DNA from: Polytrichum commune
Lineage: Eukaryota; Streptophyta; Polytrichopsida; Polytrichales; Polytrichaceae
Length of the DNA: 64,000 bases
Direction: 5' to 3'
Assembly: GCA_950295325.1 (NCBI GenBank)
Contig: OX485804.1
Coordinates: 12,276,001 to 12,340,000 of the forward strand
The notes under the pieces were generated by a model, which did no database searches, was not told the DNA's origin, and worked only from the letters and a program-made list of their open reading frames with translations. The position numbers and the translations under genes are program-made. Shown here in pieces: positions 1 to 64,000 of this stretch (position 1 is the first letter of the stretch; every line of letters starts with the position of its first letter).

Positions 1-133
1 AGGAAGTCCGAAAGAAACACATATTTTAAAACTAACGATAATGCAAAGCAACGAGAGAAAATCATTGGATATGAACATCTCTCACTCACTGAATGAAAAC
101 ACCCTAAAATAGTATGTAGGTTCCAAGCCACTT
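1..133. repeat. Paralogous unoccupied target site of the 14.5-30.2 kb element
   Basis: Bases 1-57 match the sequence just left of the outer transposon (about 14463-14519), and bases 66-131 match the sequence just right of it (about 30189-30255). The octamer AAAATCAT occurs once here (58-65) and twice around the element (14520-14527 and 30181-30188). This is the pattern of an empty site in duplicated DNA. No gene is seen in it. Confidence 0.75.
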
Positions 134-1346
134 TTGGAAAATAATTACAGCCTTCGCTCCATTGAACAGGGACAATTGACAGCTAGTTACACATGAACTG
201 GTTGAAGTTGGAGACTTCCGGAGAATTACCCTTCATTTTAGAGGAATCTATGGAAGAACATACTTCAAATGAATGAAAGCAAAACCGGAAAATGTCAACA
301 TGTAACCAACTGGATTTAGAATCACTAGGATCTTGACCAACTATGCCCGAAAACAAAATTTGTTTCAAAGTCCAGGGAATCAAAAGGGGTATGGGACTAA
401 AAACTACATCAAGATGGTGTCAAACTGGCTAATTCCCCATAGTGGAGGAGTGTGATAGCCTTCATGAGATAGAGGCTAATATCGACTTAATCGTCCATAT
501 GAAAGAAGGACTTGAGCATAGTGAACGTTCTCACCCCCAAATTAACAAACCAAATAGACCAAAACATTTCAATGTGGAAAGACGTCACGGCTGTGGAAGA
601 AGAGAAGCCGAGTCCTCGTCCCCAACGCCCAAAACCTGGAGTGGTTGGGTTTCTTCCCCCAATGGTAGCTTAATTAGTTCGGATGCTGGCACATGTGTCT
701 CGTGTTATGACTCCACATTCGCCTGGCTTGTCCTCTTCTTGAGGAATACAGACACTTTCTCAGCACACGTGTCCCCAAGTCACTTGAGCTCCATCCGTGC
801 AATCTTCACCGTTGATAGCATGGAATTTGTGACTTATCTCTTCACACGGTGTCCCAAGTCCGAAGTCCCGAGTATGACATGGATGCCTGCATGGCATCAT
901 TTCTTGGAGGTGAAGCTTGGGAGATGTGTTGAGTGTTGGGTCGACCAAAAAGCTACACCCAACTCTCTTGCAAATATTTTTGCCTACAATAATCAAAATC
1001 CCACTCTAATGATAATTATGAAGCTCAACAAATGGGACTTGGTCTCCATGTTGGGACTTTCTAACATGCGTGGGTTTGGGACTTGGGATTTGGGATTTGG
1101 GACCCATGTGAACCACCTCTTAATGTAAGGAGGGAGGGGAGGTCTCGGAGCTCGGTGGAGCCCATCTCCACAAAGGAAATCTAGAAGCACTTACATTGGA
1201 GAGGCAAGTACCGAAAATTAGGACACAATATCTCTACTTAGTTATGACAATCATGATTTAAAGGACAAAATAATTCCTTCCTATTCCTTCGTTGTGATTG
1301 GTTGCTAGGGTGTCGGACTCGAGATACCTGGTGCATAACATTATTC
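134..1346. other. No supported gene
   Basis: A 228-codon open frame lies at 442-1128 on the plus strand. It shows no recognisable domain and its composition does not look like protein. I see no exon structure, RNA gene or transposon end. The stretch is probably decayed repeat DNA. Confidence 0.4.
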
Positions 1347-1488
1347 ATCGTAAAACTCTCGTTCCATGGGCCCTCAAAATATAACAACGAGATTCTCAAA
1401 ACGACACCCATGGAGACTCCGACACAAACAAAACTCCCAACATCTCATTGTCATATTTTGAGCGCCCACGGAACGAGAGTTTTATGAT
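1347..1488. repeat. Hairpin-forming inverted repeat
   Basis: Two arms of about 48 bp (1347-1394 and 1441-1488) are inverted copies with a few mismatches, separated by about 46 bp. Each contains AACTCTCGTTCC or its complement. This looks like the remnant of a short foldback element or MITE. No target duplication was identified. Confidence 0.6.
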
Positions 1489-2007
1489 GTGAGGGTATTT
1501 AAAGCCAAGTTAGTGTGTAGTAAGCTCACTAGGTGTCGGTTCCTTGAAGACACGTGATGATTGTTTATAGATAAACTTAGAGGTGGAGAATCATTACTCT
1601 CTATGAATGGGTCTATTGGAAGTCTAACATGAGGTGTCATTGGACCCATCATAGACCAACCTAACATAACGCTTTAAAAACTCGAAAGTAATTCATATAA
1701 TGTCTCAAAATATATGAAATAAATCCGGAGACTCAATCCATTTTTTTATATTTACGGTAAATGTTTCTTGAAGAAACATAGAAGCATGTAAATGATAAAA
1801 TTGCTCAAGATGTACACTAACTATTGTATTGAATGTCATTTGGTATTTTATGTCACTATGGTACCTTTCTTAATGACATTTTCTATGAATAAGTTCACAA
1901 GTATTGTCATGGAAGATTGCAATGTCTGCAAGATCTATGTCAATTCTTGAAACAAAGTTTGGTATTCTTGCATCCTAATAATTATGTCATGGAATCCCTG
2001 AGTGTGG
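1489..2007. other. No supported gene
   Basis: AT-rich sequence without a plausible coding frame. Part of it (about 1840-1920) resembles short dispersed motifs also seen near 6.1 kb and 51.9 kb, such as the run TGGTATTTTATGTC. Confidence 0.35.
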
Positions 2008-2700
2008 ACTCCTCATTGGAGGCCTAAATGATGTGCATGGGTCACTATGACATTAAACTTCCAACATACGACAAGTTTATTATGAAAAAAAAATGTATAT
2101 GTATTGAAAGTACGCTAGAAAATAGACTCATGTATTTATACTAAGCTTTTGAATTTAATGTGACAAATGCCTTCCCCACATATACAAAACCAAAATCTTG
2201 AATTAAATAGGCCTTTATTACTTACACAACCCATTTTCACTTTCCAATGAGAAAGTTGTTAAACATTTTTTCTCCATAGCATTTAACTCAATAATTGCAT
2301 CAAACAAACAAAGGCGAGAGCACAATAACTTAGCCACAATTCAAGAGGATAACTCAAGAGAGCACATGAGCGATCCAAGAGCCTCCAATTTGTAAAACCT
2401 AGAATCCAAATGCATACCTTAACAAGAATCGACAAGATAGTCATTGAGGACATTGCCATATGACAATAACATATGAAGACATGAATTGGATGAAACTGAC
2501 ACAACTATTGTCAATTCTCTCTCTAAACCTTAAAGCCCGCTTTTGTACATTCACCTTGACTTCAAAATTCTTAATAGCCTTTCTAAATGTACACAAGAAA
2601 AACAATACATCTCCCTTACAGATACTACGTACATTAATGCCGTAAGTAATACCCTTCTTACACTCACGTCAGTTCAAACGTTGTTTGAAGAGTCCACCAC
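2008..2700. repeat. Diverged copy of the third intron of the TNL gene
   Basis: This stretch aligns in direct orientation with about 33679-34335, which lies in the 1.36-kb intron between the NB-ARC and LRR exons of the TNL at 31.8-36.6 kb. Shared landmarks include CTAAGCTTTTGAATTTAATG and a run around CACTTTCCAATGAGAAAG. Neither adjoining exon is recognisable. It is either a relic of another NLR copy or a repeat that also sits in that intron. Confidence 0.6.
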
Positions 2701-4280
2701 CCTCCATGGGAATGTAATATTGTCATGGGTGATTATGTTTTGGATGAAAATCATCTATTAAGTGGCAGTAATTGCAAATCAATGATGCCCTAAATTTTAT
2801 ATGAGAAGTGACAAATAACATTAGGTTTACATTGAGTGTCGTGAAACTACATGGGCGATTTACATTTTATATTGAGCAAGACAAATAAAACAGGTGACAC
2901 TAAATACAGTGTTTAGGGTAGTTCTCTATAATATGGCAGCATACCTTACTATGCTCAATAACATAGTGTTGCACATCTTTGGTCTCTCTTTCAAAAATCA
3001 ACCTCACATGTGTGAGCACAAAAAGCTTTCAAGGCAACCAACATTTGGGTAAGGTTTTATGGTAGAACGTCATGACTCATCATACACAAGGATGAGAAAC
3101 TAGTCAAATTGTGGCCATTCGCAAGCCAAGATTCGTGATGAAGAGGGAACTTGGTCTTAGATATTATTATGTTTTGAGAGTCGTCCAACGTCGCGGTGGT
3201 TGGATGTCCTTGTTTGTCCAACATTGAAGTGCACAAGGTGGCTCCTCAACTTGCGGAAGGGTCCTTAACGTTCAGAAACACCAACCAATTGTTGTGTGCA
3301 AGTGGGATGTAAACTAGGTGCACATGTTTAGGATTGTGCCCCACTTTGGAGACCTAAAATTGAGGACACAATAGACACAAAGGATTCTATGTTACATGGT
3401 CTGCCAGTAAATAAAAATCCAAGTGGAGAACATAGTATAACCTATGTGTACAAACGGCAAGTATATTGTCGCAACCCTTGCTAGCTACCCTTAACTATCT
3501 TGGCCATTTTTTAATTCTAGCAAGGGTTGCGAGCGCTAACCCTTCGCATTCCACCATGCGAATGGTTAGCTCCCCATGCCGCATAGCTTTGAATTCGTAG
3601 GTGGGGAACCAACCCTCCTACTTGTCGCACACCTTTCCATGAGGAGTTGCCGAAACACCATGGCCACAAGGGGGACCCTGGAGTGACATGCTAAACGTGG
3701 AATGCATGTTGGAGATCTTTTGAGGGGTTCGCGAGATGGAGTAGGCCGGTGCCATCCTGCCTTGGATGTAGTGCAAATATTATCAAGAGAGTCGACACGG
3801 GCCTGTCTACAACATGGACCATGAAGTTGTCCGCTATCAGGGCGTTTTTCCATGGTCACACTTCCATGGTCTGGTTTTTGAAGAAATGTATTTTTGAAGC
3901 TTTTGGGCCCTTGAGTAGGTGTAAATCGAACGTGGACCAAGAGAAGTGACCCTGCACCGGAACATGGATGTGCTAATTTTTTTTTTCAATATGTGTTCAA
4001 AAGGACAATTTTAGGAATTCTCTTCATGTTTGACCTTCTTCCCTTCTTCCCTTCTTTCCTTGTAACTATGAAAATGTTTGGCAAAACATACAAAAATAAA
4101 AACATAAACAATGAAAGTTTATCACAACTGCATTTCTTTATCATGGTCCCCTGACATTTACAACGAGAAAACCTCTTTTGCCTCTCTCAATGCAAAACCC
4201 CTTGGATCATGACAGTGGTAATCGGCCTCTTGGGGATCTCAAGTTCCATGATCACTCTTGCATTTTTTTTCTTGATGTAA
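2701..4280. other. No supported gene; small inverted repeats
   Basis: No convincing gene. A minus-strand frame at 3566-3940 (124 codons) has no recognisable domain. An inverted pair, GCAACCCTTGCTAG and its complement, lies near 3471 and 3526. The sequence runs directly into the outer end of the IR1 left arm at about 4281. Confidence 0.4.
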
Positions 4281-6188
4281 ATTAAAGTGGCCCTACAAAC
4301 GAGTTCAACAACCAATCACATATATATTTAAAAGGAGCAAGAAACGACTTCATGGTCCGTGAGTTAAACAGCTTAAGCCTTGTATCAAATATTAAACTGA
4401 CAGGAACAGACACCGCACTTAGTCCTAGCCAAAAGGGCAAGGAAGGTAAGAATGCGTCCAAATATGAATGCAGCCCTCGATGCTTATTTTTCATAAATTA
4501 TAATACTTTCTTGCCTGCCCTTGCGTATACATATATGGGCACTTCTCGTCCATGTAATTGCATCCTTGTGTTTGCTCTTGTTGAGGAAAGGGACGCATGT
4601 TCGCTCTCAGGGAAACGATCCCCTCATCAGAGATGCAAATTAGGTTGAAAGGGAGCCCGCACACATTCAAAAGTTCCGGTTTCAAAACACTTTCAAGCCT
4701 TGCAAAACCGCCGTGACTCTTGAATCCGAGTTGAAAATAGACGTTTGTAGAGACCAACTTTGAAACCAAGCTCCTTGAAGTTCGGCACATGTCAAAGCCG
4801 AAATTCTCTTACTTTGGCTTACCAAAATCTGTCCCGAAACTAGCGTCATTGTATGTGTGTGGCCTCTGCATGAGCTTGTGAGGTCCAAGCCTAGGGCGAA
4901 CCTTCTAGAAATTATGGGGCGCTCTTGCAGGTACCCGCAAGGGGGCTTGAAAATAGTTCTTAACCGGCAATTGATGCGTCTTGGTTTCACCTCATTAACT
5001 AACTGTGTCATTGCCCCAAGCACAAAGATGAAGTAGCAGCTGAACTCCACTTCAATTGCGATGAGAAAGAGAACAATGAACGGGGAGAACCAAAAGCTAG
5101 TTACAGATAATCTGGTTGAGTTTGAGGAATAACCAGTCGAAGTTCAAGACTTCCAGAAAATCACCCATCATTTGTAGAAATCAATGGAATATTCCCCAAT
5201 TTAGTAAAGAAAAGCCGAAAGATTACAACATGTAACTCGTTGGACTTCGAAACACTAGGATTTTGACTGATTAGGCCCCAAAAATCTCCCCGCACACTGA
5301 AGGAGAGGACACCTTGATACGGCGGTGAGGCAATTCCATAATGTTTTGGCAAGGCTCCTGGGCTCCACCATTTACAATCTCATGAAGAGCTTCTTCAGGA
5401 CACTATCATTGTTGGAAGGCGAAAATTGGTTGGAGGAAGACTGCATGTAAGTTAGTAGCTGGAGGCCCAGTCTTACGATTGGCAACACAGTATCATGTGA
5501 CGTGGGAATCCAAGGCAAAGTTCTCGCCCATAATTGTACAGATCGAAGCCGAAATAATCAGTGCACATCAATGCAGAGAACTTAAGGAGGAAATCAATCC
5601 CGCAAACACACTCTGTTTTAACCTCAAAACATTGAATTGCAGGAGCCAGCTGCAAGCTCTGATTGTTGTATTGTTTGCCTAGTACCCATTATTCAATGCA
5701 TGACTCTGTGCTAACCTTGCATAGAACCCCAGGGTGGCCTCTCCCTTTTGGAACAGTTGTTCGTAGAATACTTTAAAAGGAATGGATGATTCGTTCTTGC
5801 ACAAAAGGAGAGACTTGATTGAAAAGAGGGCGTCGATACGAATCCATTGATACAAGTTGTGTCTGATTTAGAGAAGGTTGGCACTTTTGAATGTGAGTGT
5901 GAGAAGTTCTTAGATGCATTCTTTCTATAATAGGGGTCACCATCCAGACGCCCTAGGTGTTGAATTCCACTTCTAAGTCTCAAAATTTCTTATAATGGAA
6001 AAAAATCTCCCAATTTATGCTTCTTAGAAATGGCTTAGCGGCTCCAAACGAAGCTTTAACAACTGTGGCCCCTGCAAGTGCTACAGATAGTTGTCACTCT
6101 AGGCATAGAACTACACTAAATATGATATCTAGTGTCATCTGGTATTTTATGTCCCTATGGTAATTTTTCTCATTAGACTTCTTATGTA

Positions 6189-6777
6189 TATAGAAATCTC
6201 CCGCTTAAGTACGCACCCGTCTAAGTACGCATCCCAATTAAGTGCGTAATTTTTTGGACAAAAATCAAGGTTCATACTTTATTGTTCGAACACGTCATGC
6301 AAAGTCATTTGCCATGAATGCATGATTTTTTTACGCTTGACATTCAATGTCAGTTTGTTAATGTTTTGCTAAAATGTCTCAAACAATCATCGTAGTTCAT
6401 CATACATTTGTCCAGCTTTTGTTTGAACATCGGAGCAAAGCAATTGGTTGTGAATGTCGAGGACAATGTTGTGTAGAGATTCAAAGCCTTTGAAGTCAGT
6501 AGCACTTTCAGATTGAGCAAATGTCTCGCTAGGTTGGCTTTCGTCATTGAAAGGTGGTTCTTCTTCAATTCACATCGTTTCTAGAACTTCATCAACGTCC
6601 TCCATCATATTGTTGGGCTTTTGTCAAGCGGGTTACCTCAAGTTTCATCCGTTTTCCGTTGAGATCCATCAAATCAGGGGGTCCAGAAAATGATATGAAT
6701 AAAAGTACGCACCTACCAACTAAGTGCGCACCAATGGCTCTAGTTCAAAGTGCGTACTTAAGCGGGAGATTACTATA
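6189..6777. mobile_element. Short TIR element, possibly pogo/Tigger-like remnant
   Basis: The ends carry inverted repeats starting TATAG(A/T)AATCTCCCGC and continuing CTTAAGTACGCA. A further subterminal block with GTACGCAC and TAAGTGCG is also inverted. A flanking TA duplication would fit Tc1/mariner-pogo elements. The interior, read on the minus strand, gives a broken frame of about 90 codons with several stops that could be the decayed tail of a transposase. The second copy, in the IR1 right arm, is at about 51303-51891. Confidence 0.55.
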
Positions 6778-7596
6778 AGTGTAGAAGTATTGTCATGGAT
6801 GATGGATGAGTTCATCCATTTGCCAAAAACCCTACCTTCTCTTGTCAGCTACTTGTGATGAAATAATGTCATGGATGATTGGAATTTGGATGAAAAATCA
6901 CTTGGCAAGTGACACTAATTGCAACGCTATTAGTGCTAAATTATTGGTTGAGAATGTAGAGCTCAACTACCTCCACTTGTTTCTAGGGTTGATTGTATCA
7001 TAGTGACTTAGAGCGTCGTCCAAATTATGATGATTAACCTACCTAATCTCCTTGTTGTTTGTCGTTTTTATCTTGGTTGTCTTTCTTGTTGTGTTGGTAG
7101 ATGTCTTCATTCTTCCTTTGAAAGCTCCTCTATTTTGTATCCATCATAATGGACTCTTATAATTTCAAAGTCTTCTTTTGTCGTAAGGAATCTCTCTCTT
7201 GGTGATTTCTCTTCAAGTAGTCCCATTTGATCAAAAGTTGTTTCTAAGCTATCAACTTGTTTGTTTGTAACTCTCTTCTTATGTTGAAATTCTTCATGTG
7301 CCTCAGTTGTCTCTTTAAACTCAAGTGCTACTTTCTATCTTTGATCAAGATCTTGTTCTCCTCTCTTTGTGTGCTGTAGCGTTGTAACTTCTTCATGCGT
7401 CGTAGTTGTCTTCTTCTCTTCTTTTGGATTTTAAATTGTAGTGATAGAAGTATTCTATATTTAATTGTTCAAGATTCCTCTTAGCTAGTATCAAGTTTCT
7501 TCTTTTACTTTCCTTGTGATAAGAACCAAGAAATGCCAGATCCTTGGTATCGTTGTAGTGCAAGGAGCTGTAGTAAACTAGGTGTCTTCTCTAAGT

Positions 7597-7950
7597 AACT
7601 TGCTTCAAGTAGCCGAGTGTCCAAGTAGCCTTCTTCACGTGGTCATGTCACCGTCTTCAAGTATTCGATTAATCTACTTCAAATACCCAAGTAGCAAAGT
7701 AATCTCCTTCAAGTAAACAAGTAACCTTACTCAAGTAGCTAAGTAATCCTCTTTAAGTAGCCAAGTAATACCCTTCAAGTACCAAGTAACACTTTCCAAG
7801 TAGCCAAGTAACCCTCTTTAAGTAGCCAAGTAACACTCTGCAATTAGTTAAATATTTCTCTCAAGCAGTCAAAAATTTCATTCTAAGTAGCAAGTAACAA
7901 TTCTTCAAGTTGTCGAGTTGTCTTGTTAAAGTAACCTTCTCCAATGCCTA
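7597..7950. repeat. Imperfect minisatellite, core CAAGTAGCCAAGTAA
   Basis: About fifteen imperfect copies of a roughly 19-22 bp unit with core CTTCAAGTAGCCAAGTAAC follow one another. Units vary by substitution and small indels. The complementary array is in the IR1 right arm at about 50110-50490. It is not open in any useful frame. Confidence 0.7.
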
Positions 7951-9360
7951 AGTATCCTCTCTCCAAAATCACCGAGTAATCTAATGACTAAGTTATCTTT
8001 CTTTGCAAAACATTTTCTATCTTGATTGTCTCCCTTTATTATTATTCTCCATAAGTGGAGTTCCTTTCCGATAAGACATAGGTAGCAATTAACTGAATAA
8101 CTATCAAACTATGATTAGATACCCTCTTGCCGTGTAATGGAGTCTTCCTCTCTACATGTGTAATACTTCGTTTGCTCACTTTCCATTTCCTCGTCAATAA
8201 TTGAGGAGGCATCCTCGCTTCATTCCTTTGAGTTTATCATACCTTTGAATCTTTTCAATCCTCTTATGATGTAGCCTTAGTTTCTACAACAAATTTCCTC
8301 ACCGTATTAATTGCAATCTATCTTTAGCACACAATCCAATATATCTCAATATTGGTAATATTTAGGCACATCTTTTTTTTTTCATGCAGATTTGGTCTAT
8401 TTCAATCTCTGTTATAATAACGTACAATTTATTTTTAGTGTAGATGTGATATATTTCAATCTCTGCTATAATTAATCATGAACTGTTTTTAGTGAAAAAT
8501 ATGTTATATATCAGTTTCGGTTATGAGTAGAAACAATCTTAATATAAATGATCAATGATATCATGTAATCAAGTCAAGAGATCAACATAATATGTTCTTT
8601 GTTCATAACTCTTCTCATTTATTACACAACACTCACTTGTTGATTAATTGTCCCCTTAGATATTGTAAGGTAGATAAGATTCAATATACTTGTAATAGAA
8701 ATGACTTTGATAATGAGGTCTCTTCAAATTGACTAATCCCAATCCATCCCTTTCATATTTTAAGGACTATGTAAATGGAAAAATTGTGGAAAGTTGCATG
8801 GAGTTTGATTGCTTAGGCAATAGTTGTTCTCATCAATTTCCTCACCTCTCTTTTTCTCTCTTTCCTCCTCTTATAATTGCTTTGTAAATCGAGACAATCT
8901 CTTCACATATCTAATCTCTCAATACAATTGTTGATGACTCACATAATAACCTCTCGAGTCTCACTTCTTTATTTTTGTAACAACACCTCATATCATAATT
9001 CTCATCCACGCATATATTTATACTCACCTCACGTGAACACCTAATATTATACTTCACACAATTGCCTTTCATTACCTTTCAATTTCTCTCGGTTTCTACA
9101 TTTGTTCCACATCAATTTTGCTACATAAGTTGTTTCTCTTCAACTTATGTAATTACGTCACCTCATGTGAGTTCTATAATTTTCTTAAAACTATCTCAAG
9201 TTACATTTACAACCTCCCAACTTGATTATGTCCAAGTTAACAATTTTAGTTTGCCTCTGCCTTGAATAGCTATGAAGAAGGTTGAGCTTGAAGCTCGTGT
9301 ATTCAAAATGGTAAAGATACAAAGGACCTAGCTCTCGCGTAGCCTATCGATGTGAATAAG

Positions 9361-10622
9361 GTAAGGTGTTCTAACTCTATTCCTAATTCTATATATAGTG
9401 AGAAGAGGTGCGTAACATGTGCCCCCCTCCTATATTACTTTATCTTGCTATTATTTTTAAAAGATAAAGATAGCTCTTTCATAATCCTCAAAGAAAGCAC
9501 ATATTCTCCTCATCTTCTTTTATATTCAAGATATTCAAGATTTGAAATCTACCTATCACACTATCTAGATTTTGAGGGATTTCCAAGGATAACCCAAGAA
9601 GATTTCCAAGGATGAGAAGTAACTAGTTTTCTTGGCCCTTGCTTACTTCCACCTCCGGTTGCCTCACCTATGTGGCCTAAGTGAGTATAATCACCATGGG
9701 GTTCCCTAATTCTAAGTGGCTTACTTAATCTATGAGATAATCTCACTAATGTTTACTTGCCTCTTACAAAGTTTACAGTCTAATTGGCTTACTAATGATG
9801 CCCTTTTAACCTTACGTGGTTACTAATTTAATTGTCTTTACAAATTTGGTAATCGGCCCGTAGGCCCCTTAAACCTAAACACATAATCCTCCTTAAGTAG
9901 CAACTATGGTGATTTTTTTTTAACTAAACGTTGTTAATCGACACTTGTGGTAGTAGTCCAATAACCATATTTTTGGCCAAATACCCTTGTGGTATTCGCG
10001 TTGTTATCTGGCCCGTTGTATGGCTAAGGTGGTATGATACCTCAGGGCGATCACACCCCTTTACGTTTTGTAACCACGTGCGATAATGGGGTATTTAATG
10101 AGGGGATATTTATGAACCTCTCAATATTTTTTTTCCTACCCTATTTGTAGATATAAAGCTACTTTGACGTATTTTTTAGGACCCTATATTTATTTGTAGT
10201 TATTTAGAGAGGCTAAATTTTGGCACCATACTCTTTTTATAAATCGTACAAGTACCAAATAGTGGATGGAATACTATAGCATTGCAAAATCAACTATGTG
10301 AGCAACAAACATTCCATACCATCCATCTTATCATTCAATTGGTTTCAATTAGTTACATCAATCCTAAACCATTCAAAATACCATTCAAAACACCACCAAT
10401 AGCATTTGGGTACTAGTTATAGGGTTACCAATAAACATGGAGATAATAAAATATACAAGCTAATATAGACAAGTTGTAAACACGGATAGAACAAAACAAG
10501 AGGTATAATTAGTTGTGACAAGACATAGAATTTTGCAAAACTACCTACTCCTAAAAAAAGTTACATTCAAATACAAGAAAGCTAAATACAAAAGCCATAA
10601 TTATCTTATTGATCCTCACTGG
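9361..10622. other. No supported gene
   Basis: AT-rich sequence between IR1 and a MITE. No coding frame or RNA gene was recognised. The IR1 homology ends sharply at about 9360, just after a run ending GATGTGAATAAG. Confidence 0.4.
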
Positions 10623-11021
10623 GAGGTCACTCCATTGTCAAGTTGAAAACCACGTGCAAACAAAGTTTGCTACCCCTATATTATATGCCATAGGTAATTT
10701 TTAAAATCATGATAAATTTTCTATATATACATATCCATTGATAATATCTTTTGTATATTTTTTTGAAATTTTTATTCATCTCCATTTTTTCTAGAATTTG
10801 TTTTAGTTCAATTTTGCGTCATTCTAGTTAGAAACGGTATGTTTTCTAGAAAAAAAAAATTACCAAATTTGCTTATCAATTTTTACTATGTAATAGATAC
10901 CATGTATATGTACTCATAATTTGTTTTTGATAAAAGTTTGACCCATTTTGTTGATGCAACTTAGAAAAAATAGATTTTTTTTGTTCGCACGTGGTTTTCA
11001 AATTGACAATGGAGTGACCTC
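10623..11021. mobile_element. MITE with about 45-bp terminal inverted repeats
   Basis: The ends are inverted copies: the left begins GAGGTCACTCCATTGTCAA and the right ends with its complement. Inverted identity continues inward through AACCACGTG. The 400-bp AT-rich interior has no frame. No convincing target duplication was found, so the superfamily is unassigned. Confidence 0.7.
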
Positions 11022-11359
11022 TTCGTGTTGATACTACTACACACTTTTAGGGGCATCCAATATTTATAACCCTATTTTTTCTACTGATTACTAAAATGAA
11101 GGAATCATTCATCACCCTATTTACATATAATCATGTAGGGGACATATTTCCTATGCTATGGTAGATCTAACGAAATTATAATTTTTACTCTCAACGAATT
11201 AAATTGATTTTTCTTTTCTATTTTTATCTCACATGGTTCCTATAATTCCAATAGTCACCTCCCCAAGTCTGATACCCGCCCTGGCTAATTGAAGTCCGAG
11301 CTTCTTTTTCCATTTCCGATAGTTCTCTTCTTTGTGTTTGAGATTTGTGGTGAACATTG
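11022..11359. other. No supported gene
   Basis: AT-rich intergenic sequence between the MITE and IR2. A short minus-strand frame (11224-11436) has no recognisable domain. Confidence 0.35.
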
Positions 11360-13192
11360 GTACATGGACGTGTACCTTTATTACAACGGGGCCATGTATT
11401 TACATGTAGAGAGCATGTCCTAGAAAAATATGCCACGCCTCTTTAGAGGATTTTAAATTTTAAGTTTAATCTTTTAATTCCTTCCATCTTTATGATGCCC
11501 AATATGTCCAATGTTCCTTATAAACGGTCATCCCACACTAGTAGTTGCTTAGCATACACTTGTCTTATGTAGAAACCTTTATTTGAGTGGTATATGGCAA
11601 AGGCCTGCAATTAAGAACGAACACCAAAATTATATATTACAATGAGATCGGACTAGGTCCATGCTCAAAGTAAAGACGCCATTCTACGTTCACCATACAA
11701 TTGGGAGGGCCTATGCAATTGCTTGAAGAAAGAAAGAGAAAAATCACTTTGACATCTTACAACTTTATATCCCAACTCCGATTTTGACACTTGAAAGAAC
11801 AATTTTCATGATTCACAATTGCAAACCGGATGAGACGATTCACGATCCCATCCAATGTCCTGAAGTGTATGTGTAGTTGGCTTAAACCAACTACACATGA
11901 TGGTCCTCAAACAAATGCTTGAGATTAGTTGTTACATTGAATAAAAGCATCTTCAAGTGGGATTCGGCCCCCAATGGATGTAGGCACGGAACCTATAAGT
12001 GTCCCATTGGCTCACCCTAGGACCATGTATAGGAGAACAAGCTCAATTCACATTTCTTTTCCATTTCTTTTTCAAATGGGATAAATCAAAATCAAAATAC
12101 ATCTCAAATATTTTTTATGTTATATATTTGGGTGGGTCCAAGACCATGGTTTTCTCCCCTCATATTTGTTTTTGAGATTTATGACCAATATCTTACATGA
12201 AATAAAAGAGTCGTCTTACATCAAAAGTAGGATAAAATAAAACTTTTCATCCACGTCAATTTCATGGGAAAAACAATTATTGTGGCTCACATTGATTTTG
12301 AGTTCAAAAGTTGGTGTGGGTTAGAAATTAACACGGCCCACACTAATAGGGCTATTTAGCATACTATTTTAGATAACAACCCCCTCTACAAATCTTAGGG
12401 GCAAGTGTGCATTGATAAAACTTGGTGTACAAAGTTTGTGGTCTACAACATAATGTCAACAAGATTGTTCTCTATATAAAAATACAAAATAAATAGATAA
12501 TAATAAAATAATGATCTATGTTGTTGTTTTCACCTTCAATCTTTTCTAGACATAACCTTTGATCTTGTAGACATTAGGAGTAGAAGACCCGTGGAACATA
12601 AACCATGATGAGCTCAAGTCATGCTAAAAATTGCATTGTGCACCCAATTTGTTTCAATAGCATTGAGTGAATAAATATGTGTATAGTCGTAAGGAGCTTT
12701 GTACTTCAACTTATTCTAGATTACTACCATTCAAACTTCCAAAATGATACACAATGTGCCTATAAGAGTGAAAAATGTACCACTAATTTGCGGGCCTCTT
12801 GTCTTTTGCACATTTGTTCAAACGCACTCAAATCCCACAAGAACATCATAAGGCACGTGGGTGTTATACTCTACCTTCTATTGACCATGTGTTATGTCTT
12901 CAAATTTGTGTTGCATTAGCAAACATGTGTTAAACCCTTAACAAAACTAGTCTGGAAATTGGACCTCTCCTTATTTAATTACGGTTATCGAAAGTGCATG
13001 TGTGTTGATTCCTTAACTGGATGCATAGTTCCTCCAAATTGTGCTCATTATTGAGTGTGGAGTAGTTAATCAAATTAGAGGACGTAGTTCAAATTTATTT
13101 AATATATATGTCTCTATGGTATTTGTTCTTTGTTCATCACCTAACCATACACCAATCAAATATATGTGTATGATTAAGAAACTAACTGAATA

Positions 13193-13246
13193 ACACCCGC
13201 ATACCTTAGCTTGGAAAGAACAAGGCAAGCTAAGGTATGCGGGTGT
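13193..13246. repeat. Perfect 20-bp inverted repeat with 14-bp loop
   Basis: Arms 13193-13212 and 13227-13246 are exact complements (ACACCCGCATACCTTAGCTT and inverse). A partly decayed version is in the IR2 right arm near 54956-55006. It may be the fused ends of a deleted MITE. It could form an RNA hairpin, but nothing here shows that it is transcribed. Confidence 0.75.
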
Positions 13247-13680
13247 CAGTCGGTTACTTTTCCTAATTCAATCATTTATCTTAATCGGACACATGTATTT
13301 GAGTGGTATGTGGCTAGGTGTGGCTCCAAGAGCAAACATCAAAAAGACTTGTGTTTCAAAGATATTGGACTACGTGCTCAAGATATGATATCCATTCTAA
13401 GGTCAGTAATCAACATAATTGGGGTGGAGGGTGTATGACCATTTCATGAGCATGAGAATCTTCACTTTAATAATTAATAAGATATTCATATGAGCTCCAA
13501 AAAATATGATGAAAGTGATTTCCTCGATTTGGATTTGCTAACTATCTCGTACTAATTGTGGGTTTCATATTCCAAGAGAAGTGGGCTAGTTGGGAAGAAT
13601 TACCAATTAATGTACATCTACCTTGTGTGAACAAGAATGCACATCATGGTAACAAGTTACGGTTTTCATGGAACCCTTTC

Positions 13681-13720
13681 TACAGTCTAACCTCTTTAAT
13701 ACGACACTTGTTTATACAAC
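13681..13720. mobile_element. Pogo/Tigger-like terminus (fragment)
   Basis: TA followed by CAGTCTAACCTCTTTAATAC resembles the ends of pogo-class Tc1/mariner elements, which insert at TA and begin CAGT. The counterpart in the IR2 right arm ends near 54685. A related block, CAATAATACGACATG, lies in the same orientation near 14328. No transposase is intact. Confidence 0.45.
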
Positions 13721-14290
13721 ACCCTTGATATTACGACTTATTTTTGCAAGACTGAACTTTTTAGTTCAAAACTCCCTCTCTTTTATACAACTACAACACT
13801 TGATAATGCAACATTTAGAATCTCCGTTTTGTCATATTAAAGAGACAATTATTGCTAAATTTCCTTTCATCTATGTTATGTACATCTAAAGTACATCCAT
13901 TTTCACTTGGGAACTTCACTTATCATTTGGAACTTAATGAGAATTATAGTTAATAGTGTAGAATGGACATGGACAGGGTTAGAGTGGCCTCTTGCCTAGT
14001 AAGTTGCCTTGTACACGGGTGACATAATATCACTAGTAACTTGATGCTAAATGTCATGCATCATTGTTGTTTAGTTTCTTATTAAAGAACTCTTTATATT
14101 TTGGTGTTAATGGAATCATTGGTTTTCAAAAGTTAATACAGATTTTAGATAAGATGATAGTTGCTATCTTGGGTAGGCAACATCATAGATCTTTGGACTC
14201 CTATTTCAAGAGTTCTTGAGAATATTTGTATTTGTTTGGACTTATAAGTTATTATTTCAAACCATCTATATTGTTGAAACTCGTTGCATA

Positions 14291-14527
14291 TATTTTTTAA
14301 GCTCATATCACTTGTGTTTTTGTAATCCCTCAATAATACGACATGTTTACGCCATTTGTCATATAAATGAGAAGATGACACCTTGATAAAATAATTTTTC
14401 TTTTCTTTTCTTTTTTCTTTGTGTTTCCCAAATGTGCCATACTAAAGTGGGAAAACAATAGTAGGAGGTCTGAAAGGAACAACAAGTTTAAAATTATTGA
14501 TAATGCACAACAACGAGAGAAAATCAT
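14291..14527. other. Left flank of the nested element; no gene
   Basis: Positions 14463-14527 match window bases 1-65, the left half of the paralogous empty site. The rest is AT-rich with a TTTTCTTTTC run. The 8-bp duplication AAAATCAT at 14520-14527 abuts the element end. Confidence 0.6.
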
Positions 14528-14690
14528 GGAGGACGTTAAGTCCCCCTCCCCCCCCCCAAAAAAAAAAAAACTTTTGAGGGGAGGTAGATTCGAGCATGGG
14601 CAACCGCCTGTCTAGAAAATCTAGATTTTTTGGACCCGACCAAAAGTTGTTGCCCGCCCGCGCGCCCAACTTTGAAAGAACCATTGCCCT
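14528..14690. repeat. Left terminal inverted repeat of the outer element
   Basis: It begins GGAGGACGTTAAGT and is followed by C and A runs, then a GGGAGGTAG motif and the TTTTTTGGACCCGACC block. It pairs with the complement of about 30010-30179. Similarity fades after TTGCCCTTGCA. A third copy of the inner part is at about 28980-29070. Confidence 0.7.
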
Positions 14691-14713
14691 TGCAACTAAA
14701 CATTGCCCTTTGC

Positions 14714-15370
14714 ACTTGTAAAGGTCAAAGACCAAACATCCATTGCCAATAGTAGCCATATTTGAAGCATTAGTGTTTGCGAAGAAAAGCCAAGGATATC
14801 AAATATTAATCACATGTACAAGTGTTCATGTACACATGCATGCTTTTGATGTATTAAAAAAGGCCAAGAACTTTTGTGTCTATATGCGGTTATCAAACCA
14901 TTAGGAAGGTGTAAGTGCAACAAACTATTTTTTTTAAATGGAATAAGCTTTTTGAAGATGTTTTTATTTCGGGAATGACATGAGAGAACCCCAATTAAAC
15001 TGTAATAAGGGTCCAGTTGAATATAATCGGCCTGCAACGTGTAGGGGTCTTGTTTTTAACTTGAGCCCTTTCATCCAACGATGAATGAGTTTACATACTC
15101 GCAGGAATCCAAGACTATTCAAAATATGTAACAACTCATGTTTAAAGACACAATATAATGTTTGAATGATCTACTTTTCCACCTCATAACCATCTACAAA
15201 ACCGGAACTATAGATTTATTGTAGTTCAAGGACCACATTCTATAATGGCCCAGGCTATTTTGGTTACCATAGCTATGCACACTAATTGAAAGTCCATCTA
15301 CTACTTTGCACTTTCAAATCCACATTTTCGAACATTCATGAGCCCATACATGGATGAGTATGAGACAAAG
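14714..15370 (-). pseudogene. NLR 3' flank copy, left part, interrupted by the MULE
   Basis: Aligns in direct orientation with 31250-31810, the region just downstream of the intact TNL stop codon. Shared runs include AAAGGTCAAAGACCAAACAT and CCAAGGATATCAAATATTAA. Homology resumes on the other side of the 12.6-kb MULE at about 28060, so this is one NLR segment split by insertion. It contains no coding exon itself. Confidence 0.75.
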
Positions 15371-15380
15371 CTTCTGAAAG
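15371..15380. other. Target-site duplication, left (CTTCTGAAAG)
   Basis: Identical, same-orientation copy of 27975-27984. Ten base pairs lies within the 8-11 bp usual for Mutator-like insertions. The DNA beyond each copy rejoins to one NLR-derived segment. Confidence 0.9.
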
Positions 15381-15396
15381 GAGGGAAGCTAAGACA

Positions 15397-15466
15397 TGAG
15401 CGATGAGCGGTGAGCAATGAGCAGTGAGCGGTAACACGTGAGCAGTGAGCAATAACACGTGATCGA
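15397..15466. repeat. Terminal heptad array (TGAGCRR)n, left end
   Basis: Ten consecutive 7-bp units: seven fit TGAGCRR, two read TAACACG and the last is TGATCGA. The register is strict, with no indels. Clustered short repeats near transposon ends are commonly transposase- or accessory-protein binding sites; that role is inferred here. Confidence 0.85.
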
Positions 15467-15711
15467 TGGTGCCAAATATAGTAACTGGGCACGGTTTTAG
15501 GGTACATATTCTAATATTGGCATTTTTTTCTTTGCAATTTAATAATTATAAAGTACTCACATTTTGATTGAACAAGAGTGAAGGGAGCACATTATCATAG
15601 ATATTTAAAAAAACCATCAGTCCTTTGCTGATTTTTATTATAAAAATCCACACTAATACATGTCACTTACCAAAATTCTCAAACATGCGGTTGAATACAA
15701 CACTTGGAATA

Positions 15712-18700
15712 TTACTCACATTCTACAACACCTGCAAGTTCAAGGAGTTGCATAACCTCATTGTAGGAGTATGTTGGAGCGTGAATGAACTTGTCACTAC
15801 TGTAATCCACCTTACACAAAAATCTAAACACATAGTAAAGATGTTTGCAATACACCCATTTCCCTTTCTTTCCCAAAGATTGAGATGACATTTTCGTGAA
15901 GTCAGGGCATGTACAATGTGGCATGTCAGCAATTGTGACACAATATTTGATGTTATCCTTGGAGAGGATGTTGAGTAGGACTCCAAATCCTGGATATGGA
16001 ATGGCAGTTACTCCAACCACATAGTAACCGTCCATGAGTCCAGCGCTCTCCCATTTGTTTTTGTGATCTGCCGTCGGTGCTCCTAGATTGCGGCGCACCG
16101 TCTTTCCAAACCTGGAAGTTGGATGGGCATCTGGTTTTTGTGGTACACGAAAATCCGTCCGAGGAATCGGGAGCGTCGCAATTGTGGAAAGCCTACGGCG
16201 AGGAGAGAGAGCCTCCCTTTGTTGTAATTGGAATCCAGCATCTTCGAGCGCCAATACCTCCTGCCTTGAGAGATTGGTACCTATCTTTACAGGCCATGTG
16301 CTGGATACTATAGGCCAGTCTAACACGTATTTCTTCTTGCTACCACTTACACAACGTTTGATGTCGTCAGGGCAAAACCAAAACTCGTACTCCACATTGT
16401 TGGTGGAGCGGTATTCTTTCTTCAATCCCTTGTATGTAGGAGCAGGGGTGCCATGTTTGTAAGTTCCAACTTTGGCATTGCACAAAGACCATGTATTGGC
16501 TTGCATCGCCCAACATCTTTTGGCAGAGTTGGATGGCAATCTTGCAATATGCCAATGAGAAGAAGGGCAATCAGTCTCTAACACCGATGTGGTATGTGCC
16601 ACACCATACTCTGCAGAATTCAAAGATTCCTCTATACATGCCCTTTTAACCCTAGTGTTAGGACGAGGAATCGAGTAGTTTACTTTGTCGGGTTGATGTG
16701 AGTCGCAATCTGCACCTGGCGGCAGATCAAGTTTTCGTTTGGTAGATCCAAACAGCTCAGACCCCTCCAAAGCACAATCCCTTGTATTGAGATCTTCAGC
16801 CCCCGGATAGGATTTCATGGCATCTGCTAGTAGCTTTGGATCTCCACACCGGGCAGCAGCCTTCAACTTCAAGGACGCAGAATCAGGGCCTTTACCAGTA
16901 AAACCTCCTCTCAACCACGATCTATAATTTGCAATCTGCATGAATGCACGGATCAAATCGTCCACTGTTGCTTCATAAAGACAAATCATCTTGTTTCCAG
17001 ACTGTTGGAGCCATTTGTTGTGCATTGTCTCTGCAAGGTTACACGTCGGCATTTCTGCACGTTCATCTATATTCATATCCTGCAAACATTACACAAATTA
17101 TAGTAGATTGTATATATCATGGATATTCAAAATTGAATAATATTGGAAAAACATAGTAATGATGCACTTACAATAATCATATGACCACCCCATTGCCTAT
17201 AACGGAAGTGCCAAAACCCCAACCACTCGGAGAGCCCATGAATGTCTTCTTCTGTGGCAGCTCCAGATGACAACCACCATGAACGAATAACATGATATTT
17301 GGTTTCGGCTTCGTCCATTGTTTTCGCGTCTTTGTAATCTTTGCATAGTTGTTTGTGCTGAAACTGCAAAGATGCCTTGATATATTTTTGCGTCACCTTG
17401 TCCAAGTTTTGTGACCAATGGAAAAGACAAGTGCGCTCACGACCCACCATTGGCAGACTTGGGTCACCTCCACCATATATCTTCCTGACCGCATTCCAAT
17501 TTGCTTGAGCACTGTCTGCCATAAAACCTTTGAAATTCACGGTTAACACTCCATTCTCCGCCATAACAGTATTCAAGTTTTCCCAGAAAAGAGTTTGAGC
17601 TGCACCATCTTCAGATTGCATGTCACAACACGCAATGGTCAACACCTTACAATACTTGATATCGTATACATGACACGCAAGGGTGGTCCAGTCCTTCAGA
17701 CGTTTAACGTGGTCAAACATTATCCATGAATTCTCCATATCTCCTCCCTCTTGCATACGCGTAACAAGATCTACACCACTCCCCGGAAGATCTACTGACA
17801 TTTTGAAGACAAATACTTTGTCTTTGGACTGTCCGGGGAACCTACTAGCATGAACTTACTTAAAGCTCGAATGGTCTTTGAGCGCCATGATACTATCCAT
17901 CGTACCCATTCCACTACGAACAAATCGCTTTGAGCCGGATACGAAATTCCGACAATTTGGAGAGGCAAGAGTACTAAATTTATCCATGACAACCTCCAAA
18001 GACGAACCTGTCAAGTGATGTCTTTCACTGTTTGATGGAGATTTTAGGAGGTAGTCTGCCAAAAATTGTTTGCTCGCTGCCATTACTATAGCGGAGTATT
18101 TGGCAGTGGGTGTTTTTGTGACCTCATTGGCAACACATTGGTATGCAATGTCCAAAGATTCACGGCATGTACCATTGGACACAGGGTGGTCATGCACGCC
18201 TAGATGAATACAAGCCCTGGCCATTTCAGAAGATATGGAGTGCACATATATTATGCGAGCATGGCATAAAGCTATGCACATAGGTGTGGAATGACAAACC
18301 TTACATTCCAATTTGGACCTCTCAGGGGCAATAATACCCATAGAGTATGGGGTAGGAGTTGATCCGGCCCATTCGGTGTTGTTGCACTCGCCTGCATTGC
18401 GATGCATATAATCACAAAAATCATTAGAGCATTGGAGATGACCTGCACAAGTAGAACGTCTGAAGGTTAATCCAAAATCATTTTGGATATTTGTGGTTTT
18501 GGTGGTGCACCAAGGGTGTCCGTCGCACATCTTATCCATGCCATCCATCGAACGACCATAGGCGCTTGGAACTCCAAATGGCACAGGGGGCAATACAAAC
18601 AAAATGTCACCGTCAAAAGAGGAGGGCAGATACTTAACATCTCGCACCTCTATGCTGTCAAAATCAATGGACGCAAGATCTGACTTGGATCTTTTCCTAG

Positions 18701-19307
18701 ACTTTGTTTGTTTCAATGCGTCGACAATATTCATACCCACTGATGAAGAAAAATTGTGTAGCGGGGGACGTTGTGATACTGAACCATGGTGTGCCACCTT
18801 CACATACAGAGGACTGTAAGGAGATTTGGGAAGATCCATAAGGGGTTTTGAAGGGGTGGAATCTTTACTTCTAAATGGAAATGGTGATGTATCAGAAAGG
18901 TCAACAACATCACAAATGTCATCTTCAAAATCCGACAACACTATTACACTATCATCAGTAGGTTCCAATTTAACAGTGACGATACTTGGAACTTGAACAG
19001 TTGATGTACCAGATTCATTTGTCAAAATGACAATAGAAGCTTGCATCTGAGAATCAGAGAGTCCCATAACTCTATATGAACCAGGCCCTAAACTCCACAT
19101 AGAACCACCCTCACTTCTATTCTTTTGCATCAAGATTGTTCTAGACACCTCTCCACCTACAGAGTATATCTCTTGCTCGACGTACATGGTTCCTACTTGG
19201 AGGTTGAATCTCAAACCAAGCAAATCTTCTAAAACAACTACACAACCATCACTTTCAAGAGGCAAAATGAAGGGTATAAAGGATCCATGAGCACGGATGG
19301 TAGCCAT
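15712..19307 (-). CDS. MULE transposase with SWIM zinc finger (one in-frame stop)
   Basis: Two exons, 19307-17172 and 17079-15712, joined by a 92-bp GT-AG intron (17080-17171) that keeps frame; total 1167 codons. The ATG at 19307 opens the long frame. N-terminal about 270 residues are variable and acidic. A Cys/His-rich region follows (about 270-390), likely DNA-binding, with HLGVHDHP. The DDE-type core has candidate acidic residues D532 (IMFDHVK), D598 (GFMADSAQ) and E729 (NLAETMHNKW), with CLFHWSQNLDK between the last two. A SWIM finger CxCx19CxH (C1101, C1103, C1123, H1125) lies near the C terminus, as in plant MULE transposases. A TAA at 17856-17858 interrupts the frame before the core; the same frame continues directly (VHASRFPGQSKDKVFVFK), so this is one nonsense change and not an intron. 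Expected role: cutting and inserting element DNA in the nucleus. The copy is probably inactive unless the stop is read through or is an assembly error. Confidence 0.88.
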
Positions 19308-19735
19308 GAAGAATGTGTGGATGCAATGTACATCATACTATGGAAAACATGACCTATTTGTATTGTGTCTTGGCAATCTTAATCCGTGGACTTGAAAAAT
19401 ATACTATATGAATGTCTATTGAAAGACATGGTGCACATGGGCTGGTAGGTGTAAAGAAGGTAATGCCAGTTGTTGATTAGATTGGGTAGACAATGACCAA
19501 TGTAAGGAAGATATTTTAATAGCGTATCTTTAGCTTTCAAATAAAATTCAATATCTTAATGTTTGGGTTCTAAAGATGGTGGTGGTGGGCCTTTAATAAT
19601 TCCTAAATCCCAAAGAAGAAGAAGACATAATGAGTGATGATCTGTTTCAAACTTCTTACAGCTTCAAAGTGAGGTAGAGCTTTTAGGTTATGCAAAAAGC
19701 GAATGTAGAGAATTGATAGATTTTTAAGGTTGCAA
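19308..19735. promoter_or_regulatory. Shared divergent promoter region of the two MULE genes
   Basis: A 428-bp noncoding gap separates the transposase start (19307, minus strand) from the partner-gene start (19736, plus strand). Divergent spacing this short suggests a shared control region. TATA-like AAATATACTATATGA occurs near 19398. No specific binding sites were identified. Confidence 0.4.
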
Positions 19736-22700
19736 ATGCAAGAACGGGATTATGCGACACCAACAAAGCGGAAGAGAAAGAGGGGTGGTTTTAAGTACTC
19801 CACCAAAAAAACATTGGCGAGATCAAGAATGGAGAAAAGATTGAGTAGGGTCGATGAGGGAGAGGCATTTTTGACATCGAGAACTATATTGTTTAAGCCC
19901 GGAGACGAAGATACTTACACCGATGGGCTCGGCTCAACACCTTACATTGGAGGCGAACCCAATACAGAAAGAATTACGGACACCCAAGAATCTTCTGGAG
20001 CCGAGGATGAAGGGGAGACTCAATATACAAGAGAAGTAAGACTCAATATTCATTTCTCACTTTGTAAATTCAATTGCAAGTTTTATACACATGTTGAAAG
20101 TACAATTGATATGAAGGTGGATACATATATTTTTTGTGGGCAAATATATGTTAAAATTTTGAAATTTGAGATTTTGGGTAATACCTAAGTGAAGTCGTTC
20201 TTGAAATGGATGTCATTGATGTGAAGGTTATGTAGTTGACCATATACATTGTTACATTTACGGTTTAGAACTCAAATAAGTCATAGTTGACGTGTTTATT
20301 CTTGAGGGTGAAGGTAAACATCGAGGACGAGGAAGAAGAAGACAACTTGAATGAAGATGAAGAAGGAGAGGACGGTATAAAAGATGAACTAAGAGGAGGC
20401 TTGATAGATAAAGCAAGAGGAAGCATGGAAATCGATGGAGGAGGTGACTTCACCGCCGCCCAAAAATCTCAGGCAAGCATTTTGAAAGTGAACTTGAATG
20501 CTTGAAATGTTTCTTAAAGATTGAGGACACGGATTTCATCACTTCCTCCTTACCCTTGGTTTCATAAGGTGCTGAGAATGAGACATTAACCCACAAAATA
20601 AAGAAATAATAAAGCAAGAAAACCCTAAAATGAATCTCGGTTCCGAGACTAGGTTTTTTGAAATTTCAGGGTTTTTTTTCTTGCCTCTTCAATTCTTGCT
20701 TTTGTGTTTCTTTTCGCACTTCTTTGTGTTCATTGCTTATATCTTGCTTTGATATACATGCTTAGAAGTTATTATATAGTTTGCTTGATGGGTTTGTAGT
20801 GTATTCAAAAATTCAAGAAGCTTCATTGTTGAAATTGAAGCTTGAAATGGTTCTATAAGGTTAAGAACACGGATTTGATCACCTCCATCCCACCCTAGGT
20901 TTCATAAGGTTCTGAAAATTAGGCATTTGTGACCACAAAAATAAGAATTGAAGAGGCAAGAAGAAAACCCTAAAATCTCAAAAAAATGAGTGTCGGTTCC
21001 AAGACTAGGTTTTTTGAAATTTCTGGGTTTTCTTCTTGCTCTTCAATTTTTGCTTTTGTCTTTCTTTTTGCACTTGCTTGTATTCATCGCTTGTGTCTTG
21101 CCATGATAAGTATGCTTACAAGTTATTGATAAGTATGCTTGATGGGTTAGTATGTGGTTTCAAGAATTTCAATGAAGAAGCTTCAAGGTTGATATTGAAG
21201 CTTGAAATGAATCTATAAGTTTGAGGTCACAGATTTCATGACCTCCCGCTCACCCTTGGTTTGGTAAGGTACCGAAAATTGGGACCTTGATGTGTACATA
21301 AAGAAGAAATGAAGAAGTTAGAAAAAACTTCAAAATTCCGAAAAAATGAGTCTCGGTTCCAAGACTAGGTTTTTTGAAATTTTTGGGTTTTCTTCTTGCC
21401 CTTCAATTATTGCTTTTGTCTTTTTTTTTCCACTTGCTTGTATTCATCGCTTGTGTCTTCCCTTGATAGGTATGCTTACAAGTTATTGATAAGTATGCTT
21501 ATGAGTTAGTATGTGGTTTTAAGAATTTCAATGAAGAAACTTCAAGGTTGATATTCAAGCTTGAAATGAATATATAAGTTTGAGGTCACGGATTTCATGA
21601 CCTCCCGCTCACCCTTGGTTTGGTAAGGTGCTTAACATGGGGACATTGATGTGTACATAAAGAAAAAAATGAAAAAGTTAGAAAAAACTTCAAAAATCCG
21701 AAAAAATGAGTCTCGGTTCCAAGACTAGGTCTTTTGAAATTTCTGGGTTTTCTTCTTGCTCTTCAATTTTTGCTTTTCTCTTGCTTTTTGCACTTGTTTG
21801 GGTTCATTGCTTGTGTCTTGCCTTGATAGGTATGCTTCCAAGTTATTAATAAGTATGCTTGATGGGTTAGTATGTGGTTTCAAGAATTTCAATGAAGAAG
21901 CTTCGAGGTTGATATTCAAGCTTGAAATGAATCTATAAGTTTGAGGTCACGTATTTCATGACCTCCCGCTCACCCTTGGTTTGGTAAGGTGTTGAAAATG
22001 GGGACATTGATGTGTACATAAAGAAAAAATGAAGAAGTTAGAAAAAACTTCAAAATTCCGAAAAAATGAGTCTCGGTTCCAAGACTAGGGTTTTAAAATT
22101 TCTGGGTTTTCTTCTTGGTCTTCAATTCTTGCTTTTGTCTTTCTTTTTGCACGTGCTTGTATTCATCGCTTGTGTCTTGCCTTGATAAGTATGCTTACAA
22201 GTTATTGATAAGTATGCTTGATGGGTTAGTATGTGGTTTTAAGAATTTCAATGAAGAAGCTTCGAGGTTGATATTTAAGCTTGAAATGAATCTATAAGTT
22301 TGAGGTCACGGATTTCATGACCTCCCGCTCACCCTTGGTTTGGTAAGGTGCTGAAAATGGGGACATTGATGTGTACATAAAGAAAAAATGAAGAAGTTAG
22401 AAAAAACTTCAAAATTCCGAAAAAATGAGTCTCGGTTCCAAGACTAGGTTTTTTGAAATTTCTGGGTTTTCTTCTTGCTCTTCAATTTTTGCTTTTGTCT
22501 TTCTTTTTGCACTTGCTTGTATTCATCGCTTGTGTCTTGCCATGATAAGTATGCTTACAAGTTATTGATAAGTATGCTTGATGGATTTGTATGTGGTTTT
22601 AAGAATTTCAATGAAGAAGCTTCAAGGTTGATATTCAAGCTTGAAATGAATATATAAGTTTGAGGTCACGGATTTCATGACCTTCCGCTCACCTTTGGTT

Positions 22701-25700
22701 TGGTAAGGTGCTGAAAATGGGGACATTGATGTGTACAAAAAGAAGAAATAAAGAAGTTAGAAAAAACTTCAAAATTCCGAAAAAATGAGTCTCGGTTCCA
22801 AGACTTGTTTTTTTGAAATTTCTGGGTTTTCTTCTTGTTCTTTAATTATTGTTTTTGTCTTTATTTTTACACTTGTTTGGGTTCATTGCTTGTGTCTTGC
22901 TTTAATGTATATACTTGGAGGTTGTTAGATTGTTTGTTTGTTGTTTTTGCGGTGTATCCTAGAATTTCAATGAAGAATTTTCAAGGTTGAAATTGTTGCT
23001 TTAAATGGTTCTTAGAGGTTGAGGGCTTAGTTTTTTTTTCTTTGAATGGTTAATTTTTATGTAATTTGATTGAATGTTATTTGTGGTTTCATAGTTATGT
23101 GTTAATTTCATTTAATTTGTTATTCGAATTTCATGATGGTGGAGATGACGATGGCGGTCCCCCACTGCCCAATGATTTGTTAAATGTGGAAGAGACTATG
23201 TCTCATATGCGAGATTTACAAAATACAAACTTCAATTTTTTGATTGGAGGACTTCGTATGAAGCCGTTCTCAAAGTCAAGAGTTTCAATCTCTCTTTGTC
23301 GGTTAATACCGTTGCCTATTGTGAGGCCAAGTTTGGAAATCGATGTCCAGCTTTTGGGGAATGAATTTGTGAATGGTTATAGGGAGGATGATAGGGTACT
23401 GTATGTATCTCCATATGACAAAGATGGAAATACTATGGATATTCAGGACGAAGACACTTGGGGAGAACATTGGCAATCTTCCAATAAATCATTTGAGGAA
23501 ATCCTTAAGAATGATAAGGATTATGAAAGGTTTTGTGGTAAAATGTTCTTTGTTTGGGAGGGTAACCATCGGGTGACAGCTTGGCGCTGCTATATCGATA
23601 AGGTCCATGGAGAAGATAAAGAGTGGCATTATTCCGTTGATTGTATAGTACTTGAATCAACCGGTTCGGTGGCTCTTTTTCTAAATGCTATGCATGATGT
23701 GAACAAGATTGTTTCATGTTCCGATGTTTTTTTATATTTTTTTCGTTTATAATTATCAAATTATCAAATTCATTGATATTTTTTTGTCATCTCTCTTAGG
23801 TCTACGGAATCAGATCATGTCAAGACAAATTTGGTTCACAAATTCCATCGTGTCCAAAGTTTTGGAATCAGGAAATTGGAGGAATTTAAAGACCTTACCC
23901 CTGATCAATATTCCAAGTGTTTGAAGAAAGGTGCAAAGGAAACTTGGTATACCCTCACTTTGGAAGTCTTACTCAATTTCTTTACAATGTGGGTATTCTA
24001 ATTCATGCTAAGCTCTGTTATTGAATATATTTTTGCTAAAGGATCTTAAACTAATTCTTAGTTTTTGGTTGTGTAGCGTGAAATAGCATCTATGACCGAA
24101 GAGGCATCTCATAAATACAATGAGAAAACTCCACTTCAATCAAGGACAACAAAAGGTATTTGGGATGTCATGCAAAATGCAACAAAGAAAGCAGTATCAT
24201 CAATTCGTGGAAAAGAATTCGAAAAACTTCTCGCTGTCGCAAATCCAGCCAATGGCTTCGATTTCTTGGAAGAGGTAAGTCATTATGTTTTTTTATGTAG
24301 CATTCATTTCGGTATCCTATATGAGAGATTTTCATTATTTTCACCTTCCATTTCGCAGATCAATAAGCATTTTGGAGATCGCTCTGAGCCTACCATAACC
24401 CTAGAGAAATTGCAAATGATTGCAACTGCTCCAGTGAATTCGGTGTTCAAAATCAAATGGTTACGGTGGTGGAATTCTAGCGACATGTCCCGTGAATCTC
24501 TACGCTTTCCATTGGGAGATATCAAAGAAAAAGAACTTGAGAAATGGTTGATCAAAGCGTCATTTTGGGCCAAGGTTATTCTTTATTCTTAAATATCTAA
24601 GTGTTTTCATCTCAATTTTTGAATGTTTTATGATTTATTCAATGGTCGTGATGCATATGTGTCATTTTGCAGTTGGAAGATGGTTTTGTGAAACAATTTG
24701 AGGATATGGAAAAGGAAATGAATGTGAAGATTATTTGGAATGCACATATACTTATACCTTCTGAGTACATTGAAAAGTGGCGTATTTATGCTTTAGACAA
24801 AAGCATTCCGACCTTTTTTTGGTGGCATGAGTGCATTTACAAAATCTACTCTACTCGGTAAAATTTTTGGAGGAGGCATTGCTATCAAACGAGTGGTATT
24901 CAGGTAATTTATCTTTTCTTTCTCTCATAGCTTCAATTCGTTCATTGCATACTTGAAGTTTGCCTTGACGTAATCGATTCACTAACTTCAATCAAATGGT
25001 TATTTTGTCTCAAAGGTACATAAAAAACGAGCTATTGGCTTCAAACGCCATCTCCTTTGGCTCCATTCCGAGTTGTTTCTCTTCATGGGCTGACAAATCT
25101 AGTGACCTTTGCATTTTTACGGCAACCCAGAAAAGAGTTTGGGATTATGCCACTTTGCAGTCTTGTCCATGGTTTATTGAGTGTCCTCTTACGTTTTGTC
25201 CAAGTGAGGAGGAGGAGCTCAGGAAACAGTCATGTCCAATAGACTTGCCTCCTGATGATATTGACATGATGAACAACGAGGATGTGTGTGTGGTGAAAGT
25301 AATCAAACCGGAGGGAAAAGCTAAACGTAAGCGTGGCTCAAAGGTAGATGAGGTTAATCCAACACCTTCATCTCAAACCGGTGTTATGGCACACAATCCT
25401 AGTCCTTCAAAACCTACACCTAGCACTCAAGATAATGATGGACCTAAGTTTTATCCCATTTCAAGATCACTACGATTTCAACATGTGTCAAAAACCATTG
25501 TCAGTGGTGCTTCACCTTCTGGGGCAATTTGTTCAGTGATGTTGGAGAAGATTTCAATTCAAACATTGATGGAGAATGGTGGTCATGAGCATCCGTTAAT
25601 GTTGAAAACATTTGAATTTGTAACTAAGGTCAGTATACTCAACATTGAACTTATTTTTATTTTATGATATATCACTAGTAGAAAACATGGTAAAAAAGAA

Positions 25701-27391
25701 CCGCATTCGTTTTTCCATTGCTGTTCTTTTGACCACCCTGATCTGCACTCACTAAACGACTGCAGATTTTTCTTTTTTGTTTTACGACTACAATTTTAAA
25801 ATTTTGGGGGCATGTAATACACCGTTGGAAAGGTATTTTCAAGACCTTTCCAGCGATATATTAAAATCCCCCAAATTCCTAAAAATTTAGTTGGTAAACC
25901 AAAAAAGAAAAATCTGCAGTCGTTTAGTGACTGCAGATCAGGGTGGTCAAAAGAACCACAATGGACAAACGACTGCGGTTCTTTTTTACCATGTTTTCTA
26001 CTAGTGTATGGTGTTGATGTTGCAACATGTTTTGGACTTGAGTATAATATTGTTTTTTGGTTTTTTTTTTGTAGGTGGGTTCCGGACGCAATAGGAGGGT
26101 TTCTTCAGAGGATTGTAGTTTTGGAGGTTTTGACCTTATTATTGCAGATTTGCCAGAAGGTTTGCCTGTACCTAACGTTTCATCTCCTCCACATATAATC
26201 CCAGCTTGGAACGACCACAAGAGAAAGAACATTGAGGCTCTATTTGAATTTGCATGTGCATATCTCACCGATGATGGCCCCTTGCTTTTGTTTGTTCCTG
26301 AGAAGAAAGATGTCAGAGATGATGTAAGGACATTCGCAGCCTCCTATGATTTTGTATTGCGAAAAGATTGGTGGGGCTTCAACGAGTTGCCTTTGTGTTA
26401 TCCACTTGACACATCATTGACGGTATACATTAAACTCTATTATTTATTACTTTGAATTCTACTTTTTCATTGTATTGCAATGTTCTCATCAATTTTGTAA
26501 TTGATTCCCCCGCTGAAGGTTTTCTCGTGGTTTATAGACTCGTCGTTTCCGCATCATGTTGTTTCTTCGTTCTACTCCCAAGTCGGAGTTTGTTTTTCAA
26601 AAAAAGAACGCAAATACTGAGGTGGATGTGGAGGCCTTGGATGTGTTCTTCAATCTCACATCGGCAAGCACTCAACTCATGAACGGAAAAGTGCCATGGA
26701 GAGGTGGTAGGGAGAAAGACTCGGAATCGATGCAAATCTTAATAGAGGCTTTAACAACTCCCGCATCGGTTGTCCTCGATGCTTATGCATCTACAGGTTG
26801 GTTTATCTCTTACTCAAATGACCTATTATATCATCTCCCAATGTGTTTTAATGAAATCATTGTAGTGTTGTCAGTGGCTTGTGCAAATTAACTGACATTT
26901 CAACATTTCATTGGCAGGTGCATCTATTCATGCTTGCAGAAATAGTGGCCGCCATCTAGTGGCATATGAGGAAGATTCTGCATTGTTTGATGCCATTCTA
27001 TCCCCATTAAGTGATCCACCACCAACTGCTACTGTAGGTGGATTTATGCCATATAATGCCTCCATCGATTCCGATGAAGAGCCTGTTAAGAAGGTTGCGA
27101 GAAAAAGTCGATTGAGTACGTAAGTTTTCAATTTCTCCATATTGTTTGTTAATTTGGCCCTCCAATGTCTTATATGTGTGCACTAGAAGTCTAACACTTA
27201 TGATGTCAATTTGCAGAAAAAAGAAAAACATGACTTCATCTCCGAATATGGGTTTGCCAATATATGCAGAAAATGTTGCACAGATCATGGCAAGATCAGT
27301 GACGCCAACTCCTCGCCGTATATCTACACGAATTGCTCATAACCCGTATGTAGATGATGAGGCGATTCAATGCGATGATCTAAGTGATTAA
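19736..27391 (+). CDS. ParB-like / degenerate N4/N6 DNA methyltransferase-like protein
   Basis: Inferred exons: 19736-20035, 20314-20443, 23145-~23720, 23800-23992, 24077-24274, 24359-24574, 24673-24857, 25016-25628, 26075-26422, 26538-26796, 26918-27119, 27217-27391 (about 1130 aa). From 23800 onward every GT-AG junction keeps frame; the 20443/23145 join is plausible, and the junction after about 23720 has no donor of matching phase. N-terminus: basic (KRKRKRGG), then acidic. At 23.25-23.7 kb a ParB-like domain: IPLPIVRPSLEIDV, then EGNHRVTAW (GNHR box) and a following beta-strand/helix. The 25.0-25.6 kb exon has a nuclear-localisation-like KAKRKRGSK. The C-terminal 26.07-27.1 kb part follows beta-class methyltransferase order: motif IV position FDLIIADLPEG (in place of DPPY), motif X, then motif I VVLDAYASTG and GRHLVAYEED. 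The catalytic DPPY is missing, so binding rather than catalysis is likely. ParB-methylase fusions are common in bacteria and phages. Role in the element is unknown. Confidence 0.72.
20490..23030. repeat. Tandem array, about 7 units of 360 bp, in an intron
   Basis: The landmark AGACTAGGTTTTTTGAAATT recurs, with small changes, near 20647, 21001, 21361, 21721, 22081, 22441 and 22801. Spacing is about 354 bp once and then 360 bp. Central units are nearly identical and outer ones more diverged, as expected from unequal exchange. Each unit also has TGAGTCTCGGTTCCAAGAC and GGTTTGGTAAGGTGC. Sixty-codon frames in each unit merely repeat with it and are not genes. The array fills the 2.7-kb intron between exons 2 and 3 of the ParB/methylase-like gene. 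Confidence 0.92.
25673..26006. mobile_element. CACTA-type foldback MITE in an intron
   Basis: The ends begin CACTAGTAGAAAACATGG and are near-perfect inverted repeats. The 3-bp flank TAT is duplicated (25670-25672 and 26007-26009), matching the CACTA superfamily. The interior is also largely palindromic (CTGCAGTCGTTTAGTGACTG and its complement), so the whole 334 bp could fold. It lies in the intron between the 25016-25628 and 26075-26422 exons, whose splice sites remain intact. Confidence 0.88.
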
Positions 27392-27909
27392 GCTAAACTA
27401 GTTTAGGGACATTTAGGTAGTTGTCAATACCATCCACTATGTGTTTGATTGGATTGGATATGATTGGATTGGATATTATTTGGTGTGACAAAGTTTGGAT
27501 TCATCATTTGAAATTACCACAATTAGTGGACATTGAATTGTGTGAGCAATTTCCTCTTATTCCTAAACCCTATATCCTAAAACTTAATTACCTCTATCAA
27601 TCCATTTCTCAAACTTACATGAATTTTAGAAATACAGTTTAGAGCAATACTTGGAAGGTGCTTGCATTGTTATTACAATTGGATGTTGCATCCAACAACA
27701 TTAAAAATATTTTTCAAACCCTCATGCCAAGCTTGCAGTTGTTGAGTTTAAAAGTAGAGTTAGGTATTCATGAGGATAATTACATTTTTTGACTATCCAT
27801 TAATTTTATTATAGAAAAAAATATTATTATTTATGCCAAAATACCACGGATATAGGGTACTAGTGCGTGTATTTCCAAAAATCTTTCCTCACCTACTGTT
27901 CACAAGTTA

Positions 27910-27958
27910 CTGCTCATCGCTCACCGCTCATTGCTCACCGCTCATTGCTCACCGCTCA
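27910..27958. repeat. Terminal heptad array, right end
   Basis: On the minus strand this is seven exact consecutive TGAGCRR units (GG, AA, GG, AA, GG, GA, AG endings), followed inward by decayed units. It is in inverted orientation to the left array at 15397-15466. Confidence 0.85.
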
Positions 27959-27974
27959 CATGATAGCACTCCCC

Positions 27975-27984
27975 CTTCTGAAAG
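27975..27984. other. Target-site duplication, right (CTTCTGAAAG)
   Basis: Exact direct copy of 15371-15380. Sequence to its right continues the NLR-derived segment interrupted by the element. Confidence 0.9.
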
Positions 27985-28977
27985 TAGGGTGGTTTTAATC
28001 ACATGCGTTTCATCCAATTGTACATAGCCATGCCCATTCCAGGCCTTAAACTACAAGTATCAAAAGCCCGATGATTTGCCCCTCTTTCATGGCTTGCTAA
28101 AAGTGTAAATCTAATTTCAGCCCAGGACACATTGCTCTAGTTTCATAATCTCATCCGTAGTCAAAGACACGCTCTCACAAAAACAAAGCCAGCAGCATCT
28201 CAAAAGTTTACAAATCGGGCGCTTCTTGCAATTTGTTCTTGTGTCAATTTTTTGCACTTCTTGTTGTGAGAGGATAATCAGGCATATAGTAATTGGACAA
28301 TTTATCGGTGTAATGCTCTAGAACTACCGAGAGTGGTAGAAGAGGGAGTTTTATAATAGTAAAATTAATAAAATAATAAGTCTGCCACTTGTCATTATCT
28401 GCCTTCACCGGTAAGGCTGGCCATACCTGCCTAGGCCGATATCCGGTTATAGCTAGGTCTATACCCTCGGGATAACCGGGGTTAGTATATGTTTAAGTCT
28501 AATTACAGTCTGGTACCCTCGGGATATCCGGGGACTAATCTCTAGTGTTAACCCATGTTGGCTGATATCCTTGGGATACCCGGGGGTGTATGAAGTTAAC
28601 TACTAATATCTTATACCCTAGACCAGGGTATCCACCCTAAGGCTCAAATGGCCATTTCTACATTAAGGCTCATATGGCCATTGTTGGTCTTAACTAATAC
28701 ATCAGATTGCCTAATTAGATTGATTCTAATTCTCTAATTCTAATTCTCTAACACTTCTTGTGTCAAGCCGTTCCAACGTCGTCATGAGCTCATCAACCTC
28801 TCCAACCTCGGACAACCACTAATACTCAATAATTCTCAACCCTTTCAATTCCGGGAACAAACTCATCCCACTTAATATGGTAGCTCTGTGCATCCCACTT
28901 CCCCAAGTGTCAAAGTGTGTAGTGCCATTGCAATTCCAATTCGAGGTTGGTCGACCCAAAGAGTGTCCGAGGACTTC
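27985..28977 (-). pseudogene. NLR LRR-exon fragment (broken)
   Basis: On the minus strand this matches the last part of the TNL LRR exon and its 3' flank (about 31815-32220). Landmarks are the AGCCCAGGACACA and CAATCTCATCCGTA-like runs near 28.12 kb and TCGACCCAAAGAGTGTCCGA near 28.95 kb. The copy has frameshifts, is split by a 487-bp insert (28265-28751) and ends abruptly where the palindrome starts. It is not functional. It was probably captured by the outer element or present where the element assembled. Confidence 0.8.
28265..28751. mobile_element. 487-bp insertion with 10-bp duplication in the NLR fragment
   Basis: CACTTCTTGT flanks it on both sides (28255-28264 and 28752-28761), and the intact TNL lacks it at this place. 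Terminal inverted repeats are weak. The interior has three spaced copies of a GC-rich motif CCTCGGGATAWCCGGGG (near 28466, 28518 and, less exact, 28568). A 10-bp duplication suggests a Mutator-like MITE. No frame. Confidence 0.6.
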
Positions 28978-28979
28978 GA

Positions 28980-30095
28980 TTTTTTGGACTTGACCGAAAA
29001 TTGTTGCCCACCCGCCCGACATCAAAAAAATCATTGCCCTTGCATTCTTGAAGGCCACTTATCCACAAATCCCATATTGAGTGCACTTCACCTTCAAGGT
29101 CCAAAATCCAATATATGTGTTCACTTTCAGTGAATAAATAAGCAATTGACTAGCAATTTCATTTTCAAAGTGAAAGCACCAGTAAAGCATGTAATTAACT
29201 TGGGAATCAAAAATATTACAAAACCCTCATTAGCACTGAGGTTATAATTTTTGTGACTTACCATTGAAAGGGTCTTTGTTATTCTAAAGGGGACCTAAAA
29301 TTAGTGATTTACTTTTAATATGGTAAATATCAGAATATTTTTAGTTATTACCTTCTACTTTCACAAAGTTTTCATACGCATTTAGACTAATTAAGTGTGA
29401 TTGTCTGTAATTAAGTATAATTAATCCTCAATCATTCAAATTAAGCTCAATTAGATAAGAAAGCATACTTACCAAATTAATTAAGCCTAATTAATTATAA
29501 AATGTACTTACAGGAATTAATAATGATTTACTGGAATCAACTCCAGTAAAACTACTTATAATTTACTAGGCTTTATTAATTTGGTACGCTTACTTTCTGA
29601 TTTAATTGAGCTTAATTATGATTAATCATAATTTATCAGACTTAGTTACATTCAGTCACACTTAATTAGTTTAAATGCATATGAATACTTTGTGAAAGTA
29701 GAAGGTATTAACTAGACTAAAATATTTGACATTTTTAATGCTAACTTAATTATTATTTCATATTTTAAATACTGATTTTAGTTCCATATTAGAATGAAAA
29801 AGGCCTTTTCAATTGTAAGTCACAAAAATTATAACCTTAATGTTAATGAGGGTTTTGTCATACTTTTGAATTCCGAGTTAATTACATGCTTTGTTGGTGG
29901 TTTCATTTTGAAAATGAAATCCTAGTCAATTGCTTATTTAGTCAATGATAGTGAACATATATATCGGATTTTGGACCTTGAAGGTGTAGTGTACTCAATA
30001 TAAGTGGCCCCCAAGAATGCAAGGCCGATAGTTTTTTTGAAGTCGGGTGGGTGGCCAACAATATTCAATCGGGTCCAGAAAGTCTGGATACTTTC
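28980..30095. repeat. 1.1-kb imperfect palindrome (foldback)
   Basis: Left arm 28980-29538 and right arm 29539-30095 are inverted copies with a nearly absent spacer. The centre reads TACTGGAATCAACTCCAGTA (about 29529-29548). The outer parts of the arms are the same sequence as the inner part of the outer element's TIR. Mismatches across the arms suggest age. The interior is AT-rich with no coding frame. Confidence 0.85.
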
Positions 30096-30179
30096 GACGG
30101 GCGGCTACCCTTGCCCGAACCTACCTCCCCCGAAACGTTTGTGTGTGTGTAGGGGGGGGGGGGGAACTTAATGTCCTCC
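30010..30179. repeat. Right terminal inverted repeat of the outer element
   Basis: Complement of about 14528-14690, ending in ACTTAATGTCCTCC. It contains a (GT)n run followed by a 13-14 base G tract at about 30142-30164. The target duplication follows at once. Confidence 0.7.
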
Positions 30180-31249
30180 AAAAATCATTAGATATGAACA
30201 TCTCTCACTCATGGAATGAAAACACCTAGAATAGTATGTAGGTTCCAAGCCACATGTTGAAATCAATTAGAGACCTAACTCAACCTCGTATTTGCAAAAA
30301 AATGAATTATTTTATGACAACACAAACTACTCGCTTGTGTGAAATTTTGTATACGCGCACTCCAATGCTCCGAATCGGCTGCATGTTTGGAAGAGGTAGC
30401 TAGGTATACTAAGTTATTAGTTAAATAAATTATAAGCTAAGCAATGATCCCACACCCTAGTATATATACCACTTGCCAGTTGCACAACAACCATTTGGTC
30501 AACATAAAGGGAGCTTGCTCTTCAAGTTAACATTATTATTCCAAATTTAGCTTTCGTGCGGAATGGTGAAGACTCTTGCTTGAAGTTTTCGGGTTTGTAG
30601 TCACTTGATAATTTATAAGTGAGAGACATCAAAAACACTATTTTCGTTTCTTTTTTTTGTTTTTTGTTTTTTTTTTCAAAGAAATTGCTTGTTCTTTGGA
30701 TGGAAATGACACATTTTAGGAACAAGTATGTAGAGTTGGAAGTGTCCGTTATAGGCCCTCATACCAATGTAATTTGTTCCGTTTGGCACAAGAACACACA
30801 TGTTAACTTAAATGTGAAATGTTTGTTTTAGCATGTGTCATATCAATTGTGTATTCTCTCTTGGTTTGATATGAAATTTTCATCAAATTGTTTTAGAGGT
30901 AATCTTTGTGGATGTCAAAAGACATTAACTTTGCCAAACAACAAGCAACTATCACTATCTACCAACAAACTCACAGTACAACCTATGTGAGCATTGCACA
31001 TCTTCAAGTAGCGTATGTATTGCTGGCCCAAATTGGGTTTCGAAACCTTGTAGGGCTTGTGCACTAGTAAGCGAGCCTTACAATGTGATCAATTTGTTGG
31101 ATCCTTTGGTGTAAATGCACACTTTGTATGTTGATCACATGTCAAATATAACTATATTCATAATTTCTCCTTCAGTCACATAATTCAAACCTATAAATAA
31201 CAATAGTATTTATTTTGGAGTAGATTGTACATTGAGCCCCTTACACCTA
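30180..31249. other. No supported gene
   Basis: The first about 75 bases match the right half of the empty site (66-131). The rest is AT-rich without recognisable frames or repeats, apart from T homopolymers near 30.65 kb. Confidence 0.4.
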
Positions 31250-31810
31250 TAAAGGTCAAAGACCAAACATCCATTGCGGATAGTAGCCGTATTTGAAGCT
31301 TTAGTGTTTTGGAGGAGAAGCCAAGGATATCAAATATTAATCACATGTATACATACATGTGTTCGATGTATTAAAAAAGGCCAACAACTTTCATGTCCAT
31401 ATACAATTATGGGACCATTAGGAAGGTGTAAGTGGAACAAATTATTTTATAAAAAGTAAAAGGCTTTTCAAAGATGTTTTTAGTTCACGAATGACATGAG
31501 ACACCCCCAATTAGACCGTAAGTAAGGTCATGTTGGATTTTATCGGCCCGCAACATGTAGGGGTCTTGTTTTAACTTGAACCCTTTCATCCAATGATGAG
31601 TGAGTTTACATATACTCCGCACCAATCCAAGACTAATATTCAAATTATGCAACAAATGATGTTTAAAGACATAATTTAATGTTTGAATGATCTACTTTTC
31701 CACCTCAGAACCATCTACAAAACATGAACTACATTATATCATGGCTCATGACATTTTGGTTACCATATTTATATGACTAGTTGGAAGCCCATCTACTACT
31801 TTGCACTTTG
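31250..31810. repeat. TNL 3' flank, duplicated at 14.7-15.3 kb
   Basis: Direct-orientation match to 14714-15320. It lies just downstream of the TNL stop and probably holds its 3' UTR and polyadenylation region. The duplicate shows which way the NLR fragment in the outer element once read. Confidence 0.7.
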
Positions 31811-31814
31811 CAAT

Positions 31815-34800
31815 TCACAGTATCAAATGCCCGATAACAGTATCAAATGCTTGCATGCGGCCTAAGTTTATTTTCAGCCCAGGACACACTGCTTCTAGCT
31901 TCACAATCTCATCCGTACTCAAAGATATTTTCCCACAATCCCATATGTTGCAGTATCTCAATCGTCTACACTGACTCAAATCGGGCACTTCTTGCAATTC
32001 GTGGCAATCCAATATGTGGAGCCCTTCCAACGCAGTCATGGGCATAGTGCTGGTCAACCTCTCCAACCTCTTACAATCCCAAATATTCAACTCTTTCAAT
32101 TCAGGGAACAAACTCAGATCTGGTAGCTCTCTGCATCCCACATTGGAAAGGCTCAAAGTGTGGAGCGCCATTCCAGTTCCAATTCGAGGTTGGTCGACCC
32201 AAAGAGTGTCCGAGGACTTTGATATGCTCACCCCTGCCCAGACCACAATATTTGGGCACCAGAACACATCCAATTTTTCTAGTCTTGTCAACTTGTGCAT
32301 ATCAGGTAATGTCTCCAAGCTAGGGCAGAATGATATTGATAAACTTCGTAAGGAAATCAAGTTGCCCAAACATGACACATCCTTAAAGCAGCAGGCCCAT
32401 ATGACTACCCTTTGTAATCTTGCTAGATTCAAGAGGTTGGGCATCATTTCAATGCCCTCCCCCGACCCCCATATCTCTAGATGTTCCAAACTCACCGCAT
32501 CGCTAAAAGCTGGTGGTCCCCTCCAATTCCACACTTGGAGGGTGACTAATTTGTTCAACTTGTGAGGATTAAAGCCACCTTGTAGTGCTGCATGCTCAAT
32601 TGTTAATGCTTGCAAAGCTATCAGTTCACATAAGCCTGGAACCCCTTTACATGAAGAGGAGGAAATCAAATCCAATGTTTGTAAGTTTGTGAGCTTGTGC
32701 ATGTCCGGCAACGCAACAAGGCTATGGCAAGATGAGGCTTTGAACTCCTCCAAGGCCACTAAGTTGCCTAACCCCGGCACTGCTTCGATTGACTCACAGT
32801 TGTCAATGTTCAACTTCCGTAAACGTGTGAGTTGTTGTAGGTTGGGCAACTCTTGAAGATTCGAACACAAAACAAAAGAAAGTTCCTCCAAGGCAAGTAA
32901 GTCACCCACACCAGGGCAAGACCGTAATGAAACATAGTTAAAAATGTTCAAGTATCGCAAGTTGTAATGCTTTGCAGTAACGCCTGATATGGCCTTTTCA
33001 TTAAAAAAACTTTCAAAGCCATTTTTACGTTTAACGCCCGACCGATTCAAAAATGCCAATTGATTCTTTTTGGGTAATTCTGGAATATACGGTGTGTCAA
33101 GGCTCTCAACCGTAAAATCGATTCCGGAATAACGGAGGCAACACAAATTTTGTGGTATTGAAATCAAATTGACGGTGCCATCACATATCAATATTCGTAA
33201 TTCCTTCATGTCGGAAAGGGCAAGGTTCATGTGTGGTTTTGAATGCGTCGTGATAACCAAAGTTTGAAGAGAATGAGGCAATGCCTGCACACAACCATCC
33301 ATGTCACATGTATTTTAGTTTGACGTTAAATAGTTATTCTATTTAGCACCAAGCTTAGATAAACACAAATCACTATCAACATGTATAATTTAACTCTAAT
33401 ATACTATTACCATCAATTTCCTTGCATTGGAAGTTCAACTTCATTTCTAAGATCCAGATAGATCCCCCTTGCACAACACAAATGGATCCACGTCTAGGCC
33501 AAGGTTTTAGTCTTGATAAGGGCCTTTATTGTTTTTTGGCTTTCACCAAAAGGGACTACCTTTGACAAGATGCAATAACACTTGTCCAATAGCCATGCTG
33601 TATAAAGCCGTTTGTGGTTCACATATGAGCTTGTGGCTATGATTAAAGATCGCAACATGTGGACTCTTAATTGAAACCTAAATGACGTACAGGGGTCACT
33701 ATGATATTAAACCCCTTATATACGACAAGTTTATAAAGAAAAATAAATGTATACGTACTATTGGCATGCTAGAAAATGGACTCGTGTATTCATACTAAGC
33801 TTTTGAATTTAATGTGATAAATGCCTCCACTACATATACAATATAACAAATCATTAACCTAATAAGACTTTATTACATATAAAATCCACTTTCGATTTCC
33901 AATGAGAAAGTCACTGAACATTTTTTCATGCATAGCATGTAACTCAACACAATAATTTACCCACAATCCACAGAGCAAAATTCAAGGGAGCCCATGAGCT
34001 CTCCAAGAGCCTTCAATTTGTAAACCCTAGAACCCAAATGCCAATCTTAACAAGAATGAACATGGTAATTATTGAGGACAATTATCATATGACAACAATG
34101 GATGAGAATGTGAATTGGTGAAACTAACCAATCTATTGTTAATTTTGTTCTTTAAACCATAGGGCCCCCTCTTGTACATCCACCTTTACTTCACATTTAT
34201 TGATATTAGCTTTTTCAAATGTACACACCAAAGATAAATAATAACTCTCCCATGATATGTATACCATGTACGATAATGCCTCAAATAATAACTCTTCTTA
34301 CACTCACGTTAGTTTGTACATGGTACAAAGAGTCCACCCCCTAGGTCAAAGATGAAGCATCCATCAATTATGTTGGATTCACACCAACCTTTGCTTGGCG
34401 TCCTCTTTGGTTTTTCTAGCTTACAAGAGGTGATGAAGATTTTGAACTGTTTGTCAAGTTAAATAGATTTCAATGGCTTACAACCAAATATGTTAGATAG
34501 TTTGACAATCAAGCTCATATATTTAGTTGTTCAAATATTGATTTGTCAATAATCCATGGCTCACATATTTAGTTGTTCAAATATTGAGTTGTCAATAATT
34601 TATGGCTCACATGTAAATCAAAAGCCTGATGCATTGGAAATGTGTACCTTTCTCTCCTCCAATAATGATATGGACTTAGGCATCCATAAGCGGCGTGTAT
34701 TATCCCCCGCTTCAACTCTTTCAATTTCGCGTCCCATGTCCCTTAAGTGGTCATGCATTGTAAAGCGGCCTCTTTCATCCACTGAAATGAGTGCCTTCTT

Positions 34801-36633
34801 TTTAAGATTCCGGAGGCTCAAGCTAGGCTCCCAGTTTTGTGATCTCCAAACGCATATACCCATATCTTCAAACTCTCCAAGTAAAGCACATGCAATATCC
34901 AAAAACATTTTTTTCTCTTTTTCTGTGAGAGAATCATAGCTGATTCGAAGACAATCCAAGATATTCTTATCATCCAAAATCCCACCGGAATTCAACTTGC
35001 TCTTCACATCCTTCCACACATCCAAATCCACCTCACCCCTCAAGAGAGCTCCGTAAATTTTCAACACCAATGGAACTCCACAACATAGCCGACTGATCTC
35101 TATCGCCAATGCTTCATATTTTGGTCTCATTTCACAATCCCTTCCAAAGGCAAAAGATGTAAACACTCGTTTCGAATCTTCCATATTCAACATTTTGACC
35201 TCATGAACATAAACCTCTTGCTCGATGGGTTCAAATATGTTCGAAGCTTCAAGCACACGCTTGTCGCGTGATGTCACAATGCATACGCTACCTTCTTTTA
35301 GCATCTTGCGTGTCATAATGGAATTCAACATCTCAACATTAGAAACATCATCCAAGACCACAAGAATTTTTTTCTTGCTTAACCTTTCGTCAAGAATAGG
35401 TTTCAACTCCGATTTGTTGTCATTATCGATCGCACTTGAACAAAGATCCTTCAACAACCGCTTTTGAATCTCCATCACTCCATGACTTGGCATTAGCTTG
35501 TCTGTTACATCCTCAACATAACAACTTGCTTCGAACCTTTTGCACAATTGGTTATATAAGTCTTTTGCCAAAGTCGACTTTCCAATTCCACCCATTCCCC
35601 ACAAACCCAATGCAGAAACTTTCTTCTCGAAGACTTGGCATTGAATTAGCTTGTCGGCAACTTCTTTAACACCAGCCACATGTTCACCCACATCCAAAGG
35701 CAATGACTTGTTCGCCAATTCCAATACTCTTTGGACAACCTTCGCCACCAAATCCACTACGAAGCTTTCACAAACAAGAAAATCTCATAAAATTTAGTTT
35801 GGGATAACAATAATGTAGAGTTAACATCTAAAACATTTAATAACACAATACACACACATCCAATAAAATTGTCACTCTAGTGTCAAGAATGATGTAGTGT
35901 TACCATCTAGACCATTTGACAACACGATATATTATGGAGATGAAGTACCTTGTCGAATTATCGGAGTGCTCCCAACCCATAAGTCTAGAAGCTACTTCCA
36001 AATCTGCTTTCCATTGTTGAATAAGATTTAAATCGAATTTCTTTTCGAACTTCTCGAATCCATTTTTAAAGTGACCTCTTTCTAGATTACGCAAATCTCG
36101 AGGTGTCACATTGTAGAATACTGGAAGAATCTCCTTGCGTGGATAAGCGTCCAACATGACATGTAGTTCCTTCAAACACCACTCGGACTCTGCATATCTC
36201 TCAGAAAAGACCACCACAGCTATCGGAGCATTCTTGATTCCATCCTCGATAGAATTCCAACACTCGTCACCAATACCAATAGATTTGCGATCTAGGTATG
36301 GATGCAACCCATGTCTTTTGAGGTCCTCATACAAATACCCCACCAACCCTGTCTTCGTGTCTGGGCCTCTATGGCTTAAAAAAACATCATACTTTTCAAA
36401 TTTATCTGCACATAAACAAGGTGATTGGTTGGTACAAATCTCCACAATGTGTAAGTATCTAAACTATAATACTTGTTATCAAAACCTCCTCCATCGACAT
36501 ATGATAAACTAATATACCACACAAGGAAATTTCTAAACAAGTCAAAACGCCTCGGTTCAAACTGGATCTTACTCTCCCTGGTGGCTTCCATCGTCATAGG
36601 TGAATGGTGGGAGCAACTAGCCTCACTCGCCAT
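31815..36633 (-). CDS. TIR-NB-ARC-LRR immune receptor (TNL)
   Basis: Four exons, all with GT-AG introns in matching phase: 36633-36573, 36405-35949, 35764-34648, 33284-31815; about 1034 aa with no internal stop. ATG at 36633 gives MASEASCSHH. The short first exon is less certain; a later ATG at 36445 would also give a TIR. TIR (about 22-165): YDVFLSHRGPD and SERYAESEWCLKEL, whose E100 sits at the NADase catalytic glutamate position. NB-ARC: P-loop GMGGIGKST (about 229-237), kinase-2 KKILVVLDDV, CIVTSRDKRV, GLPL-type CCGVPLVLKIYG, and MHD in FTMHDHLRDMG (about 509). LRR (about 546-1034): repeated xLxxLxxLxLxxCxxLxxLPD units. Intracellular sensor: effector recognition triggers oligomerisation and TIR NAD-cleaving signalling. 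The third intron (1363 bp) carries repeat sequence. Fragments of relatives lie at 2.0-2.7, 14.7-15.4, 28.0-29.0 and 53.8 kb, so this was an NLR cluster or NLR sequence has moved. Confidence 0.93.
33679..34335. repeat. Repeat within TNL intron 3, copy of 2.0-2.7 kb
   Basis: Lies inside the 33285-34647 intron and aligns directly with 2008-2700 at moderate identity. It does not disturb the splice sites. Confidence 0.6.
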
Positions 36634-38589
36634 AGCTCCGTGAGACTAGGCAAATTCTGCATTGAAATTGATTGCACAAAATGAATATAAAATGATGCAA
36701 ATATGCAATTTTTATTATTTTCCCGTCATCATTCAACCTATGGGCAATGTTATACAATCAACATAATTATGTAACCAATGCAATCATGTGAAAGACATGC
36801 AAATGATGCTAATGTTTACAAATGTTGTCAACAACCTTGAGTTCCTCATACATTACAATCTTCAACAAAAGTTGAGATCCTAAACGCTAGCTTAACTTTG
36901 ATGCGGGCGCCTCATTGCATCTGCTATGACAAAGATTGCAAACCTTTGTCCATCCAATCCTAATACATGTTTGTTTACGCCTTCAAAATCACTCTTTGTA
37001 TTGTATACATACTAACCCTATAATGAAAACTTGAAATTTAGGGATAAATGCCACCTAGACGTTATTACTGATCTAGATAGTGAGTGAGACATATGGACGC
37101 CTCAGTAGTATTGAAGACTCAGTATATCATTGTACATACCTCGTTTGCTTGACTCGCCTTTCAAACCTTATATATGTTAAGAAACCCTAAGAAACCTAGC
37201 AAGAGCCTTCAAACACAACCTCGCAACCATTCTAAGGGCAGAGGGAGAAGGGTTGAGACCACCTTCCAAAACACCACATCAAGGTACTCACAATCTCGGA
37301 CTTGATACCGACAACACCCTTGACATATGGATTTAACCATTTCTCCACTTCGAGAATTTAGAGAAACATTTCGCTATCTATGTGGAGTCCGACAATTACA
37401 GTGAAACACAAGTAAAACACCACATGGAGAAACTCATAACCAACTCCTCCCTGTGATGCTAAATTAAGCCAAGGACTAGAAACACCCTCCTAACTCTTGA
37501 CACATGCCCAAAAACTCCCCATTCACAACTAATACACCACTAACGTCGGTCAACCAAGATCATGGTCATTGAACGTTTTGACTCGTTCCTCGACTCTCAA
37601 AACAGAATAACACAAATGACCAAGCTATTTTCCTTGTCAAAAATCATGGCTTACGATTGGTGACAAATTTTCTAGTTGCTCATGTCCTCGTGTGTGAGTC
37701 ATGACTTTCTACTGGAACACTTTAACCGAACGTTAGACGTTTGGGATTGTTGGCACTCGTACACACGAGGCTATTTTTTTGAAACGTCCACCGTTCAGGG
37801 TGTGCAAGCGGTGTATAAGACGAAACAAAACATGTAAGCACATAGAAAATTTCATGAGTTATGAGAACATACCCGTGGTGATAAAAGAGCGAAGCCAATG
37901 CAGAAGCCTGGTTCGAAGATGGCCGTCTGGGGCGTGCGGTGCTCGGAGAAGAAGAAAAAGTTCAAGAAGAAGAAGCACCGCTTGGTGGATGTGTTGGAGC
38001 AGAAGTCCACTTACCTCCACGTGTATGCAAACACTTCCCACTGCCACCAAAGGACATGCTATCCTTAATTTGTCTGCCTTGGAAATATCAAAAATTGTGG
38101 TATATTCGTTTCTTAATTTCACTCTGAACTTAGACTATGCCGGCCACCAAATCGTCAACTTTAATTGCACAAAATCATAGTACGTTTCAAATTTCTGGCA
38201 ACTCTAAATTTCTGCAATCCCTAGCATCACAATTGACACGTCCACCCTCCCATCAGACAATTTAACCTTATACCACATCATCCAACCATAAACTTCTGCA
38301 GTCCTCCAAAGCTACACAGGTCGAATAATATGTACAATTGTTGTTCATATTTCCTTGGATCGACAACCTGGATGGCTCTATACATTCCTCCACAGAAACA
38401 CCTTTTCGATATAATTTCTCAAACTGTTACCGATTGTTCATTGTATCTGCCTTCGAAAAGAGTTGTACATGATCACTAAACAACGAACATAAGCGAAGAG
38501 AGTTGAGGCCAAAATGAAACAACCCGACTTCCTTACTAACTTAAACCACTTCCATTAGAAACTAAGTTTGATTTGTGACATATAGTATC
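36634..38589. other. TNL upstream region; no clear gene
   Basis: Probably includes the TNL promoter just above 36633. No clear TATA box or conserved element could be assigned. The rest is AT-rich sequence with a small GC-richer patch near 37.9-38.05 kb. Confidence 0.4.
37890..38068 (+). other. Possible captured exon fragment (lysine-rich frame)
   Basis: A GC-richer frame starts at an ATG near 37899 and encodes a short protein with MAVWGVRCSEKKKKF and then HRLVDVLEQK. It reads like coding sequence compared with the AT-rich surroundings, but it is only about 57 codons with no splice partners identified. It may be a gene fragment. Function unknown. Confidence 0.2.
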
Positions 38590-41500
38590 CTTCGTTTCCT
38601 CAAACAAAAGGATTTCAGGTCATACTTTCCGAAGATGGAAGGTCTTGTATTCAAAACAACCAACTCCGGGCACAAGTCGAGTTGAGGTTAAGGACAACTC
38701 AAGTGTATTCCAGCCTGTGAAAACTTCCATTTCGTTTTGTAGGTCACTAAGAATGTCTCCTTCCGTGGTGGACAAAGACAAAGACGACCTTCGAAGTAAG
38801 TATGTGATTTGTTTCTCAAAAGTCTACAAGTACATGGATTCAAGAGCTACAGAACAACTCACAAAAGGGATCGTCGAAGCTTTTGAGAAATCTCGTCGTC
38901 GTATATTACACTCCAGCTGACCAGAATAGAGAAAGTTGTAAGCCAACACGTCCACTACAGTGGTGCTATCCTTTTCTTGTCCGCCTTGACAGAACGTCGC
39001 AATAATTGTGGTCCACTAGTCCATAAGAAATGAAGGTCGCCTCAGGCACGAGCTAGCCACACATGACATGACATGACACCTCCACACACATTGCCAAAGC
39101 TACTTCCTCACAACTCCTGTGGCCTTCACAAACCTCAAAGCTCCGGACACCACCGACACCCAACCCTCAAACAATTCCACTGCTCCGCACACAGCCTCCC
39201 CACGGATCTGAAACAAACTGTGCAGGTGAAGTAAAGTGAGAACTATGGCGTTCCCGTCGACTGGTCGGCTATGGTGCACATCGCTGAAAGGGTTGCTTTG
39301 CCTGCGAGGAAGTTGAAGGAGCTTGGGTAGACAAAGTAACGATGATGAGAATGGCAGCAAGGGAGCCACAGAGACGGTGAAGTGTGTGCAGAGCTGGGTG
39401 TGGAGGAGGCTTCCAGCGAGAGTCTGGGGGTGAACACACCGCGTGGCTTCATCAGCAGCAGTGTCAACACGCTTTCGCCATCTTCCGGGCATCTTCCTGA
39501 ATATTATACTTATTGAGCTGCAATAAAACAACAGACTACACTAAATATCCTCCGGAGAGCCGGTCACTGGGCCTCTGGCCAGCATCTGCGGCAAGCATCT
39601 GCGTTTCGTGGACCTTCAGTCCTATGTTCGGGGAAAACCGACGGCTAGTTCATTATCAGCCAATGGATATTCCCTCATGGCCGGTCCAAATTTCCAACCA
39701 TCGGATGGCAATCCGACTGTAATTTCAATCCTCTGGCAATTAGCCGATGGACCAGAAAATGTCCCGGAAATGTAGCCGATTCTTCTTGTCAGTTGCTGGA
39801 TTTCAGCCCGAAGCATCCAGAGCGCTATTTGTCTGGGGCATTTGATGATGCACTTGAGGAAGTACCCTAAACCTTAAACTTTTTGAATTATGCAACCTTT
39901 CCATGACCAAATCCAATTGCTTCTATGAAGAATTGGGGGACCCTTGGCCTTCAAGCGGTGAAGGCATTGCTAGGTTCAATTCTTGCGAAGGATATTAACT
40001 CTTCAAATTTAAAGTTTTGAACATGCCTTTCTTTTCACTTATTCAAGATTTTGTACTAAGAAATGATTTCTAATAACTTTTTGTACATTTTCTAAACAAT
40101 TAGTGCCGATATGAATTCCATTTAATCGGATATTGGCCAATGAAAATATGAAAATATAGGCAATTGGCCGATTGATTTTACAAAAGACCGGCTGTTGCCG
40201 ATGTAAATTGGAAAAAATCCCACCCTTCATAGCAACTACCGGCAATTAGCCACTAAGGCTTCAAAGACTTCCCGAACTCTGCTTCAGTCACCGCCGGGCC
40301 CATGAAGTTTCTCCAACACTGGAGGAAGTTTCTTGCAACTTGCTGACATCGTACTCAGCGCCGAGCAGGGCCTGAGATGCCTGGGACAGTCAGTCTGTCA
40401 CATTAATTAATTCACACTTTCTCCAACCATGAATCCAAAGTTGCAAAAAATGATAATAATAAGAATAATAAGAATAAGAATATCATTCTTTGAATGACTT
40501 GACTTGAGGGCCGCGGAGAGTTCACCGACCTAAATAAGTCATCATAGCTGCGTAGTAGCAGCAGCAGTAGTGAATAGGAGCTGTGTCAAACGGTAGGAAG
40601 CTTACTTTGGAGTCGTTCTAATTCCTACCAGTCTAGTCTAATTAAGATAATTAAGGATGTGGATACTAATTAAGAGGAGCATCTCCACACGTTCCCATGA
40701 TTATCATACTTATTGAGTTGCTGAAAAACAACATACAACACTAAATATTGTTGTATTTAGTGTCACCTACTACTTAGAATCACGCAATGCTCTAATTATT
40801 TACTGTATATCTCATTTTTTGGCTAAGAAAGGTTAAATTGGTTGTTTGGATGTTATAGAACATTAACATGTTTACCTGGTAAAAATTTACATTAATAGGG
40901 AGAAAAGAATAGCATTGTGTAACTCCAAATAGTAAGTCACACTAAATATCATATCTAGTGTAGCAAGGAAGATATTTTCTTATAAATGAGTGGTGAAATT
41001 TGGCAACCAGGGCTAGACACCCACTTCTTTGAGTTGTGGTCACATAAATACAAGAGATTGTGTACTTCTATCCAAAGTCCACTTCTAGAGATAAACACAT
41101 ACAATTCTTAGTTGTTTTATAAGTCGTAAATAGACTAGCCCAATCTGAAAATAAATAAACAAATTTCCTTCTTTGACAACCAATTTCACACGTTGATCAA
41201 GTCTCTCTCCAAGTAAACCCAATTTGATTTTAACAATGCCAACACTAATGAATATGTTGTCAAGACTACTGCTATTGTCACTCTAATGAGAATGAGAATG
41301 AGAAAAACAATAATTGAGATCAAGTAGTTAGATTAGCATATCATGGTGGACAACCCACTCTTGCTTGGATTTGTGACCCAGTTGAATGTTATCCAATCCC
41401 CAAAACTAGCTAGTACAAAACTTGTGAATCACACTCAAGCTTGTGCAAAAACTTCGCTACAATTTGTTTAAGGAAGGTTGAATGTTGAAACATGCTCTTA

Positions 41501-42085
41501 TTCAAAACAAAAATAAAATTTATAAAATAACCTAAGTCTTAGATTATCTTATGTTACATATTTAGAAATTAACCTCAAAGACCCCAAATGAATTCAATGG
41601 GACTCATTTGAAATGAATCATTGTAGAGTGAGGTCTGGTCCAACACTTTGAGTGCCGTAAACTAATGTCCACAAATTTATATTGAGCATGACTTGACCAA
41701 TGAAGTGTGTGGTAATTTTCCCCATAAATAAAAGATGGTTGGCACAATTGTAGGGGATAGTTGAAGTTTGATGATGGGGACTTGACCACCTCTCTTTTCC
41801 ATATTCCTTAATTTGATTCTCAATCGAGCAGAAAAAACATGATTTTCATAATCATGTTGGTGTGGGCATGAAATTGTTGTTTTTTACATTGATTTATATT
41901 TCATGATGCAATATTCTTACTATTCAAATTTTGCCCAATTCTTTTCATAATTTATGGATTATGAAATAATGCTTAAGATTAGTTGTTACATTGAATAAAA
42001 GCATCTTAAGTGGGAATCGGCCCCTAATGGGTGTAGGCACTAAACCTATAGATGTCCCATTGGCTCACCCCTAGGACCACGTAAC
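38590..42085 (+). repeat. Inverted repeat IR3, left arm (3.5 kb)
   Basis: Reverse complement of 60510-64000, with coordinates summing to about 102600. Arms are nearly identical over long stretches: a 91-codon frame (38645-38920) is unchanged, as is a 143-codon frame (39100-39531). One difference is a 13-bp tandem duplication (GCAAGCATCTGCG) near 39592 in this arm. The right arm runs off the window end, so the true length may be greater. The homology ends sharply at about 42085. No gene is assigned; the shared frames reflect recent duplication. Confidence 0.88.
41040..41965 (-). repeat. 0.9-kb dispersed repeat, copy 1 of 3
   Basis: Part of IR3, but also present as a more diverged third copy at 57140-58020, in the same orientation as the copy at 60650-61560. 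Landmarks include TTGTACTAGCTAGTTTTGGG (complement here) and AGAAGTGGACTTTG. Function unknown. Confidence 0.75.
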
Positions 42086-42661
42086 ACTATATTCGTTAAA
42101 TTGAGACTTTTTGGGCATTTTGAGACATTCACAGAAATAAGAACAAGGATAAATGGAACACATATTGGAGAAAGTTGTAAGATGCTAACACTTTGAAGCG
42201 GGTGTTTAGAACAAGAACCCCATTAATAACTCATATTTGGGATTGTTTAGGGTGGGCAATCCAAACCTTAGGCCAAGTTGAATGGGAAATCTTAAAACAT
42301 TCATATTATCGCACAAAAACTTGTATGAATATGGTTAAGGTAGGGTGGGCAATCCAAACCATAGATCATATTGAAGGGGAAATATGTGAACCAATATAAT
42401 ATAACATACAAAATATTCCAAACTCATATTTGTGATGGTTTAGGTAGGGCAATCCAAACCTTAGACCATATGGAAGGGGAAATCATGTGACACTTATATT
42501 ATTGCAAAAAAAACATACAAAGTGTGGCATGTAAAATGCATAGCATGCTAACACCACACATCCATTGGATAGTGCGACCCAAAATGTTCTTGCCTATGGC
42601 CCACAACCCTACGCCTACTATGGCCTATCTAGCCTCGGAGACTACCTCTTTTTCTTTTGCT
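42086..42661. other. No supported gene; junction into GC-rich island
   Basis: AT-rich up to about 42.5 kb. The phrase GGGCAATCCAAACC repeats near 42252, 42347 and 42448, giving a loose tandem array of about 95-100 bp units. It then passes into the 3' end of the minus-strand gene below. Confidence 0.45.
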
Positions 42662-43444
42662 TTATTTTCTTTTGCTTTTTTTTTCTTTTGCCTCTTTTGC
42701 TTTTGCCTCTTTTTCTTTTGCTGCGGCTTCTTTTGCTCGCATTGCTTCAACATTCCTGAAAATCTCCGCCCCGCGACTATAGCCATTCTTGGGGTGACTG
42801 CCAACAATAACACATTTTGGATTCCGTCGGCCGCCCGAATTATACGACGAAGAATTCGAATACGATGAAGTGGACTGTCTTGCATTTTTGGTCATGGAGT
42901 AGAAACGCTCCAACTCGACGGACGGATCATCCCGCATAGGTTTACGGGCGGGAGCAACCTGCAACGCGTGAATGCAAGAACACACGTGTTAGTTTAGGGA
43001 GGAAGACCCAAACGTGTCACACGTTCATTTTTTAAGTGCGGGATGATTGTAATGCGCGGTTAACCATGTTTTGGGGGGGGGGGGGTTCACCTTGTCACCG
43101 GGGGCGTTCCCGTCGGAGTTGGCGAGGAGGGGCAAGGCATCCCGCAAAGGAATAGGAAGAGTGGCACTCTTCGTAGGCCGAGCGTCCATCCGCAGCCGCC
43201 GTTGAGGTGTAATACTGCCGCCGGGCCGAGAGGGGGACGTCCGGACGCATTTGCGATTTATGCCCTTGAGCGGCGACGGGGACGGAGATCGCCAGAAGAT
43301 TTGCTTGGGTGGGGGGCTATCGACGACACCGGCGTCAATAGGCTCCTTGGAGTAGTCTATGGTGGACGCGGCATCGTAGACGGTCTCGTAGAAGAAGCTC
43401 CCCAAGTTTGATTCGCTGACAATCTCAATCGACGGCTCCAAACG
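42662..43444 (-). CDS. Unknown two-exon ORF with lysine/alanine-rich tail
   Basis: Exons about 43444-43091 and 42958-42662, joined by a GT-AG intron that contains a G tract of about 14 bases; frame is kept. The product has a low-complexity middle with SPSPSPLKG and serine-rich SSYSNSSSYNSGG. It ends in a charged helix of AKEKEAKAKEAKEKK type. I recognise no domain. It could be the 3' exons of a larger transcript, since no clear ATG opens the first exon. It lies about 120 bp after the FCP1-like gene on the same strand. Confidence 0.4.
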
Positions 43445-43561
43445 CTGATGGCAAAATTAAAACAAACAAAACCCAATGGGAGGGGGGGAGGGGGAGCATG
43501 TGAAAATCGATATACATTTGAGGCATAATATATCACATACAATGGCACACCATGTAGTATC

Positions 43562-44371
43562 TCAAATGAGTTTATTATATTTCGCGTGAGCGTACAACTC
43601 TCTGTACATATAGTCCTTCGGATCCATGTATCTTTCGCCTATCGGATTACAACTAAGGAACCGGGGCACGGGTAGTCCGCTCCCCACGAGCGTTTGAATG
43701 TACTTAAGTAGGTCTAACAAAAAGCGGTCTCGGACCTTCTCGACCGTCCACGTCGGGCAAACTATGAAGTTCGAGGTCGGGTTCAAAATGTTCTTGGAAG
43801 CGCTGTCGTCCACCATCAACGTGTTGTCACGGGTGGGGCGAACGTCGTAGGGACAGCCGACCATGGTCGGACGCTGGTCCCATACGACTGGCTTCAAGAC
43901 CTTAAGAAATTGGTTTACGGCGGGGTTGTTGGGCTTCTTCACAACCCTGCCCTCGGGGGTGTATAACGTTCTACAAGAATCCTGTCCTAGGACCAAGCAC
44001 GGGGGTTGGAGTCCCTTGAAGATGAACTCCACGACGGCCTGGGTGGTCTCGGACTTCATGGAGCTCCACACGATCACCCACCATTTGGATAGGGCGACCT
44101 GCAGGAAGTGCCGAAGCCACGGGCGGAGGTACACTAGCTTGCTTTTGATGTACGCGGGGGGACCATCTTAGTTGGCGTCCTCGGGCTTGCAGAAAGGCAC
44201 CGTGGGGACCCTCGGACAATGCACGCACTGGACAAGGACCCCGTTGAGGTCTAGCACCAGGAACCGGGTCTTGGGAGGCGAAGGTGGCGAGGGCAAAATC
44301 GGGGGGACCACCGAGCTGTCCTCCACACTCCTCGGAGAGGATCGGTGGGGAGCCGCGACGCTATGCTCCAA
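43562..44371 (-). CDS. FCP1/SCP-like HAD phosphatase (one in-frame stop)
   Basis: A single frame of 270 codons. HAD motif I region reads RFLVLDLNGVLVQC, with DLNGV in place of DLDGT/DxDxT as in some plant FCP1-like proteins. Next come YLRPWLRHFL and WWVIVWSSMKSE (motif II region) and NTLMVDDSASKNILNP (motif III/IV). The end is KYNKLI and stop. A TAA at 44168-44170 splits it after FCKPEDAN, and the frame continues DGPPAYIKSKLVYLRPWL, so it is a single nonsense change. FCP1/SCP enzymes dephosphorylate the RNA polymerase II tail or other phosphoproteins. The second motif I aspartate is replaced by Asn here, so activity is doubtful. It lies about 0.43 kb downstream of the methylase-like gene, same strand. 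Confidence 0.7.
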
Positions 44372-44764
44372 ACCCTGCGGCGACGAGCGAGAGAAGGCGG
44401 ACGAGGACTATGTTATGCTATGTCCATCTCAAGCAGAACGAAAATTTTGTACAAACACAAGAACAATTGGACCATTGGTGGCAACAAAAACATACAAGGG
44501 GACCAACATACATTGGGACACGGATGCAAACATATGGGCGCCAAAAATAATAATTTTATTTTTACAAATCTCTATGTACAATTTGATGGGGGGGGGGACC
44601 GCGGTGAACGAGGGCATTCACACTACCCTAATTCTACAACTACAAAATTGGTTGCGCGCCGCCAAGGTCGAGCGTAGTCGAATGCAGGTGAGACGAAGGG
44701 GATCGCGGGGGGCACGTTGGGGGAGGGGGGACACGACCACGCCAACAAGACAATGACCCAGGAA

Positions 44765-46428
44765 GTTTGGGTCGGTCGACCCAAACTGGGGAGGGCTCAG
44801 TGTATTACCTCGCCCTGGTCATGTCTCGACGATGTGGAAGCCTCCACCGTCCCCGCTGCCCCGCCTCTCTCGCCACCGCCTTCTCCGACGACGTCAGAAA
44901 CCTTCTCCTGCAAACGATCGGCATCAGGCCCTTGTCCTAAACCAATCTTCGCATGTGCATCATGCATGCGTTCATCGATTTGGTTAGGAGTAGAGGTATC
45001 ACCAGGCCCTTGCAGGCCTTCAACATCTAGCATGGCCGTGTCTAGTTGACACCCATGTTGGTCAAGGGAGGACTGCGCTGCAGCGGGGTTTGGGTCGCCC
45101 GACCCAAACTGTCCTGCATCTGGAGAGGGCCCTTCGGACACTACAGTGGATGGTGGGTTTGGGTCGGTCGATCCAAACATCCTGGGGTCGTCCGATTGGT
45201 GAGGGGGCGCCATGACTATCGGGGGCCGAAGTGGTGGAGGGCCCAAAGGGGAGGAGGCTCCAGAGACACGCCAGATGTTGGGGTCATCCACTTGCTGGAC
45301 CGGCGCGTACGGAACTTGGTGGGGCCGCATCAAGTGCTGGAAGCTGAAAGACGATTGCGGCACAGGCTGCTGAGGGATGCTCTGCGGAGGGAAGCCGGGG
45401 GGCAAGTGCGGGAAGGAGCTGGAAGGAGCCACCACCAAACCTTGCGCCCACATTCCTTGTATCACTTGTGATATCAATTCGGCGTGGGACGGAGGTTGGG
45501 CCATCGCCCTCTGTCGCTCCTGCTCCAACAGGAGAGCCCTCAGCTCTGCTACCTCGTTCCGCATTGAGGGCTCTTCAGCGGCAGCCTTCTGCAGACGGAC
45601 GCGTTGCTCCTCGTCCCTCCTCATCTTCTCGTTCGCCTCCTCCACAGTCAGGACCTCGGGCTTCACCCTAACCATGCCAGCGAACGCTGTCGGGGACGGG
45701 GGATCTGATCTGAGCCGTTTGGCGAGCTCAATATCATCGTCGTCCTCGCTGCTTATGGCAATGGTCTCCTCCACGGAGTAGTCGCCATACAGCTTCTTCC
45801 CCTTCAACTTCCTCCTCTCCCTGAACGTGGCGGTCGCGTCCCTGGAGTACATGTCCCGTGCATCGTCCACAGTCAGAACGGGCACGAGCTTACTCTGCGG
45901 GGTTGCCGCCCGCATCGCCTTATTCCGTTGAGGGGCTTCGGATTGTTGCGTGAAGCCCGTTGCCCCTACCTCGACGTCGCCTTCCTTCTCCGCCTCCTCG
46001 TGTTCCTCTTCTTCCTCCTCCTCCTCCTCAACCTCGCCACCTTCTGTGCGGGACGGATTGCCCGGATGCAACCCGACCAGAGGTTCGGGAACTTGGGTCG
46101 TGGCCCTCATGGCCATTTCCTCCGGGTTGATGCGCCTCACCCTATCAAGAGGGTTTTCGCCACCCTGAACAACCTCGTCGACGTAGCTACCCGGGATCCA
46201 ATCGAGGATGTCCATCTTCTTCGCCAACGATTTCTGCACCCTATAAAATGGCAGATCGCCATCCTCTATGTAGGAGTATATATTCAGCCCCGACATCTAC
46301 ACAATCCAAGTTATAGGGAAATTAGAATTTGTCGAGGCAGTCACATATACAAGACTAAGTGAAATGTGTAGTTTGGGCCGGTCGACCCAAACCTGCAAAG
46401 AGCTTAGTTTGGGTCGGTCGACCCAAAC
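44765..46428. repeat. Five copies of a 22-bp palindromic motif
   Basis: The motif is GTTTGGGTC, four bases, then GACCCAAAC. Copies: 44765-44786 (3' flank), 45088-45109 and 45157-45178 (coding; read as FGSGDPNP and FGSTDPNP), 46371-46392 and 46407-46428 (both in the intron). Three are exact or nearly so in spacer GGTC; one has GCCC and one has a single arm mismatch. Presence in three kinds of sequence suggests a spreading or protein-bound DNA element and not protein selection. Confidence 0.85.
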
Positions 46429-47617
46429 TGCTTACGAGCTATAGAAAGTCACTTACCATAGCAGCATAGACAGATTTTGAGCCTCCGAAGACGTTGAAGA
46501 TGCAGTCCCCTCTCCTCGTCAGCGTCCTCATCATTCTCATGTAAAATTCCATCCGCAGCTCATCTAAAGGATAGTTCGCGTATTTAGCCTCGTCGTAGAG
46601 ACACTTGTTGGCACCCAACCCTTCTGGAACTTGGAAGAGTTTGTCCATCCGGGATATAGGGTGGTTCGGAACCTTCAGCAACTCCACTTTGTACACGAAG
46701 TACAAACACAAGACGTTGACGAACTTGGTCTTCTTGTCCCTCAACGTCGTGTAAGCCCCCTCCGCCGGTGCGGCGATGTAGTGAGACTTGGAGACTGCAT
46801 ACTCCGGCTGCAGTTTCCGGACAAGCTCGTACACCTGCTCCGCCCTCCTATCCTCGACTATCGAAAGCCAGATATCTACCTCCCTGAACTTAAGGCTTGC
46901 ATAATCGACGAACTTAGATAGAAAGGGGTCATAGAAGAGGGTGCTCATCGTGCCCTCAAATGAGCTTCCAAGAATATTCCTGAAATCAATCATCCCAAAA
47001 GGAAAGCGGTCCCTTGCTTTCGTCCTTATCGCCATTCTGGCGTCTTAACATGGCCAGCCCTGAATTTTCAAAGGCTCGAAGGTGACAAGCTTGAAGTAAG
47101 CGTCCCCTTCAAACTGGACAATCTTCTTCTCCTTGATGAAGTTCGAGAACGCACGCGCTGTGTGATCCGGAAGCGCCCGGTTCTTCCCACACTTCACCAT
47201 CTTGGCCCGCAAGAAGTCGTCCCCCGCTTCCCTTATTAGAGCCGCCATGGAGGCACTGGTGAACTTATATACATCTTTGAATGCTCTCCAGTTAGCCTGT
47301 CACCAAAAAGCCTCCACTCTTCAATTTCGTCCTAGCCCGAATTGAGAAGTTTATAATGACATGTAGAGATTTCTCTCTTTGTAACACAATGTATGATTCC
47401 AATCTATCGTTAGAATATACGCAACTTAGCCAAGTCTATAATATGTCTTCTTACACTCCTTAATCTCGGGTAATGTCACATCCTTGTATTTCTCTAAAGT
47501 CCACCCGACCGCTTTGGCCACGCATGCCTTCAAAGATATCCCTCGTGTGAATCGAGTCCTTGCCGTTGATTCCACACTACTGCACGAACCTTCGCTTGTT
47601 GATTCCATGAAGCACAT
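44797..47617 (-). CDS. Second degenerate DNA methyltransferase-like protein, long acidic/proline-rich tail
   Basis: Exons: a possible first exon from ATG 47617 to about 47458; 47296 (or 47284)-46457; and 46296-44797. The 160-bp intron 46297-46456 is GT-AG and phase 0. The middle exon has VDIWLSIVEDR at the motif IV place (no DPPY), FVNVLCLYFVYKVELLKVP, then RRGDCIFNVFGGSKSVYAAM resembling motif I of beta-class methyltransferases. Across the splice comes SGLNIYSYIEDGDLPFYR, the usual GRxxxGIExD segment. The intron follows motif I, much as in the 19.7-27.4 kb gene. The last exon adds about 450 residues: a Glu-rich run, a coiled-coil-like EQRVRLQKAAAEEP stretch and a Pro/Gln-rich tail. A TAA at 47045-47047 interrupts the middle exon while frame continues (DARMAIRTK). 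No ParB part is seen. Probably catalytically dead. Confidence 0.6.
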
Positions 47618-48710
47618 AAGTTTAAGTATTAACAAATACTTGTGTAACTTATGGTGGCCTCTCCTTTACAGGTCTTCACATTCCATTACTAAGTTCAACC
47701 TCAATGGTCAATCACCAATACATTCAAAAGTTACACACACCCCTTCCTACCTAATGAATCCAACATTTTAAGTCTAAACATCATAAGTCAAAAACTATAA
47801 GAGTGTGTCACAAGTTTTTGGAAGTTTGGACATAGTCTCGGTTTTTTGGCTCTCAAAAATTCATATGAAGTCCAAAAAATGAGTTCTTGGTATCCATGGA
47901 TAGGTAATGAAGTCCTCTACATGAATATGCAATAATATTTCTACTGCCACAAAGTATATGGTCGCAATTCTATGCTGTTCCCTTTGAATCTACACTTTTT
48001 CATTAGTTTTTGGAAGTTTGGACATAGTCTCGGTTTTTTGGCTCTCAAAAATTTATATGAAGTCCAACAAAACTAAATGCTCCAATAAGAGACTTTGCAC
48101 ATCCGCATAAGTATAAGGCTAATCAATGTAAATCCAAGTATTCAAACAAAGCCATAAATTGAACTTCAAATCATTCACGCCCAACTATTACTAACAAGAG
48201 GTCAAGCCCTCTTCAAGGCCAACTAGCCTTGGCTCCTAACCTTACATCCATGCACACACACGTGCTCCTATCTTGCTTCCCACGCACCCACACTTATAAC
48301 ACGTGGAGTGCCAAGGAGCACGAAGGAAAGAGATGATGAATGATGGAAGAATGAGGGATTATATAGTGAGTTTGAGGGGGTGAGCACCTTCAAGGCTCAC
48401 GATAAGCCCTCGAGATTTCCTCCTACTTTATAGGCTCTAATCCTATCTCCTAAGCCTTCCTCCCTCAAATGATCAACAAGGATCCTAATTCAAACATTTA
48501 ACTAACCTTGGCTTTCTACCTACCACACTTTACCAAGGTTTGTCCTTCTCCTACTTAAATCCACTCCACAAAAGCCTAATGCTTCAAACTAAGCTTTCTT
48601 CAAACTTCACTCTTTTTATATTTTTGTGAATAATCATAAATCACCAAAACACCACTTGTAATGTTTTACAAGTGTTAACAACCAATGTGGGCATCAATTT
48701 TGGGCTCACA
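47618..48710. other. Spacer with a 63-bp direct repeat; no gene
   Basis: AT-rich. A 63-bp segment at 47813-47875, containing GACATAGTCTCGGTTTTTTG, is repeated almost exactly at 48005-48067. Small inverted pair ACACTTGTA/TACAAGTG-like near 48.65 kb. IR1 right arm begins at about 48711. Confidence 0.5.
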
Positions 48711-50109
48711 CTTATTCACATCGATAGGCTACACGAGAGCTAGGTCTTTTGTATCTATACCATTTTGAATACACGAGCTTCAAGCTCAACCTTCTTTATA
48801 GCTATTCAAGGCAAAGGCAAACTAAAATTGTTAACTTGGACATAATCAAGTTGGGAGGTTGTAAATGTAACTTGAGATAGTTTTAAGAAAATTATAGAAC
48901 TCACATGAGGTGACGTAATTACATAAGTTGAAGAGAAACAACTTATGTAGCAAAATTGATGTGGAACACATGTAGAAACCGAGAGAAATTGAAAGGTAAT
49001 GAAAGGCAATTGTGTGAAGTATAATATTAGGCGCTCACATGAGGTGAGTATAAATATATGCGTGGATGAGAATTATGATATGAGGTGTTGTTACACAAAT
49101 AAACAAGTGAGACTCGAGAGGTTATTATGTGAGTCATCAACAATTGTATTGAGAGATTAGATATGTGAAGAGATTGTCTCGATTTACAAAGCAATTATAA
49201 GAGGAGGAAAGAGAGAAAAAGAGAGGTGAGGAAATTGATGAGAACAACTATTGCCTAAGCAATCAAACTCCATGCAACTTTCCACAATTTTTTCATTTAC
49301 ATAGTCCTTAAAATATGAAAGGGATGGATTGGGATTAGTCAATTTGAAGAGACCACATTATCAAAGTCATTTCTATTACAAGTATATTGAATCTTATCTA
49401 CCTTACAATATCTAAGGGGACAATTAATCAACGAGTGTTGTGTAATAAATGAGAAGAGTTATGAACAAAGAACATATTATGTTGATCTCTTGACTTGATT
49501 ACATGATATCATTGATCATTTATATTAAGATTGTTTCTACTCATAACCAAAACTGATATATAACATATTTTGCACTAAAAACAATTCGTGATTAATTATA
49601 GCAGAGATTGAAATATATCACATCTACACTAAAAATAAACTGTACGTTATTATAATAGAGATTGAAATAGACCAAATATGCATGAAAAAAAATAAGATGT
49701 GCCTAAATATTACCAATATTGAGATATATTGGATTGTGCTAAAGATAGACTGCAATTAATACGGTGAGGAAATTTGTTGTAGAAACTAAGGCTACATCAT
49801 AAGAGGATTGAAAAGATTCAGAGGTATGATAAACTCAAAGGAATGAAGCGAGGATGCCTCCTCAATTATTGACGAGGAAATGGAAAGTGAGCAAACGAAG
49901 TATTACACGTAGAGAGGAAGACTCCATTACACGGCAAGAGGGTATCTAATCATAGTTTGATAGTTATTTAGTTTATTGCTACCTATGTCTTATCGGAAAG
50001 GAACTCCACTAATGGAGAATAATAATTAAGGCAGACAATCAAGATAGAAAATGTTTTGAAAAGAAAGATAACTTAGTCATTAGATTACTCGGTGATTTTG
50101 GAGAGAGGA

Positions 50110-50490
50110 TACTTAGGCATTGGAGAAGGTTACTTTAACAAGACAACTCGACAACTTGAAGAATTGTTACTTGCTACTTAGAAGGAAATTTTTGACTGCT
50201 TGAGAGAAATATTTAACTACTTGCAGAGTGTTACTTGGTTACTTGAAGAATGTTACTTGGCTACTTAAAGAGGGTTACTTGGCTACTTGGAAAGTGTTAC
50301 TTGGTACTTGAAGGGTATTACTTGGCTACTTAAAGAGGGTTACTTAGCTACTTGAGTAAGGTTAGTTGTTTACTTGAAGGAGATTACTTTGCTACTTGGG
50401 TATTTGAAGTAGATTAATCGAATACTTGAAGACGGTGACATGACCACGTGAAGAAGGCTACTTGGACACTCGGCTACTTGAAGCAAGTTA
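50110..50490. repeat. Imperfect minisatellite, IR1 right copy
   Basis: Complement of the 7.6-7.95 kb array, units around GTTACTTGGCTACTTGAAG. The short frame overlapping its end (50462-50692) has no recognisable domain. Confidence 0.65.
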
Positions 50491-51302
50491 CTTAGAGAAG
50501 ACACCTAGTTTACTACAGCTCCTTGACTACAACGATACCAAGGATCTGGCATTTCTTGGTGCTTATCACAAGGAAAGTAAAAGAAGAAACTTGATACTAG
50601 CTAAGAGGAATCTTGAACAATTAAATATAGAATACTTCTATCACTACAATTTAAAATCCAAAAGAAGAGAAGAAGACAACTACGACGCATGAAGAAGTTA
50701 CAACGCTATGACACACGAAGAGAGGAGAACAAGATCTTGATCAAAGATAGAAAGTAGCACTTGAGTTTAAAGAGACAACTGAGGCACATGAAGAATTTCA
50801 ACATAAGAAGAGAGTTACAAACAAACAAGTTGATAGCTTAGAGACAACTTTTGGTCAAATGGGACTACTTGAAGAGAAATCACCAAGAGAGAGATTCCTT
50901 ACGACAAAAGAAGACTTTGAAATTATAAGAGTCCATTATGATGGATACAAAATAGAGGAGCTTTCAAAAGAAGAATGAAGACATCTACCAACACAACAAG
51001 AAAGACAACCAAGATAAAAACGACTAACAACAAGGAGATTAGGTAGGTTAATCATCATAATTTGGACGACGCTCTAAGTCACTATGATACAATCAACCCT
51101 AGAAACAAGTGGAGGTAGTTGAGCTCTACATTCTCAACCAATAATTTAGCACTAATAGCGTTGCAATTAGTGTCACTTGCCAAGTGATTTTTCATCCAAA
51201 TTCCAATCATCCATGACATTATTTCATCACAAGTAGCTAACAAGAGAAGGTAGGGTTTTTGGCCAATGGATGAACTCATCCATCATCCATGACAATACTT
51301 CT

Positions 51303-51891
51303 ACACTTATAGTAATCTCCCGCTTAAGTACGCACTTTGAACTAGAGCCATTGGTGCGCACTTAGTTGGTAGGTGCGTACTTTTATTCATATCATTTTCT
51401 GGACCCCCTGATTTGATGGATCTCAACGGAAAACGGATGAAACTTGAGGTAACCCGCTTGACAAAAGCCCAACAATATGATGGAGGACGTTGATGAAGTT
51501 CTAGAAACGATGTGAATTGAAGAAGAACCACCTTTCAATGACTAAAGCCAACCTAGCGAGACATTTGCTCAATCTGAAAGTGCTACTGACTTCAAAGGCT
51601 TTGAATCTCTACACAACATTGTCCTCGACATTCACAACCAATTGCTTTGCTCCGATGTTCAAACAAAAGCTGGACAGATGTATGATGAACTACGATGATT
51701 GTTTGAGACTTTTTAGCAAAACATTAACAAACTGACATTGAATGTCAAGCGTAAAAAAATCATGCATTCATGGCAAATGACTTTGCATGACGTGTTCGAA
51801 CAATAAAGTATGAACCTTGATTTTTGTCCAAAAAATTACGCACTTAATTGGGATGCGTACTTAGACGGGTGCGTACTTAAGCGGGAGATTT
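51303..51891. mobile_element. Short TIR element, IR1 right copy
   Basis: Second copy of the 6189-6777 element, with the same AATCTCCCGC inverted termini. Read on the plus strand, a broken frame from about 51480 to 51790 could be a decayed transposase tail. Confidence 0.5.
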
Positions 51892-53806
51892 CTATATACA
51901 TAAGAGGTCTAATGAGAAAAATTACCATAGGGACATAAAATACCAGATGACACTAGATATCATATTTAGTGTAGTTCTATGCCTAGAGTGACAACTATCT
52001 GTAGCACTTGCAGGGGCCACAGTTGTTAAAGCTTCGTTGGGAGCCGCTAACCCATTTCTAAGAAGCATAAATTGGGAGATGGTTTTCCATTATAAGAAAT
52101 TTTGAGTCTTAGAAGTGAAATTCAACACCTAGGGCGTCTGGATGGTGACCCCTATTATAGAAAGAATGCATCTAAGAACTTCTCACACTCACATTCAAAA
52201 GGGCCAACCTTCTCTAAATCAGACACAACTTGTATCAATGGATTCGTATCGACGCCCTCTTTTCAATCAAGTCTCTCCTTTTGTGCAAGAACGAATCATC
52301 CATTCCTTTTAAAGTATTCTACGACCAACTGTTCCAAAAGGGAGAGGCCACCCTGGGGTTCTATGCAAGGTTAGCACAGAGTCATGCATTGAATAATGGG
52401 TACTAGGCAAACAATACAACAATCAGAGCTTGCAGCTGGCTCCTGCAATTCAATGTTTTGAGGTTAAAACAGAGTGTGTTTGCGGGATTAATTTCCTCCT
52501 TAAGTTCTCTGCATTGATGTGCACTGATAATTTCGGCTTCTGTACAATTATGGGTGAGAACTTTGCCTTGGATTCCCAGGTCACATGATACTGTGTTGCC
52601 AAGCGCATTGACTGGGCCTCCAGCTACTAACTTACATGCAGTCTTCCTCCAACCAATTTTCGCCTTCCAACAATGATAGTGTCCTGAAGAAGCTCTTCAT
52701 GAGATTGTAAATGGTGGAGCCCAGGAGCCTTGCCAAAACATTATGGAATTGCCTCACCGCCGTATCAAGGTGTCCTCTCCTTCAGTGTGCGGGGAGATTT
52801 TTGGGGCCTAATCAGTCAAAATCCTAGTGTTTCGAAGTCCAACGAGTTACATGTTGTAATTAATCTTTCGGCTTTTCTTTACTAAATTGGGGAATATTCC
52901 ATTGATTTCTACAAATGATGGGTGATTTTCTGGAAGTCTTGAACTTCGACTGGTTATTCCTCAAACTCAACCGGATTATCTGTAACTAGCTTTTGGTTCT
53001 CCCCGTTCATTGTTCTCTTTCTCATCGCAATTGAAGTGGAGTTCAGCTGCTACTTCATCTTTGTGCTTGGGGCAATGACACAGTTAGTTAATGAGGTGAA
53101 ACCAAGACGCATCAATTGCCGGTTAAGAACTATTTTCAAGCCCCCTTGCGGGTACCTGCAAGAGCGCCCCATAATTTCTAGAAGGTTCGCCCTAGGCTTG
53201 GACCTCACAAGCTCATGCAGAGGCCACACACATACAATGACGCTAGTTTCGGGGCAGATTTTGGTAAGCCAAGGTAAGAGAATTTCGGCTTTGACATGTG
53301 CCGAACTTCAAGGAGCTTGGTTTCAAAGTTGGTCTCTACAAACGTCTGTTTTCAACTCGGATTCAAGAGTCACGGCGGTTTTGCAAGGCTTGAAAGTGTT
53401 TTGAAACCGGAACTTTTGAATGTGTGCGGGCTCCCTTTCAACCTAATTTGCATCTCTGATGAGGGGATCGTTTCGCTGAGAGCAAACATGCGTCCCTTTC
53501 CTCAACAAGAGCAAACACAGGGATGCAATTACATGGACGAGAAGTGCCCATATATGTATACGCAAGGGCAGGCAAGAAAGTACTATAATTTATGAAAAAT
53601 AAGCATCGAGGGCTGCATTCATATTTGGACGCATTCTTACCTTCCTTGCCCTTTTGGCTAGGACTAATAAGTGTGGTGTCTGTTCCTGTCAGTTTAATAT
53701 TTGATACAAGGCTTAAGCTGTTTAACTCACGGACCATGAAGTCGTTTCTTGCTCCTTTTAAATATATATGTGATTGGTTGTTGAACTCGTTTGTAGGGCC
53801 AGTGTA

Positions 53807-53984
53807 ATTTATATACAACCAATCTCTTCAAGAGACATCCGTAAATTTTCAACACCAATGGAACTCCACAACATAGCTCACTGATCTCTGTCGCCAATGC
53901 TTCATATTTTGGTCTCATTTCACAATCCCTTCCAAATGCAAAAGATGTAAACACACGTTTAGGGCGATTTATATACAACCAATT
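53807..53984 (-). pseudogene. NB-ARC fragment flanked by 17-bp direct repeats
   Basis: Positions 53824-53967 on the minus strand encode KRVFTSFAFGRDCEMRPKYE, then the GLPL-region CCGVPLVLKIYG. This matches the TNL at about 35040-35180 with only about ten differences in 144 bp. ATTTATATACAACCAAT stands on both sides (53807-53823 and 53968-53984). The IR1 and IR2 arms abut here. It is a dead fragment, likely filler DNA from break repair or a templated insertion. Confidence 0.85.
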
Positions 53985-56900
53985 TAAGTAGTATAGATGG
54001 TATGAAATAATAACTTATAACTCCAGACTAATGTAATTTTTTTCAAGAACTCTTGAAATAGGAGTCCAAATATCTCTAGTGTTGCCTACCCAAGTTAGCA
54101 TCTGTCATCCTTTTTGAATTGCCTACTAACTTTTGAAAACTGATAATTTCATCAACAAAAAAGTATAAAGAGTTCTCCAATAAGAAACTAGACAACAATG
54201 ATGGATGACGTTTAGCATCACTACGCTTTACTATAGGTGGAGAAACATCATCCACATCTATTGTAGGTAGATCAATATTAAGATCAAAGTCTAGTGCATA
54301 ATTGGTTCCCAAATCAACATCCACCAACTCATCAGTAATCAATTTACGGCAACATACTAGGCATGAGGCCACTCTAACCCTAACCATGTCCATTCTACAC
54401 TAGTAACCCTAATTATCATTAAGTTCTTAATGATAAGTAAAGTTCCCAAGTACTTCCCAAGTGAAAATGAATGTATTTCACATGTACACAACATAGATGT
54501 AAGGAATTTTAGCATTAACTACCTCTTTAATATGACAAAAATGGAGATTCCAAATGTGGCATTATTGAGTGTCATAGTAGTATAAAAGAGGGAGTTTAGA
54601 ACTAAAAAGTTTAGTCTCGCAAAAATGTGTCATAATATCAAGGGTGTTGTATAAATGAGTGTCGTATTAACGAGGTTAGACTGTACTTAGGGTCCCGTGA
54701 AAACTGTAACTTGTCACCATGATGTGTGTTCTTGATCACATAAGGTAGATGTACCTTAATTGGTTACTTTTCCAACTAGCCCACTTCTCTTGGAATACGA
54801 AACACACAATTAGTACGCGATGGTTAGCAAATCCAAATCGAGGAAATTATCACTTTCTTCATAATTTTTGGAGCTCATATGAGTATCTTATTAATTATTA
54901 AAGTGAAGTACACCTTCCCCCCCCCCCCCCCCAAATATGAAAAGTAACCAAATGACACCCGCACCTTAGCTTGCCTTGTTCTTGCTAAGCTATGGTATGC
55001 GGGTGTTACTTAGTTAGTTTTCTTAATCATACACATATATTTGATTGGTGAATGGTTAAGTGAGGATCAAAGAACAAATACCATAGAGACATATATATTT
55101 AATTAACTACTCCTCACTCAATAATTTTATTACTACGTCTTCTAATTTTATTAGCTACTCCACACTCAACAATGAACACAATTTGGAGGAACTATGAATC
55201 CGGTTTAGGAATCAACAAACATGCACTTTTGATGACCGTAACTAACAAGGAGAGGTCCAATATTCAGACTAATTTTGTTGAGAGTCCATCACATATTTGT
55301 TAATGCAACACAAATTTGAAGACATAACCATGATCAATAGAAGGTAGAGTATAACACCCACGTACCTTATGATGTTCTTGTGGGATTTGAGTGCGTTTGA
55401 ACAAATGTGCAAAAGACAAGAGGCTCACAAATTAGTATTACATTTTTCACTCTTATAGCCACACTGCATGTCATTTTGGAAGTTTGAATGATTATAGTCT
55501 AGAATAAGTTGAAGTACAAAGCTCCTTACAATGATACACATATTGATAAACTCAAATCTGTTGAAACAAGTTGGGTGCACAATGCAATTTTTAGCATGAC
55601 TTGAGCTCATGATGGTTTATGTTCCATGGGTCTTCTACTCCTAATGTCTACAAGGATTTCATGCATTGTTACGATCAAAGGTTATACATAGAAAAGATTG
55701 AAGGTGAAAATTTTATTATTATTATTATTATTATCATTATTATTATTATTGATGAGAGGATAATCTTGTTGACATAATGTCGTAGACCACAAATTTCGTA
55801 CACTAGGTTTTACTAATGCACATGACAAATAAACTTGCCCCTAAGATTTGTAGAGGGGTTTGTTATCTACAATGGTATACTATATAGCCCTATTAGTGTG
55901 CGCCATGTTAATTTCTAACACATACAAAATTTTAGTTCAAAATCAATGTGAGCCACAATAATTGTTTTTCCATGGAATTGACGTGGATTAAAGGTTTACT
56001 TTATCTTAGATTTGATGTAAGACGACTCTTTTATTTCATGTAAGATATTGATCATATATCTCAGAAAAAATGAGGGGACAAAACCATGGTCTTGGACCCA
56101 CCCAAATGTATAACCAAAAATAAAATAGAAATAGAGATGTATTTTTATTTTTATTTATCCCATTTAAAAATGAAATGAAAAAGAAATGTCATTTTGATGT
56201 GATGTGAATTGAGCTTGTTCTCCTATACATGGTCCTAGGGGTGAGCCAATGGGACACTTATAGGCTTAGTGCCTACATCCATTGGGAGTCGAATCTCACT
56301 TGAAGATGCTTCTGTTCAATGTAACGACTAATCTCAAGCATTTGTTTGAGGACCATATGTAGTTGCTCTTAGCCAACTCCACATACACTTTAGGCCGTTG
56401 GATGGGATCGTGAATCGTCTCATCTAGTTAGCAATTGTGAATCATGAATATTGTTCTTTCAAGTGTGAAAATCAAACTTGAGATGTAAAAGTTGTAACAT
56501 GTCAAAGTATTATTTTTATTTTTTCTCGTTCTTCAAGCGATTGCATAGGCCCTCCCAATTGTATGGTGAACGTAGAATGCTGTCCTTATTTTGAGCATGA
56601 ACCTAGTCCGATCTCATTGTAACATGTGTTTTGGGCATTTGTTCTTAACTACAAGCCTTTGGCATCTACCACTCAAATAAAGGTTTTTGCATAAGACAAG
56701 TGTATGCTAAGCAACTACTAGTGTGGGATGACCATTTACAAGGAACATTGAACATATTGGCCATCTTAAAGATAGAAAGAATTCAAACATTAAACTTATT
56801 TGTAAATTCCTCGAAAGAGGCATGGAATATGTTTCTAGGACATGCTCTCTATAGGTTAATACTTAGTCATTTTGTAATAAGGGCACACGTCCATGTACCG
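53985..56900 (-). repeat. Inverted repeat IR2, right arm
   Basis: Reverse complement of 11360-14290 at about 90% identity. It has local features the left arm lacks: a C run near 54911-54932 and a (TTA)n run at about 55713-55750. A 105-codon minus-strand frame (54076-54393) lies within pogo-like sequence, is interrupted in the other arm, and is left uncalled. Confidence 0.8.
54661..54685. mobile_element. Pogo/Tigger-like terminus, IR2 right copy
   Basis: Complement of the 13681 terminus: GTCGTATTAACGAGGTTAGA, then CTGTA. Supports the reading of a TA-flanked CAGT end, though no complete element remains. Confidence 0.4.
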
Positions 56901-57139
56901 GCCGTTCCGGTAAAGCAAAATAGAGTTCAATGACAACAACAAAGTTTTTGCTAGTAGCTTGAAGCACCCTTTTGGCCGAGCCCGTAGGGGGGGCCAAAAT
57001 GTGAGATAGTAGATTTGCCTTGTTGTCCAACGTGGAAGTTGGAATGTGGTGTGCCCCTGCACTTACCCACTTTGAATTTTGCATGGCTACATTGATTGAA
57101 CTTTTATCTTGAGATGCTAGAAAAATGACAATAAATCTA
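56901..57139. other. Spacer; no gene
   Basis: Unique AT-rich sequence between the end of IR2 homology and a dispersed repeat. Includes GAGCCCGTAGGGGGGGCC near 56978. Nothing coding recognised. Confidence 0.35.
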
Positions 57140-58020
57140 TAAATTATGAAAAAAAGCGGGCAAACTTTGAATATTAAGCATATTGCATCATGACAATAAT
57201 TCAATGTAAAACACAACAATTTCATGTCCCCACCAACATGAATATGAAAATCAAGTTTTATTTTTTGCTCGATTGAGAGTCAAATTAAGGGTTTTGGAAA
57301 AGAGAGGCTTTCAAGTCCCCATCCTCAAACTTCAACCATCCTGTACAATTGTGTCAACCATCTTTCGTTTATGGGGAAAATTAGCACACACTTCATTGGT
57401 CAAGATAATGCTCAATGTAAATTAGTGGAAATTAGTTTGGGCGCTCAAAGTGTTGAACCACACATCACTCTACAATAATGCATTTCAAATAAGTTCCATT
57501 CAATTAATTTGGGGTCTTTGAAATTAATTTCTAAATATGTAACATGAGATGATCTAAGACTTAGGTTATTTTTTCAAATTTTATTTTAAATTAAATTAGA
57601 ACATGTTTCAGCATTCAACCTTCCTTAAACAAATTGCGGCGAAGTTTCTCCACAAGCTTGAGTGTGATTCACAAGTTTTGTACTAGCTAGTTTTGGGGAT
57701 TGGATAAGATTCAAGTGGGTCACAAATCCAAGCAGGAGTGGGATGTCCACCATGATATGCTTATGTAACTACTTGATCTCAATTGTTGTTTTTCTCATCT
57801 CATTTGTGTGGTATTGACAACATATTCATTAGTGTTGGCAATGTTAAAATCCAATTGGGTATACTTGGAGAGAGACTTGAGCAACATGTGAAATTGGTTG
57901 TCAAAGAAGGAAATTTCTTTATTTATTTTTGGATTGGACTACTATTTTGTGACTTACAAAAAAACCAAAATTGTATGTGTTTATCTCTAGAAGTGGACTT
58001 TGAGTAGAAGTGCACAATCT
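57140..58020 (+). repeat. 0.9-kb dispersed repeat, diverged third copy
   Basis: Aligns directly with 60650-61560 and inversely with 41040-41965. It is clearly more diverged than those two are from each other. No frame conserved among the three copies. Confidence 0.7.
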
Positions 58021-60290
58021 CCTATATTTATGTGACCAAATTATGTCAATTTTGAATAACACATTGCTTTCAAAGCTTGGAAAACATGGTTACAACAAAA
58101 TCAACAAAATTTTAAATTTTAAAATGTGAAGGGCTCTTGAAAAAGTTAAAGTTCATGTGAAGTGCATTTATTTTTGTGCCCTTCAATTTGAAGTGCATAC
58201 AAGGACTTGAACCTTGATAGGAGATTCAAAGGCCTCCTTCAAAAGCTTTGTGAGCGTTTTTCTTAGTGCATTGGTACCTAGTCATCAAAGTCAACCATGA
58301 AAGTCACCAAAAGTGGGGATCCAAGGACCTCAATTTTGAAGGAATCTCCATTATTATCCACTTCCAAGACTTGTGTTAGTGAGATTATTTCAAAATAATT
58401 TAAAGAAAGAAGCAAACTCCACTTTTGAGAAACATTTGAGTTCCTTTCTTGAGTTTGATTCTATTTGGGGTGTACACAAGTTGTGAGAGGAGCAAGGAGT
58501 GATTAGATAAGCATGTGCATATACGTGGAAAATAAAATAAAATAATTCTTTGGTTACATAAAGACGAAACATGTTAGCCCCTAAAACTCAAAGAAGCCCT
58601 TCAAGACTTTATGATTACATTGACACAAGGGACCATCAGGGGATGTCAACCCCAATGGATCCTCATACTTTACGGTAACTCTATTATAAGTTGATCCAAT
58701 CTTTTGCAAAGTATGATTGATGTGATCATTGATTGACTACATGAGATTTAAAATGAGGAATTGTGTCCTAACAACAATGTAAACTCATCCATTGGCAATA
58801 TAGAGACTCTAGTAAAAATCACCACCTATAAGTTTGTGGTTAACTCATTTCAAATGGGTCTTCTAGACTTTAAATTTGAGCTCTTGTGCTATTTAAGGGT
58901 CAAATAAATTATGTTAAGGTAGACATGCCCAACATCAACACCATCTATATAGATCTATGATATATCATGGTCATACATCCCTTAGCATGCATGCAAGGAT
59001 GTCCAATATTATCCAAGAGGTAAATCCAGCTCGCATCCAACTTTGAGAGTTGACAAAGTTCAGATTACTTCAACAAGTAGAATAAATGTTCTCTAGATCT
59101 CTACTCCCTAACAATTGGGAGGGCCTATGTGATCACTCCAAGAAATTGAGAACCTTCACTTTGACCTCCTATAATGTTTGCATCTCAACTTTGATTATGA
59201 AACTTGAAATCACATTTTGTTTACGTTGCAATTTCTTACATGATGAGACGATTCTCGATTAGTCCCAAAAATCAAAATTGTTTATGGAATTGGAAGTGCT
59301 CACGATAGGACCACGTAACTTACTCAGAAAGCCGCGAGTGTTGGACACTTTACTAATCATTTGCAATGAATTAATATTTTAGATGAAGACATGTATATGC
59401 AAAGTTGAAAGCTCTTGAAAGTAGGCAAGAACTATTGTGTATATCTTTTGTGTCCAAGGCCAACGGATAACCTACATGTCGGCTTATTCCCTCCCGCATG
59501 GAAATTATGAAACATGGGTTCTATGATATGGACCCACTAAGGTAGACGTGTGTAATTTGGAATAAAATTTCTCTGCACCCACTTCTCATAGGATATGAAA
59601 CACACAATTAGTGGGAGATGATTAGCCATTCTAAATCATGCATGTAGTCATTTGCCTCATAAAATTTGAAGCTTATATCAATCTCTTATTCATTCTCAAA
59701 GTGAAGATTCTCGGACTCATCAAGTGGTCATATAGGTCTCCGCAATCATGTTGATTATTGAAACTAAAATGGTTAGCATATTTTGAGCACGTAATCCAAC
59801 CTCTACTAAACACATGTCTTTTTGGTGTCCATTCTTAGATCCACATCTAACCATGTACCAGTGAAATACATGTGTCCAAATTATTGCTATGTTGGAATTA
59901 GGCACATCTACCTTAGTACCACATGGATTGAACTTTGCAGGCAAGTTATCAACATTGTTATTGGGACCTTGGGACAAATTTCTTGGAAAGAAATGAGCAG
60001 AGGAAGACTCTTTATACACAATCATGCTGGGTGCACAAACTTAACTTGAACTTAAACTTAGACGTTTAACACACATACACCAAGCACTAACATGAAAGGG
60101 TGTTCATCTGGCAACTTTCATTTGGAGGATCTAGTAGCCCCTTTATAGTACATTTGAGTCCATGTTTAAGACCGTTCTTCACATTACTATGGGTCCCATA
60201 ATAACAATTCATTTTGCACACTACACAAAGCTCTGCATTGATAAGAAATTGAAGCTAGGATTTCATTTGATTAAAGAATAGTTGACTCCC
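58021..60290. other. Mosaic of repeat fragments; no gene
   Basis: About 59100-59280 matches 11700-11860 directly, and about 59570-59880 matches 13.3-13.6 kb inversely, so pieces of IR2-type repeat are rearranged here. A 101-codon minus-strand frame (59720-60025) overlaps such repeat and is not called. The remainder is AT-rich. Confidence 0.45.
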
Positions 60291-60509
60291 TTATGAAAAA
60301 ATAAAATAAAGAAGATTATCTTCATGTAAGATATTGGTCATACATCTCAAAAGAACATTTGAGGGGCAAAAACCATGGTTTTGGACCCACCCAAATATAT
60401 ATAAAAAATTTATTTGAGGTGTATTTTGATTTCGATTTATCCCATTTGAAAAAAAAATGGAAAAGAAATGTTGTTTTGATGCGATGTAAATTGGGCTTGT
60501 TCTCTTGTA
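60291..60509. repeat. Fragment of the IR2-type dispersed repeat
   Basis: Matches the reverse complement of about 12.05-12.24 kb and the plus strand near 56.04-56.22 kb, including GGTTTTGGACCCACCCAAAT. It leads straight into the IR3 right arm. Confidence 0.6.
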
Positions 60510-63500
60510 CGTGGTCCTAGGGGTGAGCCAATGGGACATCTATAGGTTTAGTGCCTACACCCATTAGGGGCCGATTCCCACTTAAGATGCTTTTATTCAA
60601 TGTAACAACTAATCTTAAGCATTTTTTCATAATCCATAAATTATGAAAAGAATTGGGCAAAATTTGAATAGTAAGAATATTGCATCATGAAATATAAATT
60701 AATGTAAAAAACAACAATTTCATGCCCACACCAACATGATTATGAAAATCATGTTTTTTCTGCTCGATTGAGAATCAAATTAAGGGATATGGAAAAAAGA
60801 GAGGTGGTCAAGTCCCCATCCTCAAACTTCAACTATCCCCTACAATTGTGCCAACCATCTTTTATTTATGGGGAAAATTAGCATACACTTCATTGGTCAA
60901 GATCATGCTCAATATAAATTTGTGGACATTAGTTTACGGCACTCAAAGTGTTGGACCAGACCTCACTCTACAATGATTCATTTCAAATGAGTCCCATTCA
61001 ATTCATTTGGGGTCTTTGAGGCTAATTTATAAATATGTAACATAAAATAATCTAAGACTTAGGTTATTTTATAAAATTAATTTTTGTTTTGAATAAGAGC
61101 ATGTTTCAACATTAAACCTTCCTTAAACAAATTGTAGCGAAGTTTCTGCACAAGCTTGAGTGTGATTCACAAGTTTTGTACTAGCTAGTTTTGGGGATTG
61201 GATAACATTCAACTGGGTCACAAATCCAAGCAAGAGTGGGTTGTCCACCATGATATGCTAATCTAACTACTTGATCTCAATTATTGTTTTTCTCATTCTC
61301 ATTCTCATTAGAGTGACAATAGCAGTAGTCTTGACAACATATTCATTAGTGTTGGCATTGTTAAAATCAAATTGGGTTTACTTGGAGAGAGACTTGATCA
61401 ACGTGTGAAATTGGTTGTCAAAGAAGGAAATTTGTTTATTTATTTTCAGATTGGGCTAGTCTATTTACGACTTATAAAAGAACCAAGAATTGTATGTGTT
61501 TATCTCTAGAAGTGGACTTTGGATAGAAGTACACAATCTCTTGTATTTATGTGACCACAACTCAAAGAAGTGGGTGTCTAGCCCTGGTTGCCAAATTTCA
61601 CCACTCATTTATAAGAAAATATCTTCCTTGCTACACTAGATATGATATTTAGTGTGACTTACTATTTGGAGTTACACAATGCTATTCTTTTCTCCCTATT
61701 AATGTAGATTTTTACCAGCCTGGTAAACATGTTAATGTTCTATAACATCCAAACATCCAATTTAACCTTTCTTAGCCAAAAAATGAGATATACAGTAAAT
61801 AATTAGAGCATTGTGTGATTCTAAGTAGTAGGTGACACTAAATACAACAATATTTAGTGTTGTATGTTGTTTTTCAGCAACTCAATAAGTATAATATTCA
61901 TGGGAACGTGTGGAGATGCTCCTCTTAATTAGTATCCACATCCTTAATTATCTTAATTAGACTAGACTGGTAGGAATTAGAACGACTCCAAAGTAAGCTT
62001 CCTACCGTTTGACACAGCTCCTATTCACTACTGCTGCTGCTACTACGCAGCTATGATGACTTATTTAGGTCGGTGAACTCTCCGCGGCCCTCAAGTCAAG
62101 ACTGTCAAGTCATTCAAAGAATGATATTCTTATTCTTATTATTCTTATTATTATCATTTTTTGCAACTTTGGATTCATGGTTGGAGAAAGTGTGAATTAA
62201 TTAATGTGACAGACTGACTGTCCCAGGCATCTCAGGCCCTGCTCGGCGCTGAGTACGATGTCAGCAAGTTGCAAGAAACTTCCTCCAGTGTTGGAGAAAC
62301 TTCATGGGCCCGGCGGTGACTGAAGCAGAGTTCGGGAAGTCTTTGAAGACTTAGTGGCTAATTGCCGGTAGTTGCTATGAAGGGTGGGATTTTTTCCAAT
62401 TTACATCGGCAAGAGCCGGTCTTTTGTAAAATCAATCGGCCAATTGCCTATATTTTCATATTTTCATTGGCCAATATCCGATTAAATGGAATTCATATCG
62501 GCACTAATTGTTTAAAAAATGTACGAAAAGTTATTAGAAATCATTTCTTAGTACAAAATCTTGAATAAGCGAAAAGAAAGGCATGTTCAAAACTTTAAAT
62601 TTGAAGAGTTAATATCCTTGGCAGGAATTGAACCTAGCTAGCAATGCCTTCACCGCTTGAAGGCCAAGGGTCCCCCAATTCTTCATAGAAGCAATTGGAT
62701 TTGGTCATGGAAAGGTTGCATAATTCAAAAAGTTTAAGGTTTAGGGTACTTCCTCAAGTGCATCATCAAATGCCCCAGACAAATAGCGCTCTGGATGCTT
62801 CGGGCTGAAATCCAGCAACTCACAAGAAGAATCGGCTACATTTACGGGACATTTTCTGGTTCATCGGCTAATTGCCAGAGGATTGAAATTACAGTCGGAT
62901 TGCCATCCGATGGTTGGAAATTTGGACCGGCCATGAGGGAATATCCATCGGCTGATAATGAACTAGCCGTCGGTTTTCCCCGAACATAGGACTGAAGGTC
63001 CACGAAACGCAGATGCTGGCCAGAGGCCCAGTGACTGGCTCTCCGGAGGATATTTAGTGTAGTCTGTTGTTTTATTGCAGCTCAATAAGTATAATATTCA
63101 GGAAGATGCCCGGAAGATGGCGAAAGCGTGTTGACACTGCTGCTGATGAAGCCACGCGGTGTGTTCACCCCCAGACTCTCGCTGGAAGCCTCCTCCACAC
63201 CCAGCTCTGCACACACTTCACCGTCTCTGTGGCTCCCTTGCTGCCATTCTCATCATCGTTACTTTGTCTACCCAAGCTCCTTCAACTTCCTCGCAGGCAA
63301 AGCAACCCTTTCAGCGATGTGCACCATAGCCGACCAGTCGACGGGAACGCCATAGTTCTCACTTTACTTCACCTGCACAGTTTGTTTCAGATCCGTGGGG
63401 AGGCTGTGTGCGGAGCAGTGGAATTGTTTGAGGGTTGGGTGTCGGTGGTGTCCGGAGCTTTGAGGTTTGTGAAGGCCACAGGAGTTGTGAGGAAGTAGCT

Positions 63501-64000
63501 TTGGCAATGTGTGTGGAGGTGTCATGTCATGTCATGTGTGGCTAGCTCGTGCCTGAGGCGACCTTCATTTCTTATGGACTAGTGGACCACAATTATTGCG
63601 ACGTTCTGTCAAGGCGGACAAGAAAAGGATAGCACCACTGTAGTGGACGTGTTGGCTTACAACTTTCTCTATTCTGGTCAGCTGGAGTGTAATATACGAC
63701 GACGAGATTTCTCAAAAGCTTCGACGATCCCTTTTGTGAGTTGTTCTGTAGCTCTTGAATCCATGTACTTGTAGACTTTTGAGAAACAAATCACATACTT
63801 ACTTCGAAGGTCGTCTTTGTCTTTGTCCACCACGGAAGGAGACATTCTTAGTGACCTACAAAACGAAATGGAAGTTTTCACAGGCTGGAATACACTTGAG
63901 TTGTCCTTAACCTCAACTCGACTTGTGCCCGGAGTTGGTTGTTTTGAATACAAGACCTTCCATCTTCGGAAAGTATGACCTGAAATCCTTTTGTTTGAGG
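60510..64000 (-). repeat. Inverted repeat IR3, right arm (reaches window end)
   Basis: Reverse complement of 38590-42085 with very high identity. The last bases (CTTTTGTTTGAGG) still match the left arm at about 38598, so the repeat probably continues beyond the window. The 143- and 91-codon frames (63067-63498, 63678-63953) repeat those of the left arm. No gene assigned. Confidence 0.88.

What the first reader, a model, noticed from the sequence alone, without database searches (positions are those of the whole stretch)
15381..27974. Two-gene MULE pairing a transposase with a ParB/methyltransferase-like protein
Seen: matching ends, a perfect 10-bp target duplication, terminal heptad arrays, and only two genes inside, divergently arranged. 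Known: bacterial ParB-DNA methylase fusions exist, and some plant MULEs carry accessory anti-silencing proteins. Inference: the fusion gene is an accessory of the element, perhaps binding its ends or countering silencing. I do not recognise a described eukaryotic MULE with this partner.
Basis: partly seen in the sequence, partly recalled or inferred. Interest (0 to 1): 0.92.

Follow-up and report, generated by a model that had tools for sequence, protein, structure and literature searches.

The report
Jumping gene with ParB-like DNA-binding partner
A plant (probably moss) jumping-gene family carries, beside its jumping enzyme, a gene built from two bacterial-style parts (a ParB-type fold and a DNA-methylase-like domain) and, in many family members, mirror-image DNA sites next to that gene that look like its landing pads, which suggests a way for the element to recognise itself and perhaps escape silencing.

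Summary
The 12.6-kb element has 10-bp target duplications, heptad-array ends and two divergent genes. It belongs to a large family in this 408-Mb genome, probably a bryophyte. All 16 elements examined over both gene regions hold both genes or relics of both (ParB exon 92% to 35% identical). Genome-wide, 101 of 150 transposase hits have a divergent ParB-exon hit as nearest neighbour (random expectation 1). The accessory is therefore integral, not chance cargo. Its ParB exon folds like ParB/sulfiredoxin (weak scores, no Pfam match). Its C-terminus is beta-class methylase-like, with the AdoMet motif but a degenerate catalytic motif.

(2) Six of nine lineages have perfect palindromes of 18-40 bp with a CGNNNNCG core on the 5' side of the ParB exon, in four of them in tandem arrays (parS-like). 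Two such palindromes occur 502 and 35 times genome-wide (reversed controls 0); 45 of the first 50 and 19 of 35 listed sites lie beside listed family genes. The window's own family has only a degenerate form.

Prior art: ParB-methylase accessories are published in algal transposons (Sola1 of Ectocarpus). The MULE pairing, palindromes and exchange were not found in the papers searched. Function is inferred.

The parts
15371..15380 (.). target-site duplication, left copy CTTCTGAAAG
15381..15462 (+). left terminal inverted repeat with heptad array TGAGCGA/TGAGCGG/TGAGCAA (run of 5 in register)
15712..17088 (-). transposase 3' exon: motif NLAET (candidate catalytic E) and CxC...CxH SWIM-like finger
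   Evidence: SWIM E 0.54; the motif reading is recalled
17127..17855 (-). transposase central part, candidate D...D (FDHVKR, FMADSAQ); 63-91% identical in four divergent lineages
   Evidence: motif reading recalled
17856..19307 (-). transposase N-terminal part; in-frame TAA at 17856-17858 in this copy only (8 sisters read Y or C)
19736..20034 (+). gene 2, exon 1, basic N-terminus (KRKRKR); 95-98% in the eight sisters, weakly detected in C6:11.8 Mb (E 6e-7), not detected in C5:38.65, C1:28.0 or C1:64.5
20308..20471 (+). gene 2, exon 2, acidic (boundaries approximate)
20627..22900 (.). tandem array, 360 bp x 6.3, in a gene 2 intron; units carry TCTCGGTTCC(G/A)AGA, a degenerate form of the palindromic core seen in other lineages (no perfect palindrome of arm 9 here)
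23133..23710 (+). gene 2, ParB/sulfiredoxin-fold exon (GNHRxxAW)
23800..25627 (+). gene 2, exons 4-8 (linker region, function unknown; exon 7 aligns to 7 of 8 sisters in two frames)
26076..26420 (+). gene 2, methylase-like exon with degenerate motif IV (ADLPEG)
26538..26796 (+). gene 2, methylase-like exon, WRG...K and motif I (VLDAYASTG)
26918..27118 (+). gene 2, rest of the AdoMet-binding motif (ASIHACRNSGRHLVAYEED)
27217..27391 (+). gene 2, last exon to stop
25673..26006 (.). CACTA-like foldback (141-nt arms, 87% complementary) inserted in a gene 2 intron; absent from two sister copies
   Evidence: the CACTA label is recalled
27912..27974 (-). right terminal inverted repeat with heptad array (run of 7)
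27975..27984 (.). target-site duplication, right copy CTTCTGAAAG

Best explanation
This is a degenerate copy of an abundant two-gene, MULE-type DNA transposon whose second gene is an integral, co-mobilised accessory. The accessory has a ParB/sulfiredoxin-fold exon and a beta-class DNA-methylase-like C-terminus. Shown: the divergent two-gene architecture is conserved over deep divergence; both genes show purifying selection; the accessory half recombines between element lineages as a cassette; and in six of nine lineages the stretch on the 5' side of the ParB exon carries perfect palindromes with a CGNNNNCG core, whose listed genomic places lie mostly beside these genes. Inferred: the protein recognises the palindromes of its own family (as ParB recognises parS), loads and spreads over the element, and uses the AdoMet-binding domain to mark the element's DNA or sense its methylation. 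This would keep the element open against host 5mC silencing (anti-silencing, as VANC does for VANDAL MULEs) and/or aid transposase assembly. Loss of the canonical DPPY motif suggests the C-terminal domain may bind AdoMet or modified DNA rather than methylate.
For: Integral gene: 16 of 16 elements examined over both gene regions; 101 of 150 transposase hits have a divergent ParB-exon hit as nearest neighbour within 20 kb (random mean 0.98, maximum 5 of 300 trials), and 68 of 150 in the reverse test (random mean 1.1, maximum 5 of 500 trials). Purifying selection: ParB exon dN/dS 0.06-0.23 for the 16 pairs with dS 0.2-1.3; transposase 0.04-0.14 in the 10 of 16 pairs that could be computed. Fold: 22-sequence AlphaFold2 model pLDDT 80.3, pTM 0.79; of the first 41 PDB matches 38 are sulfiredoxin, ParB, Noc, PadC, KorB or SbnI chains and 3 are Atu1540. 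Methylase: PF01555 in 4 of 4, best E 3.1e-5, DpnA E 1.5e-5, PHROG 3008 (DNA methyltransferase) 4 of 4, best 1e-7, PHROG 67 3 of 4, best 7.4e-9. Cassette exchange: C1:64.5 vs C6:11.8, left half 90-95% DNA identity, gene 2 half without a match, transposase centre 96% vs ParB 42% protein identity; window vs C5:38.65, dS 0.38-0.54 (transposase) vs 2.4, near saturation (ParB). Palindromes: 33, 14, 11 and 3 in four regions against resampled means of 0.05-0.2; 2 of 3 lineages tested after the idea was stated have them. YCTCGGATCCGAGR 3242 vs 2 for the pattern read backwards, 44 of the first 50 listed sites beside a listed hit; CTGTGCGTTAACGCACAG 502 vs 0, 45 of the first 50 listed sites 0.4-5.3 kb on the 5' side of a ParB exon hit; GGGTTTCGGTACCGAAACCC 35 vs 0, 19 of 35 beside a listed ParB or transposase hit. 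Places were compared with the hit lists by hand.
Against: No binding, methylation or expression data exist here. Three of nine lineages (window family, C7:39.4, L067) have no perfect palindrome of arm 9 in the stretch read. In C5:38.65 the three palindromes lie outside the arrays that TRF called, and L068 has one palindrome and no array in the 1 kb read. The palindromes sit in the same half as gene 2, so linkage to it is expected even without function. 16 of 35 sites and 5 of 50 have no listed neighbour (lists are capped). The catalytic motif is degenerate, against active methylation. Bacterial ParB partners ParA and spreads as a CTPase (recalled): no ParA gene is present and CTP binding was not tested. 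The ParB match is by fold only, with weak scores (best E 0.022, query TM-score 0.31-0.44 among the Srx/ParB matches).
Confidence: 0.5

Rival explanations
1. Gene 2 is a transposition co-factor, not an anti-silencing factor: its ParB-fold domain nicks or binds DNA (as reported for a bacterial ParB-methylase fusion) and helps excision or end synapsis, with the terminal heptad arrays as its target.
For: Heptads with a GAGCGG core persist at the ends of families whose transposase centres are only 61-63% identical, so something conserved probably binds them. [quoted passage not shown]
Against: Heptads stay the same while gene 2 is exchanged for very different versions, so the better conserved transposase is the likelier heptad binder. 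The palindromes, not the heptads, differ between gene 2 versions.
Confidence: 0.2
2. Gene 2 is a true methylase that marks element DNA with 6mA or 4mC to distinguish self from host chromatin (epigenetic self-labelling, as proposed for the algal ParB-methylase accessories).
For: Beta-class motif order, PF01555 in 4 of 4 and PHROG DNA methyltransferase hits; the Ectocarpus paper proposes binding and modifying own transposon DNA.
Against: Motif IV reads ADLPEG, VDLPEG, ADIPEN and LQFPDG in four lineages: the aromatic residue of DPPY is absent in all four and the acidic residue is absent in one.
Confidence: 0.2
3. The palindromic repeats are not protein sites but hairpin-forming or satellite repeats that expand by slippage or produce siRNA; gene 2 merely sits beside them.
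For: Tandem arrays expand readily; one palindromic unit (GTTTGGGTCG...) also occurs in the window outside the element; C7:39.4 has a 60-copy array without any palindrome; the window family has none of arm 9.
Against: Lineages with unrelated repeat units of different period share the CGNNNNCG core in perfect palindromes; sites are far above reversed controls and, where listed, lie mostly on the 5' side of the ParB exon.
Confidence: 0.2
4. The accessory is a recently captured host or bacterial gene fragment (Pack-MULE-like cargo).
For: Plant MULEs often carry gene fragments (established knowledge).
Against: Same gene, exon order and orientation across lineages with 61-63% identical transposase centres; purifying selection.
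Confidence: 0.02

Closest known systems
[quoted passage not shown] the Bostrychia paper is not held; Iyer 2011 not read)
   Different: Transposon superfamily (Sola1 vs MULE-type with 9-10-bp TSDs and heptad ends) and host (brown alga vs land plant). Palindromes and cassette exchange are not mentioned in the passages read.
VANDAL MULEs and the VANC anti-silencing protein of Arabidopsis (PMC5735166 passages; PMC10398659 abstract and section list)
   Same: MULE with an accessory gene; family-specific short motifs in tandem repeats located in introns of VANC and VANB and upstream of the transposase gene VANA; accessory diverges with its targets
   Different: The review passage on VANDAL describes elements lacking TIRs or with short degenerate ones (PMC6446971 passage). 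The protein here has ParB-fold and methylase-like domains, and the repeats of several lineages hold long perfect palindromes
Bacterial ParB-parS and ParB-methylase fusions (Bce_0392, PMC5512222 passages)
   Same: ParB/Srx fold; palindromic sites beside the gene; methylase fusion
   Different: Nuclear transposon gene with introns; no ParA gene; parS is a single 16-bp site type (recalled), whereas here sites differ between lineages and come in up to 30 exact core copies
TET/JBP dioxygenases in fungal DNA transposons (PMC12730594, abstract and section list)
   Same: Accessory DNA-modification gene passed between transposon lineages, probably against methylation silencing
   Different: Different enzyme and hosts; no MULE among the superfamilies listed in the abstract
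MuDR (mudrA/mudrB) of maize (PMC6446971 passage)
   Same: Two-gene MULE
   Different: mudrB is a protein of unknown function with no ParB or methylase link stated in the passage read

Membership tests
Mutator-like element (MULE) | 9-11-bp target-site duplication (range recalled) | tested here: met
   12 of 15 elements perfect 9-10 bp, one 8 of 9, two none
Mutator-like element (MULE) | terminal inverted repeats | tested here: met
   59 nt at 80% complementarity in the window; heptad ends in the window family, C5:38.65, C1:64.5, C6:11.8 (left end only read), C1:28.0 and C2:56.5; ends of C7:39.4 not found in the stretch read
Mutator-like element (MULE) | MULE DDE transposase domain | tested here: inconclusive
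Mutator-like element (MULE) | C-terminal SWIM zinc finger | tested here: inconclusive
   SWIM PF04434 E 0.54, 10.3 vs cut-off 19.6 bits; CxC...CxH present also in C1:28.0
ParB/sulfiredoxin superfamily | ParB/Srx fold | tested here: met
   Model pLDDT 80.3; 38 of the first 41 PDB matches are sulfiredoxin/ParB/Noc/PadC/KorB/SbnI chains, 3 are Atu1540; none reaches E 0.001 (best 0.022, probability up to 0.99, query TM-score 0.31-0.44 for the Srx/ParB chains); a first model from 7 sequences was poor, pLDDT 45
ParB/sulfiredoxin superfamily | Pfam ParB (PF02195) match | tested here: not met
   0 of 7 members match any Pfam family
ParABS partition system | palindromic parS-like sites near the gene | tested here: met
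   6 of 9 lineages, arm 9 or more; not in the window, C7:39.4 or L067. Of two window-family sisters also scanned, one has a single unrelated palindrome and one none
ParABS partition system | ParA partner ATPase | tested here: not met
   only two genes seen in the element
ParABS partition system | CTP binding, sliding clamp, site-specific binding | not testable with these tools
   needs protein
beta-class N4/N6 DNA methyltransferase | permuted motif order with C-terminal AdoMet motif I | tested here: met
   PF01555 4 of 4 at E up to 10, best 3.1e-5, 24.4 bits vs cut-off 26.7; DpnA E 1.5e-5; PHROG 3008 4 of 4, best 1e-7
beta-class N4/N6 DNA methyltransferase | catalytic (D/N/S)PP(Y/F/W) | tested here: not met
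   ADLPEG, VDLPEG, ADIPEN, LQFPDG
VANDAL/VANC | family-specific tandem repeats in non-coding parts of the element | tested here: met
   different arrays between the two genes in each of 6 lineages read in full and in 2 of 3 lineages read for 1 kb; placement inside a gene 2 intron is shown only where exon 1 was found (window family, C6:11.8)
VANDAL/VANC | VANC protein homology | not tested
   no VANC sequence was compared directly

The most novel reading that the evidence does not exclude
Land-plant transposons carry their own exchangeable ParB-parS-type recognition modules: a ParB-fold/methylase-like protein with matching lineage-specific palindromes beside its gene. The module is swapped between elements as a cassette and gives each element a private address by which it recognises, coats and de-silences (or marks) only its own copies.
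Probability: 0.35. Interest if true: 0.93.

Novelty: new variant of a known kind. Interest (0 to 1): 0.82.

Why it matters
It links three things known separately: bacterial ParB-type DNA recognition, MULE anti-silencing accessories (VANC) and ParB-methylase genes of algal transposons. It also supplies a testable target code, because the palindromes predict binding sites for each gene version. If true, a class of nuclear proteins with exchangeable long-palindrome specificity exists in many natural versions in one genome (about 290 distinct ParB-exon hits in two capped lists). That would be a route to study how elements evade silencing and a possible source of DNA-binding domains for epigenome editing.

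Tried and rejected
Pack-MULE cargo was rejected by the pairing and selection tests. A ParB-domain structure from 7 sequences was poor (pLDDT 45) and was repeated with 22. ParB relatives were sought in viral and prokaryotic contigs: none confirmed (only two short patterns each, so weak evidence of absence). PDB by sequence with the ParB profile: nothing credible; with the transposase profile: nothing credible. Whether the palindrome core follows the ParB clade could not be decided: in the ParB tree the two CGTTAACG rows are long branches and 6 of 15 inner branches are drawn open. The GTTTGGGTCG palindrome of C1:64.5 was set aside as generic because it also lies in the window outside the element; it is part of the count of 14 for that region. 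The palindrome idea arose after looking at array units; only the 3 lineages were tested after it was stated (2 of 3 positive). A genome-wide count of heptad arrays did not complete, nor was a search for the window's degenerate core. In the dN/dS test 22 of 231 ParB pairs lay under the saturation cut-off and are the ones reported. Species name not established: a plastid contig with rbcL, trnR-CCG and a 315-aa accD, seven chromosome-size contigs and a TIR-NBS-LRR-like gene suggest a bryophyte, perhaps a moss with n = 7 (recall).
Full report
OBSERVATION. The element at 15381-27974 is real. CTTCTGAAAG flanks it exactly on both sides, and its ends are imperfect inverted repeats dominated by 7-bp units. 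Inside are two divergent multi-exon genes. The window lies in a 408-Mb genome of seven chromosome-size contigs plus a plastid contig carrying rbcL, trnR-CCG and a short accD; I infer a bryophyte, species unproved.

A FAMILY, NOT A SINGLE CASE. The left 600 bp gives 44 matches, with 40 of 842 candidates scored. Of ten copies fetched from that list, eight are near-full-length with both genes between the same ends, main aligned blocks 92-98% identical in DNA. The other two (C3:16.48, a nest of two elements, and C5:21.9 Mb) are older; protein comparison finds transposase plus ParB-exon relics (35-37%) in both. In the nest the ParB relic belongs to the inner element, and the fetched stretch ends before the outer one's ParB exon. 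Twelve of 15 elements whose two ends were read have perfect 9-10-bp duplications, one has 8 of 9 matching, and C1:28.0 and C5:21.9 have none. The window copy itself is damaged: a TAA lies inside the transposase, and gene 2 exon 7 shows an apparent one-base frame difference against 7 of 8 sisters; the sisters carry stops of their own.

BOTH GENES BELONG TOGETHER. Five further loci were fetched: three picked from ParB-exon hits at 49-56% identity and two picked from transposase hits with no ParB hit listed at the time. All five have the same divergent pair, so the total is 16 of 16 (window, ten, five). In C7:39.4 the methylase part was not found in the stretch read, and in the two relic loci only parts of gene 2 remain. 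Genome-wide, 68 of 150 ParB-exon hits have a transposase hit as divergent nearest neighbour within 20 kb, 4 have one in another orientation and 78 have none listed (random mean 1.1, maximum 5 of 500 trials). Of 150 transposase hits 101 have a divergent ParB hit, 4 another orientation and 45 none listed (random mean 0.98, maximum 5 of 300 trials). The hit lists are capped at 150 of 1217-1964 candidates, so these are lower bounds. A family with transposase centre only 61-63% identical (C1:28.0, C2:56.5) still has heptad ends with the same GAGCGG core and, in C2:56.5, a perfect 10-bp duplication.

WHAT GENE 2 IS. The ParB exon has no Pfam match (0 of 7). Predicted from 22 family members it folds with pLDDT 80.3. 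Of the first 41 PDB matches, 38 are sulfiredoxin, ParB, Noc, PadC, KorB or SbnI chains and 3 are Atu1540. The scores are weak: none reaches E 0.001, the best is 0.022, and query TM-scores of the Srx/ParB chains are 0.31-0.44. The C-terminus matches PF01555 in 4 of 4 members (window member 24.4 bits, cut-off 26.7), DpnA at E 1.5e-5 and phage DNA methyltransferase families (PHROG 3008 in 4 of 4, best 1e-7; PHROG 67 in 3 of 4, best 7.4e-9), over the AdoMet motif at the C-terminal end, the permuted beta-class order. Motif IV is degenerate in the four lineages aligned. I therefore call it methylase-like, not methylase. The ParB exon is under purifying selection: dN/dS 0.06-0.23 for the 16 pairs with dS 0.2-1.3; six closer pairs range 0.18-0.72, expected for recent, partly dead copies; the other 209 of 231 pairs were too diverged.

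CASSETTE EXCHANGE. C1:64.5 and C6:11.8 are 90-95% identical in DNA through the left end and transposase to about 200 bp upstream of the transposase start, fall to 72-75% over the next 600 bp, and show no match beyond. Their transposase centres are 96% identical, their ParB exons 42%, with dS 0.139 for the transposase C-terminus. Window versus C5:38.65: dS 0.38-0.54 in the transposase, 2.4 (near saturation) in the ParB exon. Window versus C1:64.5: transposase 89%, ParB 42%, while window versus C1:28.0 has transposase 63% but ParB 51%. Recombination that replaces one half of the element explains this. Homogenisation of the transposase half by gene conversion would look the same. Faster evolution of gene 2 alone does not explain the synonymous excess.

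PALINDROMES AND ARRAYS. Between the two genes, near the ParB exon, each of the six lineages read in full has its own tandem arrays: 360 bp (window), 64 and 32 bp (C1:64.5), 105 bp (C6:11.8), 96-309 bp (C1:28.0), 75 bp x 60 (C7:39.4) and several short ones (C5:38.65). This is shown to be an intron of gene 2 only where exon 1 was found (window family, C6:11.8). Scanning for perfect palindromes (arm 9 or more, gap 4 or less) gave 33 (C1:28.0), 14 (C1:64.5, generic ones included), 11 (C6:11.8), 3 (C5:38.65), 0 (window) and 0 (C7:39.4), with means of 0.03-0.2 in 40 first-order resamples each; two window-family sisters gave 0 and 1. In C5:38.65 the three palindromes lie outside the arrays called, and in C1:64.5 three of six CGTTAACG sites lie in the 64-bp array. 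Three more lineages were then read for 1 kb each: L066 has a palindrome array, L068 one perfect 22-bp palindrome and no array, and L067 an array with only an imperfect palindrome (shuffle fraction 0.137). So 6 of 9 lineages are positive. All six share CGNNNNCG: CGGATCCG (C5:38.65, C1:28.0, L068), CGGTACCG (L066), CGTTAACG (C1:64.5, C6:11.8); the window has TCTCGGTTCCGAGA in one unit and TCTCGGTTCCAAGA in five. Genome-wide counts against the pattern read backwards: YCTCGGATCCGAGR 3242 vs 2; CTGTGCGTTAACGCACAG 502 vs 0; GGGTTTCGGTACCGAAACCC 35 vs 0. Comparing listed places with the hit lists by hand: 45 of the first 50 sites lie 0.4-5.3 kb on the 5' side of a ParB exon hit (five at C1:461705-462619 have none); 44 of the first 50 lie beside a listed transposase or ParB hit (one more is 4.9 kb from a ParB hit of another type, five have none); 19 of 35 do and 16 do not.

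MECHANISM. Shown: integral accessory, fold (weak scores, consistent superfamily), AdoMet motif, exchange, palindromes. Inferred: the palindromes are the protein's sites; the protein loads there and acts over the element; the benefit is escape from silencing. The closest working model is VANC of VANDAL MULEs, whose targets are motif-bearing tandem repeats in introns of VANC and VANB and upstream of the transposase gene, and change with the protein (PMC5735166 passages). The terminal heptads, constant while gene 2 changes, are more likely transposase sites.

PRIOR ART. [quoted passage not shown] The kind of accessory is therefore not new. A search for papers with 'mutator-like', 'ParB' and 'transposase' found none; no title or abstract start in the other listings describes this MULE pairing or palindrome arrays. 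The library lacks most subscription papers, including the red algal one.

Noticed in passing
window 31815-36463 (-): ORFs reading as a TIR-NBS-LRR resistance-like plant gene (TIR 35900-36463, NB-ARC-like 34618-35784, LRR 31815-33314); recognised by eye, no HMM run.
   Followed up: no
window 25673-26006: CACTA-like foldback (141-nt arms, TAT on both sides) in a gene 2 intron; absent from sister copies C7:1.02 and C6:27.5, whose empty site is not a clean single TAT.
   Followed up: partly
G000:C3:16.47-16.48 Mb (L025, L026): One family member nested in another copy's transposase gene, with its own 10-bp duplication AGTAACCGTC.
   Followed up: partly
L029/L030 (C5:38.65) internal 8219-9625 and L064/L065 (C6:11.8) 11037-12426, reverse-oriented joined coordinates: A 1.4-kb stretch 97.7% identical in two otherwise different gene 2 halves: a younger repeat present in both.
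   Followed up: no
window outside the element: Palindromic unit (A)GTTTGGGTCG..CGACCCAAAC(T) occurs 3 times outside the element and also forms an array in C1:64.5; a palindromic repeat of unknown nature.
   Followed up: no
window 43562-47044 (-): Three long ORFs (201, 499 and 201 aa) that look like another mobile element's genes; not identified.
   Followed up: no
C1:28.0-type transposase hits: Eleven hits with an open 766-aa frame printed at 100% identity: sign of very recent transposition of that lineage.
   Followed up: no
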